Assembly: GCF_003634215.1 (NCBI RefSeq)
Contig: NZ_RBWX01000007.1
Coordinates: 1,536,945 to 1,600,944, forward strand
Length of the DNA stretch: 64,000 nt
Reading direction: 5' to 3'
Source of the DNA: Sphingosinicella microcystinivorans
Lineage (GTDB): Bacteria > Pseudomonadota > Alphaproteobacteria > Sphingomonadales > Sphingomonadaceae
Shown here: positions 1-64,000 of the stretch, one piece after another
Layout of the letters: every line of letters begins with the position of its first letter
Numbering within the stretch: the stretch's first letter is position 1
Notes under the pieces: model-generated
The model's input: the letters and a program-made list of their open reading frames with translations, nothing else
Told to the model about the DNA's origin: nothing
Database searches by the model: none
Made by a program: the position numbers and the translations under genes

Positions 1-640
1 CCAGCTCATGGAGATCGACGGCGTCGACCGGCACAAGGTCCACCGCGTCGTGATCTCCACTGTGGTCCCGACAACGCTCTTCAATCTCGAACGCATGGCG
101 CGGCGCGGCTTCGGCATCGATCCGCTGGTCGTGACAAAGGATCTCGACCTCGGCGTCGGCATCGAGGTCGCGCATCCCGAGCAGGTCGGCATGGACCGCC
201 TCGTCAATTGCGTCGCGGTAGGCGATCGCCACGAAGGCGATTTCATCATCATCGATTTCGGCACGGCGACGACATTCGACATCTTCGTCGGCAATGCCTA
301 TACGGGCGGCATCATCGCGCCCGGCATCAATCTGTCGGCGGAGGCACTCTACGTCGCCGCCGCGCAATTGCCGCGTGTTGCCGTCGCGCCGCCCAAGGGT
401 GGCAAAGCCAAAGGCTTCGATACCGTGTCCGCCATGCAGTCGGGTATTTTCTTTGGTTATCTCGCGATGATCGAGGGGTTGGTCGCCCGCCTGAAGGCGG
501 AGGCCGCGGGGCCGATGAAAGTTCTGGCAACGGGCGGCCTTGCCGTCCTGTTCGAGCCCTACACCAGCGTGATCGATGTCGTGGACGTCGATCTCACGGT
601 GCGCGGCCTTACGATTATCGATGAAAGGAACAGGCTTTGA
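1..640 (+). CDS. coaX: type III pantothenate kinase, 3' part (5' end outside window)
   Basis: This is the C-terminal ~212 residues of a CoaX-type pantothenate kinase, which phosphorylates pantothenate in the first step of CoA synthesis. The reading frame enters the window at base 2. Visible family marks are GMDRLVNCVA, the phosphate-binding FGTATTFD stretch, GGIIAPGINLS and the late ATGGLA segment; these belong to the ASKHA-fold type III enzyme and not to CoaA. The stop codon overlaps the TTG start of the RNase J gene (TTGA at 637-640), so the two are probably translationally coupled. coaX next to rnj is a common alphaproteobacterial order. Confidence 0.93.
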   Translation, partial: QLMEIDGVDRHKVHRVVISTVVPTTLFNLERMARRGFGIDPLVVTKDLDLGVGIEVAHPEQVGMDRLVNCVAVGDRHEGDFIIIDFGTATTFDIFVGNAYTGGIIAPGINLSAEALYVAAAQLPRVAVAPPKGGKAKGFDTVSAMQSGIFFGYLAMIEGLVARLKAEAAGPMKVLATGGLAVLFEPYTSVIDVVDVDLTVRGLTIIDERNRL

Positions 641-2286
641 AGCCTGGAAAAGAACTGATCTTCCTGCCGCTCGGCGGCTCGGGCGAGATCGGCATGAACG
701 TCAATCTCTACGGCTGCAACGGCAAGTGGATCATGGTCGACCTCGGCATGACCTTCGCCGATCCGAACCTGCCGGGTATCGAACTGGTCCTCCCCGATCT
801 CTCCTTCATCGAGGATCGACAGAAGGATCTTCTCGGCATCGTCCTCACGCACGGGCACGAGGACCATATCGGCGCGATCCCTTATCTCGTCGGCGATTTC
901 GACGTGCCGCTGTTCGCGACGCCGTTCACCGCGGGCCTCATTCGCAAGAAGCTGATCGAGGAAGGCATCGAACGTGATGTCGAACTGAACGTCGTGCCTC
1001 TTGAGGGCGAGGTCAACCTCGGCCCCTTCAAGTGCCGTTACGTGCCGCTCGCGCACTCGATTCCCGAAGGCAATGCACTCCTCATCGAAACGCCCTACGG
1101 CAAGATTTTCCACACCGGCGACTGGAAGCTGGACGAGGCGCCCGTGCTCGGCGTGCCCTCCACCGCCGAGGAACTGACCGCGCTCGGCGACGAAGGCATC
1201 CTCGCGCTCGTCGGCGATTCCACCAACGTCTTCAATCCCGAGGCCTCGGGCAGCGAAACCGGCGTGCGCGAAGGCCTCGACAGGGTGATCGCGGGCCACA
1301 AGGGCAGGGTGCTCGTCACCACCTTCGCTTCGAACGCCGCGCGTCTCCATACGCTCGGCGAGGTCGCGAAGGATACGGGCCGCAAGATCTGCGTCGTCGG
1401 GCGCTCGCTTGATCGCATCCTCGAAGTGTCGAAGAGCGTCGGCTACCTCACCGATTTCCCGCCCACCGTGTCGCACGAAGAGGCGATGAAGGTGCCGCGC
1501 GACAGGCTGCTCATCGTCTCCACGGGCGCGCAGGGCGAGGCGCGCGCCGCGCTCTCCCGAATCGCGGAGGGCGATCATCCTCACATCAAGCTCGAACGCG
1601 GCGACCTCGTTGTCTATTCGTCGAAGCAGATTCCCGGCAACGAGATCTCCATCGGCCGCGTGCAGAACGCGCTTGCGGCGCGGGGCATCGAGATCATCAC
1701 CGATCGGCAGGCGCACGTGCATGTTTCCGGCCATCCCGGCGTTCCCGAGCTGGAATCGATGTACGGCTGGATTCGCCCGCAAATATCGATCCCCGTCCAC
1801 GGTGAGCGCCGCCATATGGAAGAGCATGCGCGGCTCGCGCGCCGCTTCGGCGTTCAGGAAGCGGTCGTGCCGGTGAATGGTAGCGCCATCCGCCTCGCAC
1901 CCGGCAAGCCGCAGATCATCAGCCACGAACCCGTCGGCCGCCTCGTCCTCGATGGAGACGTCATTCTCCCTGCCGACGGCGCCACGATGCTCGCGCGTCG
2001 CCGCATGATGCACAACGGTCTCATCGCCGTGTTCGTCGTGATCGACGGCAAGAACCGCCTTGTGGCGCCGCCGCAGGTGCAGTCGCACGGCGTTCCTGTC
2101 GAAGATGACCGCGACGAGTTCATCGACGATTGCGTCTCCGCCGCAAGCGAAGCTGCCGCGAAGGCACGCAGCAACGGTGAAGATGCGCTTGCCGAGGCAA
2201 TCCGTGTCGCCGTCCGCCGCACCGCGCGGGATTGGACCGGCAAAAAACCGATTACCGAAGTCACCGTCACAAGGATCAAAGGCTGA
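637..2286 (+). CDS. rnj: ribonuclease J
   Basis: A 549-residue metallo-beta-lactamase/beta-CASP ribonuclease acting in mRNA decay and rRNA maturation. The signature LTHGHEDHIGAIP carries the HxHxDH metal site near residue 70. A later CASP region includes GDSTN, VSTGAQGE and the histidine-containing HVSGHPG and SIPVHGERRH. The start is taken as TTG at 637: AAAGGAA at 624-630 lies about 6 bases upstream, the peptide KPGKELIFLPLGGSGEIGMN begins as in other members, and the TTGA overlap with coaX supports it. The downstream DUF1467 gene begins on the last base of the stop codon. Confidence 0.95.
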   Translation: MKPGKELIFLPLGGSGEIGMNVNLYGCNGKWIMVDLGMTFADPNLPGIELVLPDLSFIEDRQKDLLGIVLTHGHEDHIGAIPYLVGDFDVPLFATPFTAGLIRKKLIEEGIERDVELNVVPLEGEVNLGPFKCRYVPLAHSIPEGNALLIETPYGKIFHTGDWKLDEAPVLGVPSTAEELTALGDEGILALVGDSTNVFNPEASGSETGVREGLDRVIAGHKGRVLVTTFASNAARLHTLGEVAKDTGRKICVVGRSLDRILEVSKSVGYLTDFPPTVSHEEAMKVPRDRLLIVSTGAQGEARAALSRIAEGDHPHIKLERGDLVVYSSKQIPGNEISIGRVQNALAARGIEIITDRQAHVHVSGHPGVPELESMYGWIRPQISIPVHGERRHMEEHARLARRFGVQEAVVPVNGSAIRLAPGKPQIISHEPVGRLVLDGDVILPADGATMLARRRMMHNGLIAVFVVIDGKNRLVAPPQVQSHGVPVEDDRDEFIDDCVSAASEAAAKARSNGEDALAEAIRVAVRRTARDWTGKKPITEVTVTRIKG

Positions 2287-2534
2287 TGGGCTGGGGATCG
2301 ATACTCGCGATCTATCTTCTGATCTGGACGGTGACGCTGTTCACCGTCCTACCGTTCGGCGTCCGCACCTCCGAAGAGGCGGGCGAAGACAAGGTGAAAG
2401 GGCAGGCCGACAGCGCGCCCGCGCGGCCGATGCTCGCCAAGAAACTGGTCTGGACGACGATCATTTCGGCCGTCCTGATGGTCGGCGTCTGGTGGCTGGG
2501 CGAGGCGGGCTACCTCGACTTCATGCCCAACTGA
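2286..2534 (+). CDS. DUF1467 family small membrane protein
   Basis: An 82-residue protein with two predicted transmembrane helices, one near residues 4-24 (ILAIYLLIWTVTLFTVLPFGV) and one near 53-72. A short charged loop between them holds a conserved RTSEEAGE-type motif. It matches the DUF1467 family, which is usually found next to rnj in alphaproteobacteria; the function is unknown. The ATG shares one base with the RNase J stop (TGATG), so it is cotranslated with rnj. The longer in-frame extension upstream lies inside rnj and is not needed. Confidence 0.85.
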   Translation: MGWGSILAIYLLIWTVTLFTVLPFGVRTSEEAGEDKVKGQADSAPARPMLAKKLVWTTIISAVLMVGVWWLGEAGYLDFMPN

Positions 2535-2561
2535 GGCGGGCAAGCGAAGTCGAGGGACGGC

Positions 2562-4913
2562 TCAGCGCAGGCGCTCCGTCGCCTGCGCCAATGCCACGTA
2601 GAGCTTGCCGAGGTCGGACGACAGCAGCGTCATCGAAAGCGCATTGCCGTCGCGGTCCGCGTTGAAGCGGCGGAGCATGGCTTCGAAATCGTGGATGTAG
2701 CGGCGGACGCCGTCGCGGAATTCGGCATCCTCGCTGTAGCGGCGCGTGACTTCCTTGGCGTCGCGGTTCGTGAGGAGTTGCACGGCGCGGCGTGAGAACA
2801 CGCCGCGTTCCCCCGCGAGATACTGCTTCCACGCCGTCTCGGTGACCTCCGCCGAAAGCCCCTTGGCGATATCGATCGAGGCACTGTTGAGCGCTTCGAC
2901 GAGCAGTTCGGACTGACGGCCGATGTCCTTCCGGAGTGCGGCGTCGAGGTGCGCGTCGGCCTCGTTCACGCGGGTTTCGATGGCGGCAGCGGTTTCGGCG
3001 ACCGACACCAGCTGGCGCGACAGTCGCTCAGCGGCCAGCTGCGCGGCGTCGGCACTGCGCGCGCCGGCGGCCTCCAGCGCCTTGATCTGGGTTTCCACCG
3101 GCTCGATCGCGCTCTGGCGTACAGCCTCACGCGACGCCTTTGTCAGCGCTTCGCGCGCTTCCTCGACGACAGCTTCAAGCGCCGTCTTCACGGTGCCAGC
3201 CGTCTGCGCCGCGACTTCACGCACGCGCCCGAGCGCGTCGATCAGTTGCGTCGTCGCGCTGAGCGCGGTGCTTTCCGCCGAGCGTTCGACGCCCGACAGG
3301 ATGCCCTGCGCGACCTCGATCTCGCCGCGTACCTTGGCGACGACGGCCTCGAGGCTTTCGCGCTGGTCTTCGAGCCCGTCGAGCAGTTCGTCGATCGCCT
3401 TCCGTCCGGCGGCGATCGGGGCGTTGATTGCGACGGCGCGTTCGGACACGCGGTCGATGTCCTGTGAAAGGTTCGCCACCGAACCCCGCAGCGCATCGAT
3501 GGCGCCAAGGCCCTTTTCGGCGCCTGCCGGTACGCCTTCGACAAGCGAGGCTAGCGCCTCTTCGGTCGCGCTGCGCACGGCGGCGAGCGCATCGCCGATC
3601 TCCTTCGCGGCGCCGCGCGTGGTGCCGAGCGGTGTGGAGAGCGAATCGATCTCGCAGCGCACCTGTGCAATCCGCGCGGAGAGGCTGGCGAGGACGCTTT
3701 CGCTCGAATTGGCCGCGTTGCCGAGCTTGGCGTCGAGCACGCTGAAGCCGCGCTCGACGGTATCCAGGAAGCCGCGGCTGCCTGCGTCCTGATCGCTGAT
3801 GCGCTTGCTGAGTTCTGAGACGTGCTCGGCGATGGCCGTGATCCGGCTTGCGATGGTCTCGATGGCCCGCCCGCCGATGTCTTCAAGATCGAGCGAGGTA
3901 CGCGAGATCGCCGCGGCGAGTGCTGCCGTTTGCGCCTCGACGCCGGCGCGGGTGGCTTCCAGCGCTTCACCGGTCTTGGCGAGCGCAGCGTCGCCGCTCG
4001 CTTCGAGCGCGGTCGAATACGCACCGAGGCGACCTTCGGCGTCCGCGGCAGAGGCGGAAATCGCGGAAATCACGTTGGTGAGGCTTGCGGTCGCGGCCTT
4101 GGCCTGTGCGCCGGCTTCCTCACTGCGTGTCCACACGGCGGCAAGCAGGTCTTCCGTTTCCAGAAGCTGTGTGCGTGCGTCGGTGGCGCTCGTGGCGAGC
4201 AGGCCAGCGATGCGGTTCACCTGCGCTTCGGCGTCGGGAAGCGCGCTCGCAAGCGAATCGAAACTGGCCCGCGCCTTCTCGCTGCTCTCCGCGAGCGCGG
4301 TGGAGCTGGCGTCGATCGCGGCGCGGTCCTCTGCGAGTGTTCCCGCGAGCGTGCGCGTGCGGTGAACGGCGGCGTCGGTGGCGCTCACGAAGCCCTCAAC
4401 CTCGTCTGCGAACACCTTGCGCAGCCCCTCGACGCGCATGGTCACGGCGGCGAGCACGGAATCGATGCTTTCCAGCTGCGTGCGCGTTTCGCGTGCGGTG
4501 AGTGCGAAGCGCTCCTCGGCGGCTTCGATTCGGGCCAGCATCTCGCGCTGTTGACCCGGCCATACGCGTGCCGCGACGAGCGCGATCAGCCAGATTGCAG
4601 ACAGGGGCGCAGCCACGCCGCCCGCGACACCCGCCCATTCGGTGAGCGTCAGAGCGCCAACACCCGCCGAACCGGCAATCAGCCAGACGACAGCGGCGGC
4701 AAGCGCCAGCCATGCAAGCGAAGCGAGCCCGGCGAACAGAAGGACGCGGCTGGAAAAGGTCGGCACGGAATCGTCCACGGCCTCCTCATCCATCTGGCGC
4801 AGACGCTTCATCGGCGCCGACGTGTCCGGCTCTGCATCGGACGAGTGGGGCTTCTGCCACGTGTAGTCCGGCGGAAGTTTTTCCGGAAATGACCGCCGAC
4901 CGACTGGACTCAT
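2562..4913 (-). CDS. large two-TM coiled-coil membrane protein, TipN-like architecture
   Basis: A 783-residue protein. A polar N-terminal region (about 1-55) is followed by two transmembrane helices near 57-80 and 94-117. Next comes about 570 residues of Ala/Glu/Arg/Ser-rich helix with heptad character and no Pro/Gly breaks typical of enzymes. A distinct C-terminal block (about 700-783) includes MTLLSSDLGKLYVALAQA. No nucleotide-binding or HAMP/signalling hairpin motif is visible. Two N-terminal TMs plus a long cytosolic coiled coil resemble the polarity protein TipN of Caulobacter; this is an architectural comparison only. The gene converges on DUF1467 and diverges from the Hpt gene. Confidence 0.8.
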   Translation of the reverse strand: MSPVGRRSFPEKLPPDYTWQKPHSSDAEPDTSAPMKRLRQMDEEAVDDSVPTFSSRVLLFAGLASLAWLALAAAVVWLIAGSAGVGALTLTEWAGVAGGVAAPLSAIWLIALVAARVWPGQQREMLARIEAAEERFALTARETRTQLESIDSVLAAVTMRVEGLRKVFADEVEGFVSATDAAVHRTRTLAGTLAEDRAAIDASSTALAESSEKARASFDSLASALPDAEAQVNRIAGLLATSATDARTQLLETEDLLAAVWTRSEEAGAQAKAATASLTNVISAISASAADAEGRLGAYSTALEASGDAALAKTGEALEATRAGVEAQTAALAAAISRTSLDLEDIGGRAIETIASRITAIAEHVSELSKRISDQDAGSRGFLDTVERGFSVLDAKLGNAANSSESVLASLSARIAQVRCEIDSLSTPLGTTRGAAKEIGDALAAVRSATEEALASLVEGVPAGAEKGLGAIDALRGSVANLSQDIDRVSERAVAINAPIAAGRKAIDELLDGLEDQRESLEAVVAKVRGEIEVAQGILSGVERSAESTALSATTQLIDALGRVREVAAQTAGTVKTALEAVVEEAREALTKASREAVRQSAIEPVETQIKALEAAGARSADAAQLAAERLSRQLVSVAETAAAIETRVNEADAHLDAALRKDIGRQSELLVEALNSASIDIAKGLSAEVTETAWKQYLAGERGVFSRRAVQLLTNRDAKEVTRRYSEDAEFRDGVRRYIHDFEAMLRRFNADRDGNALSMTLLSSDLGKLYVALAQATERLR

Positions 4914-5047
4914 GGTGCACGACCCCCGCGAAACCTGTTGTATTAAAACCCCTCGCGCACCTGTCTATCACCGCCCGTGCGGACAGGACAGCCCGGCAAT
5001 CGGCATTTGTCTACACTTTGTTAACACTCGTCGCCGAACATGGGCGC

Positions 5048-5356
5048 ATGAACCCCGAATCCGCCCCTGCTTTCCTGCCGCATCGACTGCTCGAGATCAC
5101 GGGCGGGGATACGGCGCTGTTCGACGATCTCATGTCGGAATTTCGCGAAAATCTGCCCGCCTATGCCGCTGAACTGCGTGCCGCAAAAGATCGCGCGGGC
5201 TGGAAAGCGGCAGCGCACCGTCTGAAAGGCGCGGCGCAGGCAATCGGTGCGGAAGCCATTGGCGCGATCGCGCTGCTTGCCGAGCTGTCGGCACCGGGTG
5301 ACAGCGCGCTCCTCGCGCGCCTCGACGCCGAGATCATGCGCTTTTCAAGCTTCTAG
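5048..5356 (+). CDS. histidine-containing phosphotransfer (Hpt) domain protein
   Basis: A 102-residue, all-helical protein carrying the Hpt signature AAHRLKGAAQ, with the phosphoacceptor His at about residue 57. Such proteins relay phosphate between hybrid kinases and response regulators. The length equals a single Hpt domain. The start ATG at 5048 is the first plausible one; the reading frame stays open further upstream but into sequence unlike the family. No hybrid kinase or receiver protein lies beside it. Its last 12 bases overlap the convergent CDP-alcohol phosphatidyltransferase gene. Confidence 0.8.
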   Translation: MNPESAPAFLPHRLLEITGGDTALFDDLMSEFRENLPAYAAELRAAKDRAGWKAAAHRLKGAAQAIGAEAIGAIALLAELSAPGDSALLARLDAEIMRFSSF

Positions 5357-6172
5357 AAACGCGCCCTCGCGTTGCCGGCGCGCGCGTTCGATCAGAACCG
5401 CGGCCAGGCTGAGACCAAGGATTTCCCAAAGCCAGTACCAGAGCGGGCTTCCGGCAAGGCATGCAATGAAGATCGCAAATGTGCGCCCGCTCGCGCCGAG
5501 GATCGTGGCGGCGGAGAGAACAGGGCGCATTCTCTCCACATAGAGCGCACGCAGCGCGGGGTCCGCGCCGAGCGCTGCATCGAGTGCGTGTGCGCCGGGC
5601 ATCAATTTCGCCTGAAGAGCATTGTAGCCGACCTCGAGAAAACCGCCGACCGCCGTGCGGGGCACAAAACCGGGCTGGCCCGCGCTTCGCCGCATGAACA
5701 CTTCGCGCTGAAGCTCGTACCATGCGGCCTGCACGACGTGCGCCGCGCCTGCAAGTACGGCCGCTCCCAGGCTGATCGCGAGTCCCGCTTCGTTTTTAGC
5801 CGCGAAGGCAAGGCTCAAGTAGACCAGAATGAAGACGCTGTAGTCGCAGAAGCCGTCGAGGAAACGCCCGAACTCGCTGGTCCGCCCCGTGGCCCGCGCC
5901 GTCATGCCGTCCAGGCCATCGAAGACGTGCCAGGCAAGCATCGCCGCGAATCCGGCGAGTGCCATCGCCGGGGTTTCATAATGAAAATAGGCCCAGGCCG
6001 CGACGATGCCGAAGCCGATTCCGGCGATTGAAATGGCGTTTGGCGGAATATGGAGTTTAACCGCAACCGGCAGAAATGCCCGCGATACCGGATGAATGAC
6101 CGCGATGTTCAGCGGTTCCTCTATGTCCCGCGGGCGTCCGCCGTCTGCTGTGTCGACAGTGAATTGCATCAT
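5345..6172 (-). CDS. CDP-alcohol phosphatidyltransferase family protein with complete motif
   Basis: A 275-residue multi-pass membrane protein carrying the complete CDP-alcohol phosphatidyltransferase motif DG(x)2AR(x)8G(x)3D(x)3D, with the four aspartates near residues 85, 88, 106 and 110. Enzymes of this family join a CDP-activated group to an alcohol with loss of CMP, typically at the membrane. Substrates cannot be read from sequence. It diverges, with only 86 bases between, from a second protein of the same family followed by myo-inositol-phosphate synthase and a cytidylyltransferase-like gene. A role in inositol lipid or inositol-phosphodiester synthesis is therefore the best inference. 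Confidence 0.85.
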   Translation of the reverse strand: MMQFTVDTADGGRPRDIEEPLNIAVIHPVSRAFLPVAVKLHIPPNAISIAGIGFGIVAAWAYFHYETPAMALAGFAAMLAWHVFDGLDGMTARATGRTSEFGRFLDGFCDYSVFILVYLSLAFAAKNEAGLAISLGAAVLAGAAHVVQAAWYELQREVFMRRSAGQPGFVPRTAVGGFLEVGYNALQAKLMPGAHALDAALGADPALRALYVERMRPVLSAATILGASGRTFAIFIACLAGSPLWYWLWEILGLSLAAVLIERARRQREGAFLEA

Positions 6173-6258
6173 GTGCGATGTGCGCCGCTCAGGGGAGAGT
6201 TGGCAAGTCCGCTTGCTTGCCCTTATGGTCCGCCATCCATTCAGACCCGGAGACGTCG

Positions 6259-7617
6259 ATGGCGCTTGTAGCGCTGCTCTATGCCCATCATTTCAGTGCC
6301 GGGGCGGATGAACCGCTGGCCGCGCTCAGCATCACGGGAATCGCCTCGGTGGACCGGCAGATTCGCCAGTGCCGCCGCGCGGGCGCCGAGCGCGTCGTCG
6401 TGATGGTGGAGCGTGTGACGCCCCGCCTCGCCGCCGCGCTCGACCGCGCGCGCCGCGCATCGTCCGGCATCGAGGTCGTTCACGGCGGAGATGGTGTCCG
6501 CGCCGCGATCCGTGAGGAAGACAGTGTGCTTTCGCTCGACGAGGGGCTTGTCGCCGATGAGCGCGCGATCGCCGCCGTCGCGAGCGCGGCGGGGGACGTG
6601 GTGCTCGGTGTGTGGATGGAGGCGGATGAGCGCCCGATCACGGCGGAACGGATCGCCTCGGACCGATTCTTCGCCGGGCTCGCGCGTTTCCCCGGGCGTC
6701 TTGTTCGCAGCGTCGCGGGCCGTCTCGGCGACTGGGACATGCAGGCCACGCTGGTTCGCTCGGCGCTGGGGGAGGGGCCGCACACGCCTGTCGCCGTCGC
6801 CCGCATCCCGGCCTATTGCCCGTCGCGGCGGCGCGAGGTGCCGCTGCAATGGCGCCGCGCGACCGATGCCGCTTCCGCCGACGCAGCGACCACGGAGGCG
6901 CTGGCCGCCGCACAGAAGGGCATTCTCGATTGGCCGGCGCGCTTCATTCACCCGCCGGTCGAAAACCTGCTCACACGTCTGCTGCTGCCGACGCCGCTCA
7001 CGCCCAACATGATTTCTGTAGGCGTGTTCCTGCTTGGGCTCGCCGCGATGGCGGCATTCGCGCTCGGCCATCTCTGGATCGGGCTCGCGCTCGCGCTCGT
7101 CATCGGCCCGCTCGATGGCGTGGACGGCAAGCTCGCGCGCACCCGGGTCGAATTCTCGAAGTGGGGTGATCTGGAGCATGTCGCGGACAAGGTCGTGGAA
7201 TACGGCTGGTTCGCCGCGCTCGCATATTATTTCAATTCGGTCGGCCACGGCGGCGCATGGCCGCTCGCCGCGATCTGCGTGGGCTTCGCGCTCGCCGAAG
7301 CCGTACAGGGCGAGTTCTTCCGCCGTTTCACGGGCAAGCAGATCGACGACGCCGGCGACTTCGAACGCCGCTTCCGGTTGGTCGCGGGCCGCCGCAACAC
7401 GTTCTTCTGGAGCCTTTTGCCGTTCGCGGCTTTTGGCGCCTGGTATGCGGGTTTTGCGATGATCGCGGCATACAGCGCGCTTACCTTTTTCGTCATGCAG
7501 GCGCGCTTCTTCGTTCGATTGCAGGAATATGGCAGCGAAAACAGCGATCGGATCGCCGCGAACTTTGCCAAGACGGCTTACACATTCTTGCCCGATTCCG
7601 CTGGCAACGCTAAGTGA
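6259..7617 (+). CDS. fusion of degenerate nucleotidyltransferase-like domain and CDP-alcohol phosphatidyltransferase-like domain
   Basis: A 452-residue two-part protein. Residues 1-200 look like a Rossmann-type nucleotidyltransferase (SITGIASVDRQIRQCRRAGAERVVVMV) but lack the LAAGxGxRL loop and the signature lysine. Residues ~230-450 are a membrane domain with DGVDGKLAR at 286-294. The order matches the IPCT/DIPPS fusion that makes di-myo-inositol phosphate phosphate in some thermophiles. The motif is unusual: after KLAR(x)8G the next residues are DLEHVADK, so the third catalytic Asp is Glu or displaced. ATG 6259 is chosen because CGGAGA lies 6-11 bases upstream. myo-Inositol-phosphate synthase follows after 42 bases. 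Confidence 0.8.
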   Translation: MALVALLYAHHFSAGADEPLAALSITGIASVDRQIRQCRRAGAERVVVMVERVTPRLAAALDRARRASSGIEVVHGGDGVRAAIREEDSVLSLDEGLVADERAIAAVASAAGDVVLGVWMEADERPITAERIASDRFFAGLARFPGRLVRSVAGRLGDWDMQATLVRSALGEGPHTPVAVARIPAYCPSRRREVPLQWRRATDAASADAATTEALAAAQKGILDWPARFIHPPVENLLTRLLLPTPLTPNMISVGVFLLGLAAMAAFALGHLWIGLALALVIGPLDGVDGKLARTRVEFSKWGDLEHVADKVVEYGWFAALAYYFNSVGHGGAWPLAAICVGFALAEAVQGEFFRRFTGKQIDDAGDFERRFRLVAGRRNTFFWSLLPFAAFGAWYAGFAMIAAYSALTFFVMQARFFVRLQEYGSENSDRIAANFAKTAYTFLPDSAGNAK

Positions 7618-7659
7618 TCGTCTTCAACCGCGCAGTAGACGCGCCTCAGGATCTTTCCC

Positions 7660-8766
7660 ATGCATGAAGTAAGAGTAGCTGTCGTTGGTATCGGCAATTG
7701 CGCAAGTTCGCTTGTCCAAGGTGTCGCCCACTATCAGAACGGTGGCGCAAACGAACAGATCGGCCTGCTGCACTGGGATCTGGGCGGTTACCGCCCCAAG
7801 GATATTCGTTTCGTTGCCGGTTGGGATATCGATCGCCGCAAGGTCGGCCTTGATATCGCCGAGGCGATCTTCGCAAAGCCGAATTGCACCGCCGTATTCT
7901 GCGATCATGTGCCGGAAACAGGCACGCGCGTCCGCATGGGCCATATTCTCGACGGCGTCGGCGAACATATGGCCGACTATTCCGAAGACCGCACGTTCCT
8001 CGTGGCGAACGAGGCGGAGCCGGACAAGGATGAGGTCGTGCGTGTGCTGCGCGAGACGCGCGCTGACGTGCTGATGAACTACCTTCCCGTCGGCAGCCAG
8101 AAGGCGACCGAGTTCTACGCCGAATGCGCGCTCGAAGCCGGGGTGGCGTTCGTCAACAACATCCCGGTGTTCATCGCCAGCGACCCCGTATGGGCAAAGC
8201 GCTTCAAGGACGCGGGCCTCCCGATCATCGGCGACGACATCAAGGCGCAGCTCGGTGCCACGATCGTCCACCGCGTGCTCACCGACCTTTTCAAGAAGCG
8301 CGGCGTGAAGCTCGATCGGACCTACCAGCTCAACACCGGCGGCAACACAGACTTCCTCAACATGCTGAACCGCTCGCGCCTCGCCTCCAAGAAGGAGTCG
8401 AAGACGGAAGCCGTGCAGTCCGTCGCCGAGCGCCGCATGGAGGACGAGAACATCCACGTTGGCCCGTCCGACTATGTGGCTTGGCAGAATGACAACAAGG
8501 TCTGCTTCCTGCGCATGGAAGGGCAGCTTTTCGGCGGCGTCCCGATGAACCTCGAACTCCGCCTGTCGGTGGAGGACAGCCCGAACTCCGCAGGCGTCGC
8601 GATCGATATGATCCGCTGTGCGAAACTCGCACTCGATCGTGGTCTTTCGGGGCCGATCGATGCTGCGGCAAGCTATTTCTGCAAACACCCGCCGCGCCAG
8701 ACGAGCGACGATCTTGCGTTCGCCGCGCTCGAGGCGTTCATCGCCGGCGGCGGCAAGCTCCACTAG
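7660..8766 (+). CDS. ino1: myo-inositol-1-phosphate synthase
   Basis: A 368-residue inositol-3-phosphate synthase, which converts glucose 6-phosphate to L-myo-inositol 1-phosphate through an NAD-dependent internal oxidation. The N-terminal Rossmann loop VAVVGIGNCASSLVQG, GDDIKAQLGATIVHR and NTGGNTDFLNM are typical of the family. The length fits the short, actinobacterial-like form and not the ~530-residue eukaryotic form. An AGGA-type site about 10 bases upstream supports ATG 7660. The next gene starts 9 bases after the stop, so it supplies inositol phosphate within the same operon. Confidence 0.95.
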   Translation: MHEVRVAVVGIGNCASSLVQGVAHYQNGGANEQIGLLHWDLGGYRPKDIRFVAGWDIDRRKVGLDIAEAIFAKPNCTAVFCDHVPETGTRVRMGHILDGVGEHMADYSEDRTFLVANEAEPDKDEVVRVLRETRADVLMNYLPVGSQKATEFYAECALEAGVAFVNNIPVFIASDPVWAKRFKDAGLPIIGDDIKAQLGATIVHRVLTDLFKKRGVKLDRTYQLNTGGNTDFLNMLNRSRLASKKESKTEAVQSVAERRMEDENIHVGPSDYVAWQNDNKVCFLRMEGQLFGGVPMNLELRLSVEDSPNSAGVAIDMIRCAKLALDRGLSGPIDAAASYFCKHPPRQTSDDLAFAALEAFIAGGGKLH

Positions 8767-8775
8767 GCCAGGGTT

Positions 8776-9486
8776 GTGCAGGCCATTGTGCTTGCCGCCG
8801 GTTTCGGCAGCCGGCTGCGTAGCCACGCGCCATCGAAGCCGCTCGCACAGGTCGCGGGTCGGCCGTTGCTGCTCCACACGGCCTTGCGTCTCGCCGAAGC
8901 CGGTGTCGATGACATCACGGTGGTGCTCGGGCACCGTGCAGAAGATGTCGCGGCGGCGCTCGCGGAATGGAATCTGCCGCTCGGCGTACGCACGGTCACT
9001 GTCGCTGACCCGGCGCTGCCGAACGGCGTCTCGGCGCTGGCGGCCGCGCCGTTCATTGCGTCGCGGGCCTTGCTTGTAATGGCCGACCATCTCGTCGACC
9101 CCGCGCTCTACCGTGCCGTGGCCGAGGCGCGCGCCGAGGACGACGCGCTGCTGCTTGGCGTCGATCGCCGTATCGGCCACGCCTGGATCGACGAGGATGA
9201 CGTCACACGCGTCCGCACCGAAGGGGATGCCATCGTCGCCATCGGCAAGCACCTTGAGCCCTTCAACGGATATGACACCGGGGTCTTTTCCGTGGGCAAG
9301 CCGCTGTTTGATGCGCTTTCCGGGCTTTCCACGCCCAGCCTGTCGCAGGGTGTTGCCGCGCTCGCCGCGTCGGGGCTTGCGCGCGCGGTCGAAACCGGGG
9401 ATGGCGCTTGGCTCGACGTTGACGACGCGCGGGCGCTGGATATCGCGGAGCGCTGGCTTGGCGCGAAAGGGGAGAGTGCTGCATGA
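8776..9486 (+). CDS. CTP:inositol-1-phosphate cytidylyltransferase-like nucleotidyltransferase
   Basis: A 236-residue sugar-phosphate-type nucleotidyltransferase. It begins MQAIVLAAGFGSRL (nucleotide loop) with Lys 21 in SKPLAQVAGRPL. VMADHLVDPALY holds the metal-binding Asp near 104, and GVDRRIGHAWIDEDDVTRV and YDTGVFSV follow. This spacing is close to the cytidylyltransferase domain of the IPCT/DIPPS fusion. With the inositol-phosphate synthase 9 bases upstream, CDP-inositol is the inferred product; CTP or another NTP with a different sugar phosphate is not excluded. The start is GTG at 8776. The stop overlaps the Wzi-like gene start (ATGA, 9483-9486). Confidence 0.82.
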   Translation: MQAIVLAAGFGSRLRSHAPSKPLAQVAGRPLLLHTALRLAEAGVDDITVVLGHRAEDVAAALAEWNLPLGVRTVTVADPALPNGVSALAAAPFIASRALLVMADHLVDPALYRAVAEARAEDDALLLGVDRRIGHAWIDEDDVTRVRTEGDAIVAIGKHLEPFNGYDTGVFSVGKPLFDALSGLSTPSLSQGVAALAASGLARAVETGDGAWLDVDDARALDIAERWLGAKGESAA

Positions 9487-10943
9487 AGTCTCTTGTTGCG
9501 GCCGCCGCCGTACTGCTGTCGTCGATGCCCGCTGTCGCAGGTCCATGGCTTGAAGCGGGCGACCGCCAGGTCCGCGCCGATGTCGAGCTTCTGAAAGCCG
9601 CCGGGCTGATCCACGGCCCCGTCAATGCATGGCCTCTGCCGTGGGCGCAGGTCGCTGAGGGGCTTGAGCGCGCGAACGGCCAGGCGCTGCCGCCGCATCT
9701 CGGCGCTGCCGTGCGCCGACTCACGATCCTTTCAGAGCGCGACGGCCAGAAGAGCCGCTACGAGGTCCGCGCCCGCGGCACCAATCGCGCGTCCGTCGTC
9801 CGCGATTTCGGCGATACCGCCCGCGAGGACGGCGACGTCACCGTCCGTGCCGAGCATGAGCTCGGCAAGCTCTATGTCTCTTACGGCGTCGGCTGGCGTG
9901 ATGGTCAGCAGGGCCGCGATTTCCACTTCGAGCCGGCGACACTCGCGCTCCCGATCGGCAACTGGGCGCTCTACGGCGGCTATGTCGATACGTGGTGGGG
10001 TCCGGGTCACGACAGCGCGCTGCTCTTCTCTACGAACGCCCGCCCGATCCCGCGCGTCGGTATCAAGCGGCTGGTGCCCGAGCCGATCGACTTTCCCGTG
10101 CTCCGCTGGTTCGGCCCTTGGCGTCTCGATATCTTCGCAGGCATCGCGACCGAAAAGCGCGCGGACTACAACAATCCCGCCATCGCGGGGATGCGCCTAT
10201 CGTTCGAACCCGTCCCGGGCCTCGAAGTCGGCCTCAATCGCGGACTTCAACTCTGCGGCAGCGGGCGCCCCTGCGGGCTCGGCACGATCTTTGACGCCGT
10301 TGTCGGCATCGGCGACGCCGACAACACGGGCACCTTGAACGAGCCCGGCAACCAGATCGCCGGGTTCGACGTCAGCTATACGCGCATGATCGGCAACGTC
10401 GCGGTGCAGGCTTACACGGAGTGGGAAGCCGAGGACGAGGACAACCTCCTTATCGAGCAGTTCTCGCGCATGGCGGGGTTCACGCTGTCCGGTCCGATCG
10501 GTGACAACGGCGCGAGCTGGACACTTCTGGGCGAATGGTCCGATACGCTTGCGGTGAAGCTCGGGGGTGGCAAAACCTATCCCGGAAGTATGTATAATAA
10601 TTTCATATACTTCGACGGCTTCACCTATCGCGACCGCGCGTTTGGCCACAGCCTCGATGGCGACAGCGAACTCTGGACCGCTGGTCTCTCCGTCACGGAC
10701 GCTAAGAACCGCCGTTTCTACGGCACCTATCGCCGCGTCGACATCAACAAGACGAGCAACCTCAGGAACAACAACCTTTCGCTCAATCGCGAGACTTACA
10801 ACGCCTTTGAAATCGGCACCGAACTCCCCACGGCGTTCGGGGATATCAGCCTTGAGGCGCGCTATGATACCGATGCGCCGAACACGCCGGGCGTCAGTGA
10901 TGCAAAAACGGCGATCGAAATTGGCTGGCGCACGCGCTTCTAG
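9483..10943 (+). CDS. Wzi-like capsule assembly outer-membrane protein
   Basis: A 486-residue protein with a Sec signal peptide (MKSLVAAAAVLLSSMPAVAG, cleavage after about residue 20). A helical N-terminal part is followed by about 400 residues of alternating beta strands ending in the outer-membrane signature WRTRF. YVDTWWGPGHDSALLFSTNARPI is characteristic of the Wzi family, which anchors capsule or exopolysaccharide to the cell surface. It is translationally coupled to the cytidylyltransferase-like gene. This links the inositol-phosphate pathway to the envelope, although no polysaccharide polymerase or export gene lies nearby. Confidence 0.82.
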   Translation: MKSLVAAAAVLLSSMPAVAGPWLEAGDRQVRADVELLKAAGLIHGPVNAWPLPWAQVAEGLERANGQALPPHLGAAVRRLTILSERDGQKSRYEVRARGTNRASVVRDFGDTAREDGDVTVRAEHELGKLYVSYGVGWRDGQQGRDFHFEPATLALPIGNWALYGGYVDTWWGPGHDSALLFSTNARPIPRVGIKRLVPEPIDFPVLRWFGPWRLDIFAGIATEKRADYNNPAIAGMRLSFEPVPGLEVGLNRGLQLCGSGRPCGLGTIFDAVVGIGDADNTGTLNEPGNQIAGFDVSYTRMIGNVAVQAYTEWEAEDEDNLLIEQFSRMAGFTLSGPIGDNGASWTLLGEWSDTLAVKLGGGKTYPGSMYNNFIYFDGFTYRDRAFGHSLDGDSELWTAGLSVTDAKNRRFYGTYRRVDINKTSNLRNNNLSLNRETYNAFEIGTELPTAFGDISLEARYDTDAPNTPGVSDAKTAIEIGWRTRF

Positions 10944-10944
10944 G

Positions 10945-10959
10945 TTAATTCAATTTTAG
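10945..10959 (+). promoter_or_regulatory. near-match to a CtrA half-site pair
   Basis: TTAA-N7-TTAG at 10945-10959 differs by one base from the alphaproteobacterial CtrA box TTAA-N7-TTAA. It sits in the 77-base gap in front of the DUF2336/histidine kinase genes. A single imperfect site may be chance in an AT-rich gap, so this is only a pointer. Confidence 0.2.
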
Positions 10960-11020
10960 GCGCATCCCTCTAGGTTCGACATCCGAGAAAATATACGGGT
11001 TGCACCAAAGAGGGGTTGTC

Positions 11021-12163
11021 TTGCCGCTGGACCGGCCAATCGACGTTCAGGCGCTGCTGGGTCTCGCCGCTGGCCGTTCCGGCGCAGCGCGGGCACAGAT
11101 TGCGAACGCGGTCACCGATCTTTTCCTGCCCGCGGCACAGCGGCTTACCGATCAGCAGCGCGCCCTGATGACGGATGTGCTCGGGCGTCTGCTCGGGACC
11201 ATCGAAATGGAGGTGCGCCGGCACCTTGTCGATGCGCTCAGCCGTTCGCCCGCATCGCAGCCGGAGCTCGAAGCCCGGCTCGCAAGCGACAGCATCGAGG
11301 TGGCGCGGCCGATTCTGGAGCGCAGCCGCGTGGTGCGCAACCCCGCGCTCATGGACATCGTCATCCAGTGTGCCGAAGAGCACCGCATGGCGATCGCGCT
11401 GCGCGAAACGGTCTCGCCGCCGCTCACGGAGGCACTGGCCGAGCGTGGCTTCAAAGGCGGCGAAGACGATGTCCTCGAAGGCCTGATCCGCACCGAAGAC
11501 CCAGTGCTTTCGCGGCGCGCGATGGAGCTTCTGGTTGCCGAGAGCAAGCGCAACGGCCAGTTCCAGCAGCCGCTGCTCACGCAAAACGATCTGCCCGCCG
11601 ACCTCGCGCACGAGGTGTATTGGTGGGTCGCGGCAGCGCTCCGCCGACACATTCTCAAGAATTTCGTCATCGATCAGGCCGTGCTCGATCCGATGCTCGA
11701 ACGCGCGGCGAAGCGCGCGATGGTGGAATACGACGACACGCAGTCCGTGCAATCCCGCGCGCTCCAGCTTGCGCGGCGCCTCAACGAACTTGGCGAGCTG
11801 ACGGACGGCTTCCTGCTTCGCACCCTTCGCCAGGGGCGGCTCAGCCTTTTCACCGCAGCGTTTGCAGCCCGCGCGAAGATCGCTTTCAATACCGTGTGGC
11901 GGATCGTCACCGATCCTGCGAGCGAGAGCTTTATCGTGTTGGCGAAGGCCGTTGACGTCAGCCGTGACGCCACGGCGTCACTCGTGATCGTGCTTGGCGA
12001 TCTGGGCAACGCGGCAAGCGCGCGGCCACCTTCGGCGGTCGCGGAAGTTCTCCGTCTTCACGACGACCTCGATGTCGCCTCTGCGCGCCGCGTGCTGAAC
12101 TATTGGCAGCTCGATGCCGGCCTTCGACAGGCGATAGACGATCTGAACGAGGGTGCCGCGTAG
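11021..12163 (+). CDS. DUF2336 domain-containing protein
   Basis: A ~380-residue, mostly helical soluble protein matching DUF2336, a HEAT-like alphaproteobacterial family of unknown function. Visible blocks are LFLPAAQRLTDQQRALMTD, RHLVDALSRSP and the repeated short helices that follow. The start is ambiguous: TTG at 11021 has AAGAGGGG 5 bases upstream and is preferred, while TTG at 11000 is the longer option. The histidine kinase gene begins 5 bases after the stop, so the two are probably one transcript and may act in one signalling process. Confidence 0.78.
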   Translation: MPLDRPIDVQALLGLAAGRSGAARAQIANAVTDLFLPAAQRLTDQQRALMTDVLGRLLGTIEMEVRRHLVDALSRSPASQPELEARLASDSIEVARPILERSRVVRNPALMDIVIQCAEEHRMAIALRETVSPPLTEALAERGFKGGEDDVLEGLIRTEDPVLSRRAMELLVAESKRNGQFQQPLLTQNDLPADLAHEVYWWVAAALRRHILKNFVIDQAVLDPMLERAAKRAMVEYDDTQSVQSRALQLARRLNELGELTDGFLLRTLRQGRLSLFTAAFAARAKIAFNTVWRIVTDPASESFIVLAKAVDVSRDATASLVIVLGDLGNAASARPPSAVAEVLRLHDDLDVASARRVLNYWQLDAGLRQAIDDLNEGAA

Positions 12164-12168
12164 CGGCC

Positions 12169-13629
<1,461 letters not shown>

Positions 13630-13641
13630 CACGCCGCATAT

Positions 13642-14415
13642 ATGAGCTTGCTCGACACGGCATTAATTTCCGAAAATCTTTGGCTGCTCGGCATAGGTCT
13701 GTTTGCCGCGATGACTTTGTGCGCGCGGCTAGGTGCACGTCTTCGCCAGGCCGGTGGCACCGAGAGGGATGGTGAAGGCGGCGGCGAGGGGTATCTTCTG
13801 TCGGCCGCGCTCGCGCTCCTTGGCTTATTGATCGCGTTCACCTTTTCTCTGGCGCTTAACCGGTACGATACGCGCCGCGCGCTTGTGGTAACGGAAGCGA
13901 ACGCCATCAGCACGACCTGGCTTCGAGCAGAACTCGCGGGTGAGAGCTCCGGGACGGAGCTGCAAAGGGCGATTGCAGATTACACCGATGTTCGCCTGAA
14001 GTTGCCCGCAGCCGAGGACAACGCAGAGAGTGTGGAAGTGGAGACCGTCAAGGCGCAGGCAAAGCTGTGGGCGGATATGCGCGCCGCGATCCGCGATGCG
14101 CCTCCGCCTGTTGCCGCCACGATCGTTACCGCAACCAACGAAATGTTCGATGTGGCGAGTGCCCGGAAGGCGGAGCGCATCGCGCGTGTTCCCGGACGCG
14201 TGATAGAAGTGCTGATCCTTTATGCCATGATGTCTGCGGCTATCGTCGGGTACGTTCTTGGCGGATCGGGCGGCAAGCATCGCGTCGTCACCACGATTCT
14301 GTTCGCGCTCCTTACGCTCGCCCTGCTGCTGATCCTCGATCTCGATAGGCCGTGGAGCGGCGGCATTACGGTGTCCCAGCAACCGATGCTGGACGCCCGC
14401 GCCGCGATGCGTTGA
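13642..14415 (+). CDS. DUF4239-like membrane protein
   Basis: A 257-residue membrane protein with helices near residues 12-32, 50-72, 188-210 and 217-235. A cytosolic helical segment follows RYDTRRALVVTEANAISTTWLRA. This layout and the conserved R-R-A-L-V-x-x-E-A-N-A-I-x-T-x-W stretch fit the DUF4239 (bestrophin-like) family; no function is established. It follows the histidine kinase by 12 bases and ends just before a hairpin separating it from convergent gltA. Confidence 0.72.
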   Translation: MSLLDTALISENLWLLGIGLFAAMTLCARLGARLRQAGGTERDGEGGGEGYLLSAALALLGLLIAFTFSLALNRYDTRRALVVTEANAISTTWLRAELAGESSGTELQRAIADYTDVRLKLPAAEDNAESVEVETVKAQAKLWADMRAAIRDAPPPVAATIVTATNEMFDVASARKAERIARVPGRVIEVLILYAMMSAAIVGYVLGGSGGKHRVVTTILFALLTLALLLILDLDRPWSGGITVSQQPMLDARAAMR

Positions 14416-14430
14416 AGGCGCAAACGAAAT

Positions 14431-14450
14431 CGGGCGCCCGAAGGCGCCCG
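14431..14450. terminator. hairpin between convergent DUF4239 gene and gltA
   Basis: CGGGCGCC (14431-14438), loop CGAA, GGCGCCCG (14443-14450) forms a perfect 8-bp GC stem between two convergent genes. Only a short, mixed T stretch follows on the plus strand and an ATTTCGTTT stretch on the minus strand, so it may work in both directions but is weak as a classical intrinsic terminator. Confidence 0.6.
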
Positions 14451-14476
14451 TTGGTTTCCGTATGTTGACCCGCCGA

Positions 14477-15763
14477 TCAGCGGTTCGTGATCTCCACATA
14501 GTCGCGCGCCGTTGCGCCGGTGTAGAGCTGGCGCGGGCGGCCGATCTTCTGCGCCGGATCCTCGATCATCTCGTTCCACTGCGCGACCCAGCCCACGGTG
14601 CGGGCGAGCGCGAAAAGCACGGTGAACATGGAGGTCGGGAAGCCGATCGCCGAAAGGATCACGCCCGAATAGAAGTCCACGTTCGGGTACAGCTTCTTCT
14701 CGATGAAATACTCGTCGTTGAGCGCGAGGTGCTCCAGCTCGCGCGCCACGTCGAACACCGGGTCGGTGACGCCCAGCTTGGCGAGAACCTCGTTCGCCGT
14801 CTTCTGCATGACCTTCGCCCGCGGGTCGTAGTTCTTGTAGACACGGTGACCGAAGCCCATCAGGCGGAACGGGTCGTCCTTGTCCTTGGCGCGCTTGATA
14901 TATTCCGGAATCTTGTCGGGCGTGCCGATCTCGCGCAGCATTTCGAGGGCGGCCTCGTTGGCGCCGCCGTGCGCCGGGCCCCACAGGCAGGCGATGCCGG
15001 CCGCGATGCACGCAAACGGATTGGCGCCTGACGAACCGGCGAGACGCACGGTCGAGGTCGAGGCGTTCTGCTCGTGGTCGGCATGGAGGATGAAGATCTT
15101 GTCCATCGCCTTCTCGATCACCGGATCCACCTCATAGGGCTCCGCCGGCACGCCAAAGGTCATGCGCAGGAAGTTGCCCGTGTAGGAGAGGCTGTTGTCC
15201 GGATAGAGGAACGGCTGGCCCACCGAATATTTGTAAGCCATCGCCGCGATGGTCGGCATCTTGGCGATCAGTCGGTGGCTCGCGATCCGGCGCTGGACGG
15301 GATCGTTGATGTCGGTCGAGTCGTGGTAGAAGGCCGAGAGCGCGCCGACGACGCCGCACATGATCGCCATCGGGTGCGCGTCGCGCCGGAAGCCGCGATA
15401 GAACATCGCGAGCTGTTCGTGGATCATCGTGTGGCGCGTGATCGTGCGCACGAACTCGTCATACTCGTTCGGGTTCGGAAGCTCGCCGCGCATCAGCAGG
15501 TACGCGACTTCCATGAAGCTCGACTTTTCGGCGAGCTGATCGATCGGGTAGCCGCGGTGGAGCAGCACGCCCTGGTCGCCGTCGATGTACGTGATCTTCG
15601 ATTCGCAAGATGCGGTCGAGGTGAAGCCGGGATCGTAGGTAAAGGCGCCGGTGTTGCCGTAGAGCTTGCGAATATCGACGACATCCGGCCCGACCGAGCC
15701 CGAAAGCACCGGGTAGTCGCTGGCCTTGCCGCCCAGATCCAGCTTCGCAGTCGTGTTGCTCAT
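14477..15763 (-). CDS. gltA: citrate synthase
   Basis: A 428-residue type II (hexameric, NADH-sensitive class) citrate synthase condensing acetyl-CoA and oxaloacetate at the entry to the TCA cycle. Conserved catalytic regions include [11 protein letters not shown] (His), [12 protein letters not shown] (His) and [15 protein letters not shown]; the family Asp lies in the ERDFYS-like stretch near PNVDFYSGV. The N-terminal [23 protein letters not shown] region is typical of the Gram-negative type. The gene lies 32 bases downstream of gltX on the same strand, a common alphaproteobacterial order. Confidence 0.96.
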
Positions 15764-15795
15764 GGCTCGCTCACCCTTCCGTTGTCGTTGGCGGT

Positions 15796-17223
15796 CTAGG
15801 CCGTCTTCCCAACTTGATCGTCTATCCTGCCGAGGCTCTCATCGCGCCCCATCACTTCAAGCACTTCGAATATACCCGGCGACGTCGTGGTTCCCGTTAA
15901 CGCCGCGCGCAGGGGCTGTGCCAGCTTGCCGAGCCCGATCTCTTCGCGCTCCGCGTAATCCCGCACGGCTGCCTCGATGGCCGCGGTCGTCCATTCGCCG
16001 ACGCCGGCGATAACCTCCCGCAGTGCAGCAAGGCGCCCTCTGCCGGCGCTGTCTAGCAACCCTTCGGCCTTTTCGTCGAGTGTTATTGGGCGCTGCCGAA
16101 ACAGAAATGCGCTTGAAGCGGCCAACTCGTTCAAATCTTTCGCTCTTGGCTTCAGATGCGGCATTGTGCGGAGCAGCAAGTCTCGCTCTTGCGGTGTCAG
16201 ATCGCGCGCCAGCATGGCGGCAATCCGCCGTTCGATCAGCCGTACCAGCCGGGGGTCGTCGGCGCTGCGCAGATAATGGCCGTTGACGTTCTCCAGTTTC
16301 TTGAAGTCGAGTCGTGCCGGGTTGCGCCCGATGCCCTCCAGCGTGAAGACTGCGGCGGCTTCGTCCCGCGTGAAAAACTCCTGGTCGCCGTGGCCCCAGC
16401 CGAGCCGGAGCAAATAGTTTTCCAGCGCTTCGGGCAGGAACCCCATGTCGCGGTAGGCATCGACGCCTAGCGCCCCGTGCCGCTTCGAAAGTTTGGCGCC
16501 GTCCGCGCCGTGGATCAGCGGAACATGCGCATAGCTCGGCTCCGACCAGCCGAGCGCACGGATCAGTGCGAGCTGACGGAAGGCGTTGTTCAAATGGTCA
16601 TCGCCGCGGATCACGTGCGTTACGCCCATGTCGTGGTCATCGACGACCACCGCCAGCATGTACGTCGGCGTTCCATCAGAGCGCAGCAGCACGAAATCGT
16701 CGAGCTCTGCGTTCTTCACCGTCACCGCGCCCTGCACGGCATCGGTGATGGTCACTTCACCCTCCTGCGGTGCCTTCAGGCGGATCACGTAGGGCGCACC
16801 GTCGGGTGCTTCAGAAGGGTCGCGGTCGCGCCAGCGCCCGTCGTAGCGCATCGGGCGCTTTTCGGCGCGCGCGGTTTCGCGCATCTGCTCCAGCTCTTCC
16901 GCGCTCGCGAAGCACTTGTAAGCGCCGCCCGTCTCCAGCAGCCCCCGCGCGACCTCCGCGTGCCGAGCCTCGCGTTCCGACTGGTAGACGATCTCGCCGT
17001 CCCAATCGAGGTTCAGCCAGGAAAGCCCGTCGATGATCGCATCGATCGCTTCCTTGGTGGAACGCGCCTTGTCGGTATCTTCGATACGCAGCTTGAACGT
17101 CCCGCCGGTCGCCTTCGCGTAAAGCAGATTGAACAGCGCGGTGCGCGCGCCGCCGATGTGGAGGAAGCCGGTCGGGCTCGGTGCAAAGCGGGTGACGACC
17201 GGGGTTTTGGCGCTTGCGCCCAT
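15796..17223 (-). CDS. gltX: glutamyl-tRNA synthetase
   Basis: A 475-residue class I synthetase charging tRNA-Glu. The HIGH-type motif is [19 protein letters not shown] near the N terminus and the KMSKS-type motif is KLSKRHGA. An Arg-rich anticodon-binding helical domain follows. A much longer open frame continues upstream, but [19 protein letters not shown] is the family start, so the ATG at 17223 is used. It diverges from comEC with 111 bases between. The KLSKR form is common in GltX of alphaproteobacteria. Confidence 0.95.
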
Positions 17224-17334
17224 GAAGATCCTGTCCGAAACTGAAGAAAGTCGGGGGGCTCTATCATAACGCTGCCAGCCGTTCAAACCGGGCCGGTCGA
17301 AGCTGGAGCGTCGCCGCGCGCGCGTCTGTCCCGC

Positions 17335-19386
17335 ATGCATGAGGCTGCCGAAATCTGGCTGGCGGAAGAACGGCACCAGCTCGTGCTGTTCGCGCCTGTC
17401 GCGCTTGGGCTCGGCATTGCCGCCTGGTTCGCGCTGCCCTCGCCGCGTGAATGGGTTGCGGCGATGCTGCTTGGCGGCGCGCTTGCCGCGTTCGGCCTGC
17501 TGGCTGGCGGCCTTCCGCGCATAGCGCTCTCCGCTTTCGGGCTGCTTTTTGCGCTGGGTGTCGGCACGGCATGGGTGCGCGCCGAGCAGGTGCGCGCACC
17601 GGTGGTCGAGCGCTCGTGGAGTGCGCTCATGATCGAAGCCACGGTGGATCGCGTCGATGCCCGCCCTGCCGAGGGGCGAACGCGCCTGCTGCTCACGGAT
17701 ATCTCGGGCCTGCCGCCCGGCCTCACGGCCCGGGTCGGTATCCGGGGCAATGCGGCGGAAAGTCTCGTCCCCGGTGCGCGCGTCGCTCTGCGCGCATCGC
17801 TGTCGCCGCCTCCCGGGCCGAACATTCCCGGCGGCTACCACTTCGCGCGCCGCGCCTGGTTCGATGGTATCGGCGCTGTCGGCTATGCACTTTCAGACGT
17901 CACCGTCGTGGCGCCCGCACCCGATCGCCCCGGATTCGTCCGCCGTTTCGAAGCGTTCCGCAGCGCGCTCACCAAGCGTCTTCAAGACGGTGTCGGCGGC
18001 AGGGAAGGCGGCCTCGCCGCCGCACTGGTCACGGGAGATCGCGGCGGCCTTCCCGATGACGTCACCGAAGCAATGCGCGACAGCGGCCTTGCGCACCTCA
18101 TCTCGATCTCAGGCCTGCACATCGCTGTCGTGGTTGGCGGGGTGCTTTGGGGCACGCGGCGCCTGCTCGCGCAGAGCGAACGCCTTGCGCTCGGCACGGA
18201 CATCAAGCTGATCGCCGCGCTCGCCGCTGCAGTCGCAGGCATCGGCTACACGCTTGTTGCGGGCGCCGAGGTCCCGACGGTGCGATCGTGCATCGCCGTG
18301 CTCATCGTACTCGTCGGGCTCGCGCTGGGCCGGGAAGCGATCTCGCTGCGTCTGGTTGCGGCGGGCGCCTTCTTCATTCTGCTCGTGCGTCCTGATTTTC
18401 TGCTCGGGCCGAGTTTCCAGCTCAGCTTCGCCGCCGTCGCCGCCATCGTCGCCCTCTATGAATCGCCGCTGGGGCGCCGCTTCAATGGCGGAAAGGAGGC
18501 GGGCCGCGCCGCACGCCTGTGGCACGGTGTCCTTGCGCTCCTCGCCACCGGCATCGCAGCCGAGATCGCGCTCGCGCCGATCGCCTTTTTCCACTTCAAC
18601 CAGATGGGCCTCTACGGCGTCGCCGCGAACCTCGCCGCGATCCCGCTAACCAGCTTCGTGATCCTGCCGCTGCTCGGCCTGTCTGTGTTCCTCGGGATGG
18701 TGGGGCTCGCCGCGCCGGTCGACTGGCTGCTTGGCCATGCGTTGCACCTCCTCATCCGCATCGCGGAGTTCACGGCGGCGATGCCCGGAGCTGTGTCCCG
18801 GCTCCCCGCCGCGCCGGACTGGGCCTTTGCCGTGCTGATCCTCGGCGGCGTCTGGTTTTGCCTCTGGCAGACGCGCCGTCGTTGGTTCGCGCTGCTACCC
18901 GTGGCAATCGGCGCGATCGGCATGACGACGGCGCAGCCGCCCGATCTCATCGTTGACGGGGAGGGGAAGCACCTTGCCGTGGTCCGCGATGGCAGTGTGG
19001 CGCTGCTGCGGCCGCGTGCAGGCGATTATGTGCGCTCAATGTGGGCGGACGCCGCGGGCGAGGACACGAGCAGGGACCTTGATGCCATGCCGAACGCGCG
19101 CTGCACGCCCGATAGCTGCACGGCGCACATCATGGCCGGCGGCCGTGCGTGGACGCTGCTTGCCACGCGTTCCGGGCTCCTCATTGATCGTGCCGCGTTC
19201 GAGCCGGCGTGCGCCGCCGCCGATATCATCGTCAGCGATCGCCGCCTGCCGAATTGGTGCACCCCGCGCTGGCTGAAGCTGGACCGCACAAAGCTCGCCG
19301 AAACGGGCGCCCTGTCGATCTGGCTAAGCGGGCCGCGCATTCGGTCGGTTGCAGAGGAAGATGGCGCGCATTCATGGGCGCGGTGA
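17335..19386 (+). CDS. comEC: ComEC/Rec2 family DNA-uptake channel protein
   Basis: A 683-residue polytopic membrane protein with a DUF4131-like N-terminal region (two or three helices plus an OB-like segment) and a competence domain. Its marks are SGLHIAVV, the [20 protein letters not shown] helix and [19 protein letters not shown]. The C-terminal ~170 residues occupy the position of the metallo-beta-lactamase-like domain of Bacillus ComEC but show no HxHxDH metal motif, as in many alphaproteobacterial versions. The role is passage of single-stranded DNA across the inner membrane. It lies between gltX and lexA, the usual place in this group. Confidence 0.88.
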
Positions 19387-19461
19387 TCCAACGCCGCACG
19401 ACTGGCCTGAAACACGCGCTCCACACCTCCGCCGGCCTGTTGCGCTGGCGCCTCACATAGG

Positions 19462-19478
19462 ATACCCCCCTATGGTAT
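19462..19478 (+). promoter_or_regulatory. probable metal-sensor operator with C-tract
   Basis: ATACC-CCCCTAT-GGTAT is an inverted repeat around a C-tract, the form bound by CsoR/RcnR/FrmR-type repressors. The right arm runs into the ATG (19477) of the sensor gene itself. Repressor binding would therefore block both transcription and the start region, and the transcript must be leaderless or nearly so. Autoregulation of the sensor-exporter pair is the likely function. Confidence 0.65.
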
Positions 19479-19758
19479 GGCACATCTTCAGGAAACCGAA
19501 CACAAGGACCGTCTTGTTGCCCGTGTCCGCCGCATCGCCGGTCAGGTCGCCGCGATCGAGCGTGCGATCACCGGCGAGGCGCCGTGCAGCGAAACCCTGC
19601 ATCTCGCCGCTGCCGTGCGCGGCGCCGTCTCCGGGCTGATGGATGAACTTGTGGAGGATCATCTGCGGGCGCACGTCGCGGCACCCGGGCTGAGCGATGC
19701 GGAGCGCGCGGCAGGCGCGGATGAACTCGCCACCGTACTCAAGCGACACATGCGCTGA
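19477..19758 (+). CDS. CsoR/RcnR/FrmR-family metal-responsive repressor (DmeR-like)
   Basis: A 93-residue all-helical repressor. RLVARVRRIAGQVAAIERAI is the DNA-binding helix region of the DUF156 family. A single Cys in GEAPCSETLHLAAAVRGAV and downstream His residues supply the metal site (Cys ~35, His ~41 and His ~64 pattern). Pairing with a CDF exporter 13 bases downstream points to a Co/Ni sensor of the DmeR type and not a formaldehyde sensor (FrmR). The start lies inside the probable operator. It sits inside an otherwise conserved comEC-lexA neighbourhood. Confidence 0.85.
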   Translation: MAHLQETEHKDRLVARVRRIAGQVAAIERAITGEAPCSETLHLAAAVRGAVSGLMDELVEDHLRAHVAAPGLSDAERAAGADELATVLKRHMR

Positions 19759-19771
19759 AGTGGAGGCGAGA

Positions 19772-20710
19772 TTGAGTGGCTTCCCCGGCATCGTCGATGG
19801 CGCCCATTCCCACGATTTCCTGGGCAAGAACCACGACGCCAACGCACGCCGTATGCTCTGGGTGGTGCTGCTGACAGCGGCGATGATGGTTGCGGAGATC
19901 ATCGCGGGTTACGCGACAGGCTCGATGGCACTTCTCGCGGACGGCTTCCATATGGCGACGCACGCGGGTGCGCTCGGGATCGCTGCAATCGCTTATGCCT
20001 ATGCTCGGCACAATGTCGGCAACCCGCGCTATTCGTTCGGCACCGGAAAGGTCGGCGACCTCGCGGGCTTTGCGTCCGCTCTCGTGCTCGGCGTCATCGC
20101 ACTCGGTATCGCGTTCGAATCCGCGCTCCGGCTCGCGCGTCCTGTCGATGTCGCGTTCGGGGAGGCGACGATCGTTGCCGTGGTCGGGCTCGCGGTCAAT
20201 CTCGTCAGCGCCGCGCTGCTGTCGGGCGGGCATCACCACGGGCACAGTCACGGCCACGGCCACGATCACCATCATGATCATCAGGGCCACGGGCACCACG
20301 GCCACCAACACAGCGACAATAATCTACGTGCCGCCTACCTGCATGTGCTTGCCGATGCCCTCACATCCGTTCTCGCCATCGCCGCGCTGCTCGCCGGGCG
20401 ATATGGCGGATGGGTCTGGCTTGATCCGCTCATGGGCATCGTCGGCGCGCTCGTGATCGCGCGCTGGTCGTGGACGCTGATGCGCGATACGTCAGCCGTG
20501 CTGCTCGATGCCGCCGATCCGCATCTCGTCGAAGAAATCCGCGCGTGCGTGGAGACCGGCGATGCGAACATCCACGATCTTCACGTCTGGCAGGTCGGGC
20601 CGGGCGTTCACGCGGCGATCGTTTCCGTCACCGGCATCCCGCCGGAAACCGCCCGCGAGCGCCTGCGCCCCGTACACGAACTCGCGCACCTCACCATTGA
20701 GGCGCGGTAA
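19772..20710 (+). CDS. dmeF: CDF family Co/Ni exporter (DmeF-like)
   Basis: A 312-residue cation diffusion facilitator with six transmembrane helices. Metal sites are GSMALLADGFHMATHAGAL (helix 2) and HVLADALTSVLAIAALLAGR (helix 5), i.e. HxxxD pairs. A His-rich cytosolic loop of about 30 residues (HHHGHSHGHGHDHHHDHQGH core) separates helices 4 and 5. The N-terminal HSHDFLGKNHDANARR is typical of DmeF. The start is TTG 19772 with GGAGG 5 bases upstream; the longer frame overlaps the repressor gene. It exports divalent cobalt or nickel by proton antiport. Confidence 0.9.
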   Translation: MSGFPGIVDGAHSHDFLGKNHDANARRMLWVVLLTAAMMVAEIIAGYATGSMALLADGFHMATHAGALGIAAIAYAYARHNVGNPRYSFGTGKVGDLAGFASALVLGVIALGIAFESALRLARPVDVAFGEATIVAVVGLAVNLVSAALLSGGHHHGHSHGHGHDHHHDHQGHGHHGHQHSDNNLRAAYLHVLADALTSVLAIAALLAGRYGGWVWLDPLMGIVGALVIARWSWTLMRDTSAVLLDAADPHLVEEIRACVETGDANIHDLHVWQVGPGVHAAIVSVTGIPPETARERLRPVHELAHLTIEAR

Positions 20711-20725
20711 GGTCGTCCCTGAACC

Positions 20726-21385
20726 TCAGTTGTAGCGGCGCAGAAGCCCCACGAGCTTGCCCTGCACGCGCACGCGGTTCGGCGCATAGCGCTGCGCGGT
20801 GTACGCGCTGTTCGCTGGATCGAGGCGGATTTCGCCCTTGTCGCGGCGAAGATACTTGAGCGTCGCTTCATCCTCATCAACGAGCGCCACGACGATCTCG
20901 CCGTCGCGCGCCGTGTCGCATTTCTGGACGAGCGCATAATCGCCATCGAGGATACCCGCCTCGATCATGGAGTCGCCGGAAACCTCCAATGCGAAATGGT
21001 CACCCGAGGCGCCGAGGAGCGCGGCGGGAACCGACAGCGTGCGATCGCTTTGCATCGCTTCGATCGGCATACCCGCAGCGATTTTCCCGTGCAGCGGAAG
21101 TTCGATGACGTCATCGTTCGCGGCCGCAATGATCGGCGTTTGCCGGGCAGGGGCCTTCGCCGCCGTACCGGTTTCAGGCAGACGCAGCACTTCGAGCGCG
21201 CGTGCACGGTTCGCGAGACGCCGGATGAACTGCCGCTCCTCGAGCGCATTCACCAGCCGGTGCACGCCCGACTTTGATTTGAGATCGAGCGCTTCCTTCA
21301 TCTCTTCGAACGAGGGCGAGACGCCGCCGGCCTGCAGCCGATCGTTGATGAACATCAGCAGTTCGTGTTGCTTGCGTGTCAGCAT
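20726..21385 (-). CDS. lexA: LexA repressor
   Basis: A 219-residue SOS repressor-protease. An N-terminal winged helix ([21 protein letters not shown], with the recognition helix around [16 protein letters not shown]) is followed by a linker and a peptidase S24 domain. The self-cleavage Ala-Gly is in IAAGMPIEA, the catalytic Ser in GDSMIEAG and the Lys in DEATLKYL. RecA-stimulated cleavage would derepress SOS genes. It is last in the trp-moa-moe run but has its own SOS box upstream, so it is autoregulated. Confidence 0.96.
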
Positions 21386-21442
21386 GTCCGGTTCACCCTT
21401 CCGTGTTTCGCGACTCGTTCCACAAGATGTTCCACTTTTCGT

Positions 21443-21457
21443 GAACGAATGGAGAAC
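21443..21457 (-). promoter_or_regulatory. LexA (SOS) box upstream of lexA
   Basis: On the minus strand the site reads GTTC-N7-GTTC, the alphaproteobacterial SOS box, 58-72 bases in front of the lexA ATG and directly after the moeA stop codon. A second GTTC pair at 21417-21432 has an 8-base spacer and is not canonical. Confidence 0.75.
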
Positions 21458-21459
21458 AT

Positions 21460-22650
21460 TTAGGGGGTGGCGAAAATCCTGTCAAGCGCCAGCACGGGCA
21501 CATCGGCGCCGCTCGCCGCTGCGTGTGCGCCCACCGGGCGGATGATGAGCGCGTTCGCCTCCGCGAGGACGCCCAGCATGGAAGAATCCTGCGTGTCGAA
21601 CGCGCGCACGCCTTCCGCCGTCAGCCGCGCGCGCAGGTGATCGCGGCGGTTGCCGTTGGCGGGCAGGGGGGCGAGCAGCCGCGCCGTAATCGTCGGGTCG
21701 GCGTTCGTGCTGCCTGCCATGCGCGCGAGCATCGGCAGCGCGAACAGCGCGGCACAGACGAACGCGGAGACCGGGTTTCCCGGCAGCCCGAGCACGCGCG
21801 CGCGCCCAAGCGATCCGGCGATCAGCGGCTTGCCGGGCTTGATCGCGACCTTCCAGAAGTCGAGCGTCGCGCCCGCGTCCTGCAACGCCGCCCGCACCAG
21901 ATCGTGGTCGCCCACGGACGCGCCGCCGATGGTGACGAGGAGGTCGGCATCGCTTGCGGCCTTCAGCCCCTTGCCGATGGCGTCCAGATTGTCGGGAAAG
22001 ATGCCGAGGTCGCGCACGTCCGCGCCAGCTGAACGGAACAGTGCCGCCAGCATCACGCCGTTCGAGCTGACGATCTGGTCCGCCTGCGGCGCTTCGCCCG
22101 GCGCCACCAGCTCATCGCCCGTCGCGAGGATCGCGACGCGGGGGCGCCTGATTGCGAGGCTGCCGTGCCCGGATGCTGCGGCAAGGCCGAGGTGCTGGGG
22201 CCCAAGCCGCGTTCCCGCCGCGATCAGCCGCTCGCCTGCGCTGAAATCCTTGCCCGCGACGCGGATGTGTGCGCCGAGGCGCGGCGGGCCTTCGCCCGTG
22301 AGCGTCAGCCGCTCGCCCTCGCGGCCAACCTCTTCCTGCACGATCACCGTGTCCGCACCCTCCGGCAAGGGCGCGCCCGTGAAGATCCGGGCGGCCTCGC
22401 CCGCGCCGACCGTTCCGGCAAAGCCCCGTCCCGCGGCGCTTTCGCCGACGACGCGCCACGGCCCCGGCATATCGGCCCAGCGGATCGCGTAGCCGTCCAT
22501 CGCGGAAGACGGGAAGGGCGGCTGCGTCAGCCGTGCGGTGAGGTCATCGGCAAGCGTCAGGCCGGCAGCGTCGGCGAGCGGAAGGTCTACGGGTGGAACC
22601 GGTTCACAGGCCGCAAGCAGCCGCCCCAGCGCGTCCTCGTAGCTCAGCAT
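21460..22650 (-). CDS. moeA: molybdopterin molybdotransferase
   Basis: A 396-residue MoeA/gephyrin-domain enzyme that inserts molybdate into adenylylated molybdopterin. Marks are [10 protein letters not shown] near the N terminus, [13 protein letters not shown], the middle SSNGVML with [10 protein letters not shown], and GKPLIAG followed by [10 protein letters not shown]. It overlaps moaC by 7 bases, so both are cotranslated for molybdenum cofactor synthesis. The stop lies next to the lexA operator. Confidence 0.95.
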
Positions 22651-23120
22651 CCGCCCCGCGCGGTCCAGTCGCCGGATTTGCCGCCGGTCTTCTTCAGAAG
22701 GCGTACGCCTGAAATGACCATCGCCTTGTCCACGGCTTTCACCATGTCATAGATCGTGAGCAGCGCGAGCGAAGCCGCTGTCATCGCTTCCATTTCGACG
22801 CCCGTGCCCCATGTCGTAGAGGCTGTCGCCTCCACGCGCACGCCACCTTCTTCCAGCGTGAAATCCCCGGAAACGCTGGTGAGCGGCAGCGGATGGCAGA
22901 GCGGAATGAGGTCGGCGGTCTTTTTCGCGGCCGTGATCCCCGCGATGCGCGCCACGGCGAGCACGTTGCCTTTTGCAGCGCTGTCGTCGCGCACCGCCGC
23001 AAGTGCCTCTGCGGACATGGCGATATGCCCTTCGGCGATCGCCGTGCGCGCCGTCACCGCCTTGCCCGAAATGTCGACCATGCGGGCCTTGCCGGCCTCG
23101 TCGAGATGGGTGAGCCCCAT
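22644..23120 (-). CDS. moaC: cyclic pyranopterin monophosphate synthase
   Basis: A 158-residue MoaC that converts the MoaA product into cyclic pyranopterin monophosphate. Conserved stretches are [27 protein letters not shown] and the C-terminal [21 protein letters not shown] with the KTGGKSG end. It lies 2 bases after trpC and overlaps moeA; trpC-moaC-moeA-lexA is a well-known alphaproteobacterial order. Confidence 0.96.
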
Positions 23121-23122
23121 GA

Positions 23123-23917
23123 TCAGCCCTCCAGCAGCCGCTTCGTCGCGGCGGTGACGTCATCCTGCGCCATCAGCGATTCCCCGACAAGGAAGCTGTT
23201 GATGCCGAAGCCCGCCAATCGGTCGAGGTCCGCGCGCGTCCGCAGCCCGCTTTCGCCGACAAGCGTATAATCAGCCGGCACGCCGCCTGCGAGTTCGGCC
23301 GAGGTCTCAATATCGACATGCAATGTTTTGAGATTGCGATTGTTCACGCCCAGAAGTCGGGATTTCAGGTGCGCAAGCGCCGTGTCCCGCTCATCCGCAT
23401 CATGCACCTCGACCAGAACATCCATCCCCCAGCCGAACGCTGCGGACTCAAGCTCCTTCGCAAGCCCGATATCGATTGCAGCCACGATAATGAGGATCGC
23501 ATCCGCCCCGATCGCCCGCGCTTCCGCCACCTGGTAGGGGTCGACCATGAAGTCCTTGCGCAGCACCGGCAGCGGCACGGCCCCGCGCGCCGCGATCAAC
23601 TTGTCGTCGCTGCCCTGAAACCAGTGTTCCTCGGTCAGCACGGAAAGACACGAAGCTCCGCCCGCGCGATAGGCGCGCGCCAGCGCGGGCGGATCGAAAT
23701 CAGCGCGGATCAGGCCCTTGCTCGGCGACGCCTTCTTGATCTCGGCGATCAGGCCAAAGCGCCCCTCGCGCTTCGCCGTATCGAGCGCCGCCTTGAAACC
23801 GCGCGGGGCATCCGCCGCACGCGCCGCCGCCTCGATCTCGCCGATCGGCCGCGCAGCCTTCCGCGCTGCGACGACCCCGCGCTTGTGGTCGCAGATTTCC
23901 GCCAGCACATCACTCAT
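23123..23917 (-). CDS. trpC: indole-3-glycerol phosphate synthase
   Basis: A 264-residue TIM-barrel enzyme that closes the indole ring in tryptophan synthesis. Signatures are [50 protein letters not shown] and the C-terminal phosphate site [12 protein letters not shown]. It overlaps trpD by 4 bases (ATGA). It is monofunctional, without a fused TrpF. Confidence 0.96.
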
Positions 23918-24903
23918 CGAAAGGCCTTCCAGCGTTCAAGAAGCGCCCGTGCGCGTCCATCGTCCAGCGCTGATGCGGCGAGCGCGGCGCCCGTTGCCCA
24001 GTCATGCGCCTTGCCCGCGACGATCAGCGCCCCCGCCGCATTCAGGCAGACAATGTCGCGGTAGCCTCCATGCGCACCCGAGAGCAGATCCAGCATCGCC
24101 GCGGCATTCTCCTCCGGCGTTCCTCCACGGATCGCTTCGGGCGCGTGCCGCACGAGACCGGCGGTTTCCGGGTTCACTTCGCCGGCTTCGATGTGCGCCG
24201 CGGTCAGACGTGTGTAGGTCGTGGGCCCGGTGACGGTCAGTTCGTCGAGCCCGTCGCTGCCGTGCACCACCATCGCCGCGTCGGCGCCCAGCCTCTGCAG
24301 CGCTTCTGCAATCGGAAGCACCCATTGCTGCCCCGGCACGCCGACGAGTTGCCTTTTGACCCCCGCCGGATTGGCGAGCGGCCCGATCATGTTGAAGATC
24401 GTCCGCCGACCGATCGCACGCCGTACGCCTGCGACACGCGCCATCACCGGATGATGCTTTGCGGCGAACAGAAAGCCGATGCCGATTTCGGCGAGCGAGC
24501 GCTCCACCGTGTCCGAGGCGAGGTCGAGATCGATGCCCAGCGCCGAAAGCACGTCTGCCGCGCCGGATTTCGAGGATGCCGCCCGGTTGCCGTGCTTGGC
24601 GACCGGCACACCGCACGCCGCGATCACGATGGCGACTGCCGTCGAGATGTTGAGCGTATGCGCGCCGTCACCACCCGTGCCGCACACGTCGATGGCGCCT
24701 TCGGGCGCCGTGACGAGCCGCATACGGCTTCGAAGTACGCTCGCGGCAGCAACGATCTCGTCCACCGTCTCACCGCGCTCGGCAAGGCCGGTCAGAAAGC
24801 GGGCAATCTCCGCGTCCTCGACATCAGCGTTCAGAATGGCATCGAATGCCGCGCGCGCTTCCGCCTCGCCAAGCGGCGCTTCGGTCGCCGGCAGGTGTTT
24901 CAC
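23914..24903 (-). CDS. trpD: anthranilate phosphoribosyltransferase
   Basis: A 329-residue TrpD transferring phosphoribose from PRPP to anthranilate. The PRPP loop is [34 protein letters not shown] and [15 protein letters not shown] are conserved anthranilate- and PRPP-binding elements. It overlaps both trpG and trpC by 4 bases, giving a tightly coupled trpGDC segment. Confidence 0.96.
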
Positions 24904-25493
24904 GCGGCGAGTTCGCGCGGTCGCGGCGTCAGTCCCGCGATCCGCATGAAGTTGGCGAGCATGTCGTGGCCATGCTCGGTCGCGATGCTTTCGGGGTGGA
25001 ACTGCACGCTGTGGATCGGCAGGTGTGCATGGCGGAAGCCCATCACGGCTTCATCGTCCGACCATGCGTTTACGATCAGGCTTGGGGGAATGTCCTCCAC
25101 GATCAGCGAATGATAGCGCGTCGCGGTGAAGGGTGAGGGGATGCCCGCGAAAAGCCCGGTGCCGTCGTGGCTCACGGGCGATGTCTTGCCGTGCATCAGG
25201 TGGCCGCGCACCACTTTGCCGCCGAAATGCTGCCCGATCGCCTGATGGCCGAGACAGACGCCGAGCAGCGGCTTCCCCGCGTCCGCACACGCCGCGACCA
25301 TGTCGAGGCTGATGCCGGCTTCATTGGGCGTGCAGGGGCCGGGCGAAATCAGAAACGCGCTCGCGCCGCTCGAAAGTGCCTGCCCGGCGGAAATCGCATC
25401 GTTGCGCACCACCTCCACCTCCGCGCCCAGCTCCATCAGGTAGTGGACGAGGTTCCAGGTGAAGCTGTCGTAATTGTCGATGACGAGGATCAT
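24900..25493 (-). CDS. trpG: anthranilate synthase component II (glutamine amidotransferase)
   Basis: A 197-residue class I glutamine amidotransferase supplying ammonia to TrpE. The catalytic triad is Cys in [16 protein letters not shown] and His/Glu in [22 protein letters not shown] is the family N terminus. It follows trpE by 39 bases and overlaps trpD. A pabA role in folate synthesis is possible in addition, because TrpG is often shared. Confidence 0.95.
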
Positions 25494-25532
25494 GGCGCGA
25501 CCGCCCTAATCAAGGGACGCGGGGAGGGCAAG

Positions 25533-27041
25533 TTATTGCCCGTATCCCGACTCTCCGGCGCGGGTGATGGCATCGCGCGCAGCGGCAATGAGCGCGCCGG
25601 ATTTGGCCTCGCACTCCCGCTGCTCATAGGCGGGGGTTGAGTCCGCGACGATGCCTGCGCCGGCCTGAATGTGCATGGTGCCGTCCTTCACCACCGCGGT
25701 CCTCAGTACAATGCAGCTGTCCATCGATCCGTCGGGTGAGAAATAGCCGACGCCGCCCGCATAGGCACCGCGCTTCTCGGCCTCCAACTCGGCGATGATC
25801 TGCATCGCACGCACCTTGGGCGCCCCGGAGACGGTGCCCGCCGGGAAGCCGGCCATCAGCGCGTCGATCGCGTCCTTGTCCTTCGCGAGGTCGCCGCGCA
25901 CGTTTGAAACGATGTGCATCACGTGGCTATAGAACTCCACCGTGTTGCGCTCCGTCACCGAAACGCTGCCTTCCGACGCCACGCGGCCCACATCGTTGCG
26001 TCCGAGATCGAGCAGCATCAGATGTTCGGCAAGCTCCTTGGGGTCGGCGAGCAGGCTGTCGCGGTTCGCCGCGTCCTCAACCGCATTCGCGCCGCGCGGG
26101 CGGGTGCCCGCAATCGGGCGCACGGTCACTTCGCCTTCGCGCACGCGCACCAGGATTTCGGGGCTGGACCCGATCAGCGCGAAGCCCGGCAGGTCCAGCA
26201 TGTAAAGGAACGGCGAGGGGTTGATGCGCCTCAGCGATCGGTAGAGGCTGAAGGGCGACAGCGCGAACGGGATCGAGAAGCGCTGCGCCAGCACAACCTG
26301 AAAGATATCGCCCGCGACGATATAGTCCTGCGCGCGCCGAACCATCTCCGCATAGCGCGCCGGGTCAGTGTGGTGTGTCACCTCGGCCGAGGCAGGCGGC
26401 GCCGTCTCGCGTGCGGTTTGCGGCAGTGCGCCTGCAAGCCGCGCCTCGGCGGTTTCGATCCGCTCGATGGCGGCCGCAAGTGCCTCGCTCGCCGAAAGGT
26501 CGCCCGGAAACACAGGCGCGGCGATGAAAAGCTCGTCTTTCAGCCGGTCGAACGCCATCAACAGCGATGGGCGCACGAAAAGCATGTCAGGAAGCCCAAG
26601 CGGGTCTTTCTCCGGCGTCGGCACCGGTTCGACAAGCCCGATCGTCTCATAGCCCATGTAGCCGACAAGGCAGGCGAAGGCGGGCGGCAGGTCCGGCGGC
26701 AAGTCCATGCGGCACCCGGCGACGAGTTCGCGAAGCGCATCGAGCGGTGCGGCGTCGACGGGCTTGAACACATCGGGCGCGGAAGCGAAGCGGGCATTGA
26801 TCTCCGCCTGCCGACCGCGAACCCGGAACACGAGATCGGGCGCGAAACCGAGCAGCGAATAGCGCCCGCGTACCGTCCCGCCTTCCACGGATTCGAGCAC
26901 GAACGCGCCAGATCCCGCCTTGCCGAGCTTCAGCATCGCGGAAACCGGGGTTTCCGTATCAGCGATGCGCCGCGTCCAGACGAGTTGTGGCCGCCCGGCC
27001 TCGTAAACCCGCGCGAAGTCCGCGGCTTCGGGGTGGATCAT
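25533..27041 (-). CDS. trpE: anthranilate synthase component I
   Basis: A 502-residue chorismate-using enzyme. The N-terminal regulatory domain contains LESVEGGTVRGRYSLLG, the place of the Trp feedback site (LES-type serine). The catalytic domain shows FQVVLAQRFSIPF, PIAGTRPRGAN, VMHIVSNVRGDL, FPAGTVSGAPKVRAM and GAGIVADSTPAYE. It is a separate TrpE, not a TrpE-G fusion. Only 10 bases separate it from ppiD upstream; no attenuator fits there, so transcription probably comes from the ppiD promoter. Confidence 0.95.
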   Translation of the reverse strand: MIHPEAADFARVYEAGRPQLVWTRRIADTETPVSAMLKLGKAGSGAFVLESVEGGTVRGRYSLLGFAPDLVFRVRGRQAEINARFASAPDVFKPVDAAPLDALRELVAGCRMDLPPDLPPAFACLVGYMGYETIGLVEPVPTPEKDPLGLPDMLFVRPSLLMAFDRLKDELFIAAPVFPGDLSASEALAAAIERIETAEARLAGALPQTARETAPPASAEVTHHTDPARYAEMVRRAQDYIVAGDIFQVVLAQRFSIPFALSPFSLYRSLRRINPSPFLYMLDLPGFALIGSSPEILVRVREGEVTVRPIAGTRPRGANAVEDAANRDSLLADPKELAEHLMLLDLGRNDVGRVASEGSVSVTERNTVEFYSHVMHIVSNVRGDLAKDKDAIDALMAGFPAGTVSGAPKVRAMQIIAELEAEKRGAYAGGVGYFSPDGSMDSCIVLRTAVVKDGTMHIQAGAGIVADSTPAYEQRECEAKSGALIAAARDAITRAGESGYGQ

Positions 27042-27051
27042 CGGGCGCCGA

Positions 27052-28980
27052 TCAATTGGGCTGGTCGGCGGTGCCCAGGTAGCGCTGCTTCAGGCGTTCG
27101 AGGGCTTTGTCGTTCCGCTTGACGCCAACAGTGGACATGATCGCGGCCACGAAATTCTGAGCATACTCGTTCGTCGCGGCGGTCTGCATCTGCGAACGCA
27201 TCTGGTCCAGGAAAGCGGGCGCCTCCGCCAGATCACCGGGCTTCACGTCCGCGACGTGCACGACGAACCACGCGCCATTACGTGGCTGCGCGAGCGCCCG
27301 CGCATCACCCTTGGAAAGTGCGAAGCCAAGGCCGATCGGCGGCGGCACGGGTTCACGCCGCGCTGCGATTTCGATTCGGCGTGCCGTGAAGGTCTGCACC
27401 GGCGGCAGCTTGTTTTCCGCAAGCAGGCCGGCGAGCGGCTTGCCGGCCTTGAGCCCCGCGACAATCTTGTCGGCAACAGCCTTCGCGGCCTCCATCTGGC
27501 GCTCGAAGGTCAAGGCGGCCGTCAACTGCGGTTTGATATCCGCAAGCGGGACCGGTGTCGGCGGCACCACCTCTTCCACGTCCATCAGCGCATGCAGCGT
27601 ATCGGAAATATCCTCGACAGTCGGCTCGTCGTTCTCCTCGGTCGCGAAAGCCCGCTCGATAAGCGGACGGATACGCTGGTCGAGCTGGAGACCGGATTCG
27701 CCAAGCATCAGGCCTTCGCTCGTGACGGGCGGAACGCGGACCACGGTGAGGCCGAGGTCTTTCGCCGCTTCGGCAACGCTTGCACCGTCGGCAAGCGCGT
27801 CGTCCGCCTTCTCGACAATGTCGGCCACGGCGTTCGCGGCGAGGTCTGCCTCGACAGCCGGGCGAATCTCATCCTTCACTTCGGCAAGCGTGCGCGCAGG
27901 CTTCGTCACGACGGCATCGACATGCACGACGTGCCAGCCGAATTCGCTCTGCACCGGCCCGGCGACCTTGCCGGATGCGGCCTTGAATGCCGCATCCGCA
28001 ACCGCCTCTGCGGTCTGGTCGGCCATCGCACTTTTCGAAAGCGTGCCGAGGTCCAGGTCGGTTTCGCCATAACCCGCCACATCCTTGGCGACAGCCGCGA
28101 AGTCTTCGCCGCCATTCACCCGCTTTGCGATCGTGTCGGCCTGCGCCTTGTCCTGCACCACCACTTGGCGGAGCGTCCGCGTCTCGCTCGCGGCGAATTC
28201 GCTGGCATGCTTCTTGAAATAATCGGCGAGCGCTGCATCCGTTACCTTCACCGTCTTCGCGATCTCGGCGCTGTCGATGAGGGCGTATGTGATGCGGCGG
28301 CGCTCCGGCACCGTGTAGTTGGCGATGTTCTTCTTGTAGAAGGCCTGGATGTCGTCGTCGCTCAGCTTCGGGGCGGGGAACGACTGTGCAGGCACGGCGC
28401 CGATGTTGAGCGTGCGTTGTTCAAGCTGCAGCGCCGTGAACGGTTCGGCGAGCTTTCGCGGCGTCATCGGGATCGAATCGACGAGGCCGAGCAGCTGGCG
28501 CCGCACGACATCGCCGCCGATCTCGCGGCGTACCATGTCTTCCGTAAGCCCCTGCGAGGAGATTGCCTGCCGGAACACATCTTCCGAGAAGCGCCCGTCG
28601 GGGCCGCGGAATGCCGCAACCGATGCGATTTCCGCATCCACCTGTCGCTTGCTCGGGCCCAGGCCCAACTTTTCACCCATCGCGGTGAGCGCGTGCGAAC
28701 CGATCAGGCGCTCGAGCACGCCTTCCAGCATCCCGCCGCGCACGGCCTGCGCCGCGGTGATGCCCGGCTGTTCCTGCCGCATCGTCGCGAGCTGCCGGTC
28801 GAACTGGCTGGAGAGCTGTGTATCGGTAACGTCGTCCCCGGCGATCACGGCCACCGTGTTCGCCGCAGGGCCGCCGCCGAACGGATCACCGATGCCGGTG
28901 ACGATGAAGGCCACGAGCACCAGCCCGAGAAGGGCAAGGACGATCCAGGACGAGAGGGCCTTGCGGAAGAAACTGATCAT
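27052..28980 (-). CDS. PpiD-like periplasmic folding factor (SurA_N plus parvulin domain)
   Basis: A 642-residue inner-membrane-anchored protein. Residues ~13-33 form one transmembrane helix (IVLALLGLVLVAFIVTGIG). A SurA_N-like chaperone region follows, then a parvulin-type prolyl isomerase domain around residues 260-370 (TRTLRQVVVQDKAQADTIA, ending EFGWHVVHVDAV) and a second parvulin-like C-terminal half. It should assist folding of outer-membrane and secreted proteins in the periplasm. It starts the minus-strand run into trpE and diverges from tpiA. Confidence 0.9.
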   Translation of the reverse strand: MISFFRKALSSWIVLALLGLVLVAFIVTGIGDPFGGGPAANTVAVIAGDDVTDTQLSSQFDRQLATMRQEQPGITAAQAVRGGMLEGVLERLIGSHALTAMGEKLGLGPSKRQVDAEIASVAAFRGPDGRFSEDVFRQAISSQGLTEDMVRREIGGDVVRRQLLGLVDSIPMTPRKLAEPFTALQLEQRTLNIGAVPAQSFPAPKLSDDDIQAFYKKNIANYTVPERRRITYALIDSAEIAKTVKVTDAALADYFKKHASEFAASETRTLRQVVVQDKAQADTIAKRVNGGEDFAAVAKDVAGYGETDLDLGTLSKSAMADQTAEAVADAAFKAASGKVAGPVQSEFGWHVVHVDAVVTKPARTLAEVKDEIRPAVEADLAANAVADIVEKADDALADGASVAEAAKDLGLTVVRVPPVTSEGLMLGESGLQLDQRIRPLIERAFATEENDEPTVEDISDTLHALMDVEEVVPPTPVPLADIKPQLTAALTFERQMEAAKAVADKIVAGLKAGKPLAGLLAENKLPPVQTFTARRIEIAARREPVPPPIGLGFALSKGDARALAQPRNGAWFVVHVADVKPGDLAEAPAFLDQMRSQMQTAATNEYAQNFVAAIMSTVGVKRNDKALERLKQRYLGTADQPN

Positions 28981-29124
28981 CGGGAGCCTTTGGTCTTTCG
29001 CGCGCGTTCGGCAATGAAAATAGCGCCCGGTTTATAGGTAGCTGCGGCAGGCGCGGCAAGCGCGCCCTTGGCTTGTCTGTGCGTGCGTTGCTAAGGCCTA
29101 CCGTAAATGCACATGGAGAGTTTG

Positions 29125-29868
29125 ATGGAAAAGCCGATGCTGGTTGCAGGCAACTGGAAAATGAACGGTTTGAAGGCGGCGCTTGCCGAGGTGGAAGCGA
29201 TCGCGCGCGCAGCGGACAGCGCGCCCTCCCGCGTCGAGGTCGCCATCGCCCCGCCGTTCACGCTCGTCAGCCTTGCAAAGGATGCAGCGGAGGGCTCGCG
29301 CCTGCGCATCGGCGGGCAGGATTGCCACGCAAACCCGTCGGGCGCGCACACCGGCTGCATCGCCGCGCCGATGCTCGCCGATCTCGGCTGCGACTTCGTG
29401 ATCGTCGGCCACTCCGAGCGCCGCACCGACAACGGCGAAACCGATGCGATCGTGAAGGCAAAGGCCGCCGCTGCCATTGGCGCGGGCCTGCGCGCGATCA
29501 TCTGCGTGGGCGAGACCGAGGCCGAGCGTGATGCCGGGCGTCACCTCGATGTCGTCGGGACACAGCTTGAGGGCTCGCTCCCCGATGCGGATCCGGCGAG
29601 CATCGTCATCGCCTATGAGCCCGTGTGGGCCATCGGCACCGGACGTACCCCGCTCGCGGGTGATGTGGACGAGATGCACAACGCCATCCGCGCGCGCCTC
29701 GTCGCCCGCTACGGCGAAGACGGTCGCCGTATCCTCATACTCTACGGCGGCTCGGTGAAGCCGTCGAACGCGGCGGAGCTGTTCGCCGTGCCCGAGGTCG
29801 GCGGCGCGCTCGTCGGCGGCGCCAGCCTCAAGGCAGCGGACTTCCTGCCGATCATCGCGGCAGCCTGA
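29125..29868 (+). CDS. tpiA: triosephosphate isomerase
   Basis: A ~247-residue TIM interconverting dihydroxyacetone phosphate and glyceraldehyde 3-phosphate. Marks are VAGNWKMNG (catalytic Lys), the His in VIVGHSERR, the catalytic Glu in [10 protein letters not shown] and [10 protein letters not shown]. ATGs at 29107 and 29113 are in reach, but the ATG at 29125 has GGAGAG 4-9 bases upstream and gives the usual length. The next gene starts 3 bases after the stop. Confidence 0.96.
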
Positions 29869-29871
29869 AGG

Positions 29872-30927
29872 GTGCGCGTCGCCGCCGCCGCTGCGCTATT
29901 GCTGGTTTCCCTGCCGGCAGCAGCGGAGGTGCGGCTGGTCGTGCCGGAGGCGAACGCGCCGCGCTCCGGCACGTTCGAGGTCATCTTTCTCAACGATGGC
30001 GCTGCGGCTGCGAAGCTCGATGCGCCGAAAATGATCGTCGTGGCTGAAGGTGAGGCGGCCATCGAAGGCCCTGCGCCCACTGAAATCGCGCCCGGCGGCT
30101 TCGCGCGCGTCATCTACCGTCTCACGTCCGTGCCCGCGGCGCCCGCGCCCCAGGTCGCCGTCGCGGCTTCCACCGCCACCCCGCAGGAGGCCGAATCAAC
30201 CGGCCTCGGCCGGTTCGAAACCTATGAACCGATGTATGCACTTGTCGGTGCGAACCCATCGGACGCAAAGCTCCAGCTCAGCTTCCGCTACCGTCTCTTC
30301 GGCCACCAACCGCGTGAGTTCACCACAGGCGCCGGCAGCCGCGAATGGCGCGCGGGCATCTATTTCGGCTACATTCAGCGGATGTTCTGGGATCTCTCCG
30401 AAGAATCGATCCCGATGTACGACATCACGTTCAGCCCCGAACTGTTCCTGCGCGCCGTCTCGCCCGGCTCCACAAGCGTCGGCGCGCCGATGCTCGGCAT
30501 CCAGGCGGGACTCCGTCACCATTCGAACGGCAAAGACGGCGCAGGCTCGCGCAGCTACAACACGCTCTATGTGGAGCCGTCGGTCGGTTTCGGCCTCGGC
30601 AACGGCTGGACGCTCACGACAGCGCCGCGTTTCTGGGCTTATGTCGGCAGCAAGGAAGGCAATGAGCGCATCGCCCGTTATCGCGGCTACACGGGCCTGA
30701 CGATCGACCTGAAACAGCAGGACGGCTTCGGCCTGCGCACATTTCTGCAAGGCAACCTTTCAGGCGGGCGCGGCAGCGCCGAGGTGGACATGAGCTACTC
30801 GCTGCGCCGCTGGACGGGGCTCAACCTCTATCTCCACAGCCAACTCTACACGGGCTACGGCGAAGCGCTCATCGATTATGACGAGCGCAACACGCGTCTC
30901 CGCTTCGGCATCGGCATCGTCCGCTAG
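29872..30927 (+). CDS. outer-membrane phospholipase A (PldA-like)
   Basis: A 351-residue protein with a signal peptide (VAAAAALLLVSLPAAAEV). A ~90-residue N-terminal beta-rich region precedes a 12-strand barrel. The barrel holds the phospholipase A1 signature around HHSNG in LRHHSNGKDG (catalytic His-Ser) with SRSYNTLYVEP, and a FRYRLF strand earlier. The enzyme hydrolyses acyl chains in outer-leaflet phospholipids, usually when membrane asymmetry is disturbed. It starts with GTG 3 bases after tpiA and breaks the common tpiA-secG pair. The C-terminal FGIGIVR is less typical of a BAM signal than a terminal Phe. Confidence 0.85.
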   Translation: MRVAAAAALLLVSLPAAAEVRLVVPEANAPRSGTFEVIFLNDGAAAAKLDAPKMIVVAEGEAAIEGPAPTEIAPGGFARVIYRLTSVPAAPAPQVAVAASTATPQEAESTGLGRFETYEPMYALVGANPSDAKLQLSFRYRLFGHQPREFTTGAGSREWRAGIYFGYIQRMFWDLSEESIPMYDITFSPELFLRAVSPGSTSVGAPMLGIQAGLRHHSNGKDGAGSRSYNTLYVEPSVGFGLGNGWTLTTAPRFWAYVGSKEGNERIARYRGYTGLTIDLKQQDGFGLRTFLQGNLSGGRGSAEVDMSYSLRRWTGLNLYLHSQLYTGYGEALIDYDERNTRLRFGIGIVR

Positions 30928-31001
30928 GCCGGAGCGCTTGAACTCCAGCCCCCGCGTCGTTATGTGGCCCACAGAAATTCGCCAGAAATGATCGGTTCCG
31001 C

Positions 31002-31406
31002 ATGTCCACCGCGCTGATGCACTTTGTTCTTGTCGTCCACTCGCTGATCGCGATTGCGCTTGTTGCAGTGATCTTGATGCAGCGGAGCGAGGGCGGGGCG
31101 CTCGGTATGGGCGGAGGCCCGGGCGGGCTGCTCACGGCGCGCGGCGCGGGCAATCTGCTCACCAAGTCGACCGGTATTCTTGCGGCGCTGTTCCTCGGCA
31201 CCAGCATCCTGCTTGCCGTGATGGCGAGCCTCGCCAAGGCACCGACCACGATTGATACGTCGCTCGTGCCGACGGCGGCAACCCCCGCAGCGCCTGCCGA
31301 TGGTCTGCCGACAGCGCTTCCGGGTAGCCCGGCGCCTGCCGACGATACGCTACCGATGGCGCTTCCCGCCGCGCCGGCCAGCGACGACATTCCGACCGCG
31401 CAATAA
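31002..31406 (+). CDS. secG: preprotein translocase subunit SecG
   Basis: A 134-residue SecG of the SecYEG channel. There are two transmembrane helices ([20 protein letters not shown] near residues 7-26 and [20 protein letters not shown] near 63-82). The conserved loop [25 protein letters not shown] lies between them. The last ~50 residues are Ala/Pro-rich and low in complexity, a common tail in alphaproteobacteria. It lies upstream of pyrG, as usual. Confidence 0.93.
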
Positions 31407-31486
31407 AGTCATCCACAGAAAAAGTCCCGCCGCTGCCCCGAATCGGGTGGCGGTCCGTCCCTTTGCTCGCCTATAGGTTTTCTCCC

Positions 31487-33118
31487 ATGGCGCGGTACAT
31501 TTTCATCACCGGCGGCGTGGTTTCCTCGCTCGGAAAAGGTCTCATGGCGGCGAGCCTCGCTGCGCTCCTGCAGGCGCGCGGCTACAAGGTGCGCATCCGC
31601 AAGTTTGACCCGTATCTGAACGTCGATCCGGGAACCATGTCGCCCTATCAGCACGGCGAGGTTTACGTCACCGACGATGGCGCGGAGACCGATCTCGATC
31701 TCGGCCACTACGAGCGGTTCACCGGGGTGCCTTCGCGGCAATCCGACAACGTCACCTCGGGCCGTATCTATCAGCAGATCATCGCCAAGGAACGCCGCGG
31801 CGACTTCCTCGGCGCGACCGTGCAGGTAATCCCGCACGTGACGGACGCGATCAAGGCGTTCGCGCTTGCCGACACCGAAGACCTCGATTTCGTGCTCTGC
31901 GAGATCGGCGGCACGGTGGGCGACATTGAATCGCTACCGTTCATCGAAGCGATCCGTCAGCTTCGGAATGATATCGGCGCCGAAAACGTCTGCTTCGTCC
32001 ATGTCACGCTGATCCCGTTCATCGCTGCGGCGGGCGAACTGAAGACGAAGCCGACGCAGCACAGCGTGCGCGAGCTGACCAGCCTCGGCATTCAGCCGCA
32101 GGTGCTCGTCTGCCGCTGCGAAAAGCCCGTGCCGGATAGTGACCGCGCGAAGATCGCGCTGTTCTGCAACGTCCGCAAGGAAGCGGTGATCCCTGCGCTT
32201 GATGCGAAGAGCATTTATGCTGTGCCGCTCCAGTACCATGCCGAGGGGTTGGACCGGGAAGTGCTGCGCGCCTTTGGGATCGACGCGAAAGATTCACCGA
32301 ACCTGTCGCGCTGGACGGACATCGTCGACCGCCTCGAAAACCCCGAAGGCGAAGTCACGATCGGCGTCGTGGGCAAGTATGTGGGCCTGCAGGACGCGTA
32401 CAAATCGCTGCACGAGGCACTCGTCCACGGCGGCATCGCGAACCGCGTCAAGGTCAACGTCAAGTGGCTGGACGCCGAACTGTTCGAAGGGGAAGGGGCG
32501 GAACCCCAGCTTCTCGAACCCATGCACGGCATCCTGGTCCCCGGCGGCTTCGGCGAGCGGGGCAGCGAGGGCAAGATCGCCAGCGTCGCCTTCGCGCGCG
32601 AGCGCGGCGTACCGTTTTTCGGCATCTGTCTCGGCATGCAGATGGCCTGCATCGAGGGCGCGCGGAATCTCTCCGGCATCAAAGGGGCCTCCACCACCGA
32701 GTTCGGCCCCACGGACGAGCCTGTCGTCGGCCTCATCACCGAGTGGATGTCCGAAGAAGGCCTCCAGAAGCGTGAGGTGGGCGGCGACCTCGGCGGCACG
32801 ATGCGCCTTGGCGCGTTCCCGGCGAAGCTCGGTGCGAACAGCGTCGTCGGCAGCGTCTACGGCGCCACCGACATCTCGGAGCGCCACCGTCACCGCTACG
32901 AGGTGAACATCCACTACAAGGATGCGCTCGAAAAGGGCGGTCTCGTCTTCTCCGGCATGTCGCCGGACGGCGAGCTTCCAGAGATCGTCGAACGGCCCGA
33001 ACACCCGTGGTTCATCGGTGTCCAGTTCCACCCGGAACTGAAATCCAAGCCGTTCGACCCGCATCCCCTCTTCGCCAGCTTCATCGCTGCCGCGCTCAAA
33101 CAAAGCCGCCTCGTTTGA
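31487..33118 (+). CDS. pyrG: CTP synthase
   Basis: A 543-residue CTP synthase aminating UTP with glutamine-derived ammonia. The synthetase domain begins [17 protein letters not shown], with [15 protein letters not shown] and [20 protein letters not shown]. The C-terminal glutaminase has its Cys in [11 protein letters not shown] and His-Glu in [12 protein letters not shown]. The ATG at 31487 matches the family start; an in-frame ATG at 31463 would add 8 unrelated residues. Confidence 0.97.
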
Positions 33119-33123
33119 TTTTT

Positions 33124-33146
33124 CCCTCTCCCCGCCGGGGAGAGGG
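33124..33146. repeat. perfect GC-rich palindrome between convergent pyrG and SDR gene
   Basis: CCCTCTCCCC (33124-33133), loop GCC, GGGGAGAGGG (33137-33146) makes a perfect 10-bp stem. It has T bases only on its 5' side, so it is not a classical T-tailed terminator. A short C/T-G/A palindrome of this type is often dispersed between genes in alphaproteobacterial genomes; it may still end transcripts in this convergent gap. Confidence 0.6.
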
Positions 33147-33168
33147 GCAACGAAAACGTTCAGCGAGC

Positions 33169-33924
33169 CTAAATCGCCTGACCGCCTGAGACCTCGATCC
33201 GCTGCGCGTTCACCCAGCGATTGTCCTCGGACAGCAGGTTTGCGATCATCGGCCCGATATCGTCCGGCACACCGACACGGCCTAGCGCGGTCATGTCGGC
33301 AAGGCCCTTGTTGATCTCGGCATTGTCGCGCACTGCGCCACCGCCGAAATCGGTCTCGATCGCGCCGGGCGCCACGGTATTGACCGCGATCCCCCGCGCA
33401 CCAAGCTCCTTCGCCATGTAGAGCGTCAGCACTTCGACCGCGCCTTTCATTGCCGCATAGGCCGCGTAGCCGGGGTAGGCGAAGCGGGTGAGGCCGCTCG
33501 AGATGTTTACGATCCGGCCACCGTCGGCGATGAGCGGCAACAGCGTCTGGGTCAGAAAGAACACGCCCTTCAGGTGAACGTTCACGAGGCCGTCGAACTG
33601 AGCCTCGGTCGTCTCGGCAATCGGCGCGTATTCGCCGTGCCCGGCGTTGTTCACCAGATGATCGAACGTCTCGCGCTGCCAGGTGCCGCGCAGCGCCGTA
33701 CGCAGTCGTTCCGCAAAGTCTGCAAAGGCCGCGACATTACCAGTGTCGAGTTGCAGGGCCACCGCCTTGCGGCCCATTGCCTGAATCTCTGCAACGACAC
33801 GCTCGGCCTCGTCGCTGCGGCTGTGATAGGTGAGCACGACATCGCCGCAGCGGCGCGCGATGCTAAGCGCCGTGTTGCGGCCAAGGCCACGGCTGGAACC
33901 AGTGATGAGAGCAATCTTCGTCAT
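33169..33924 (-). CDS. SDR family oxidoreductase
   Basis: A 251-residue classical short-chain dehydrogenase/reductase. The cofactor loop is ITGSSRGLGRNTA, the structural motif is NNAGHGEY, the catalytic Ser is in NISSGL and Tyr-Lys in YAAYAAMKG. An Arg after the first Gly-rich turn and SRS after the second strand suggest NADP(H) preference. The substrate is unknown. It diverges from an AraC-type regulator with 135 bases between, so the regulator probably controls it. Confidence 0.9.
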   Translation of the reverse strand: MTKIALITGSSRGLGRNTALSIARRCGDVVLTYHSRSDEAERVVAEIQAMGRKAVALQLDTGNVAAFADFAERLRTALRGTWQRETFDHLVNNAGHGEYAPIAETTEAQFDGLVNVHLKGVFFLTQTLLPLIADGGRIVNISSGLTRFAYPGYAAYAAMKGAVEVLTLYMAKELGARGIAVNTVAPGAIETDFGGGAVRDNAEINKGLADMTALGRVGVPDDIGPMIANLLSEDNRWVNAQRIEVSGGQAI

Positions 33925-34059
33925 GGCTGTTCTCCTTGGGTTTGTGTGGCTTCATCTCTAAGCAGCTGAACCTTCCGCGTGTTGCCGGATGCTCGGATTC
34001 TCTTGCCTGATTCTCCAAATGAGGTGCGCTTTGGGTAGAAAGCGACTATTGCATGCTGC

Positions 34060-34947
34060 ATGACAATGCTCCTCGAAGCTGTCCGGCGTCACGCGGACGC
34101 GCATGCCGACCCGCTCGGTTTTGCGCCGACCCCGATCCCTGGCCTGTTCGCCGTGCGCGCGACCGCACCGAGCGGACTTCTCCACGATGTATACCGTCCA
34201 CTCGTCTGCCTTTTGGTACAAGGCAGCAAGCAGGTGACGATGGGAACGCAGGCCTTCGCCTTTGCCGCAGGGGATTCGCTGCTGGTGACGGCAGACGTAC
34301 CGACCGTCAGCCAGATCACGCGGGCGAGTCTCGCCGCGCCCTACTATTCGCTGGTGCTCGAACTGGACCTTGCGCTGATTGCCGAGCTCACTGCGGAAAT
34401 GAAGCCGGCACTCGTTTCCGACACCGCGCCCGTGCGCGTCGACACGACGGACGGGGAGGTCGCTGACGCCGCGCTGCGTTTGCTGCGGCTGCTGGACAGG
34501 CCGCATGCGCTCCCGGTGCTGCAGGCGCAGTTGCGGCGCGAGATGCACTATTGGTTGCTTGCCGGGCGGCATGGACCCGCCATCAGGCGGCTAGGCTGGC
34601 CGGATAGTCATGCAAGGCGCATCGCTCGGGCCGTTGCCGTCCTGCGCGAGACCTTTGCCGAACCGGTCACCGTCGAGCGCCTGGCCGCCGCCGCCGGCAT
34701 GAGCCCGTCGTCGTTCCATCACCATTTCAAGGCGATCACCTCGCTCTCGCCGCTGCAATTCCAGGAGCAGCTGCGTCTCATCGAAGCGAAAAGGCTCATG
34801 CTCTCAGAAGGGATAAGCGCTGCGCATGCGGCATTTTCCGTCGGCTACGAGAGCGTGCCGCAGTTCACGCGCGAATATGCCCGCCTGTTCGGTCTGCCGC
34901 CGGTGCGGGACACGCACGTGGCACGAGAAAGTGCCCGCGCGGCTTGA
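34060..34947 (+). CDS. AraC family transcriptional regulator
   Basis: A 295-residue regulator with an AraC_N-type sensing domain (LVQGSKQVTMGTQAFAFAAGD, TADVPTVSQI) and a C-terminal double helix-turn-helix. The latter contains TVERLAAAAGMSPSSFHHHF, SPLQFQEQLRLIEAKRLML and VGYESVPQFTREYARLFG. The ligand is unknown; the AraC_N subgroup often controls a neighbouring oxidoreductase. ATG 34060 is used. The upstream ATTGCATGCTGCATGACAAT stretch is repeat-rich and could be part of an operator. Confidence 0.88.
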   Translation: MTMLLEAVRRHADAHADPLGFAPTPIPGLFAVRATAPSGLLHDVYRPLVCLLVQGSKQVTMGTQAFAFAAGDSLLVTADVPTVSQITRASLAAPYYSLVLELDLALIAELTAEMKPALVSDTAPVRVDTTDGEVADAALRLLRLLDRPHALPVLQAQLRREMHYWLLAGRHGPAIRRLGWPDSHARRIARAVAVLRETFAEPVTVERLAAAAGMSPSSFHHHFKAITSLSPLQFQEQLRLIEAKRLMLSEGISAAHAAFSVGYESVPQFTREYARLFGLPPVRDTHVARESARAA

Positions 34948-35483
34948 AGCGCGCGCTGCTGAGCCTCGAACCGTCGACGGGTGCGCCGCGCGCGGAAGGG
35001 CGGCGGCTCTCTCTGCGGCGTTCGGCCGCGTGGCCCAGAGGTGTCATGCGCGATGCGCCGCCGCAACAGCCTGTTGAAAAAGCAGATTTTTGGCAGTCGG
35101 TAGAGTGTGGTCCCAAAACGAAAAGCGCCCGGGTCGTTTCCGGCCCGGGCGCTCTCGTGACGAGTCATTTAACTCCCGCGAAGATTTGGGTCCTCTGTTC
35201 CCCCATCGGAGCCCAATCTTGCTAGCGCGCCGTCGTTAATCGCGTCGCGCGTCCTCCCCCAACCCTGGTGCCCTCCCACAGGCGAAACCGGATCAGATGT
35301 CATGTGTGTTACGGTGCAGGTGGCCATCCCGACAAGAGAGCGTCGCACCTCACGCATATTAATTTCAGGAGGTGTGGACATGATGCGACAATGCGGCTCG
35401 GTGCGGCAGCGTAACGGATGGGAAGGGTGGATCGCCGATTGGGCAGTTGCTTGCGCGGCAGCCCATGCTAGACAGCGCGCACT
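34948..35483. other. long intergenic region between AraC regulator and proS
   Basis: This 536-base stretch has no established gene. It holds a GC hairpin (35124-35153), an imperfect hairpin AAGATTTGGG/CCCAATCTT (35181-35220), an AT-rich patch ATATTAATTTC just before a strong Shine-Dalgarno at 35367, and a 59-codon open frame that runs into proS. Between 34948 and 35120 I see only a short CAACA/TGTTG repeat near 35066-35078 and no convincing coding frame. Confidence 0.6.
35124..35153 (+). terminator. hairpin downstream of AraC regulator
   Basis: AGCGCCCGGG (35124-35133) pairs perfectly with CCCGGGCGCT (35144-35153) around a 10-base loop. The following bases (CTCGTGACG) have no T-run, so termination would be weak or factor-assisted. 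It lies about 175 bases after the AraC gene. Confidence 0.5.
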
Positions 35484-35559
35484 ATGCGCCTTTCCCGTTA
35501 TTTTCTTCCGCTCCTCAAGGAAACCCCAACCGACGCGCAGATCGTCAGCCATCAGCTGA
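35380..35559 (+). CDS. possible small ORF overlapping the proS start
   Basis: A 59-codon frame starting [17 protein letters not shown] with an unusually strong Shine-Dalgarno, AGGAGGTG at 35367-35374, 5 bases before the first ATG. It overlaps the first 76 bases of proS in another frame. The proS ATG itself has no clear ribosome site. The peptide matches no family I know; it may be a leader frame coupling translation to proS, or a chance ORF behind a Shine-Dalgarno used otherwise. Confidence 0.3.
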
Positions 35560-36773
35560 TGCTGCGGGCCGGTCTCGTGCGCCAGACTTCGGCAGGCATT
35601 TATGCCTGGCTGCCGGTCGGGCTCCGCGTCCTCAACAAGATCGCCGACCTCGTCCGCCGAGAGCAGGACCGGGCAGGCGCCATCGAGCTTCTCATGCCGA
35701 CCATCCAGTCGGCGGATCTTTGGCGTCAGTCTGGCCGCTACGACGCTTACGGCCCGGAGATGCTGCGCTTCAAAGACCGCCACGAGCGCGAAATGCTTTA
35801 CGGGCCGACCAACGAGGAGATGATAACGGCGCTGTTCCGCGATTCCGTGCGCAGCTACCGCGATCTGCCGCGCACGCTCTACCATATCCAGTGGAAGTTC
35901 AGAGACGAGGTGCGTCCCCGTTTCGGCGTGATGCGTGGCCGCGAGTTCCTGATGAAGGATGCCTACAGCTTCGATCTCGACGAGGCGGGCGGCAAGGTTT
36001 CGTACAACGCCATGTTCGAGGCGTACCTGCGCACGTTCGCGGCGATGGGTCTTAAGGCCGTGCCGGTGCGTGCGCCCACGGGCCCCATCGGCGGCGACAT
36101 GAGCCACGAGTTCCACATCCTCGCCGAAACGGGCGAGAGCGAAATCTTCTATGATTCGGCGATCGAGGACGTTGACGTCACCGATCCCGAGGCCGTGTCG
36201 AAGCTCTCCTCGATCTACGCGATGGAGGCTGAAGAGCACGAGAAGGTGACGAACTGCCCGGTTCCGGCGGAGCGTCTGCTCAGCCGCCGCGGTATCGAGG
36301 TCGGGCACATCTTCTTCTTCGGCACCAAATACTCCGCATCGATGGGTCTCAGCGTGCAGGGTCAGGACGGCAAGCCCGTCACCCCGCAGATGGGCAGCTA
36401 CGGCATCGGCGTTTCGCGACTCGTCGGCGCGGTGATCGAGGCGTGCCACGACGAGGACGGGATCATCTGGCCGGAGGCGATTGCGCCGTTCAAGGTCGGC
36501 CTCATCAACCTCAGGAGCGGTGACGCTGCGTGCGATGTCGCGGCGGACGATCTCTACGCGAAGCTCCAGCACGCGGGTATCGAGACGCTTTACGACGACC
36601 GCGACGAGCGCGGCGGCGCCAAGTTCGCGGGCATGGACCTCATTGGTATCCCCTGGCAGCTTGTTGTTGGGCCGAAGGGTGTCAGTGCCGGGGTTGTCGA
36701 GCTCAAGCATCGCAAGACCGGAGAGCGCCACGAGCTTTCCGTCGATGCCGCGCTGGAGAAGCTCGGGGGATGA
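35484..36773 (+). CDS. proS: prolyl-tRNA synthetase (short alphaproteobacterial form)
   Basis: A 429-residue class II synthetase charging tRNA-Pro. It starts [20 protein letters not shown] and contains motif 2 around [26 protein letters not shown] and motif 3 around [13 protein letters not shown]. The ~180-residue INS editing domain of the E. coli-type enzyme is absent, as in alphaproteobacteria, so misacylated Ala-tRNA-Pro must be cleared in trans. It overlaps lolC by 4 bases. Confidence 0.95.
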
Positions 36774-38017
36774 TCTCCCGCTACGAGCGCATGATCGCCC
36801 GACGCTATTTGCTGCCGGGACGGGGCGAAGGCTTCATCTTCCTCGTCGCCTCAATCAGCCTCGTCGCCGTAGCGCTCGGTGTCGCTGCGCTCATCGCAGT
36901 GATGTCGGTTATGAACGGCTTCCGCGCCGAACTATTCGACCGTATCCTCGGGCTCAACGGTCATGCCGTGGTGCAGGGCTACGGCGGGCGCCTGCCGGAC
37001 TGGCAGCCGCTGCTGGCGCAGGCACGCGCGACACCTGGCGTGGTGCAGGCCGAGCCGATCATCGAACAGCCGCTCATCGGCTCCTACAAGAGCCGCGCGG
37101 AGGGTGTCCTCCTGCGCGGTATGTTGATGGGTGACATCCGCAACCTGAAACTCGTTGCCGACAATGTGAAGGCGGGGCGCCTCGAAGACCTCGCGCTCGA
37201 AGGCAATTTCGTCGCGATCGGCGCGCGCCTCTCCGAATCACTCGGCGCCGGGGTGGGGGACACGATCAGCCTGATCTCGCCGGACGGGCAGGTGACGCCT
37301 TTCGGCACGACCCCGCGCATCGTGCCCTACCAGATCGCCGCTGTGTTTGAGGTCGGTATCTTCGACTACGACAAAGCCTTCGTGCTGATGCCGCTCGACC
37401 GCGCGCAAACGTTCCTGCGGATGGGCAACGACATCGGCATGATCACGCTCACGACAACCGATGCGGACAAGGCCGACCGCATCCTCCAGCCGCTCGTCCC
37501 CGCACTGACGGGGCGCGGGGTCATCATCGACTGGCGGCAGATGAACGGCGTTCTGTTCGAGGCGCTTTCCGTGGAGCGGACGGTGATGTTCGTCGTTGTC
37601 GGCTTTATCATCCTCGTCGCGGTGTTCAACATTCTCACCAGCCTCATCATGCTCGTGCGCGCGAAGACCCGCGACATCGCGATCCTGCGCACGATGGGCG
37701 CGAGCCGTGCAGCGATGATGCGCATCTTCGTCACGGTGGGCACCTTGATCGGGTCTGCGGGCATCCTCCTCGGCCTCGCGCTCGGTTTCCTGTTTCTGCA
37801 CTATCGGCAGAACATCGTGATGGGTGTCTCGAAGATCACCGGCGTCGACCTTTGGGACCCGCGCATCCGCTACCTCACCGAACTCCCCGCAAAGACCGAC
37901 ATGGTCGAGGTCACTGCCATCGTCACGCTGGCGCTGGTGCTCAGTTTCCTCGCGACGATCTACCCGGCGTGGAAGGCGGCGAGCACCGATCCCGTGCAGG
38001 TGCTGCGCTATGAGTGA
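36770..38017 (+). CDS. lolC: lipoprotein-releasing ABC transporter permease (LolC/LolE family)
   Basis: A 415-residue inner-membrane protein of the LolCDE machine, which extracts lipoproteins for transfer to LolA. It has one N-terminal transmembrane helix ([22 protein letters not shown]), a periplasmic MacB-like core domain and three C-terminal helices. The cytosolic coupling stretch [16 protein letters not shown] is seen as [16 protein letters not shown]. Only one permease is present, as is usual for alphaproteobacteria (a LolC/E homodimer). It overlaps proS by 4 bases and lolD by 8. Confidence 0.93.
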
Positions 38018-38690
38018 CGTGCTTGCAGTTAAAGGCCTAGCGCGCAGCTTCCACCAGGGCGGCGCGGTGATCGAGGTTCTGCGCGGTGTCGATCTCAGCG
38101 TCGCCCCGGGCGAGATCGTCGCGCTGCTCGGCCCGTCCGGTTCCGGCAAGTCCACGATGCTCCAGGCGATCGGCCTCCTGGAAGGCGGTTTCGACGGCTC
38201 GATCGTCATCGACGGCCGCCCCGCCGAAAAGCTCTCGGCACACGAACGCACGGAGGTGCGCCGCGACAAGCTGGGCTTCGTCTATCAGTTCCATCATTTG
38301 CTGCCGGACTTCAACGCGCTCGAAAACGTCGTGCTGCCGCAGCTCATCGCAGGCCGCGACCCGCTCGCTGCGGCGGACAAGGCGAAGGCACTGCTCACCG
38401 ATCTCGGCCTCGGCCAGCGCCTCGATCACCGCCCTTCTCAGCTTTCAGGCGGCGAGCAGCAGCGCGTCGCGGTGGCCCGCGCGCTCGCGAACGAGCCCGT
38501 GCTGGTGCTCGCCGACGAGCCCACCGGCAATCTCGACGAGACGACAGCGCAGCGCGTGCTTGCGGAGTTCCTGCGTGTCGTGCGCAGCCACAATTCCGCG
38601 GCGCTCATCGCCACGCACAATACCGTGCTTGCAAAGCAGATGGACCGGACGGTCGAACTGCACGAAGGCCAGTTGGTCGAAGCGCGATGA
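38010..38690 (+). CDS. lolD: lipoprotein-releasing ABC transporter ATP-binding protein
   Basis: A 226-residue ABC ATPase. Walker A is GPSGSGKST, the signature is [15 protein letters not shown] and Walker B is [13 protein letters not shown]. The D-loop and the H-loop (IATHNT) are intact. [16 protein letters not shown] is the Q-loop region typical of LolD. It powers the adjacent permease. ATG 38010 is the family start; the longer frame runs inside lolC. Confidence 0.95.
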
Positions 38691-39292
38691 ACCCGTGGCG
38701 CGATCAGCCCCGGCTCGAAGGACGACACGCCCGGCTCCTGCCGCTTGAAACGGCACATGCTGATGGCATCGCCGAGGTGTCGCGCGATGGCCAGCTCTGG
38801 GAATTGTTCTTCACGCGCGTGCCTTCGCCCGATGACGTGAAGGGCTGGCTCGATACAGCGCTTGCCGAAAAGGCAGCGGGGCGATCGATGCCGTTCGTGG
38901 TGGAAGCTGAGGGGCGCATCGTCGGCGCCACGCGCTATCTCCGCATGAATGAACTGCATCGCCGCCTTGAAATCGGCGCGACCTTCTATGCCAAGTCGGT
39001 GCAGCGCTCGCCGGTAAACACCGAATGCAAGCTCATGCTCCTCGGCCATGCATTCGAGGTGATCGGCTGCAACGTCGTCCAGATCCGCACGGACTGGATG
39101 AACCGCGCCTCGCAGCGTGCCATCGAACGGCTCGGCGCGAAGCGCGACGGAGTGCTGCGCAACCACCAGATCGCGGCGGACAGCCGCCTGCGCGACATTG
39201 TCTGCTACAGCATCATCGCGGGAGAATGGCCGGGCGTGAAACAGAATCTCGAATTCATGCTTTCCCGCCATCGAGAGCCTGCGCCACAATAG
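38687..39292 (+). CDS. GNAT family N-acetyltransferase (RimJ/RimL type)
   Basis: A 201-residue acetyltransferase whose layout ([13 protein letters not shown] start, [69 protein letters not shown]) fits the RimJ/RimL-like protein N-acetyltransferase group. The substrate is unknown. It overlaps lolD by 4 bases and ends 3 bases before dnaE, so it belongs to the proS-lolC-lolD-dnaE transcript. Confidence 0.88.
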
Positions 39293-39295
39293 GCC

Positions 39296-42200
39296 ATGCC
39301 CGAATCGCGTTTTGTCCATCTCCGCATCCAGTCGCCTTATTCGATGCTGGAGGGCGCGGTTCACGCGAAGGATCTCGCAAAAGCCTGCATCAAATACGGC
39401 ATGCCTGCCGCCGCCGTTACCGACAGAAACAACCTGTTCGCGGCGATGGAGTTTTCGGACAAGCTCTCGGACGCGGGCGTGCAGCCGATCATCGGCGCGC
39501 TGCTCTCGGTCGCTCGGCCCGGCATCACCCAAGCCGGAAGCAAGCCCGCGCAGGACTGGCTGGCGCTGCTCGCTCAGGATGACACCGGGTACAAGAACCT
39601 CATCCGCATTATCTCGCGTGCCCACCTCGAATCCGATCCGGTCGATGGGCCAAACGTGCCGCTCCCCGAGATTGAAGGGCTGACGGACGGGCTCATAGCG
39701 CTCACTGCGGGGCCGGAAGGGGCGCTCGCGCGGATGTTCGCGGATGGGCAGGCGGATGCCGCTGGTGCCTATGCGGACGCGCTGCAGGCGCTGTTTCCAG
39801 ACCGGCTCTATATAGAGCTTTCGCGCACGCATAACCCGATCGAGGACAGTTCCGAGCAGGCGCTGATTGCGCTCGCGCACGCCCGGAATCTACCGCTGGT
39901 CGCCACCAATCCGGTGGCATTCCCGGACAAGAGCTTCGCGGCCGCGCACGATGTGCTGCTCTGCATCGCAGACAGCGCCTATGTGGAAACCGAAGGCCGC
40001 CGCCGCGTGTCAGAGGAATGCTGGCTGAAACCGCCGGGCGAGATGGTCCGGCTGTTCGAGGATGTGCCGGAGGCGATTGACAACACGCTCGTCATCGCGC
40101 GCCGCTGCGCGGTGATGGCGCCGTCGCGAAAGCCCATCCTGCCGAGCCTTGCGGGCGACCGCGAAGGCGAGGCGACGATGCTCGTCGAGCAGGCGCGCGT
40201 GGGGCTCGCCCGTCGGCTCGAAGGCCGCGCCGACACCGAACCCTACTTCGAACGGCTCGATTACGAACTCGGCATCATCAACAAGATGGGCTTCGCGGGC
40301 TACTTTCTGATCGTCGCGGACTTCATCCAGTGGGCGAAGTCTCAAGGCATCCCCGTGGGGCCGGGGCGCGGTTCGGGTGCAGGCTCCGTCGTCGCGTGGG
40401 CGCTCACCATCACCGATCTCGATCCCATGCGGCTTGGCTTGCTGTTCGAGCGCTTCCTGAACCCCGAGCGCGTCTCGATGCCGGACTTCGACATCGACTT
40501 CTGCGAAACCCGGCGCGGCGAGGTGATCCGCTACGTCCAAGAACGCTACGGCCGCGATCAGGTGGCGCAGATTATCACGTTCGGAACGCTGAAGGCGCGC
40601 GCCGTGCTGAAGGATGTCGGCCGCGTACTGCAGATGCCCTACGGGCAGGTGGATCGGCTCGCCAAGCTGGTGCCGAACCACCCGACGGACCCGTGGACGC
40701 TCGACCGCACCATGAACGGCGTCGCCGAGTTCGAAAACGAAACCAAGCGCGATCCGGCGGTCGAAAACCTCGTCAATCTCGCGATGAAGCTCGAGGGCTT
40801 GCCGCGCCACGCCTCGACACACGCGGCGGGAGTCGTGATCGGCGACCGCCCGCTCGACGAGCTAGTGCCGCTCTACCGAGACCCGCGTTCTGACATGCCC
40901 GTCACCCAGTTCGATATGAAGTGGGTTGAAAAAGCGGGCCTCGTGAAGTTCGACTTCCTCGGCCTCAAGACGCTTTCGGTCCTCCAGCGCGCGCTCGATC
41001 TGCTCGCCAAGCGTGGCATCACCGTCGACCTGTCTACGATCCCGTGGGACGATCCCGATGTCTACGCACTGCTAGCGAAGGGCGACACGGTTGGTGTGTT
41101 CCAGCTCGAATCCGAAGGCATGCGCCGCACGCTCGCGCAGGTAAAGCCGGACTGCTTCGAGGATATCATCGCGCTCGTCTCGCTCTACCGTCCGGGCCCG
41201 ATGGACAACATTCCGAGCTTCGCGAACCGCAAGCACGGCACCGAGGCGGTCGACTGCCTGCATCCGAAGCTGGAGCCGATCCTCAAGGAAACCTACGGCG
41301 TCATCATCTATCAGGAACAGGTGATGCAGATCGCGCAGGTGCTCGCGGGCTATTCGCTCGGCGAAGCCGATCTTCTGCGCCGCGCGATGGGCAAGAAGAA
41401 GAAGGAGGAGATGGACGCCCAGAAGGCGCGTTTCCTCGAAGGCGCCACCGCGCAGGGCGTCGATCACGCCCAGGCCGACTACATCTTCGAGCTCGTGGCG
41501 AAGTTCGCGGGTTACGGCTTCAACAAGAGCCACGCCGCCGCCTATGCGCTCGTCGCTTATCAAACCGGCTGGATGAAGGCGAAGTACCCGGTCGAGTTCT
41601 ACGCGGCCTCGATGGCCTATGATATCGCGCTCACGGACAAGCTCAGCGTCTTCATAGACGATATGAAGCGCATGGGCGTGGAGTGCCTGCCGCCCTGTAT
41701 CAACAACAGCGAGGCCGACTTTTCGGTGGAGGACGGCAAGGTGCGTTATGCGCTCGCCGGCCTCAAAGGCGTCGGCGAGCGAGCGATGGAGGGTATTGTC
41801 GAGGTCCGCGAGGCGGGCGGCACGTTTAAGTCGCTGACCGACTTTGCAGAGCGCATCGATCCCACGCTGCTTAACAAGCGGCAGATCGAAAGCCTCGTTT
41901 CGGGCGGTGCGTTCGATTGTGTGGAGTCCAACCGCGCCAAGGCCCATGCAATGGCGGAGGCCGTTCTGGCGGCGGCGAACGCGGCGGCGGATGCGCGGAA
42001 GACGCACCAGGGCGCGCTGTTCGGCGGGGCAGGGGGCGGCGCATCCATCACTCTCATGGCGCCCGGCAGCGTTTCGGAGTGGTCGCTGGGTGACACGATG
42101 GCGAAGGAACGCGACGCGTTCGGCTTCTACTTCGCCGCACACCCGCTTTCGGCTTGGCAGCATGTGCTCGATACGCATGGCGCGCGCTCCTTTGCGCGCG

Positions 42201-42739
42201 TTTGCGAGGACGGCCCACCGTGGGACGGCGGGCGCGGCAGCGCGACGATGGCGGGGCTCGTCGAGTCTGTGCGCTGGCGCACGCCCCAGAACGGACGCAG
42301 CACGCGCTACCTTCTCGCCAGCCTGTCGGACTCGGGCGGTCAGTACGTTGCAAGCTGCTTTGACGAAGAGGTGATGCCCGCGCTTGAAGCCGCTGCCGCA
42401 GCGCAGGAGGTGATCCTCATTAACGCTGAGCTGCTGTGGCGCGATGGTGAAGAGGCGCCGCGCGTCACGATCAGGGGGCTTACGGCAGTCGCTGAACTGT
42501 CGAAGCACAGCCGTGGACGCCTCACTCTCAAGGTCTCGCCGAGTTTCGACGCTGCCGCGCTGCGACGCCTTGCCGACGCACAGCCAGTGGGGCGCGGCGA
42601 CATCTTCGCCGAGATAGAACTGCCCGACGGTTTCGCCTCGATCCGCGTCGCCCATGGGCTGCTGCTGGATTCTGAAATGCGCCATACCGCTGAACGCATC
42701 GCAGGCGTGACCTCAGCGTCTCTCGTCGCCGTAAGCTGA
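39296..42739 (+). CDS. dnaE: DNA polymerase III alpha subunit
   Basis: An 1147-residue replicative C-family polymerase. The N-terminal PHP domain begins FVHLRIQSPYSMLEGAV. The palm holds GPGRGSGAGSVVAWAL and the catalytic aspartates in MPDFDIDFC; AGYGFNKSHAAAYALVAYQTG lies in the fingers. Helix-hairpin-helix and OB regions follow in the C-terminal third. The length fits DnaE1. A 16-base perfect palindrome begins 7 bases after the stop. Confidence 0.97.
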   Translation: MPESRFVHLRIQSPYSMLEGAVHAKDLAKACIKYGMPAAAVTDRNNLFAAMEFSDKLSDAGVQPIIGALLSVARPGITQAGSKPAQDWLALLAQDDTGYKNLIRIISRAHLESDPVDGPNVPLPEIEGLTDGLIALTAGPEGALARMFADGQADAAGAYADALQALFPDRLYIELSRTHNPIEDSSEQALIALAHARNLPLVATNPVAFPDKSFAAAHDVLLCIADSAYVETEGRRRVSEECWLKPPGEMVRLFEDVPEAIDNTLVIARRCAVMAPSRKPILPSLAGDREGEATMLVEQARVGLARRLEGRADTEPYFERLDYELGIINKMGFAGYFLIVADFIQWAKSQGIPVGPGRGSGAGSVVAWALTITDLDPMRLGLLFERFLNPERVSMPDFDIDFCETRRGEVIRYVQERYGRDQVAQIITFGTLKARAVLKDVGRVLQMPYGQVDRLAKLVPNHPTDPWTLDRTMNGVAEFENETKRDPAVENLVNLAMKLEGLPRHASTHAAGVVIGDRPLDELVPLYRDPRSDMPVTQFDMKWVEKAGLVKFDFLGLKTLSVLQRALDLLAKRGITVDLSTIPWDDPDVYALLAKGDTVGVFQLESEGMRRTLAQVKPDCFEDIIALVSLYRPGPMDNIPSFANRKHGTEAVDCLHPKLEPILKETYGVIIYQEQVMQIAQVLAGYSLGEADLLRRAMGKKKKEEMDAQKARFLEGATAQGVDHAQADYIFELVAKFAGYGFNKSHAAAYALVAYQTGWMKAKYPVEFYAASMAYDIALTDKLSVFIDDMKRMGVECLPPCINNSEADFSVEDGKVRYALAGLKGVGERAMEGIVEVREAGGTFKSLTDFAERIDPTLLNKRQIESLVSGGAFDCVESNRAKAHAMAEAVLAAANAAADARKTHQGALFGGAGGGASITLMAPGSVSEWSLGDTMAKERDAFGFYFAAHPLSAWQHVLDTHGARSFARVCEDGPPWDGGRGSATMAGLVESVRWRTPQNGRSTRYLLASLSDSGGQYVASCFDEEVMPALEAAAAAQEVILINAELLWRDGEEAPRVTIRGLTAVAELSKHSRGRLTLKVSPSFDAAALRRLADAQPVGRGDIFAEIELPDGFASIRVAHGLLLDSEMRHTAERIAGVTSASLVAVS

Positions 42740-42745
42740 GTCGAT

Positions 42746-42761
42746 TTGCGCCGCGGCGCAA
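42746..42761. repeat. 16-bp perfect palindrome after dnaE
   Basis: TTGCGCCG/CGGCGCAA is a loop-less perfect palindrome 7 bases after the dnaE stop codon. It could be a transcript-end structure or a protein site; nothing else defines it. Confidence 0.5.
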
Positions 42762-42794
42762 CGCCGCAGCCGCTTTCAAGCCGATTTTTGGTGT

Positions 42795-42811
42795 TGCAAT
42801 GCTGCATTGCA
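42795..42811. repeat. TGCAATGC-T-GCATTGCA palindrome
   Basis: Perfect 8-base arms around one central T. It lies in the AT-rich gap upstream of the small secreted protein gene, and a further TGCAAT copy follows at 42815-42820. The symmetry suits an operator for a dimeric regulator. Confidence 0.4.
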
Positions 42812-42843
42812 GTATGCAATTTGTGTAGCACTCAAAAAAATGT

Positions 42844-42871
42844 TTGACATAGAACTGAGTGGCACTTAAAC
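42844..42871 (+). promoter_or_regulatory. possible sigma-70 type promoter
   Basis: A perfect -35 TTGACA (42844-42849) is followed after 16 bases by TTAAAC (42866-42871), a weak -10. It is 65 bases upstream of the small secreted protein gene. Two nested inverted repeats (ACTGAG/CTCAGT and ACTTAAAC/GTTTTAAGT) overlap the -10 and the bases after it, so the promoter may be controlled. Confidence 0.4.
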
Positions 42872-42935
42872 AGGCCTCAGTGGTTTTAAGTAAGACTCAG
42901 CAATCGCCCTCCCACGGCAAATCAGGAGCAAGATC

Positions 42936-43229
42936 ATGAACCGCGTTCTCGTCACTCTCCCCCTCGCTTTCGTCGCGTCCGCGTTCTTCGTCACCGCCTC
43001 GATCACGCCCGCACACGCCTCTGACGGCGCTTGCGCCGCGATGCCCGCCAACATCCGTTCGGTCGCCGAAAAGGGCGATGCGGCTACGGCCAAGAAGGCG
43101 CTGAAGCTGGTTCGCACGGGTGAGCTGCTTTGCGATGCGGGCAACGAGCGCGCGGCGAAGAAGAAGTTCGAAGGCGCCTACAAGACCCTCGGCGTTGCCG
43201 AAGAGGAATACGCGCAGCTCGCGAAGTAA
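42936..43229 (+). CDS. small secreted protein of unknown function
   Basis: A 97-residue protein with a clear signal peptide (NRVLVTLPLAFVASAFFVTA, cleavage near AHA-SDGA). The mature part is a ~70-residue Ala/Lys-rich helical domain with two Cys residues, AATAKKALKLVRTGELLCDAG and ERAAKKKFEGAYKTLGVAEEEY. CAGGAG ends 8 bases before the ATG. It stands alone between its own promoter region and a strong terminator. I do not recognise a family; similar short periplasmic helical proteins occur in sphingomonads. Confidence 0.7.
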   Translation: MNRVLVTLPLAFVASAFFVTASITPAHASDGACAAMPANIRSVAEKGDAATAKKALKLVRTGELLCDAGNERAAKKKFEGAYKTLGVAEEEYAQLAK

Positions 43230-43256
43230 GTCCCCCCAAGGCCCATTGCGGCCTTC

Positions 43257-43289
43257 AAGGGCTGCGGCAGCTTTGCCGCAGCCCTTTTT
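43257..43289 (+). terminator. intrinsic terminator of the small secreted protein gene
   Basis: GGGCTGCGGCA (43259-43269), loop GCTT, TGCCGCAGCCC (43274-43284), then TTTTTCTTT. This is a perfect 11-bp stem with a T-run, the best classical terminator in the window. Confidence 0.9.
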
Positions 43290-43380
43290 CTTTGCGCTGA
43301 GGGCAGGGCATTTGCGGTTGCGAGGCCGCGAGGCGCGTGACATTGGAGCCCCGGTTCGACACCGGATAGGACGGGGTGAA

Positions 43381-44163
43381 ATGACCGACGCGCTGCAACT
43401 TGAAATCGATGGGCCGATCGCGCGCATTGCCTTCAACCGTGCGGACAAGCGCAACGCCATTTCGCAGGCGATGTGGGAAGCGTTTCCACGTCTCGTCGAG
43501 GCTGCGGTTGCCGAGCGGGGCGTGCGCGCGCTCGTGATCCATTCGGCAACGCCCGCCATGTTTTCGGCAGGGGCCGATATCGGCGAATTTGCGGAAAAAG
43601 CACGCGATCCCGTGTGGCAGGCCGCCAACCGGCAGGCGCTGCGCGGTGCGCAACTCGCCATCTCGCGCGCGCCGATCCCGACACTTGCCGTCGTTGACGG
43701 CGACTGCGTGGGGGCTGGGTGCGGCGTCGCAATTGCCTGCGACATGCGGATCGCGTCTTCGCGAGCGCGGTTCGGCATCACACCGGCGAAGCTGGGGCTC
43801 GTCTATCCGCTGCACGACATCAAGTTGCTCATCGATCTCGTCGGACCGGGGCAGGCGCGGCGTATCCTTTACACAGGCGAGCTTCTGTCGGCGGACGAAG
43901 CGCTCGTTATCGGCCTCATCGAGGTTGGCACGACCGTGGAGGCGCTGAGCCGCGAGGCGGAGTTGCTGATCGCACGGATCGTCGAGAATGCTCCGTCGAG
44001 CACCACAGGGCTCAAGGGCCTTGTCCGCCGCGTGCTCGATGGTGACCGGGACGATGATGCGGCCAGCGCGGCGATTTTCGATGGAGCCTTCGCGGGTGCC
44101 GATTTCGCCGAAGGGCTTGCCGCATTCGCTGCGCGCCGCAAGCCGGTGTTCGCAGATCGATGA
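43381..44163 (+). CDS. enoyl-CoA hydratase/isomerase family protein lacking both canonical glutamates
   Basis: A 260-residue crotonase-fold protein. The CoA-binding and oxyanion-hole region is present (FSAGADIGEF and GDCVGAGCGVAIACDMRIAS). The two catalytic Glu of hydratases are absent: the usual GGCELA is GCGVA here and the FGxPE position is FGITPAKLG. It is therefore probably not a simple enoyl-CoA hydratase; another crotonase reaction or a different substrate is likely. The start ATG 43381 follows a terminator region and begins a coupled three-gene run with the next gene (ATGA overlap) and ilvD. Confidence 0.8.
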   Translation: MTDALQLEIDGPIARIAFNRADKRNAISQAMWEAFPRLVEAAVAERGVRALVIHSATPAMFSAGADIGEFAEKARDPVWQAANRQALRGAQLAISRAPIPTLAVVDGDCVGAGCGVAIACDMRIASSRARFGITPAKLGLVYPLHDIKLLIDLVGPGQARRILYTGELLSADEALVIGLIEVGTTVEALSREAELLIARIVENAPSSTTGLKGLVRRVLDGDRDDDAASAAIFDGAFAGADFAEGLAAFAARRKPVFADR

Positions 44164-44891
44164 AGGCGGCCGAATATCTGCCCGGCAGGCCGGGGCGTTT
44201 CCTCATCATTGCCGACCACGCGTCCAACGCCGTTCCGGCGGACATCGCGCTCGGGGTCAGCGCAGCGGACCTTCAGAAGCACATCGCATGGGACATCGGC
44301 ACCGCGGCGCTGGCGCGGAGCCTGTCGGCTGCGCTCGCCGCGCCAGCGGTCCTCGCGACGGCATCCCGTCTTGTCGCCGACTGCAACCGCGCGCCGGAGG
44401 ACGACGGGGCGATCCCGCCCGCCAGTGACGGCATTCCCGTGCCCGGCAACGCGCTCAGCGCGGACGCGCAGCAGGTGCGCCTTGCGACGTGGCACGAACC
44501 CTATCACGCCGCCATCGCCGATGCGCTGGATCTGCTGAACCCGCGGCTGCTTGTCTCGATCCACAGCTTCACACCCAGCCTTGCATCGCGCCCTCAGGAG
44601 ACGCGCCCGTGGCAGGTCGCGCTGCTCTACAACCGAGACGACCGCGCCGCACGCATCGCCATGCGCGCCCTCGCCGCCGAAGGTTTCACGGTCGGCGACA
44701 ACCAGCCCTATTCGGGCGCAGTCTACGGCTACACGACGGACCGCCATGCGGAGGCGAGGGGGCTTTGCTATCTCACCTTCGAAATTCGTCAGGATCTCCT
44801 TGCGGACGAAGGCGCGATTGCCGCATGGACGCAGCGTCTCGGTCGTGTCATTGGCATCGTTGAATCTGAGCTTCTGGAGGTAATCGCATGA
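44160..44891 (+). CDS. N-formylglutamate amidohydrolase family protein
   Basis: A 243-residue zinc-dependent hydrolase. Family marks are [50 protein letters not shown] and the late [10 protein letters not shown]. Members deformylate N-formylglutamate in histidine breakdown (HutG), but no hut genes are nearby, so the substrate is open. It overlaps the crotonase-fold gene and ilvD by 4 bases each. Confidence 0.88.
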
Positions 44892-46606
44892 CGACGTTCG
44901 ACAAATCGAAATTGCCGAGCCGTTATGTGTCGGTCGGCCCCGAGCGCGCGCCGCAGCGGTCATATTACTATGCGATGGGCCTGACCGAGGAAGAGATCGC
45001 CCGACCCTTCGTCGGCGTCGTTTCGGCGGGGAACGACAGTGCGCCTTGCAACACGATGCTCGACCATCAGGCCGACATCGCGCGCAAGGGCGTTCACGCC
45101 GCCGGCGGCCTGCCGCGGCGGTTCAACACGATCACCGTCACCGACGGGATCGCGATGGGCCACCAGGGCATGAAGGCCTCGCTCGTCAGCCGCGAGGTGA
45201 TTGCGGACTCGGTCGAGCTTTCGGTGCGCGGGCATTGCTATGACGCCATCGTCGGCTTTGCGGGCTGCGACAAGTCGCTGCCGGGCATGATGATGGCGAT
45301 GCTGCGGCTGAATGTGCCTTCGATCTTCGTTTACGGCGGTTCGATCTTGCCGGGGCGGTACGAGGGGCGGGACCTTACGGTGCAGGATGTATTCGAAGTT
45401 GTCGGGCAGTATGCGTCCGGCAAGTGTCCACTTTCGCACCTGACAGCGATCGAGAAGGCGGCGTGCCCGGGGCATGGCGCGTGCGGCGGGCAGTATACGG
45501 CGAACACGATGGCGTGCGTGGCGGAGGCGATCGGCCTCAGCCTGCCGAACAGCAACATGGCGCCCGCGCCCTATGAAACGCGCGACGACATCGCTGAGGC
45601 GGCCGGGCGCCAGATCATGAAGCTGATCGAGCTCAATCTCCGCCCGCGCGACATCTGCACGCGCGAGGCGTTCGAGAACGCGGCGCGGGTCGTCGCGGCG
45701 ACGGGCGGCTCGACGAACGGCGCTCTGCACCTTCCGGCGATGGCTTCGGAAGCGGGCATCGAATTCGACCTTTTCGATGTCGCGGAGATTTTCAAATCAA
45801 CGCCTTACGTCGCAGACTTGAAGCCTGGCGGTAAGTACGTCGCCAAGGACATGTACGAGGCGGGCGGCGTCTACATGATGATGAAGACACTCCTCGTCGG
45901 CGGCTTCTTGCACGGCAACTGCATGACCGTGACCGGCAAGACGCTCGGCGAGAACATCGAGGAAATCACGTGGAACCCCGACCAGAAGGTCATCCGCGAG
46001 GTTTCAAACCCGATCACCCCCACGGGCGGCGTTGTCGGCCTCAAGGGATCGCTCGCTCCCGATGGCGCGATCGTGAAGGTCGCCGGGCTCGCCAAGCTGA
46101 CCTTCGAAGGTCCGGCCCGCGTCTTTGATTGCGAAGAGGACGCGTTCGCTGCCGTCGAGAACCGCCAGTTTGAGGAGGGCGAAGTCCTCGTCATCCGCTA
46201 CGAAGGCCCCAAGGGCGGCCCCGGTATGCGCGAAATGCTCGCCACCACCGCCGCGCTCTATGGGCAGGGCATGGGCGACAAGGTGGCGCTGATCACCGAC
46301 GGCCGCTTCTCCGGCGCGACGCGCGGCTTCTGCATCGGCCACGTCGGCCCCGAAGCTTCGGACTGCGGCCCGATCGCGCTCATCGAGAACGGCGACATGA
46401 TCAGCATCGACGCCGTTGAGGGCACCATAGACCTCCTCGTCGGCGACGATGTTCTCGCTGAGCGCCGCGCGCGCTGGCAGCCGCGCGTCAACGCCTACCA
46501 GTCCGGCGCGCTGTGGCGCTACGCCCAGAACGTCGGCCCGGCCAGCAAGGGCGCCTGCACGCACCCCGGCGCCAGCGCCGAGCGCCACGTCTACGCCGAC
46601 ATCTAA
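44888..46606 (+). CDS. ilvD: dihydroxy-acid dehydratase
   Basis: A 572-residue Fe-S dehydratase of valine, isoleucine and pantothenate synthesis. Cluster cysteines lie in [23 protein letters not shown] and [44 protein letters not shown] is the C-terminal substrate region (catalytic Ser in SGAT). It overlaps the upstream amidohydrolase by 4 bases. Its 3' end may overlap a lipoprotein gene on the other strand. Confidence 0.96.
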
Positions 46607-46852
46607 GCGCGACGACAGGGTGGTGGGTGATGTCGGCAGCGGCAGCACGGGGATCGACTTCGGCTGCGGTGGCATCGCCGCCGCGTTCCCGTCCTGCGGC
46701 GGCTGGGATATCGCGGACCAAACGGGCTCCCCACGCGAATCGCGGGGAATCTCGCCCGGCGTCGTCCTGACACCGCCCGCATAGAAAGGGGACGGCGCAC
46801 AGGCGCCGACGATGAGCGTGACGGCCAGAACGATGAGGGCGGGAAGGCGCAT
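46004..46852 (-). CDS. possible lipoprotein, extent uncertain
   Basis: A minus-strand frame from ATG 46852 begins [20 protein letters not shown], a clear lipoprotein signal with Cys at residue 18. It continues with a short Pro-rich mature part ([20 protein letters not shown]). Up to 46607 it lies in the otherwise empty ilvD-nnr gap and looks genuine. Beyond that the frame has no stop and runs 600 bases antisense through ilvD. Either the gene truly overlaps, or a frameshift near 46620 hides the stop (another frame ends at 46603). Only the first ~80 residues are supported. Confidence 0.4.
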
Positions 46853-46920
46853 GACGTCATATGCTGTCGCAAGAACGGCGCGCGTTGACAAGCCTGCCCT
46901 GATCAGTGTCGGGTCTTTCC

Positions 46921-48291
46921 ATGCCTGCTGAATATCCAACGCTTCTGCCCCGCGAACCCGTTGTGACCGCCGCCGAAATGCGCGCTGCCGAGGCAGCGGC
47001 GGTCGCCGCGGGTACGAGCGGCTTCGAGCTGATGTGCCGAGCTGGCGAAGCCGCTGCGGCAGGCATCGCGGCGTTTTACGGTCCCGCGCCAGTGCTGGTG
47101 CTGGCGGGCCCGGGCAATAACGGCGGGGACGGCTATGTCGTGGCGAACGCGCTGAGACAGCGCCGCTGGCCGGTGGAGGTCGCCGCGCTGGCGCCGCCCG
47201 CGACCGAAGCAGCGCAGCAGGCCGCCGCGCTGTGGAACGCGCCCGTGATGGATATTGCCGACGCGGAGCCGCGCTTCGTTCTTGTGGACGCGCTGTTCGG
47301 GACAGGACTGACGCGCGGGCTGGAAGAGCCGCTTCTATCGCAGTTTCATGCGCTTGCACGCGCATCTTCAGTCGTGATCGCGCTCGACCTGCCGAGCGGT
47401 GCGGCGACCGGCGACGGCACGGCGCTGTCGCCGCTCGTGCGCGCGGACCTCACCGTAACGTTCGGCGCGATGAAGCCCTCGCACCTGCTGCATCCTGCCG
47501 CGGCATCCTGCGGACGGGTCGTCGTCGCCGATATCGGCCTGGGCGAGATCGAGACGCGGCTTTTCAGGAATGGCGCAGCGCCGACTGCCGTGCTGGGGGC
47601 GGACACGCACAAGTACCGGCGCGGGCATGTGCTCGTCGTTTCGGGTGCGATGGCGGGCGCGGCATGGCTCGCCGCCTGCGCGGCGCAGCGAGCCGGGGCG
47701 GGCTATGTGACGCTGGCGTCGGAAACGGCGATGCCGCCGTCGTCGCTGGTCGTGCAGCCGCTCGGCGCGATCGACCTTGCCCGCGCGGATGCCGTTGTGC
47801 TCGGCTCGGGCCTTGGCCGCGATGCGGCGGCGCGGACACGCGCCCGGAGGGTGCTGGGTGCGGGAAGGCCGATGGTGCTCGATGCCGACATTTTTTCGCT
47901 GTTCGCGGACGATCCCGCATCGGTCTTCGGCCTCGGCGCAGTGATGACGCCGCACGAAGGCGAATTCGCGCGCCTCTTCGGCGATCTTCCGGGAAGCAAA
48001 GTGGATCGCGCCCGCGCCGCTGCCGCGCGGTCCGGCAACGTCATCGTCTTGAAAGGCCCGGACACGGTGATTGCCGCGCCGGACGGCCGCGCAGTCATCA
48101 ACGACCACGCATCGGCGCGTCTTGCGACCGCCGGAAGCGGCGATGTGCTTTCGGGCATGATCGCGGCGCACCTCGCGCGCGGTGAAGCGCCGTTTGATGC
48201 CGCCTGCGCCGCCGTGTGGCGTCATGGCGATGCCGCGCTTCGAGGTCGGGACGGCCTCATCGCGGAAGACCTTGTCGGCCTGATCCGTTGA
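46921..48291 (+). CDS. nnr: bifunctional NAD(P)H-hydrate epimerase / ADP-dependent NAD(P)H-hydrate dehydratase
   Basis: A 456-residue metabolite-repair fusion. The N-terminal YjeF_N epimerase has VLAGPGNNGGDGYVVANAL and VDALFGTGLTRGL. The C-terminal ribokinase-like dehydratase has HKYRRGHVLVVSGAMAGAAW, MTPHEGEFARLFG, VLKGPDTVIAAPDG and TAGSGDVLSGMIAAHLA. It restores damaged NAD(P)H hydrates. ATG 46921 is used; a GTG at 46906 is in frame. The stop overlaps the TTG start of the methyltransferase gene. Confidence 0.95.
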   Translation: MPAEYPTLLPREPVVTAAEMRAAEAAAVAAGTSGFELMCRAGEAAAAGIAAFYGPAPVLVLAGPGNNGGDGYVVANALRQRRWPVEVAALAPPATEAAQQAAALWNAPVMDIADAEPRFVLVDALFGTGLTRGLEEPLLSQFHALARASSVVIALDLPSGAATGDGTALSPLVRADLTVTFGAMKPSHLLHPAAASCGRVVVADIGLGEIETRLFRNGAAPTAVLGADTHKYRRGHVLVVSGAMAGAAWLAACAAQRAGAGYVTLASETAMPPSSLVVQPLGAIDLARADAVVLGSGLGRDAAARTRARRVLGAGRPMVLDADIFSLFADDPASVFGLGAVMTPHEGEFARLFGDLPGSKVDRARAAAARSGNVIVLKGPDTVIAAPDGRAVINDHASARLATAGSGDVLSGMIAAHLARGEAPFDAACAAVWRHGDAALRGRDGLIAEDLVGLIR

Positions 48292-49481
48292 GCGTGGAGA
48301 CCATCATCCACCTCGCGGCACGCGGTGACGGCGTCACCGAAAGCGGCCGCTATGTCGCCGGCGCGATCCCGGGAGACACGGTGGAGGGTGACGTCATCGC
48401 GGCGGGACCGCACCGGATTACGCCGGCCTGCCGGCATTTCGGCGTCTGCGGCGGCTGTCAGTTGCAGCATGCGGACGATGCCGTGCTCGCCGAGTTCGTT
48501 TCGGGCCGCATCCTCGGCGCACTCGCCGGTGTCGGCATCGTGCCCGAGACGGTCCACCAGGCGCATTTGTCGCCCGCTGGTGCACGGCGGCGCGCAAGCT
48601 TCCGGCTGGTGCGCGACAACGGCAGCGTTCGCATCGGCTTCAATGTCGAGGGCAGCAGCGCGGTTGTCGATCTTGCAGAATGTCCCGTGGTTCAGCCTGC
48701 GCTCTGGGATGCGGCGTGTGCGCTGCGGAACGCGCTCGCGCCGAAGCTGCGCACCGGCCACGCCGTCGGCATGACGCTTACCGAGACCTTGTCCGGCTTC
48801 GACGTGCTGCTCACCAACCTCTCGCTTACTGCGAAGGATATCGGCGCGCTTGCGGCGTTGGCATCAGAGGCAAGTCTGGCCCGGATCGCGACCGAAACCT
48901 CTGCGGGCGTCGAGATCGCGCTTCAGCTTGCCGAGCCCGCCGTGCGCTTCAGTGACGTCACCGTGGCATTGCCGCCGGGCGGTTTCCTGCAGGCGACTGT
49001 GGCCGGCGAAGCGGCGTTGCAGGCGGCTGTGCTGGAGGGGATCGGCGGCGCCGGGACCGTGGCAGACCTGTTCTGCGGCGCCGGAACGTTCGCCTTGCCG
49101 CTCTCGGCGCGTGCCAAGGTCTTCGCGGCGGATGCGGCGCGCGATGCCGTCGCCGCGCTTTCAGCGGCCGCGAAACGTAGCGGACGCCCGGTCACGACCG
49201 CGCACCGCGACCTGTTCCGTCAGCCGTTGCAGCCTGCGGAGCTCAATAAATTCGATGCCGTGGTTCTGGACCCGCCGCGCGCGGGCGCGAAGACGCAGGT
49301 GGAAACGATCGCGCGTTCAAAACTGAAGCGGGTCGTGCAAGTCTCGTGCAATCCCAATACCTTCGCGCGCGATGCGAAGATTTTGCACGAGGTGGGATTT
49401 CGGCTGACCGCGTTATGGCCGGTCGGCCAGTTCCGCTGGTCTATCCACGTGGAACTGGCCGCCGTTTTCCTGCGCGGTTAA
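48288..49481 (+). CDS. class I SAM-dependent RNA uracil-C5 methyltransferase (RlmD/TrmA family)
   Basis: A 397-residue RumA-type enzyme. A [4Fe-4S] cluster site is CRHFGVCGGC (C-x5-C-x2-C) plus the Cys in LAECPVVQ. The SAM site is VADLFCGAGTFALPL, and DPPRAGAK and the catalytic Cys in VQVSCNPNTFARD complete the family. The target is probably 23S rRNA or tRNA uracil, not decidable here. The start is TTG 48288 (TTGA overlap with nnr) or GTG 48294. An N-terminal TRAM domain is short. The last 4 bases are shared with the convergent gene. Confidence 0.9.
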   Translation: MSVETIIHLAARGDGVTESGRYVAGAIPGDTVEGDVIAAGPHRITPACRHFGVCGGCQLQHADDAVLAEFVSGRILGALAGVGIVPETVHQAHLSPAGARRRASFRLVRDNGSVRIGFNVEGSSAVVDLAECPVVQPALWDAACALRNALAPKLRTGHAVGMTLTETLSGFDVLLTNLSLTAKDIGALAALASEASLARIATETSAGVEIALQLAEPAVRFSDVTVALPPGGFLQATVAGEAALQAAVLEGIGGAGTVADLFCGAGTFALPLSARAKVFAADAARDAVAALSAAAKRSGRPVTTAHRDLFRQPLQPAELNKFDAVVLDPPRAGAKTQVETIARSKLKRVVQVSCNPNTFARDAKILHEVGFRLTALWPVGQFRWSIHVELAAVFLRG

Positions 49482-50530
49482 GCGAACAGCTTCGCCCAGC
49501 CGTGCTTCGGGCGGCTTTTCCAGTGCCCGCGATGGTAAGCATCCGAAGCCAGAAGCGGCAGCACCGAGCCGGCTTCGGCGAACACCATCTGCTCAAGCGT
49601 AGTATCGACCTTGCCCCAACTCGCGGCTTCCTTGAGCGTCGAGGACGAGCAGGCGCCATCGCGGACGTCCGCAACGGTGATCTGCACGGCGTACTTGTGC
49701 ATCTCCACGTCTTCGTGGCCGAGAATTTCGGCGCAGACGACGGTATCCTGAACGAAGTTCTTCGGCACGCCGCCGCCGATCATCAGAAGGCCCGTGGTGC
49801 CCGCCTTGATCTTGATGTCGGTGAGTTCACGGAAGTCCGCGATCGAATCCATCGTCATGTAAGGGCGGCCCGCCTTCATCGCATCGACCTGATGCTTGAC
49901 GAGGCCGAAGCCCGCCGACGAGTCGGTGAATGCCGGGCAGAAGATCGGCACATCGTGCTCGAAGGCGAGCTTGACGAGGCTGTTGTCCTTCTTGCCGTGC
50001 TTCGAGAGGTAGCGGCCCATTTCGCGAATGAAGGCGCGGCTCGAATACGGCTTCGGGTCGAGGCTGTTCGCGATCTCGCCGATCGTGTGGTCGCAATCCT
50101 GAAGCTGCTCTTCATCGATATAGGTATCGTAGATGCGATCGATGTAGAGCGAGCGCAGCACGTTATCGTCAGGGATTTCAAGCGCCTGGTAGTGCTTGTG
50201 GCCAAGGCCTTCGAAGAAATCCATGTCGACGATCGAGGCGCCGGTGGCGATGATGCCATCCACCATGTTGTTGGCGACGAGGTCGGCATAGAGGTTCATG
50301 CAGCCGCCCGCCGAGGTGGAGCCGGCAATGACGAGGAAGATCGAGCAGTCCTTATCTTCCAGCATGGTGTTGTAAATCTTCGTCGCGCGCGCGAGATCGC
50401 GGCTCGTGAAGCTCATGCCTTCCATCTGATCGACGATGGGGCGGGCGTCGAAGCTCTTGATATCGATGTGGCGCACTTCGGTCGAAAGAAGTTCGGCCTT
50501 GCGCTGTGCGTCTACGCGGGTGTCGGTCAT
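49478..50530 (-). CDS. deoxyhypusine-synthase-like homospermidine synthase
   Basis: A 350-residue protein of the deoxyhypusine synthase family. NAD-binding segments are LVIAGSTSAGGCMNLYADL and NMVDGIIATGASIVD. The active-site Lys is in AASWGKVDTT, corresponding to the imine-forming Lys of human DHS. Bacteria have no eIF5A, and bacterial members act on free polyamines to form homospermidine; sphingomonads are known for homospermidine. The ornithine decarboxylase gene directly upstream on the same strand would supply putrescine. A related guanidino-polyamine synthase activity is an alternative. Confidence 0.88.
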   Translation of the reverse strand: MTDTRVDAQRKAELLSTEVRHIDIKSFDARPIVDQMEGMSFTSRDLARATKIYNTMLEDKDCSIFLVIAGSTSAGGCMNLYADLVANNMVDGIIATGASIVDMDFFEGLGHKHYQALEIPDDNVLRSLYIDRIYDTYIDEEQLQDCDHTIGEIANSLDPKPYSSRAFIREMGRYLSKHGKKDNSLVKLAFEHDVPIFCPAFTDSSAGFGLVKHQVDAMKAGRPYMTMDSIADFRELTDIKIKAGTTGLLMIGGGVPKNFVQDTVVCAEILGHEDVEMHKYAVQITVADVRDGACSSSTLKEAASWGKVDTTLEQMVFAEAGSVLPLLASDAYHRGHWKSRPKHGWAKLFA

Positions 50531-50628
50531 GTCTTGTCTTTCCAGTCGAGGAATTGCTGTGGACTGGCTCGGCGCACAAAAGCGCCGCCCGCGGCCGGAT
50601 GTTCGCCGGCGCCGAGCGGGAAGGGGAC

Positions 50629-50649
50629 GGTCGCCGGTAAGGGCGACCG
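50629..50649 (-). terminator. hairpin after the ornithine decarboxylase gene
   Basis: CGGTCGCC (50629-50636) and GGCGACCG (50642-50649) form a perfect 8-bp stem just after the decarboxylase stop, with no T-run. It may attenuate read-through to the homospermidine synthase gene or protect the 3' end of the mRNA. Confidence 0.45.
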
Positions 50650-50652
50650 CTC

Positions 50653-51867
50653 TTAGTTGCGTATGGCAGTAACGCTCTGCAGTGTCGACTCCGTGACAGC
50701 AGCATAGGCGCTTGCCATCGGTTCGTCGGTGACGATCACGGTTTCGCCGTTGACGAAGCCGTTGAAGGCCGTGCGCATGGCGGCGCCGTAGGCACCGAGC
50801 ATGCCAACCTCGATATAGTCACCCGCCTTCACGTCTGCGGGCAGCATGAAGGGGCCGGCCATGTAATCCATGTCGTCGCAGGTCGGGCCGTAGAAGCTGA
50901 ACGCCTCTTCGGCGTCCGCGCCGTTTCGCAGCAGCTTTACCGGGAAACGCCACGCGACATGCGCCGCATCGAAAAGCGAGCCGTAGGCACCGTCGTTGAT
51001 GTAGATGACGTCGCCCTTGCGCTGCTCCACGCGGACGAGCACGCTTGCGTATTCGGCGCAGAGGGCGCGGCCCGGCTCGCACCAGAGCTCCGCCGAATAG
51101 CTGATCGGCATCGCTTCGAACGCGCGGTGGATCGCATCGAAGAACATCTGCATCGGCGCCGGGTCCATACCCGGATAGATCGACGGGAAGCCGCCTCCGA
51201 CATCGACGACGTCAACCGTGACGCCCGCCTGCACGATCGCGGCGCGCACCAGCGTCATCGCCTCTACATACGCCTGCGGGCTCATCGCCTGGCTGCCGAC
51301 ATGGAAGCAGACGCCGAGCGCATCCGCCGCCTGCCGCGCGGCGAGCAGCAGCGCCGGAGCTTCATCGATGGAAGCGCCGAACTTGGAGGCGAGGCTGAGC
51401 TTGGAGTGCGCCGAAGACACGCGCAAACGCACGCACAGCGTCAGGTCCGCCGCGCCGCCCGTCGCGTCGACGATCTTCGCGAGTTCCTCGTGGCTGTCGA
51501 GCGAGAAGGTGCGAACGCCGTGCTCGAAATACGCCTCGGTGATCGCCTCGGGCGATTTCACCGGGTGCATGAAGCACAAGGTCGCATCGGGGAGCAAGCC
51601 GCGCACCAGACGAACCTCGTTGATCGAGGCAACGTCGAAATGCGTGATTCCGCCCTCCCAGAGTGTCTTGATGATCTCTGGCGATGGGTTGGCCTTCACG
51701 GCATACATCGAGAGACCCGGAAACTTCTCGACGAAGAATCGGGCGGCACGGTTTGCAGCGTGAGGACGAATGAGGGTGACAGGCGCGTCAGGTCGAAGGA
51801 CCGACGCTACCCCCAGCGCGCTATGAAATTCTCGCAACTCAAGGGACCTCCAGGAGACAGTTGACAT
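50653..51867 (-). CDS. ornithine decarboxylase (alanine-racemase fold, type III PLP)
   Basis: A 404-residue PLP decarboxylase of the eukaryote-like group IV family. The PLP lysine is in SMYAVKANPSPE, the phosphate loop is VVDVGGGFPSIYPG, CEPGRALCAE is the arginine/PLP site, and the cross-subunit Cys-Asp is in GPTCDDMDYM. The short substrate helix and the downstream homospermidine synthase favour ornithine over lysine or diaminopimelate. AAGGCAG lies 5-11 bases before the ATG. Product: putrescine. Confidence 0.9.
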   Translation of the reverse strand: MSTVSWRSLELREFHSALGVASVLRPDAPVTLIRPHAANRAARFFVEKFPGLSMYAVKANPSPEIIKTLWEGGITHFDVASINEVRLVRGLLPDATLCFMHPVKSPEAITEAYFEHGVRTFSLDSHEELAKIVDATGGAADLTLCVRLRVSSAHSKLSLASKFGASIDEAPALLLAARQAADALGVCFHVGSQAMSPQAYVEAMTLVRAAIVQAGVTVDVVDVGGGFPSIYPGMDPAPMQMFFDAIHRAFEAMPISYSAELWCEPGRALCAEYASVLVRVEQRKGDVIYINDGAYGSLFDAAHVAWRFPVKLLRNGADAEEAFSFYGPTCDDMDYMAGPFMLPADVKAGDYIEVGMLGAYGAAMRTAFNGFVNGETVIVTDEPMASAYAAVTESTLQSVTAIRN

Positions 51868-51909
51868 GCACTGCCTTGCGGTGGAAGTCCCATGGGGCAG
51901 CGGACGCGC

Positions 51910-51938
51910 TATGTAGGGTCGGGGGGGCCCGATGTAAA
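51910..51938 (-). promoter_or_regulatory. candidate promoter of the polyamine genes
   Basis: On the minus strand TTTACA (51933-51938) and TACATA (51910-51915) are 17 bases apart, giving an expected 5' leader of about 35 bases. The spacer is the GC palindrome-rich TCGGGCCCCCCCGACCC, which could be a control point. The -10 match is only partial. Confidence 0.35.
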
Positions 51939-51998
51939 GAAAAAATCGCTGAAGCGTTTTTATTGTTTCCCCAAGTGAAATCAGCGAGTTAACTTAAT

Positions 51999-52949
51999 AT
52001 GAACATACCCACCCTCGAAGACGTCCAAACGGCGGCCGCACGCATCGCCGGTGTCGCGGTTCGAACCCCGCTTTTGCGATCGGATGCGCTCGATAACATG
52101 ACCGGCGCGAAAGTGTGGCTGAAGGCCGAATGTCTTCAGCGTACCGGCTCGTTCAAGTTCCGCGGGGCATGGAATCGGCTATCGGCGCTGACGCCGGAAC
52201 AGCGCCGCGAAGGCGTTGTCGCATTCTCGTCCGGAAATCACGCCCAGGGCGTCGCGCTCGCGGCAAAGCTGCTGGGCATACGCGCCACGATCGTGATGCC
52301 TTCCGATGCACCGCGCATCAAGGTGGACGCAACGCGCGGCCACGGCGCGGAGGTTGTCAGCTACGATCGGCTGAGAGACCCCCGCGATGCGATCGCAGCG
52401 AAGATTGTATCCGAACGGGGCGGTGTGATCGTGGCGCCCTTCAACGATCCCTATGTGGTGGCGGGACAAGGCACGGCAGGACTCGAGATCGCCGAAGAGA
52501 TCGGACAGCCGGACATCGCGCTCGTGTGCTGTGGAGGCGGGGGGCTCGCCAGCGGCATCGCGCTTGCGCTGCCGGAAAGTGAAATCGTGGTCGTCGAGCC
52601 CGAAGCCTATGATGACGTCATGCGCTCGCTTGCAAGCGGCGTGATCGAGCCGGTGCGCGATCCGGGGCCGACGCTTTGCGATGCGCTGCAGACCCTCGTA
52701 ACCTCGCCGCTCACCTTCGGCATCCTGCAGGCGCGCGGCGCGCACGGTATCGCTGTCTCGGACGCCGACGTGAAAGCGGCGATGGCGTTCGCGTTCCGCA
52801 CGCTCAAGCTGGTGGTTGAGCCCGGCGGGGCTGCGGCCCTGGCGGCGGCGCTTTCGGGAAAGCTCGATCTCAAGGGCAAGACCGTCGCGATCACCCTGTC
52901 GGGCGGCAACGTGGACGCGGAAACCTACCGGGTCTGTCTCGGGGTTTAG
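51999..52949 (+). CDS. threonine/serine dehydratase family protein
   Basis: A 316-residue fold-type II PLP enzyme. The PLP lysine is in QRTGSFKFRGAWN, SSGNHAQGVALAA is the substrate loop, CCGGGGLASG the phosphate loop and TLSGGNVD the C-terminal PLP-N1 motif. It lacks the C-terminal ACT regulatory domain of biosynthetic IlvA, so it fits a catabolic threonine/serine dehydratase or a serine-racemase-like enzyme. No ribosome site precedes the ATG (GTTAACTTAATATG), which suggests a leaderless or SD-independent start. Confidence 0.88.
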   Translation: MNIPTLEDVQTAAARIAGVAVRTPLLRSDALDNMTGAKVWLKAECLQRTGSFKFRGAWNRLSALTPEQRREGVVAFSSGNHAQGVALAAKLLGIRATIVMPSDAPRIKVDATRGHGAEVVSYDRLRDPRDAIAAKIVSERGGVIVAPFNDPYVVAGQGTAGLEIAEEIGQPDIALVCCGGGGLASGIALALPESEIVVVEPEAYDDVMRSLASGVIEPVRDPGPTLCDALQTLVTSPLTFGILQARGAHGIAVSDADVKAAMAFAFRTLKLVVEPGGAAALAAALSGKLDLKGKTVAITLSGGNVDAETYRVCLGV

Positions 52950-53185
52950 GCGGCGTCCGTCTTGCGGATCGTGCGAACCTTCGCCGTCGCCGGCTCGTCG
53001 AGCAGGCCGTCGAGTTCATAGGCGGCGCGCGCGGCACCATCGCCGAGGCGCTTGATATCGGTCGCGAAAGCGCTCGCATCCTTGCCCGGACGCGCGAGCG
53101 TCATCGCGTCGATCAGCGCGTCGAGCAGGCTGACGGACGTGCTGGTGGCGTAGTCGGCGGCGAAATTGTGGTTGTGTGCGACCAT
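52946..53185 (-). CDS. hypothetical small protein
   Basis: A 79-residue soluble protein starting MVAHNHNFAADYATSTSVSL, predicted helical, with a basic C-terminal tail. AAGGAAA is well placed 8 bases before the ATG. Its stop codon overlaps that of the convergent dehydratase (TTAG at 52946-52949). I do not recognise a family. Confidence 0.6.
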   Translation of the reverse strand: MVAHNHNFAADYATSTSVSLLDALIDAMTLARPGKDASAFATDIKRLGDGAARAAYELDGLLDEPATAKVRTIRKTDAA

Positions 53186-53229
53186 CGGGCGTTTTCCTTG
53201 TGCGTTGCAAGGAATCTACGACCGGCTTC

Positions 53230-54702
53230 CTAACTCTTGGTAAATCGCGCGGCGAACCACTGCGCGACCGCAGCCCTGGCGTCTTCCGAGAGGTGGAGAC
53301 CCAGCTTGCTGCGGCGCCAGAGCGCGTCATCCGCCGTTTGCGCCCATTCCTCGGCCACCATGTGTTCAAGCTCCGCGGTAAACACGCCGCCCAGGTTTTC
53401 GCCGAGGCCGTTCTCCAGCATCTTATCGGCGCGCGTGCCGTACAGCCTTGCCAGCCGGTCGACGATTCGCGGGTCGTAGTCGGCGTGTTTCACGCGCAGG
53501 TTCTCGCGCCACTTCATCAGCGCCTGCTGGCCGGTGAGGCCGGGAATGCGGGGGAAATCGCTGCCTGGTAGAGGCTGGTCCGCCGTCCAGCGCCGGCTTT
53601 CAGGAAACAGGCGGCCAAGGACGTCTTCGGCGAGCAGGCGGTAGGTCGTGATCTTGCCGCCGACGACGGTGACGGCGTCACCGACCTCGTGCGCGACGAT
53701 CTTCCAGTCGCGGGTCGTTTCGCGCGCGCCTTTGCCTTCCTCCAGCACCAGCGGGCGGATGCCGGCGTAGGTCGAGATGATGTCGGCGCGTTCTAGGGGG
53801 CGGGAGAGATAGCGGTTTGCGGCGGCGAGCAAGTAGTCGGTTTCGGCTTCCGTGATCCGCGGCGCTTCCGGCGAATCGATCGCCGTTTCGGTCGTGCCGA
53901 TCAGCGAGAAGTCTTTTTCGTAGGGGATGATGAAGACGATGCGTCCGTCGGGCTGCTGGAGGATATAACTGTCCTGGCCGCGACCGATGCGGCGCGTGAC
54001 GAGATGGGCGCCCTGGACGAGGCGGAGGCGCGGGGCATCGGGGAGGCCAAGGACGTTGGCGGCGACTTCGTTTGCCCATGGTCCGGCGCAGTTGATGACG
54101 CGGGCGGCGGAGAGGGTGGTGCCGTCGCCGAGTTCTGCGGTCCAGCCCGCGCTCGTGCGGGTTGCGCGGGTGACGGGGGTGCGGGGAAGGACAAGGGCGC
54201 CCCGATACGACGCATCCTGCGCGTTCGCGATGACGAGCCGGGCGTCGTCTACCCAGCCATCCCAGTACCGAAACGCCTGCGTGTAGCGCTTGTCGAGCGG
54301 CTGGCCGGCGTGATCGTCGCGCAGCACCACCTTTGATGAGCCCGGCACCTGCTCCCGATGCGCGAGGTGATCATAGAGGAAGAGCCCGGCGCGGATCATC
54401 CAGCCAGGGCGCGTATCGGGACCGAGCGGCAGGATGAACGGCATCGGGCACGTGAGATGCGCGGCAATATCGAGCAGCACCTCGCGCTCGGCGAGCGCCT
54501 TTCGGACCAGCCGGAATTCATAGAATTCCAGATATCGCAGCCCCCCGTGGATAAGCTTGGTGGAGGCGGCAGACGTCGCGCCGCCGATATCTGCAGCGTC
54601 GACGAGCGCGACTTTGAGGCCGCGCCCCGACGCATCGCGCGCAAGCCCGGCACCATTGACGCCCGCGCCAATGATGAGAAGATCGAAATGGCCCCTGTTC
54701 AC
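53230..54702 (-). CDS. glpD: aerobic glycerol-3-phosphate dehydrogenase
   Basis: A 490-residue FAD enzyme oxidising glycerol 3-phosphate to DHAP with electrons passed to ubiquinone at the membrane. The FAD loop is DLLIIGAGVNGAGLARDASG. STKLIHGGLRYLE, GARVINCAGPWAN-type (ARVINCAGPWANEVAA) and YAGIRPLV are conserved family segments. A C-terminal DAO_C domain follows. It diverges from glpK with 43 bases between. Confidence 0.95.
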   Translation of the reverse strand: MNRGHFDLLIIGAGVNGAGLARDASGRGLKVALVDAADIGGATSAASTKLIHGGLRYLEFYEFRLVRKALAEREVLLDIAAHLTCPMPFILPLGPDTRPGWMIRAGLFLYDHLAHREQVPGSSKVVLRDDHAGQPLDKRYTQAFRYWDGWVDDARLVIANAQDASYRGALVLPRTPVTRATRTSAGWTAELGDGTTLSAARVINCAGPWANEVAANVLGLPDAPRLRLVQGAHLVTRRIGRGQDSYILQQPDGRIVFIIPYEKDFSLIGTTETAIDSPEAPRITEAETDYLLAAANRYLSRPLERADIISTYAGIRPLVLEEGKGARETTRDWKIVAHEVGDAVTVVGGKITTYRLLAEDVLGRLFPESRRWTADQPLPGSDFPRIPGLTGQQALMKWRENLRVKHADYDPRIVDRLARLYGTRADKMLENGLGENLGGVFTAELEHMVAEEWAQTADDALWRRSKLGLHLSEDARAAVAQWFAARFTKS

Positions 54703-54745
54703 GGGCGTTTACCTAAAGCCGCTGCGCGCGCTAGGAAAGCGGGTA

Positions 54746-56221
54746 ATGACGCACATCCTCAGCATCGACGAGGGCACGACCTCGACACGCGCGGTGGCCT
54801 TCACCCCGGAAGGGCGTATCGGTGCCGCATTCGGCGAGGAGATCGCGCAGCATTTTCCGCAAAGCGGCTGGGTGGAACATGACCCCGCCGAGATCTGGGA
54901 AAAGACGCTGCGCGCCGCGAATCGGGCGGTCGACGAGGTCGGCGCGCAGTCGATCGCCGCGATCGGCATCACCAACCAGCGTGAAACGATCGTGTTCTGG
55001 GACCGCAGGACGGGCGATCCGCTGGCGCCCGCGATCGTCTGGCAGGACAGACGCGGTGCTGCGATCTGCGCGGACCTGAAGGCGCGCGGGCTGGAAGACG
55101 ATGTACAGGGCCGTACCGGGCTGCTGCTGGACCCCTATTTTGCCGCAAGCAAGATCCGCTGGGCGATCGAAAACTGGTCGGAGGTGCGCGAAGCGGCCAA
55201 GGCGAAACGTCTGGCCATCGGGACCATCGATTCGTGGGTGATCTGGCGCCTGACGGGCGGGCTCCATGTCACAGACGCGACCAACGCCGCGCGCACGCTG
55301 CTGATGGACCTTGAGCGCTGCACATGGGACGCGGGGCTCGCCGCGCTGTTCGATGTGCCGATGGACGCGCTTCCAGAGATCGTCGATTGCGCGGGCCCCA
55401 TCGGCGAGACGCGGCTGATCGGCGGGCGCGCCATCCCGATCACGGGCTGCGCGGGGGACCAGCAGGCGGCTGCGATCGGACAGGTGTGCCTCGACCCCGG
55501 CGAAGTCAAATCGACCTACGGCACGGGTGCCTTCCTGCTGGCACACGCCGGAAACACGCCGCCGGTATCCTCCAACCGCCTGCTTTCGACCGTCGCATGG
55601 CGGCTTGGCGGACGCCCCGCCTATGCGCTCGAAGGGAGCATCTTCGTGGCGGGCAGCGCCATCAAATGGCTGCGCGACCAGATCGGGATCATTGCCACCG
55701 CTTCCGAAACCGCCGGGCTTGCCGCGTCGGTGCCGGACAGCGGCGGCGTTGCCTTCGTGCCTGCATTCAACGGCCTGGGTGCCCCGTGGTGGGAGCCGGA
55801 GGCGCGCGGCATCATCGCCGGGATCAGCGGCGGAACGACGCGTGCGCACATCGTGCGTGCCTGCCTCGAAGCGATGAGCCTACAAACCTCTGACCTGCTG
55901 GACGCGATGCGCCGCGACGGCGTGTCGCCTTCCCTTCTCCGCGTCGACGGGGGCATGGTGGCCAACGACTGGCTGTGTCAGGACCTTGCCGATGTGCTCG
56001 GCGTCACCGTCGAGCGCCCGAAGGTCGTGGAAACGACAGCACTTGGCGCGGCCATGCTGGCGGCGGTGGGTTACGGACTGTTCGCCGATCTGGAGTCGGC
56101 CAGTGTGATGTGGCACGCCGAGCGCAGGTTCGAGCCGGCTCTCGACGAGGAGACGCGCAGCGTGCGCAAAGCGAATTGGGCAACAGCGGTGCGGCAGGTG
56201 ATGTCAGGACTTCAACAATGA
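54746..56221 (+). CDS. glpK: glycerol kinase
   Basis: A 491-residue FGGY kinase phosphorylating glycerol. N-terminal ILSIDEGTTSTRAVAF, GITNQRETIVFWDR, STYGTGAFLLAH, and LRVDGGMVANDWLCQ plus the ETTALGAAMLA end are characteristic. The ATG at 54746 gives the normal length; the frame stays open upstream into glpD antisense. It overlaps the next small gene by 4 bases. Confidence 0.95.
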   Translation: MTHILSIDEGTTSTRAVAFTPEGRIGAAFGEEIAQHFPQSGWVEHDPAEIWEKTLRAANRAVDEVGAQSIAAIGITNQRETIVFWDRRTGDPLAPAIVWQDRRGAAICADLKARGLEDDVQGRTGLLLDPYFAASKIRWAIENWSEVREAAKAKRLAIGTIDSWVIWRLTGGLHVTDATNAARTLLMDLERCTWDAGLAALFDVPMDALPEIVDCAGPIGETRLIGGRAIPITGCAGDQQAAAIGQVCLDPGEVKSTYGTGAFLLAHAGNTPPVSSNRLLSTVAWRLGGRPAYALEGSIFVAGSAIKWLRDQIGIIATASETAGLAASVPDSGGVAFVPAFNGLGAPWWEPEARGIIAGISGGTTRAHIVRACLEAMSLQTSDLLDAMRRDGVSPSLLRVDGGMVANDWLCQDLADVLGVTVERPKVVETTALGAAMLAAVGYGLFADLESASVMWHAERRFEPALDEETRSVRKANWATAVRQVMSGLQQ

Positions 56222-56397
56222 CAAACATGCTTGCGATCATCCTGTCGTTTGCGGTGATCGCCGCCTTCGTTATCGGCGGCGGCGGCGTATGGATCATGCT
56301 GAAGCGGCCGGCGGAGCGCAAAAAAGGCCTGCTGATGGTGGGGGTCGCCATCGTGACGCTCGTGAACGTCTGGCTGCTCGCCGCACCCGTAACCTGA
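56218..56397 (+). CDS. small two-helix membrane protein
   Basis: A 59-residue protein with two transmembrane helices: LAIILSFAVIAAFVIGGGGV near residues 5-25 and LLMVGVAIVTLVNVWLLAAP near 38-57. The loop KRPAERKKG is basic, so it should face the cytosol. It is coupled to glpK by ATGA. No family function is known to me; a link to glycerol use is by position only. Confidence 0.65.
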   Translation: MTNMLAIILSFAVIAAFVIGGGGVWIMLKRPAERKKGLLMVGVAIVTLVNVWLLAAPVT

Positions 56398-56467
56398 CAT
56401 TTTGCTTCAGTTGCCGTGAGCACGGCTCGGGCTAGACTCGTCGCCGCAACAGCGACGGGAGACGCGC

Positions 56468-58567
56468 GTGCGCCAATGGGGAGTGATCGCAGCCTGCCTG
56501 CTGGCGGCCGCATGTGGCAGTGCGGACCAAACACCACAGCTGGTAGACGATGCGCGGCTATCCGCATCCGCGGGTGAACCGGGAAGCTGGCTGACACACG
56601 GCGGCACCTACGAGGAACAGCGATACAGCAAGCTCGACACCATCAACGATGGAAACGTCGACAAGCTCGGCCTGGCGTGGAGTTATACCTTCGATACCAA
56701 CCGGGGGCAGGAGGCGACGCCGATCGTGGCCGACGGCGTGCTCTACACGACCTCGGCCTGGTCCAAAGTCTACGCGTTCAACGCGAAAACCGGAGCGCTC
56801 CTGTGGGAGCATGACCCGAAGGTGCCCGGCGAAACGGGCTTCAAGGCCTGCTGCGACGTCGTGAACCGCGGCGTCGCACTGTATGACGGCAAGGTCTATT
56901 CAGGGACGCTCGACGGGCGATTGATCGCGCTCGACGCGAAAACCGGCAAGCTCGTGTGGAGCGAGGTCACGGTTGATCAGTCGAAGCCCTACACGATCAC
57001 CGGCGCGCCGCGCATCGTGAAGGGCAGGGTGCTGATCGGCAACGGCGGCGCCGAATACGGCGTTCGCGGCTATGTTTCCGCTTATGACGCCAAGACTGGC
57101 AAGCTCGCATGGCGCTTCTACACCGTGCCGCCTGGCCCCGGCGCGCCCGCGGACGGCGCGGTTTCGGACCCGATGATCGAGAAGATGCGCGCAACCTGGG
57201 CGGGCGACTGGTCGAAGTTCGGCGGCGGCGGGACGGTGTGGGACGCGATCGTTTATGACCGTGACTTCAACCAGATCCTGATCGGCGTGGGCAACGGCAG
57301 CCCCTGGAACCACAAGGTTCGCTCCGAAGGGAAGGGCGACAACCTGTTCGTCTCGTCGGTCGTCGCGCTCGATGCCGATACCGGCGCCTACAAGTGGCAT
57401 TATCAGGGGACGCCCGGCGAAACGTGGGATTTCACACAGACGCAGCCGATCATGCTTGCAGACCTCACGCTGGATGGCGCGCCGCGCAAGGTGATGATGC
57501 AGGCGCCGAAGAACGGTTATTTTTATGTGATCGACCGCAAGGACGGAAAACTCGTCTCGGCAAAGGGCTTTGTGCCGCAGACGTGGACGACCGGCGTCGA
57601 CATGGCGACCGGGCGTCCGATCGAGGCGGAAAACGCCCGATTTACGAAGGGTGCGTTCGTGGCGCTGCCGTCCGCGTTCGGCGCGCACAACTGGCACCCG
57701 ATGGCGTTCAGCCCCAAGACCGGGCTCGTTTATCTCCCCGCGCAGGAGGTGCCATTCGCCTATATCGCCGACGCGAGTTTCAAAGGGCGGGAAGGCGGAT
57801 GGAATGTCGCGATCGACTTCCTCGCGAACGTTGCGCCGGACGATACGACCCAGTTCCGTGCGCTGCGCGCGCTGCTGAAGGGACAGCTTATCGCCTGGGA
57901 TCCCGTGAAGCAGAAGGAGGTCTGGCGCGTTCAGTACGATGGGCCGTGGAACGGCGGCGTGCTCGCGACGTCTGGAAATCTCGTGTTTCAGGGCAATGCC
58001 CACGGCGAATTCGCGGCTTTCACCGCAGACAGCGGCAAGAAGCTCTGGGGCTTTGATGCGGGCACCGGCGTGATTGCCGCGCCGATCAGCTACGCGGTGG
58101 ACGGCGAGCAATATGTGGCGGTGATGGCGGGCTACGGCGGCGTCTATCCGCTGTCGTCCTCGTTCGTCGATAACCCGCGTCCGATGCCGAACGGTCGCCT
58201 GCTCGTCTTCAAGCTCGGCGGGCGAACCCCCTACACGATCGAGCGCATCGAGAACGCGCCCGCAACGGTGGTTGAAGCGGCATGGAGCGCCGAAACCGTT
58301 ACGCACGGCGCCGCGCTCTACGAAAGCACGTGCGGCGTCTGCCACGGCACGGCGGGCATTTCTTCGGGCGTGCTGCCCGATCTGCGGCGTTCGGGCGTGC
58401 TTGCCGACAAGGACAACTGGAACGCGGTTGTCATCGGCGGCGCGCTGAAGGATCGCGGCATGGTGAGCTTTGCCCCGTGGATGTCGGCCGACGATGCTGA
58501 GGCGATCCGGGCCTATGTCGCAGGCAAGGCGAGGCTGCTGGCAACGGCGGAAGCGCGCGGGAACTAG
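56468..58567 (+). CDS. PQQ-dependent quinohemoprotein dehydrogenase (alcohol dehydrogenase family)
   Basis: A 699-residue exported protein. The N-terminal signal resembles a lipoprotein signal (VIAACLLAAACGS), followed by an eight-bladed PQQ propeller. The vicinal disulfide is in GFKACCDVVN. The catalytic Asp lies in PGETWDFTQTQP; the residue two after it is Thr, so the Asp that marks lanthanide-dependent XoxF-type enzymes is missing and calcium is expected. A C-terminal cytochrome c domain has CGVCHG at 58331-58348. The start is GTG 56468. The proximity to glp genes suggests a polyol or alcohol substrate; no pqq genes are in the window. Confidence 0.9.
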   Translation: MRQWGVIAACLLAAACGSADQTPQLVDDARLSASAGEPGSWLTHGGTYEEQRYSKLDTINDGNVDKLGLAWSYTFDTNRGQEATPIVADGVLYTTSAWSKVYAFNAKTGALLWEHDPKVPGETGFKACCDVVNRGVALYDGKVYSGTLDGRLIALDAKTGKLVWSEVTVDQSKPYTITGAPRIVKGRVLIGNGGAEYGVRGYVSAYDAKTGKLAWRFYTVPPGPGAPADGAVSDPMIEKMRATWAGDWSKFGGGGTVWDAIVYDRDFNQILIGVGNGSPWNHKVRSEGKGDNLFVSSVVALDADTGAYKWHYQGTPGETWDFTQTQPIMLADLTLDGAPRKVMMQAPKNGYFYVIDRKDGKLVSAKGFVPQTWTTGVDMATGRPIEAENARFTKGAFVALPSAFGAHNWHPMAFSPKTGLVYLPAQEVPFAYIADASFKGREGGWNVAIDFLANVAPDDTTQFRALRALLKGQLIAWDPVKQKEVWRVQYDGPWNGGVLATSGNLVFQGNAHGEFAAFTADSGKKLWGFDAGTGVIAAPISYAVDGEQYVAVMAGYGGVYPLSSSFVDNPRPMPNGRLLVFKLGGRTPYTIERIENAPATVVEAAWSAETVTHGAALYESTCGVCHGTAGISSGVLPDLRRSGVLADKDNWNAVVIGGALKDRGMVSFAPWMSADDAEAIRAYVAGKARLLATAEARGN

Positions 58568-59055
58568 CGCAGATCGCGCCACATCACGCAGCGCCGCGCC
58601 GGATTCCGTTGGGGGGCCAGCCTGCGCGCAAGTACGGGCGGGGTTTGATCGGCAGCGAGCACCCGGAAGCCCATCTGAACGTAATAAGGCGCGTTCCATG
58701 GAATCGTGCGATCCGTCGTCAGACTCGCGGCCCTGAACCTGCGGGCTGCCGCCTCTGTCAGCGCGGCTTGCATGAGCGAGCGCCCGATGCCGCGGCGCTG
58801 GTGCGACGCGGAGACCGAAATCTCATCGATATAGAAGCTGTTTCCCAGCCGTTCGGCGCGAAGGAAGCCGACCGGCATCCCGCCGTCCTCCGCAATCCAC
58901 AGCTTGTTCTGCGAAAGCGCAGGGTGGAAGTGTTCGGGCGCCGATGTCTGGCCGACGGCCCACGCCATGTGCGTGCCCACGAACAGCGTGGCGGCGGACA
59001 GTTCGACCACCCCCAAAGCGGGAAGATCGGCTTCGGTTCCGTAGCGGACGATCAA
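58564..59055 (-). CDS. GNAT family N-acetyltransferase
   Basis: A 163-residue GNAT. The acetyl-CoA loop is HQRRGIGRSLMQAAL. ADLPALGVVELSAATLF and NAPYYVQMGFRVLA are typical N- and C-terminal segments. The start is TTG 59055, overlapping the stop of the VWA gene (TTGA); the open frame extends further upstream without a good start. The stop CTAG is shared with the convergent quinohemoprotein gene. The substrate is unknown. Confidence 0.85.
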   Translation of the reverse strand: MIVRYGTEADLPALGVVELSAATLFVGTHMAWAVGQTSAPEHFHPALSQNKLWIAEDGGMPVGFLRAERLGNSFYIDEISVSASHQRRGIGRSLMQAALTEAAARRFRAASLTTDRTIPWNAPYYVQMGFRVLAADQTPPVLARRLAPQRNPARRCVMWRDLR

Positions 59056-60233
59056 TGTGTTCTGGTCAACGCGCGCATGGCGTCGTCGAGCCCGTCCAGC
59101 GTGAGGGGGAACATGCGGCCTTCCATCAGGGATTTCACCATCTGGATCGACTGGCCGTACTGCCAATTCTTCTCCGGGATCGGGTTCAGCCAGACCGCGC
59201 TGTGATAGACGTCCGTCATCCGGCGCAGCCAGACTTCGCCGGCTTCCTCGTTCCAGTGTTCAACCGAGCCGCCAGGATAATTGATCTCGTAGGGGCTCAT
59301 CGAAGCGTCGCCGACGAAGATCAGCTTGTAGTCCGCCGGGAACTTGTGGAGCACGTCCAATGTCGGCGTCCGCTCTGTGAAGCGGCGGCGGTTGTCCTTC
59401 CACACGCCTTCGTAGACGAAATTGTGGAAGTAGAAGAATTCGAGGTGTTTGAACTCGCTGCTCGCGGCGGAGAACAGCTCCTCGCAAAGCTTGATATGCG
59501 GGTCCATCGATCCGCCGACATCGAGAAACAGCAGCACCTTTACCGCATTGTGCCGTTCCGGGCGCATCACGATGTCGAGGTACGCCTTGCGCGCCGTGCC
59601 CTTGATCGTCGCGTCGAGGTCCAGCTCATCGGCCGCACCGGTGCGCGCGAAGCGGCGCAGGCGACGCAGCGCCACCTTGATGTTGCGCGTGCCCAGCTCG
59701 ACCGCGTTGTCGAGGTTTTTGAACTCGCGCTTGTCCCAAACCTTGATGGCGCGTCCCTGGCGGCCTTCCTTCTGGCCGATGCGCACGCCTTCTGGGTTGT
59801 AGCCATAGGCGCCGAAGGGGGATTTTCCGGCGGTGCCGATCCACTTGTTGCCGCCTTCGTGGCGCTCCTTCTGCTCTTCGAGCCGCTTTTTCAGCGTCTC
59901 CATGATCTCTCCCCACGAGCCGAGCTTCTCGATCTCGGCCTTCTCCTCCTCGGTGAGGTAGAGCTCGGCGAGCTTCTTCAGCCATTCTTCGGGGATTTCG
60001 GCGGTTTCCGCTTCGAAGCTGGTTTCAAGGCCATGGAAGACCTTGCCGAACACCTGATCGAAACGATCGAGCAGGGCCTCGTCCTTCACGTAGGCGGCAC
60101 GCGAGAGGTAGTAGAAACTTTCGAGGTTCCGATCGATCACGCCAGCCTTCAGCGCCTCCAGAAGGATCAGATGCTCCTTGAGGCTCGCCGGAATCTTGGC
60201 GGCGCGAAGGGCGTCGAGGAAGTCCAGAAACAT
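59052..60233 (-). CDS. VWA domain protein, CoxE-like
   Basis: A ~393-residue cytosolic protein. The N-terminal helical part (FLDFLDALRAAKIPASLKEH) and the C-terminal von Willebrand A domain have the metal site in LLFLDVGGSMDPH, i.e. DxGGS instead of DxSxS, as in CoxE-like proteins. VGDASMSPYE is the second metal loop. Members pair with MoxR ATPases as a maturation chaperone; a MoxR gene lies 1.7 kb upstream on the same strand. ATG 60233 is the family-like start; a frame open to 60323 adds 30 atypical residues. Confidence 0.88.
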   Translation of the reverse strand: MFLDFLDALRAAKIPASLKEHLILLEALKAGVIDRNLESFYYLSRAAYVKDEALLDRFDQVFGKVFHGLETSFEAETAEIPEEWLKKLAELYLTEEEKAEIEKLGSWGEIMETLKKRLEEQKERHEGGNKWIGTAGKSPFGAYGYNPEGVRIGQKEGRQGRAIKVWDKREFKNLDNAVELGTRNIKVALRRLRRFARTGAADELDLDATIKGTARKAYLDIVMRPERHNAVKVLLFLDVGGSMDPHIKLCEELFSAASSEFKHLEFFYFHNFVYEGVWKDNRRRFTERTPTLDVLHKFPADYKLIFVGDASMSPYEINYPGGSVEHWNEEAGEVWLRRMTDVYHSAVWLNPIPEKNWQYGQSIQMVKSLMEGRMFPLTLDGLDDAMRALTRTH

Positions 60234-60349
60234 GCGCTGCGGGGCCTTTCGGTGGTCCAGTCGACGGAAGGCATAGAGCAATCCGCGCGCCGACGCATTA
60301 CCCGGTTCCGCTAGGGCTGTCACATTCGCGATGCCGCAGGCTTGCGCCT

Positions 60350-60386
60350 AAAAAAGAAGGGCGGCGAGACCATCGTCCCGCCGCCC
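60350..60386 (-). terminator. intrinsic terminator after the PEP-CTERM gene
   Basis: On the minus strand GGGCGGCGGGAC, loop GATG, GTCTCGCCGCCC (60359-60386; one mismatch) is followed by TTCTTTTTT (60350-60358). It separates the PEP-CTERM gene from the VWA gene. Confidence 0.85.
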
Positions 60387-60405
60387 TTGCCAGGGTCGCG
60401 TCCGT

Positions 60406-61107
60406 TCAGCGCCGACGGCGGGCGATGCCGAAGCCCGCAAGGCCGAGACCGAGGAGCGCAAGGCTCGCAGGCTCGGGGACGTCGAGCGGGGGTTCGGGAT
60501 CAGGGTCGGGGTCTGAAAGAACAGCGGTGAAGCCGATGTTGTTGAAATCAACCTGGCCGTTCGAGCCGGTGAGCCACGCGTTGACGTAGCGGACGTTCGT
60601 GGGGAAATCGAGCATGTAGTCCTCAGGCGTGATCGGTGTGCCGTCACTGCCGTCGGTGTTGCCGAGACGCGGCTCCTCGGTGAGGGAGCCGACGAGTGCC
60701 CATGCGTCGTCGTAGAACGTGAACACGATCTGATCCACGTCGTAGTTTTCGCTGTGATAATTCCAGAAGTGCATGGTCGAGAGGTCGTATTCCGCGCCGA
60801 AATCGAACACGAGCTCAAGATGTCCGCCGCTTACCCACACATGGGTCGAGGGCGACCGGTGAAACTCCGGCGAGGTCGCCGTCGGGGCATCGATGACGTT
60901 CGCGAGCGAGGCGGCGATGTTCAGATTCTGGAACGGGCCATTCGTCGGGTTCGCAAGAACAGCCGCGTCATGGCTGTCGCCCAGTGAAACCGTGATGCCC
61001 GAGGCGGCATTCAGGTAAACCGGCGCGGCCATCGCTGCCATCGGGAGCGTCGTCAGCGCGGTGAAGACCGTCGCCCGCATCACATGCTCGATCCAAAACG
61101 ACTTCAC
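60406..61107 (-). CDS. PEP-CTERM sorting domain-containing secreted protein
   Basis: A 233-residue exported protein with a signal peptide (ATVFTALTTLPMAAMAAPVY), a ~175-residue beta-rich domain and a short DPDPDPEPP spacer. The C-terminal sorting signal is VPEPASLALLGLGLAGFG followed by four or more Arg, which an exosortase would recognise and process. The middle domain (LELVFDFGAEYDLSTMHFWNY, RYVNAWLTGSN) resembles discoidin-like carbohydrate-binding folds. The start is GTG 61107 with GAGGAGG upstream. A sigma-54 promoter precedes it and a terminator follows, so it is monocistronic. Confidence 0.88.
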   Translation of the reverse strand: MKSFWIEHVMRATVFTALTTLPMAAMAAPVYLNAASGITVSLGDSHDAAVLANPTNGPFQNLNIAASLANVIDAPTATSPEFHRSPSTHVWVSGGHLELVFDFGAEYDLSTMHFWNYHSENYDVDQIVFTFYDDAWALVGSLTEEPRLGNTDGSDGTPITPEDYMLDFPTNVRYVNAWLTGSNGQVDFNNIGFTAVLSDPDPDPEPPLDVPEPASLALLGLGLAGFGIARRRR

Positions 61108-61154
61108 TTGGCCCTCCTCATCACAATTGCCTGTCGGCAGCGTCGGGAAGAGCG

Positions 61155-61171
61155 ATGCAAGCGATATGCCA
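61155..61171 (-). promoter_or_regulatory. sigma-54 (-24/-12) promoter of the PEP-CTERM gene
   Basis: The minus strand reads TGGCATATCGCTTGCAT, against the RpoN consensus TGGCAC-N5-TTGCA. The GG and GC dinucleotides (61169-61170 and 61157-61158) are separated by exactly 10 bases. The expected start of transcription is near 61146, leaving about 40 bases to the GTG. An AT-rich tract lies upstream, where an enhancer-binding activator could act. Confidence 0.75.
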
Positions 61172-61261
61172 TATTTTCAAAACGAAAGGATTTGAGCGAT
61201 TCGACAGTAATCAGGTCAACGGCTTGATTTTCATTTTGCAAATTTTACCGACACGGCAGAA

Positions 61262-61924
61262 TCAGCGCGCGCGCATGATCACGTGAAGACCCATGGCGAG
61301 CCAGCCCAGACCGATCGCCCCAGCCACGAGGCCGCCGAACTGGAGGGGCTGAAGCAGTGCGGGGAGGATCATGAACGGCGCAGGAAGACACAACGCGCCG
61401 AGCACCCGGCGCCCCGACCGCATGAGCGCGAGCGCGCCGCCGCCCGACGCAAGCGCAAGCAGCCCGAACTTGATCCACACCGGCCAGGCGAGGAGGGCAA
61501 GGGCATCGCCGGGGGCGGAGAGGTTCGCGGTGATGTGGAGAAGCAGAAGATTTTCCACCGCATCGCTTGCCGCCGCGACGAGGCCGAACACGCCGAAAAC
61601 CAGCCAGAGGCGGCGTTTCCGATGCTGCGTGATGCCGGCGAAGACGCTGAAGACGAAGAGGCCGTAGATCGGCATGAACAGGAAATCGATCCGGTTGCCG
61701 CGGTCTATCGCAGCGATCCGCGCCGGGTCTGTCGGGACGCCGAAGATGTGATCGAGATGCGCCGGTGTCCGCGCGAACTCGAAGGCAAGGACCGGGCTTT
61801 GCACGCGCGCCTCTGGAAGCGGCGCGGCGAGCGTCTTCGGGAACACCATCTGCATGATGGCGAACATCAGGATGACAAGGCCGAACAGAACCACGGTTGT
61901 GCGTCTGTCGGCCAGCCAGTTCAT
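61262..61924 (-). CDS. hypothetical multi-pass membrane protein
   Basis: A 220-residue protein with about six hydrophobic helices, including TVVLFGLVILMFAIMQMVF, FLFMPIYGLFVFSVFAGIT and LWLVFGVFGLVAAASDAVEN. A periplasmic loop lies after the first helix. No catalytic motif is seen and I do not recognise a family. It starts 10 bases after the MoxR gene stop, on the same strand, so it may be cotranscribed with it. Confidence 0.7.
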   Translation of the reverse strand: MNWLADRRTTVVLFGLVILMFAIMQMVFPKTLAAPLPEARVQSPVLAFEFARTPAHLDHIFGVPTDPARIAAIDRGNRIDFLFMPIYGLFVFSVFAGITQHRKRRLWLVFGVFGLVAAASDAVENLLLLHITANLSAPGDALALLAWPVWIKFGLLALASGGGALALMRSGRRVLGALCLPAPFMILPALLQPLQFGGLVAGAIGLGWLAMGLHVIMRAR

Positions 61925-61934
61925 GGGAAGCGGC

Positions 61935-62786
61935 CTATCCCGGCTTGCCGTCGCGCCGCGATATGAATGCGAGGCGTTCGAACAGCATGACGTCCTGCTC
62001 GTTCTTGAGGAGCGCGCCGTGCAGCGGCGGGATCAGCTTCTTGGGATCGCGCGAGCGCAGGACATCGAGCGGCAGATCCTCGTGCATCAGCAGCTTCAGC
62101 CAATCGAGCAGTTCCGAGGTCGACGGCTTCTTCTTGAGGCCCGGCACGTCGCGGATATCGTAGAAAACCGAGAGCGCCTCGCGCACCAGTTCCTTCTGGA
62201 TGCCGGGGAAGTGCACGTCGACGATCGCCTGCATCGTCTCGCGATCGGGGAACTTGATGTAGTGGAAGAAACAGCGGCGCAGGAACGCGTCCGGCAGTTC
62301 CTTCTCGTTGTTGGAGGTGATGATGACAATGGGACGCTCGGCAGCCTTCACCGTCTCGCCGGTCTCGTAGACGTGGAACTCCATGCGGTCGAGTTCCTGC
62401 AGGAGGTCGTTCGGAAACTCGATGTCGGCCTTGTCGATCTCGTCGATCAGCAGCACGGGGAGAGCAGGGGACGTGAACGCCTCCCACAGCTTGCCGCGGC
62501 GGATATAGTTGCGGATGTCGTGGACGCGCTCGTCACCAAGCTGGCTGTCGCGAAGGCGGCTGACGGCGTCGTACTCGTAAAGACCCTGCTGCGCCTTGGT
62601 CGTGGACTTGACGTGCCATTCGATGAGCGGAGCGCCCATCGCCGCGGCGACTTCGGCCGCGAGGACGGTCTTGCCCGTTCCGGGCTCGCCCTTCACCAGC
62701 AGCGGACGCCGGAGCGTCGCCGCCGCATTCACGGCAACCTTGAGGTCGTCGGTCGCGACATAGCCGCTGGTGCCTTCAAAACGCAT
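61935..62786 (-). CDS. MoxR family AAA+ ATPase
   Basis: A 283-residue AAA+ protein with Walker A GEPGTGKT and Walker B LLIDEIDKADIEF. The sensor-1 region is IVIITSNNEKELPDAFLRRC (sensor Asn and arginine finger), and a C-terminal lid domain follows. It probably works with the CoxE-like VWA protein to mature a metalloenzyme or complex. The start is ATG 62786 (MRFEGTSGYVATDDL); the frame stays open further upstream. Confidence 0.92.
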   Translation of the reverse strand: MRFEGTSGYVATDDLKVAVNAAATLRRPLLVKGEPGTGKTVLAAEVAAAMGAPLIEWHVKSTTKAQQGLYEYDAVSRLRDSQLGDERVHDIRNYIRRGKLWEAFTSPALPVLLIDEIDKADIEFPNDLLQELDRMEFHVYETGETVKAAERPIVIITSNNEKELPDAFLRRCFFHYIKFPDRETMQAIVDVHFPGIQKELVREALSVFYDIRDVPGLKKKPSTSELLDWLKLLMHEDLPLDVLRSRDPKKLIPPLHGALLKNEQDVMLFERLAFISRRDGKPG

Positions 62787-62868
62787 GAACTTCTCCGCTA
62801 ATGCCCCTTCGCGTTTGGGCCTAAAGCGTGAAAGCGAAACGAGCAACCGCCCGTTTACGATAGGAGGT

Positions 62869-63585
62869 TCAGCCGAGGCGCTGGGCGTGACGGGCTTCGA
62901 GCAGGTCGAAAAGCTGGGCGTGGAGGCTGGCGAGCTGCAACGCGCCAAACTCGATGGCACGGCGCACGCGCACATCATCGGCATGGCAGGCGAGCGCTTC
63001 GAACGCGCCATCGACCGGCCAAGGGTCCGAAAGCCGCTCATGACGGTCGTAGCCGAGGTGCTGCGCCGCGCGGGGAAGGCGGCTGCGTATAGCCTGCCAA
63101 TCGAGCACAAGCGTTACCGCCGCGCCGAGCGCGCAGCCGATGCGGTTCGATTTTGCGAGCGTCAGCATGGCGTCGCGCTGATCGCGCACCACCTGCTCGG
63201 CGGTGCTGATGCCGTGGAGATCGAGCGCGCCGCCGGTCATCGCGGCAAGCCCGGCCATCCAGCGGCGGTCCTGATCGAACGCCACGCCCGCGCTGCGCAG
63301 CCACGAGGCTGCGGGTTCATCGGCATTGAGCCGCGCGATTTCGAGCACGCTCGGCAGCTGGCCGTGCAGAATGACAAGGAAGTGCGCGGCGTCCGCCACA
63401 GCTTGCAGTGGGCGAGTAACCGATCCTTCGGATAGCGCACGCAGATGGCGGCTGCTGCCTGCGCCGCTTTCGCGCAGCGCGCCGATCACCGCTGCAGCAA
63501 AGCTGCGCGAATCGGCAACGCCGCCCGCGGCCCGCAGGGTCCTTTGAAGCTGGTCCATAAAGTTTGGGACCACCGCTGGCGCCAT
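62869..63585 (-). CDS. hypothetical helical protein
   Basis: A ~238-residue soluble, Ala/Arg-rich helical protein without transmembrane segments or known motifs. Recognisable stretches are DQLQRTLRAAGGVADSRSF and VVRDQRDAMLTLAKSNRIG. The start is probably ATG 63585 (GGAG 12 bases upstream) or ATG 63558; the frame is open to 63834 but that part overlaps the next gene antisense. It lies upstream of the MoxR gene on the same strand, with 82 bases between. Confidence 0.65.
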   Translation of the reverse strand: MAPAVVPNFMDQLQRTLRAAGGVADSRSFAAAVIGALRESGAGSSRHLRALSEGSVTRPLQAVADAAHFLVILHGQLPSVLEIARLNADEPAASWLRSAGVAFDQDRRWMAGLAAMTGGALDLHGISTAEQVVRDQRDAMLTLAKSNRIGCALGAAVTLVLDWQAIRSRLPRAAQHLGYDRHERLSDPWPVDGAFEALACHADDVRVRRAIEFGALQLASLHAQLFDLLEARHAQRLG

Positions 63586-63664
63586 TTGCCGTCGTCTCCG
63601 CATCCGCTGCCCCGCGGTTTTTACCGCCGGTGCGAAGCCTAGAGCGCTCAACGTAAAGGGAGGC

Positions 63665-64000
63665 TTAATCCGCGCTGCCCTTTTTTGCAGCGCGCCGCCG
63701 CCATGCGAGGAACCCGAGACCCGCCGCGACGAGGCCAAGGCTTGCCGGCTCGGGAATGTCGGTGCCGTTGTCCGGGAATTCGAAGTTGCCGCCGTAGTTG
63801 GGAAGGTGAAGTTCACCGCGCAGATTGACGGCATTCGCCACGACGCTGCCGTTGATCGGGGTGAAGTTCTTCACGGTCGCAAGCGGCGCTACGACCGAAC
63901 CCCAAGTCTGGTCGAGGAAACTGACCTCGGTCGCTTCGAAGAAGTTCCAGATGATATTGTCGGCAAGCGCGTTGCCTGCGGCTTCCCAGCCTTTGAAGTT
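63665..64000 (-). CDS. choice-of-anchor A family PEP-CTERM protein, 3' part (5' end outside window)
   Basis: The last 111 residues of an exported protein whose start lies beyond the window. IIWNFFEATEVSFLDQTWGS and INGSVVANAVNLRGELHLP are the C-terminal part of the choice-of-anchor A beta-helix-like domain. The sorting signal IPEPASLGLVAAGLGFLAW is followed by RRR and a short basic tail. It is the second PEP-CTERM protein within 3 kb. An internal GTG at 63874 is not the real start. Confidence 0.85.
   Translation of the reverse strand, partial: NFKGWEAAGNALADNIIWNFFEATEVSFLDQTWGSVVAPLATVKNFTPINGSVVANAVNLRGELHLPNYGGNFEFPDNGTDIPEPASLGLVAAGLGFLAWRRRAAKKGSAD

Follow-up and report, generated by a model that had tools for sequence, protein, structure and literature searches.

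A candidate CDP-inositol route to membrane lipids in Sphingosinicella microcystinivorans and other Alphaproteobacteria

Introduction

What does a mesophilic sphingomonad do with genes for making and activating inositol phosphate that are transcribed towards an outer-membrane barrel? Inositol lipids are rare in bacteria. The locus that raises this question lies in a 64,000-nt stretch of Sphingosinicella microcystinivorans DNA, here called the window (GCF_003634215.1, NZ_RBWX01000007.1, 1,536,945-1,600,944, forward strand). An initial annotation had described five genes, for two CDP-alcohol transferases (PT1 and PT2), an inositol phosphate synthase (MIPS), a nucleotidyltransferase resembling CTP:inositol-phosphate cytidylyltransferase (IPCT) and a Wzi-like barrel, and had suggested that inositol phosphate may be attached to a lipid or to a surface polymer.

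Results

Locus layout

The open reading frames and the domain and PDB matches agreed with the gene types and places given in the initial annotation (Table 1). Its reading of four genes as one tight operon was also correct, because PT1 is divergent and the plus-strand genes PT2, MIPS, IPCT and Wzi follow each other closely: 42 nt separate PT2 from MIPS and 9 nt MIPS from IPCT, while IPCT and Wzi overlap by 4 nt. The single promoter-like match between PT1 and PT2 (6200-6229) was not above chance, with 0.8 expected.

Table 1. Features of the inositol locus, in positions of the window.
Feature	Position	Strand	Assignment and basis
PT1 (P0001, 275 aa)	5345..6172	-	CDP-alcohol phosphotransferase; PF01066 over cut-off
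PT1 catalytic signature DxxDGxxARx8GxxxDxxxD (residues 85-110)	5843..5920	-	Canonical; invariant in 35 aligned rows
Divergent intergenic region PT1/PT2	6173..6258	.	Sequence
PT2 (P0002, 452 aa from conserved Met)	6259..7617	+	PF01066-type domain; CpgA-related
PT2 variant signature DGVDGKLARx8GDLEHxxD	7114..7188	+	14/14 rows of alignment A4
MIPS (P0003, 368 aa)	7660..8766	+	Inositol-3-phosphate (L-myo-inositol-1-phosphate) synthase; PF01658, 1gr0
IPCT-like CTP:inositol-phosphate cytidylyltransferase (P0004, 236 aa, GTG start)	8776..9486	+	PDB matches, motifs
Wzi-family outer-membrane barrel (P0005, 486 aa)	9483..10943	+	PF14052, 2ynk

Synthesis and activation of inositol phosphate

MIPS passed the curated cut-off of Inos-1-P_synth (125.3 bits, cut-off 27), and its best PDB match was inositol-3-phosphate synthase 1gr0 with 429.7 bits; against the mycothiol INO1 equivalog TIGR03450 it scored 462.9, below the cut-off of 638. 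The three top PDB matches of P0004 were 2xme, 4mnd and 4jd0, all of them IPCTs (4jd0 is so called in PMC12275187). P0004 carries the IPCT active-site motifs LAAGxGxRL, KPL, the metal Asp in DH, and DTGxF, as do the Archaeoglobus IPCT/DIPPS (4mnd) and Thermotoga maritima IPCT (4jd0), except that the latter has DS instead of DH, and residues R13, K21, D104-H105 and D167 are invariant in 14 aligned rows and common to A. fulgidus IPCT. DH and DTGxF match the A. fulgidus enzyme, whereas six CpgD-like proteins differ there and, unlike these, P0004 sits with MIPS. Excerpts of PMC13228409 name Asn90, Asn110 and Ser170 as glycerate contacts of CpgD; mapped on the six CpgD-like proteins, P0004 shares the first (N83) and differs at the other two.

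MIPS was present in all 14 IPCT genomes of our Sphingomonadaceae sample, and four genomes encode MIPS and IPCT fused as a single open polypeptide (L159, L162, L165, L166). The claim that a mesophilic alphaproteobacterium may form CDP-inositol has thus held up: the IPCT-type motifs, the natural fusions and the co-occurrence make it a well-supported prediction for P0004. A bifunctional IPCT/DIPPS was rejected for P0004 and PT2, as these are separate genes and the N-domain of PT2 lacks the nucleotidyltransferase (NTase) motif; both were far under the NF041135 cut-off of 580 (97.1 and 38.4 bits, respectively).

The two transferases and the barrel

PT1 matched CDP-OH_P_transf with 45.4 bits (cut-off 22). 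For its AF2 model (pLDDT 92.8), AF2299 was the sole PDB match at E<=0.001, and the matches to PIP synthases and IPCT-DIPPS were weaker. Neither transferase reached the equivalog cut-offs for CDP-lipid-dependent PIP or archaetidylinositol phosphate synthases (NF045883, 39.2 for PT1 and 40.6 for PT2, cut-off 170; NF040950, 51.5 and 33.6, cut-off 180). We propose that PT1 is a CDP-inositol:lipid (ceramide) inositolphosphotransferase. Two features count against a ceramide acceptor. R156 and R230 are invariant in PT1 and could bind a phosphorylated acceptor, whether or not they match in position the two acceptor-phosphate arginines of RsPIPS (R153/R191). The model also suggests about six transmembrane helices, a number that the PIP-synthase authors, in excerpts of PMC4634129, link to soluble acceptors.

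The reading frame of PT2 is open from 6178 and its homologues start at Met 6259. It has a nucleotidyltransferase-fold N-domain followed by a CDP-alcohol phosphotransferase domain (CDP-OH_P_transf, 37.1 bits, cut-off 22), an architecture like that of 4mnd, which was the best fold for the AF2 model (pLDDT 78.5), followed by AF2299. Unlike in 4mnd, the putative active NTase is here encoded on its own, and the CDP-AP domains fall into different clades. The signature of PT2 is one residue shorter than the canonical one, with Glu replacing the third Asp. Of 10 genomes that have IPCT/PT1, 9 keep it intact, vs 0 of 19 that lack them; the sole exception (G040) has IPCT and PT1 together with a PT2-like protein that lacks the signature. 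PT2 grouped with CpgA-like CDP-AP proteins with support 99/93, these being three rows, two of them from serine palmitoyltransferase loci, and putative orthologues of Caulobacter CpgA. The CpgA-like rows have the canonical GxxxDxxxD where PT2 has GxxExxxD, and PT2 may therefore work like CpgA at most.

The barrel matched PF14052 with 228.8 bits (cut-off 30.1) and 2ynk with E 4.1e-28, and its N-terminus, read by eye, is signal-peptide-like. A scan of 10 neighbouring proteins (window 8-19386) found no gene for capsule synthesis or export.

Two apparently coupled modules

We surveyed 109 Sphingomonadaceae genomes and viewed 80 loci out of 296 PT1 relatives, many with flanks that end at contig ends. 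IPCT occurred in 14 genomes and full-length PT1 in 15 (both in 14, IPCT only in none, PT1 only in one; Fisher 9e-17, a descriptive figure as the genomes are related). Near PT1 in the 80 loci were MIPS (70) and IPCT (74), PT2 (16) and Wzi (7). IPCT and PT1 are retained even in genomes that scatter the set over three places (G072, G040). Strong PT2-like genes and Wzi occur together in 13 genomes, and four genomes (G012, G052, G056, G063) have Wzi and PT2-like genes without MIPS, IPCT or full-length PT1. PT2 and Wzi are outside the widely conserved set, and the cluster looks like two coupled modules, MIPS-IPCT-PT1 and PT2-Wzi. The five-gene co-conservation that the initial annotation had proposed to survey thus applies to the first three genes as a widespread unit, with PT2-Wzi as a separate second pair.

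A possible link to ceramide

A serine palmitoyltransferase (SPT) match of >300 bits was present in the flank of 12 of the 80 PT1 loci, which represent a small number of groups (Acidocella, Nitrospirillum, Elstera, Rhodospirillales, unplaced MAGs and one labelled Geothrix); the two flank SPTs tested scored 659.5 and 675.8, over the NCBIfam cut-off of 500. PT1 or IPCT adjoins SPT, GNAT, fatty-acid hydroxylase and fatty acyl-AMP ligase genes in other genera, and in G313 a partial SPT, the hydroxylase, GNAT, a MIPS-IPCT fusion and a GT32-type gene are consecutive. At E<=1e-100, a threshold that is not SPT-specific, since an E. coli control also matches NF047603 there, an SPT-type match was found in 22 of 25 PT1 genomes tested; among the 19 PT1 genomes whose labels place them outside the sphingomonads, three of them under other phyla, 16 had such a match, vs 38 of 284 genomes in an alphaproteobacterial class sample that excluded the own family. 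The MIPS-IPCT-PT1 set is not adjacent to SPT in the window's lineage. The genome studied has an SPT of 755.1 bits (cut-off 670), and because 104 of the 109 family genomes have one over cut-off, its presence does not discriminate within the family. The same genome has two PAP2_3 (PF14378) proteins over cut-off (106.8 and 71.4 bits), which could therefore also provide an Aur1-like step.

Discussion

In all likelihood the gene set serves to activate inositol with CTP and to couple it to a membrane lipid, with ceramide as the most likely acceptor. Between the lipid and the surface polymer left open by the initial annotation, the lipid is favoured because the set adjoins SPT in other genera, and the polymer becomes the minority reading.

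A different acceptor is conceivable: PT1 might transfer phosphoinositol to diacylglycerol or dialkylglycerol as in Rhodothermus, with phosphatidylinositol as main product and any ceramide inositol made by a separate Aur1-like enzyme. The known enzyme of the PT1 kind reportedly uses a glycerol lipid, the two PF14378 proteins fit such a division, and loci from Rubricoccaceae and Bacteroidetes (L141, L093) contain PT1, IPCT and a distant MIPS-like gene (23-24%). We consider this unlikely, given the sphingolipid-type neighbours of PT1/IPCT in other genera, and PF14378 had no match at E<=0.01 in the PT1-bearing Acidocella aromatica (L110) and Kordiimonas laminariae (L136).

A soluble product, the osmolyte di-myo-inositol phosphate made by PT1 or PT2 as DIPP synthase, would agree with the best fold of PT2 and with IPCT-CDP-alcohol transferase fusions that adjoin MIPS in other Alphaproteobacteria (L163, L164). 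These fusions, however, branch with AF2299/4mnd (86/81), away from PT2 in the CpgA-like group and from PT1, which stands apart; their genomes (G121, G298) had no SPT-type match at E<=1e-100, unlike most PT1 genomes, and the PT2 N-domain has no NTase motif. As this compound is moreover a solute of (hyper)thermophiles, we regard it as very improbable here. CDP-inositol could also feed a surface polymer: phosphoinositol would decorate a capsule or the lipid that anchors it, and Wzi would hold the polymer on the outer membrane. Low-level inositol is described in the B. thetaiotaomicron capsule (excerpts of PMC9246714), and in four further family members (G002, G008, G036, G078) the genes around MIPS, IPCT and PT1 are glycosyltransferase and ABC-transporter-like ones; Pfam matches comprised an ABC-2 permease, an ABC ATPase, Wzz just below cut-off and two glycosyltransferases at one locus (L059), and a permease and a glycosyltransferase at another (L060). 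Nevertheless, the neighbourhood scanned holds no capsule gene, Wzi is rarely near PT1 and it occurs with PT2-like genes where the inositol set is missing, so a polymer seems distinctly unlikely.

In the preferred ceramide reading, MIPS would make inositol phosphate and P0004 would convert it with CTP to CDP-inositol. PT1 would then transfer phosphoinositol to the lipid, so that inositol phosphoceramide arises in the manner of the Kennedy pathway and PI is bypassed as an intermediate. PT2, the second transferase and one of CpgA type, would probably draw on the same CDP-inositol and extend or alter the headgroup, by analogy with Caulobacter, where CpgD/CpgA have been proposed to attach a further phosphoglycerate. 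The Wzi-type barrel pairs with PT2 and would probably receive or display the product at the outer membrane. We infer all reactions, the ceramide acceptor and the parts played by PT2 and Wzi from which genes are present, fused and co-occurring, from their motifs and from their places in the tree, and lean modestly towards the scheme as a whole.

Jorge, Borges and Santos are said to have described in 2015 a CDP-inositol glycerophosphoinositol pathway in Rhodothermus marinus with dialkylglycerol as acceptor. They reportedly mention homologues in Alphaproteobacteria, which lowers the novelty of our proposal. The MIPS, IPCT and CDP-AP gene set of the Rhodothermus type is present here, a likeness by gene set, and as in R. 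marinus, CTP-activated inositol would be the headgroup donor for an IPCT and CDP-alcohol phosphotransferase pair. We know of no ceramide link, PT2 or Wzi in the R. marinus pathway. A putative alternative cluster of Bacteroides vulgatus and Prevotella (MIPS, NTP transferase and CDP-alcohol phosphatidyltransferase), for which excerpts of Heaver 2022 (PMC9246714) propose a CDP-inositol route, is by description similar in gene types, its function being putative there also; its HAD hydrolase, for which headgroup transfer onto ceramide has been suggested, has no counterpart among the five genes or ten neighbours scanned here. The B. thetaiotaomicron route (BT_1522-1526) uses CDP-DAG, a PIP phosphatase and an AUR1-like enzyme according to the same excerpts, and shares MIPS-derived phosphoinositol on ceramide as the proposed end product. 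The Caulobacter CpgD/CpgA pathway to ceramide diphosphoglycerate has CDP-glycerate as donor (excerpts of PMC12275187, PMC11324152, PMC13228409) and likewise pairs a stand-alone cytidylyltransferase with a CDP-alcohol transferase whose suggested substrate is a phosphosphingolipid; the genome studied here has separate CpgD-like, CpgA-like and CpgB/CpgC-like genes, labelled from their place in SPT loci. The combination, which the initial annotation did not recognise as a described system, thus stands as a variant, since CDP-inositol lipid synthesis was already reported or proposed in Rhodothermus and Bacteroidetes. It has relatives among the known routes, but we know of no demonstration in sphingomonads.

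A bolder, speculative version, which we think doubtful, is an AUR1-independent alphaproteobacterial CDP-inositol route to inositol phosphosphingolipids. In Acidocella, Nitrospirillum and relatives, GT32-type, GT4 and PIG-L-like enzymes would glycosylate its product further, to a bacterial counterpart of plant and fungal glycosyl inositol phosphoceramides. In Sphingosinicella the CpgA-derived second transferase and Wzi would produce a di-phosphoinositol ceramide and expose it at the outer membrane, where it might replace part of LPS function.

Novosphingobium acidiphilum has an inositol-phosphoceramide-like lipid that, according to excerpts of PMC9246714, is explained by neither cluster known to Heaver et al. 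2022, and the MIPS-IPCT-PT1 set is a testable candidate for it. Being a defined set in many genera, it offers targets for gene deletion and for enzyme assays. The pairing of a cytidylyltransferase with a CDP-alcohol transferase may have been used to decorate bacterial ceramide at least twice, with glycerate (CpgD/CpgA) and with inositol.

Organization and co-occurrence of the cluster genes

The genes for PT2 (P0002, the second CDP-alcohol phosphotransferase), inositol-phosphate synthase (MIPS), the IPCT-like cytidylyltransferase P0004 and the Wzi barrel follow each other with gaps of 42 nt and 9 nt and then a 4-nt overlap, in a genome of 3.96 Mb (see table). Because homologues of PT2 begin at 6259, its start is probably there rather than at 6178. 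Ten scanned neighbours of the cluster were mostly housekeeping or signalling genes, with no capsule or sphingolipid gene among them, and a promoter/terminator scan gave matches at or under chance level.

Features of the five-gene cluster and of related loci
Feature	Locus	Position	Strand
PT1, PT2, MIPS, IPCT-like nucleotidyltransferase, Wzi barrel (ORFs)	window	5345-10943	PT1 -, other four +
MIPS-IPCT fusion ORF	L159_4 (G313)		
MIPS-IPCT fusion ORF	L162_6 (G234)		
MIPS-IPCT fusion ORF	L165_2 (G114)		
MIPS-IPCT fusion ORF	L166_5 (G161)		
FA hydroxylase, GNAT, fatty acyl-AMP ligase, DXD glycosyltransferase	Acidocella aromatica L110, first		
MIPS, IPCT, PT1, LptF/G, putative ACP-like ORF, SPT	Acidocella aromatica L110, next		
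GT4, PIG-L, Polysacc_synt flippase-like protein, GT4	Acidocella aromatica L110, last		

Co-occurrence was surveyed in 109 Sphingomonadaceae-family genomes, which are related to each other, so that p-values are descriptive and counts not phylogenetically independent. With thresholds for full-length PT1 (the divergent CDP-alcohol phosphotransferase), MIPS and strong PT2-like proteins chosen after the results were seen, MIPS was counted in 30 genomes (of 34 matching, at least 59% identity; left out were three partial matches of 26-28% and, in genome G097, a piece of 27 residues where the contig ends), full-length PT1 in 15 (of 39 matching, E<=1.2e-23; next match 1.4e-10) and strong PT2-like proteins in 14 (of 96 matching, E<=1.2e-55; next 7.5e-39). 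IPCT was found in 14 genomes and Wzi in 15. IPCT and full-length PT1 occurred together in 14 genomes (Fisher 9e-17, descriptive for related genomes), and MIPS was present in 14/14 IPCT genomes; the sole further PT1 genome is G097, where MIPS is the contig-end piece. The cluster genes lie at three places in G072 (IPCT with Wzi, PT2 with MIPS, and PT1), and G040 retains the full set though over four contigs (MIPS with PT2-like, PT1, IPCT, Wzi). The initial annotation had proposed a survey of whether the five genes co-occur; MIPS, IPCT and PT1 did so, while Wzi tracked PT2 more than IPCT.

IPCT was absent from 16 of the 30 MIPS-bearing genomes (L036, L041, L044, L048 and similar loci), and the MIPS neighbours in many viewed loci of this kind were a glycosyltransferase, epimerase, histidine phosphatase, methyltransferase, zinc dehydrogenase and Gfo/Idh protein.

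More widely, the PT1 alignment was used as a profile to search contigs. This yielded 339 pattern matches and 296 relatives, and 80 of the latter were viewed. MIPS was near PT1 in 70/80, IPCT in 74/80, PT2 in 16/80 and Wzi in 7/80, with many flanks clipped by contig ends. Among the record titles are Sphingomonas, Polymorphobacter, Acidocella, Nitrospirillum and Kordiimonas; further PT1 loci are in MAGs labelled Geothrix, Bacteroidetes and Rubricoccaceae. A class-wide search (PT1 alignment A3) matched 2/289 genomes, with no more than 8 candidates scored per genome, which makes absence unreliable.

The nucleotidyltransferase and its putative substrate

IPCTs were the top three PDB matches of P0004, and its best NCBIfam match was the bifunctional IPCT/DIPPS model (97.1 bits; the cut-off of 580 is set for a two-domain protein). 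We aligned P0004 with the A. fulgidus and T. maritima IPCTs and six CpgD-like proteins, so labelled after the cytidylyltransferase of the Caulobacter ceramide diphosphoglycerate pathway. P0004 carries the motifs NGxS, DH and DTGxF, versus DNxxS, NGDT and ESIG in the CpgD-like rows. One of these rows, from the genome of the window itself, shares 53.7% identity with a protein of L168, an SPT (serine palmitoyltransferase) locus. In view of the differing motifs and this separate CpgD-like gene, the reading of P0004 as CpgD was rejected or lowered. PMC13228409 gives Asn90, Asn110 and Ser170 as glycerate contacts of CpgD; by our mapping onto P0004, the first of these is common (N83) and the other two are different.

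MIPS and the nucleotidyltransferase are fused into a single polypeptide of 625-698 aa in four further alphaproteobacterial genomes, the match being free of stops. Since MIPS is the enzyme making inositol phosphate, this fusion is the strongest sequence evidence for inositol phosphate as the putative substrate of P0004.

Beside MIPS, two alphaproteobacterial loci (L163, L164) encode a fusion of IPCT with a CDP-alcohol transferase domain of the DIPPS-like kind; their genomes gave no SPT-type match at E<=1e-100.

The two transferases and the proposed fate of CDP-inositol

PT1 carries the canonical CDP-alcohol phosphotransferase signature. AF2 modelled it with high confidence (pLDDT 92.8), and the sole PDB match of the model at E<=0.001 was AF2299 (TM-score <=0.56 on the query), with PIP synthases and IPCT-DIPPS weaker. 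PT2 consists of a nucleotidyltransferase-fold domain without the nucleotidyltransferase motif and a CDP-alcohol phosphotransferase domain, and the nearest fold to its model (78.5) was IPCT-DIPPS 4mnd, followed by AF2299. In a maximum likelihood tree of 35 rows, for which a long outgroup row and the joining of long branches were flagged, PT1 formed a single clade (98/98) and PT2 grouped with CpgA-like proteins (99/93), away from DIPPS-like fusions.

The reading of PT1 as a CDP-DAG-dependent PIP synthase was rejected or lowered, as the scores fell under cut-off. Synthesis of the osmolyte di-myo-inositol phosphate was rejected or lowered, since the fusions of IPCT with a CDP-alcohol phosphotransferase domain branch away from both PT1 and PT2. 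Use in a polymer is possible from the context of four loci (L051, L059, L060, L061), where MIPS-IPCT-PT1 and another CDP-alcohol transferase lie amid GT4 glycosyltransferases; L059 also has an ABC-2 permease, a TPR-bearing ABC ATPase and a match to Wzz that scores slightly below the cut-off. Our preferred reading is transfer of phosphoinositol to a lipid, most likely ceramide.

For CpgA (ccna_01217), PMC11324152 and PMC13228409 describe a CDP-alcohol transferase domain and propose use of CDP-glycerate; ccna_01217 equals CC_1159 by our own mapping between the two numberings. We infer that the proteins of L156, L168 and L062 are CpgA orthologues, because those of L156 and L168 sit in SPT clusters. 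PT2 has the variant signature GxxExxxD instead of GxxxDxxxD in 14/14 rows. The signature was checked in P0002-like proteins of 29 genomes, a subset of those matching: it was intact in 9, all with IPCT or PT1, and missing from those of 20 other sphingomonad genomes (L070-L074, L040, L172-L183, L185, L188), where a few of the frames contain stops. Nineteen of these 20 are without IPCT and full-length PT1; G040 has both.

A probable link to ceramide

An SPT match above 300 bits was present in the flank of 12/80 viewed PT1 loci, and two of these SPTs checked against NF047599 scored 659.5 and 675.8 bits, both over the cut-off of 500. The neighbourhood in A. aromatica (L110) includes a GNAT protein scoring under the Pfam cut-off, which we label ceramide-synthase-like after Caulobacter work, and a DXD glycosyltransferase that we label GT32-type ourselves. 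Five genes follow each other on the same strand in G313: those for a partial SPT, an FA hydroxylase, a GNAT protein, the MIPS-IPCT fusion and a GT32-type protein.

SPT, IPCT, PT1, GT4 and PIG-L-like genes were together in 11 loci (L098, L110, L115, L125, L137, L139, L142, L143, L144, L146, L147), and MIPS was there too, though cut off in two of them (L144, L147). Some of the loci add GT32-type and flippase-like genes. These loci are candidates for glycosyl-inositol-phosphoceramide synthesis.

At genome level, 22/25 tested PT1-bearing genomes (picked from the 80) had an SPT-type match at E<=1e-100, and the remaining three scored 230-329 bits. The frequency was 16/19 in PT1 genomes not labelled sphingomonads vs. 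38/284 in the class sample without the window's own family; this comparison is supporting, not decisive, because an E. coli control also reaches E<=1e-100. At E<=1e-60 five controls matched, E. coli and B. subtilis among them. A search for PF14378 (Aur1-type) was non-discriminating, with matches in 10/12 genomes and 11/14 controls.

Ceramide should be available in S. microcystinivorans, because its SPT scores over the curated cut-off (755.1 vs. 670 bits) and is adjoined by genes similar to those presumed to encode CpgC and CpgB in a different SPT locus. CpgD-like and CpgA-like genes lie elsewhere in this genome. By their inferred labels, these genes and the SPT (together at L171 = G000:C3:161000-180000, L170 and L062) make up a probable ceramide phosphoglycerate pathway.

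Association of Wzi with PT2

Wzi and strong PT2-like proteins coincided in 13 genomes, with 1 having PT2-like only and 2 Wzi only (Fisher 6e-14, descriptive), compared with 9 for Wzi and IPCT together, 5 for IPCT only and 6 for Wzi only. Membership of Wzi in the inositol core was rejected or lowered on this closer co-occurrence with PT2. Four genomes (G012, G052, G056, G063) have Wzi and a signature-less PT2 and are without MIPS, IPCT and full-length PT1; the two genes adjoin in G052 and G056. In G005 and G007 Wzi is accompanied by weak PT2-like matches only, and G097 has PT2 and no Wzi match. The neighbour of Wzi is IPCT, not PT2, in the window and G072, and Wzi is elsewhere in the genome in G003, G012, G040 and G063. 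This mixed placement argues against a simple PT2-Wzi pair.

Proposed pathway and relation to known systems

Taken together, we propose that MIPS, as known for its family, would convert glucose-6-P to inositol-P, from which P0004 very probably makes CDP-inositol. PT1 would then be likely to form a lipid-phosphoinositol, and if the acceptor is a lipid, ceramide is somewhat favoured. Headgroup extension by PT2 is a tentative further step, and display of the product by Wzi is doubtful; these gradings are our judgement. Two points speak against this pathway: the PT1 model has a six-TM look, and the genome encodes two PAP2_3 proteins.

According to work by Jorge from 2015, CDP-inositol is reportedly the headgroup donor in Rhodothermus marinus, and alphaproteobacterial homologues are said to be remarked on there. 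A CDP-inositol route is proposed for Prevotella/B. vulgatus in PMC9246714 and PMC10191378. According to the former, Novosphingobium acidiphilum has a lipid resembling inositol phosphoceramide but neither of the clusters known to its authors. In titles and abstract openings of the open-access literature we found no CDP-inositol sphingolipid synthesis in Alphaproteobacteria. Compared with the known systems, the ceramide context and the MIPS-IPCT fusions appear to be new, as do the CpgA-related second transferase with its variant signature and the association of this transferase with Wzi.
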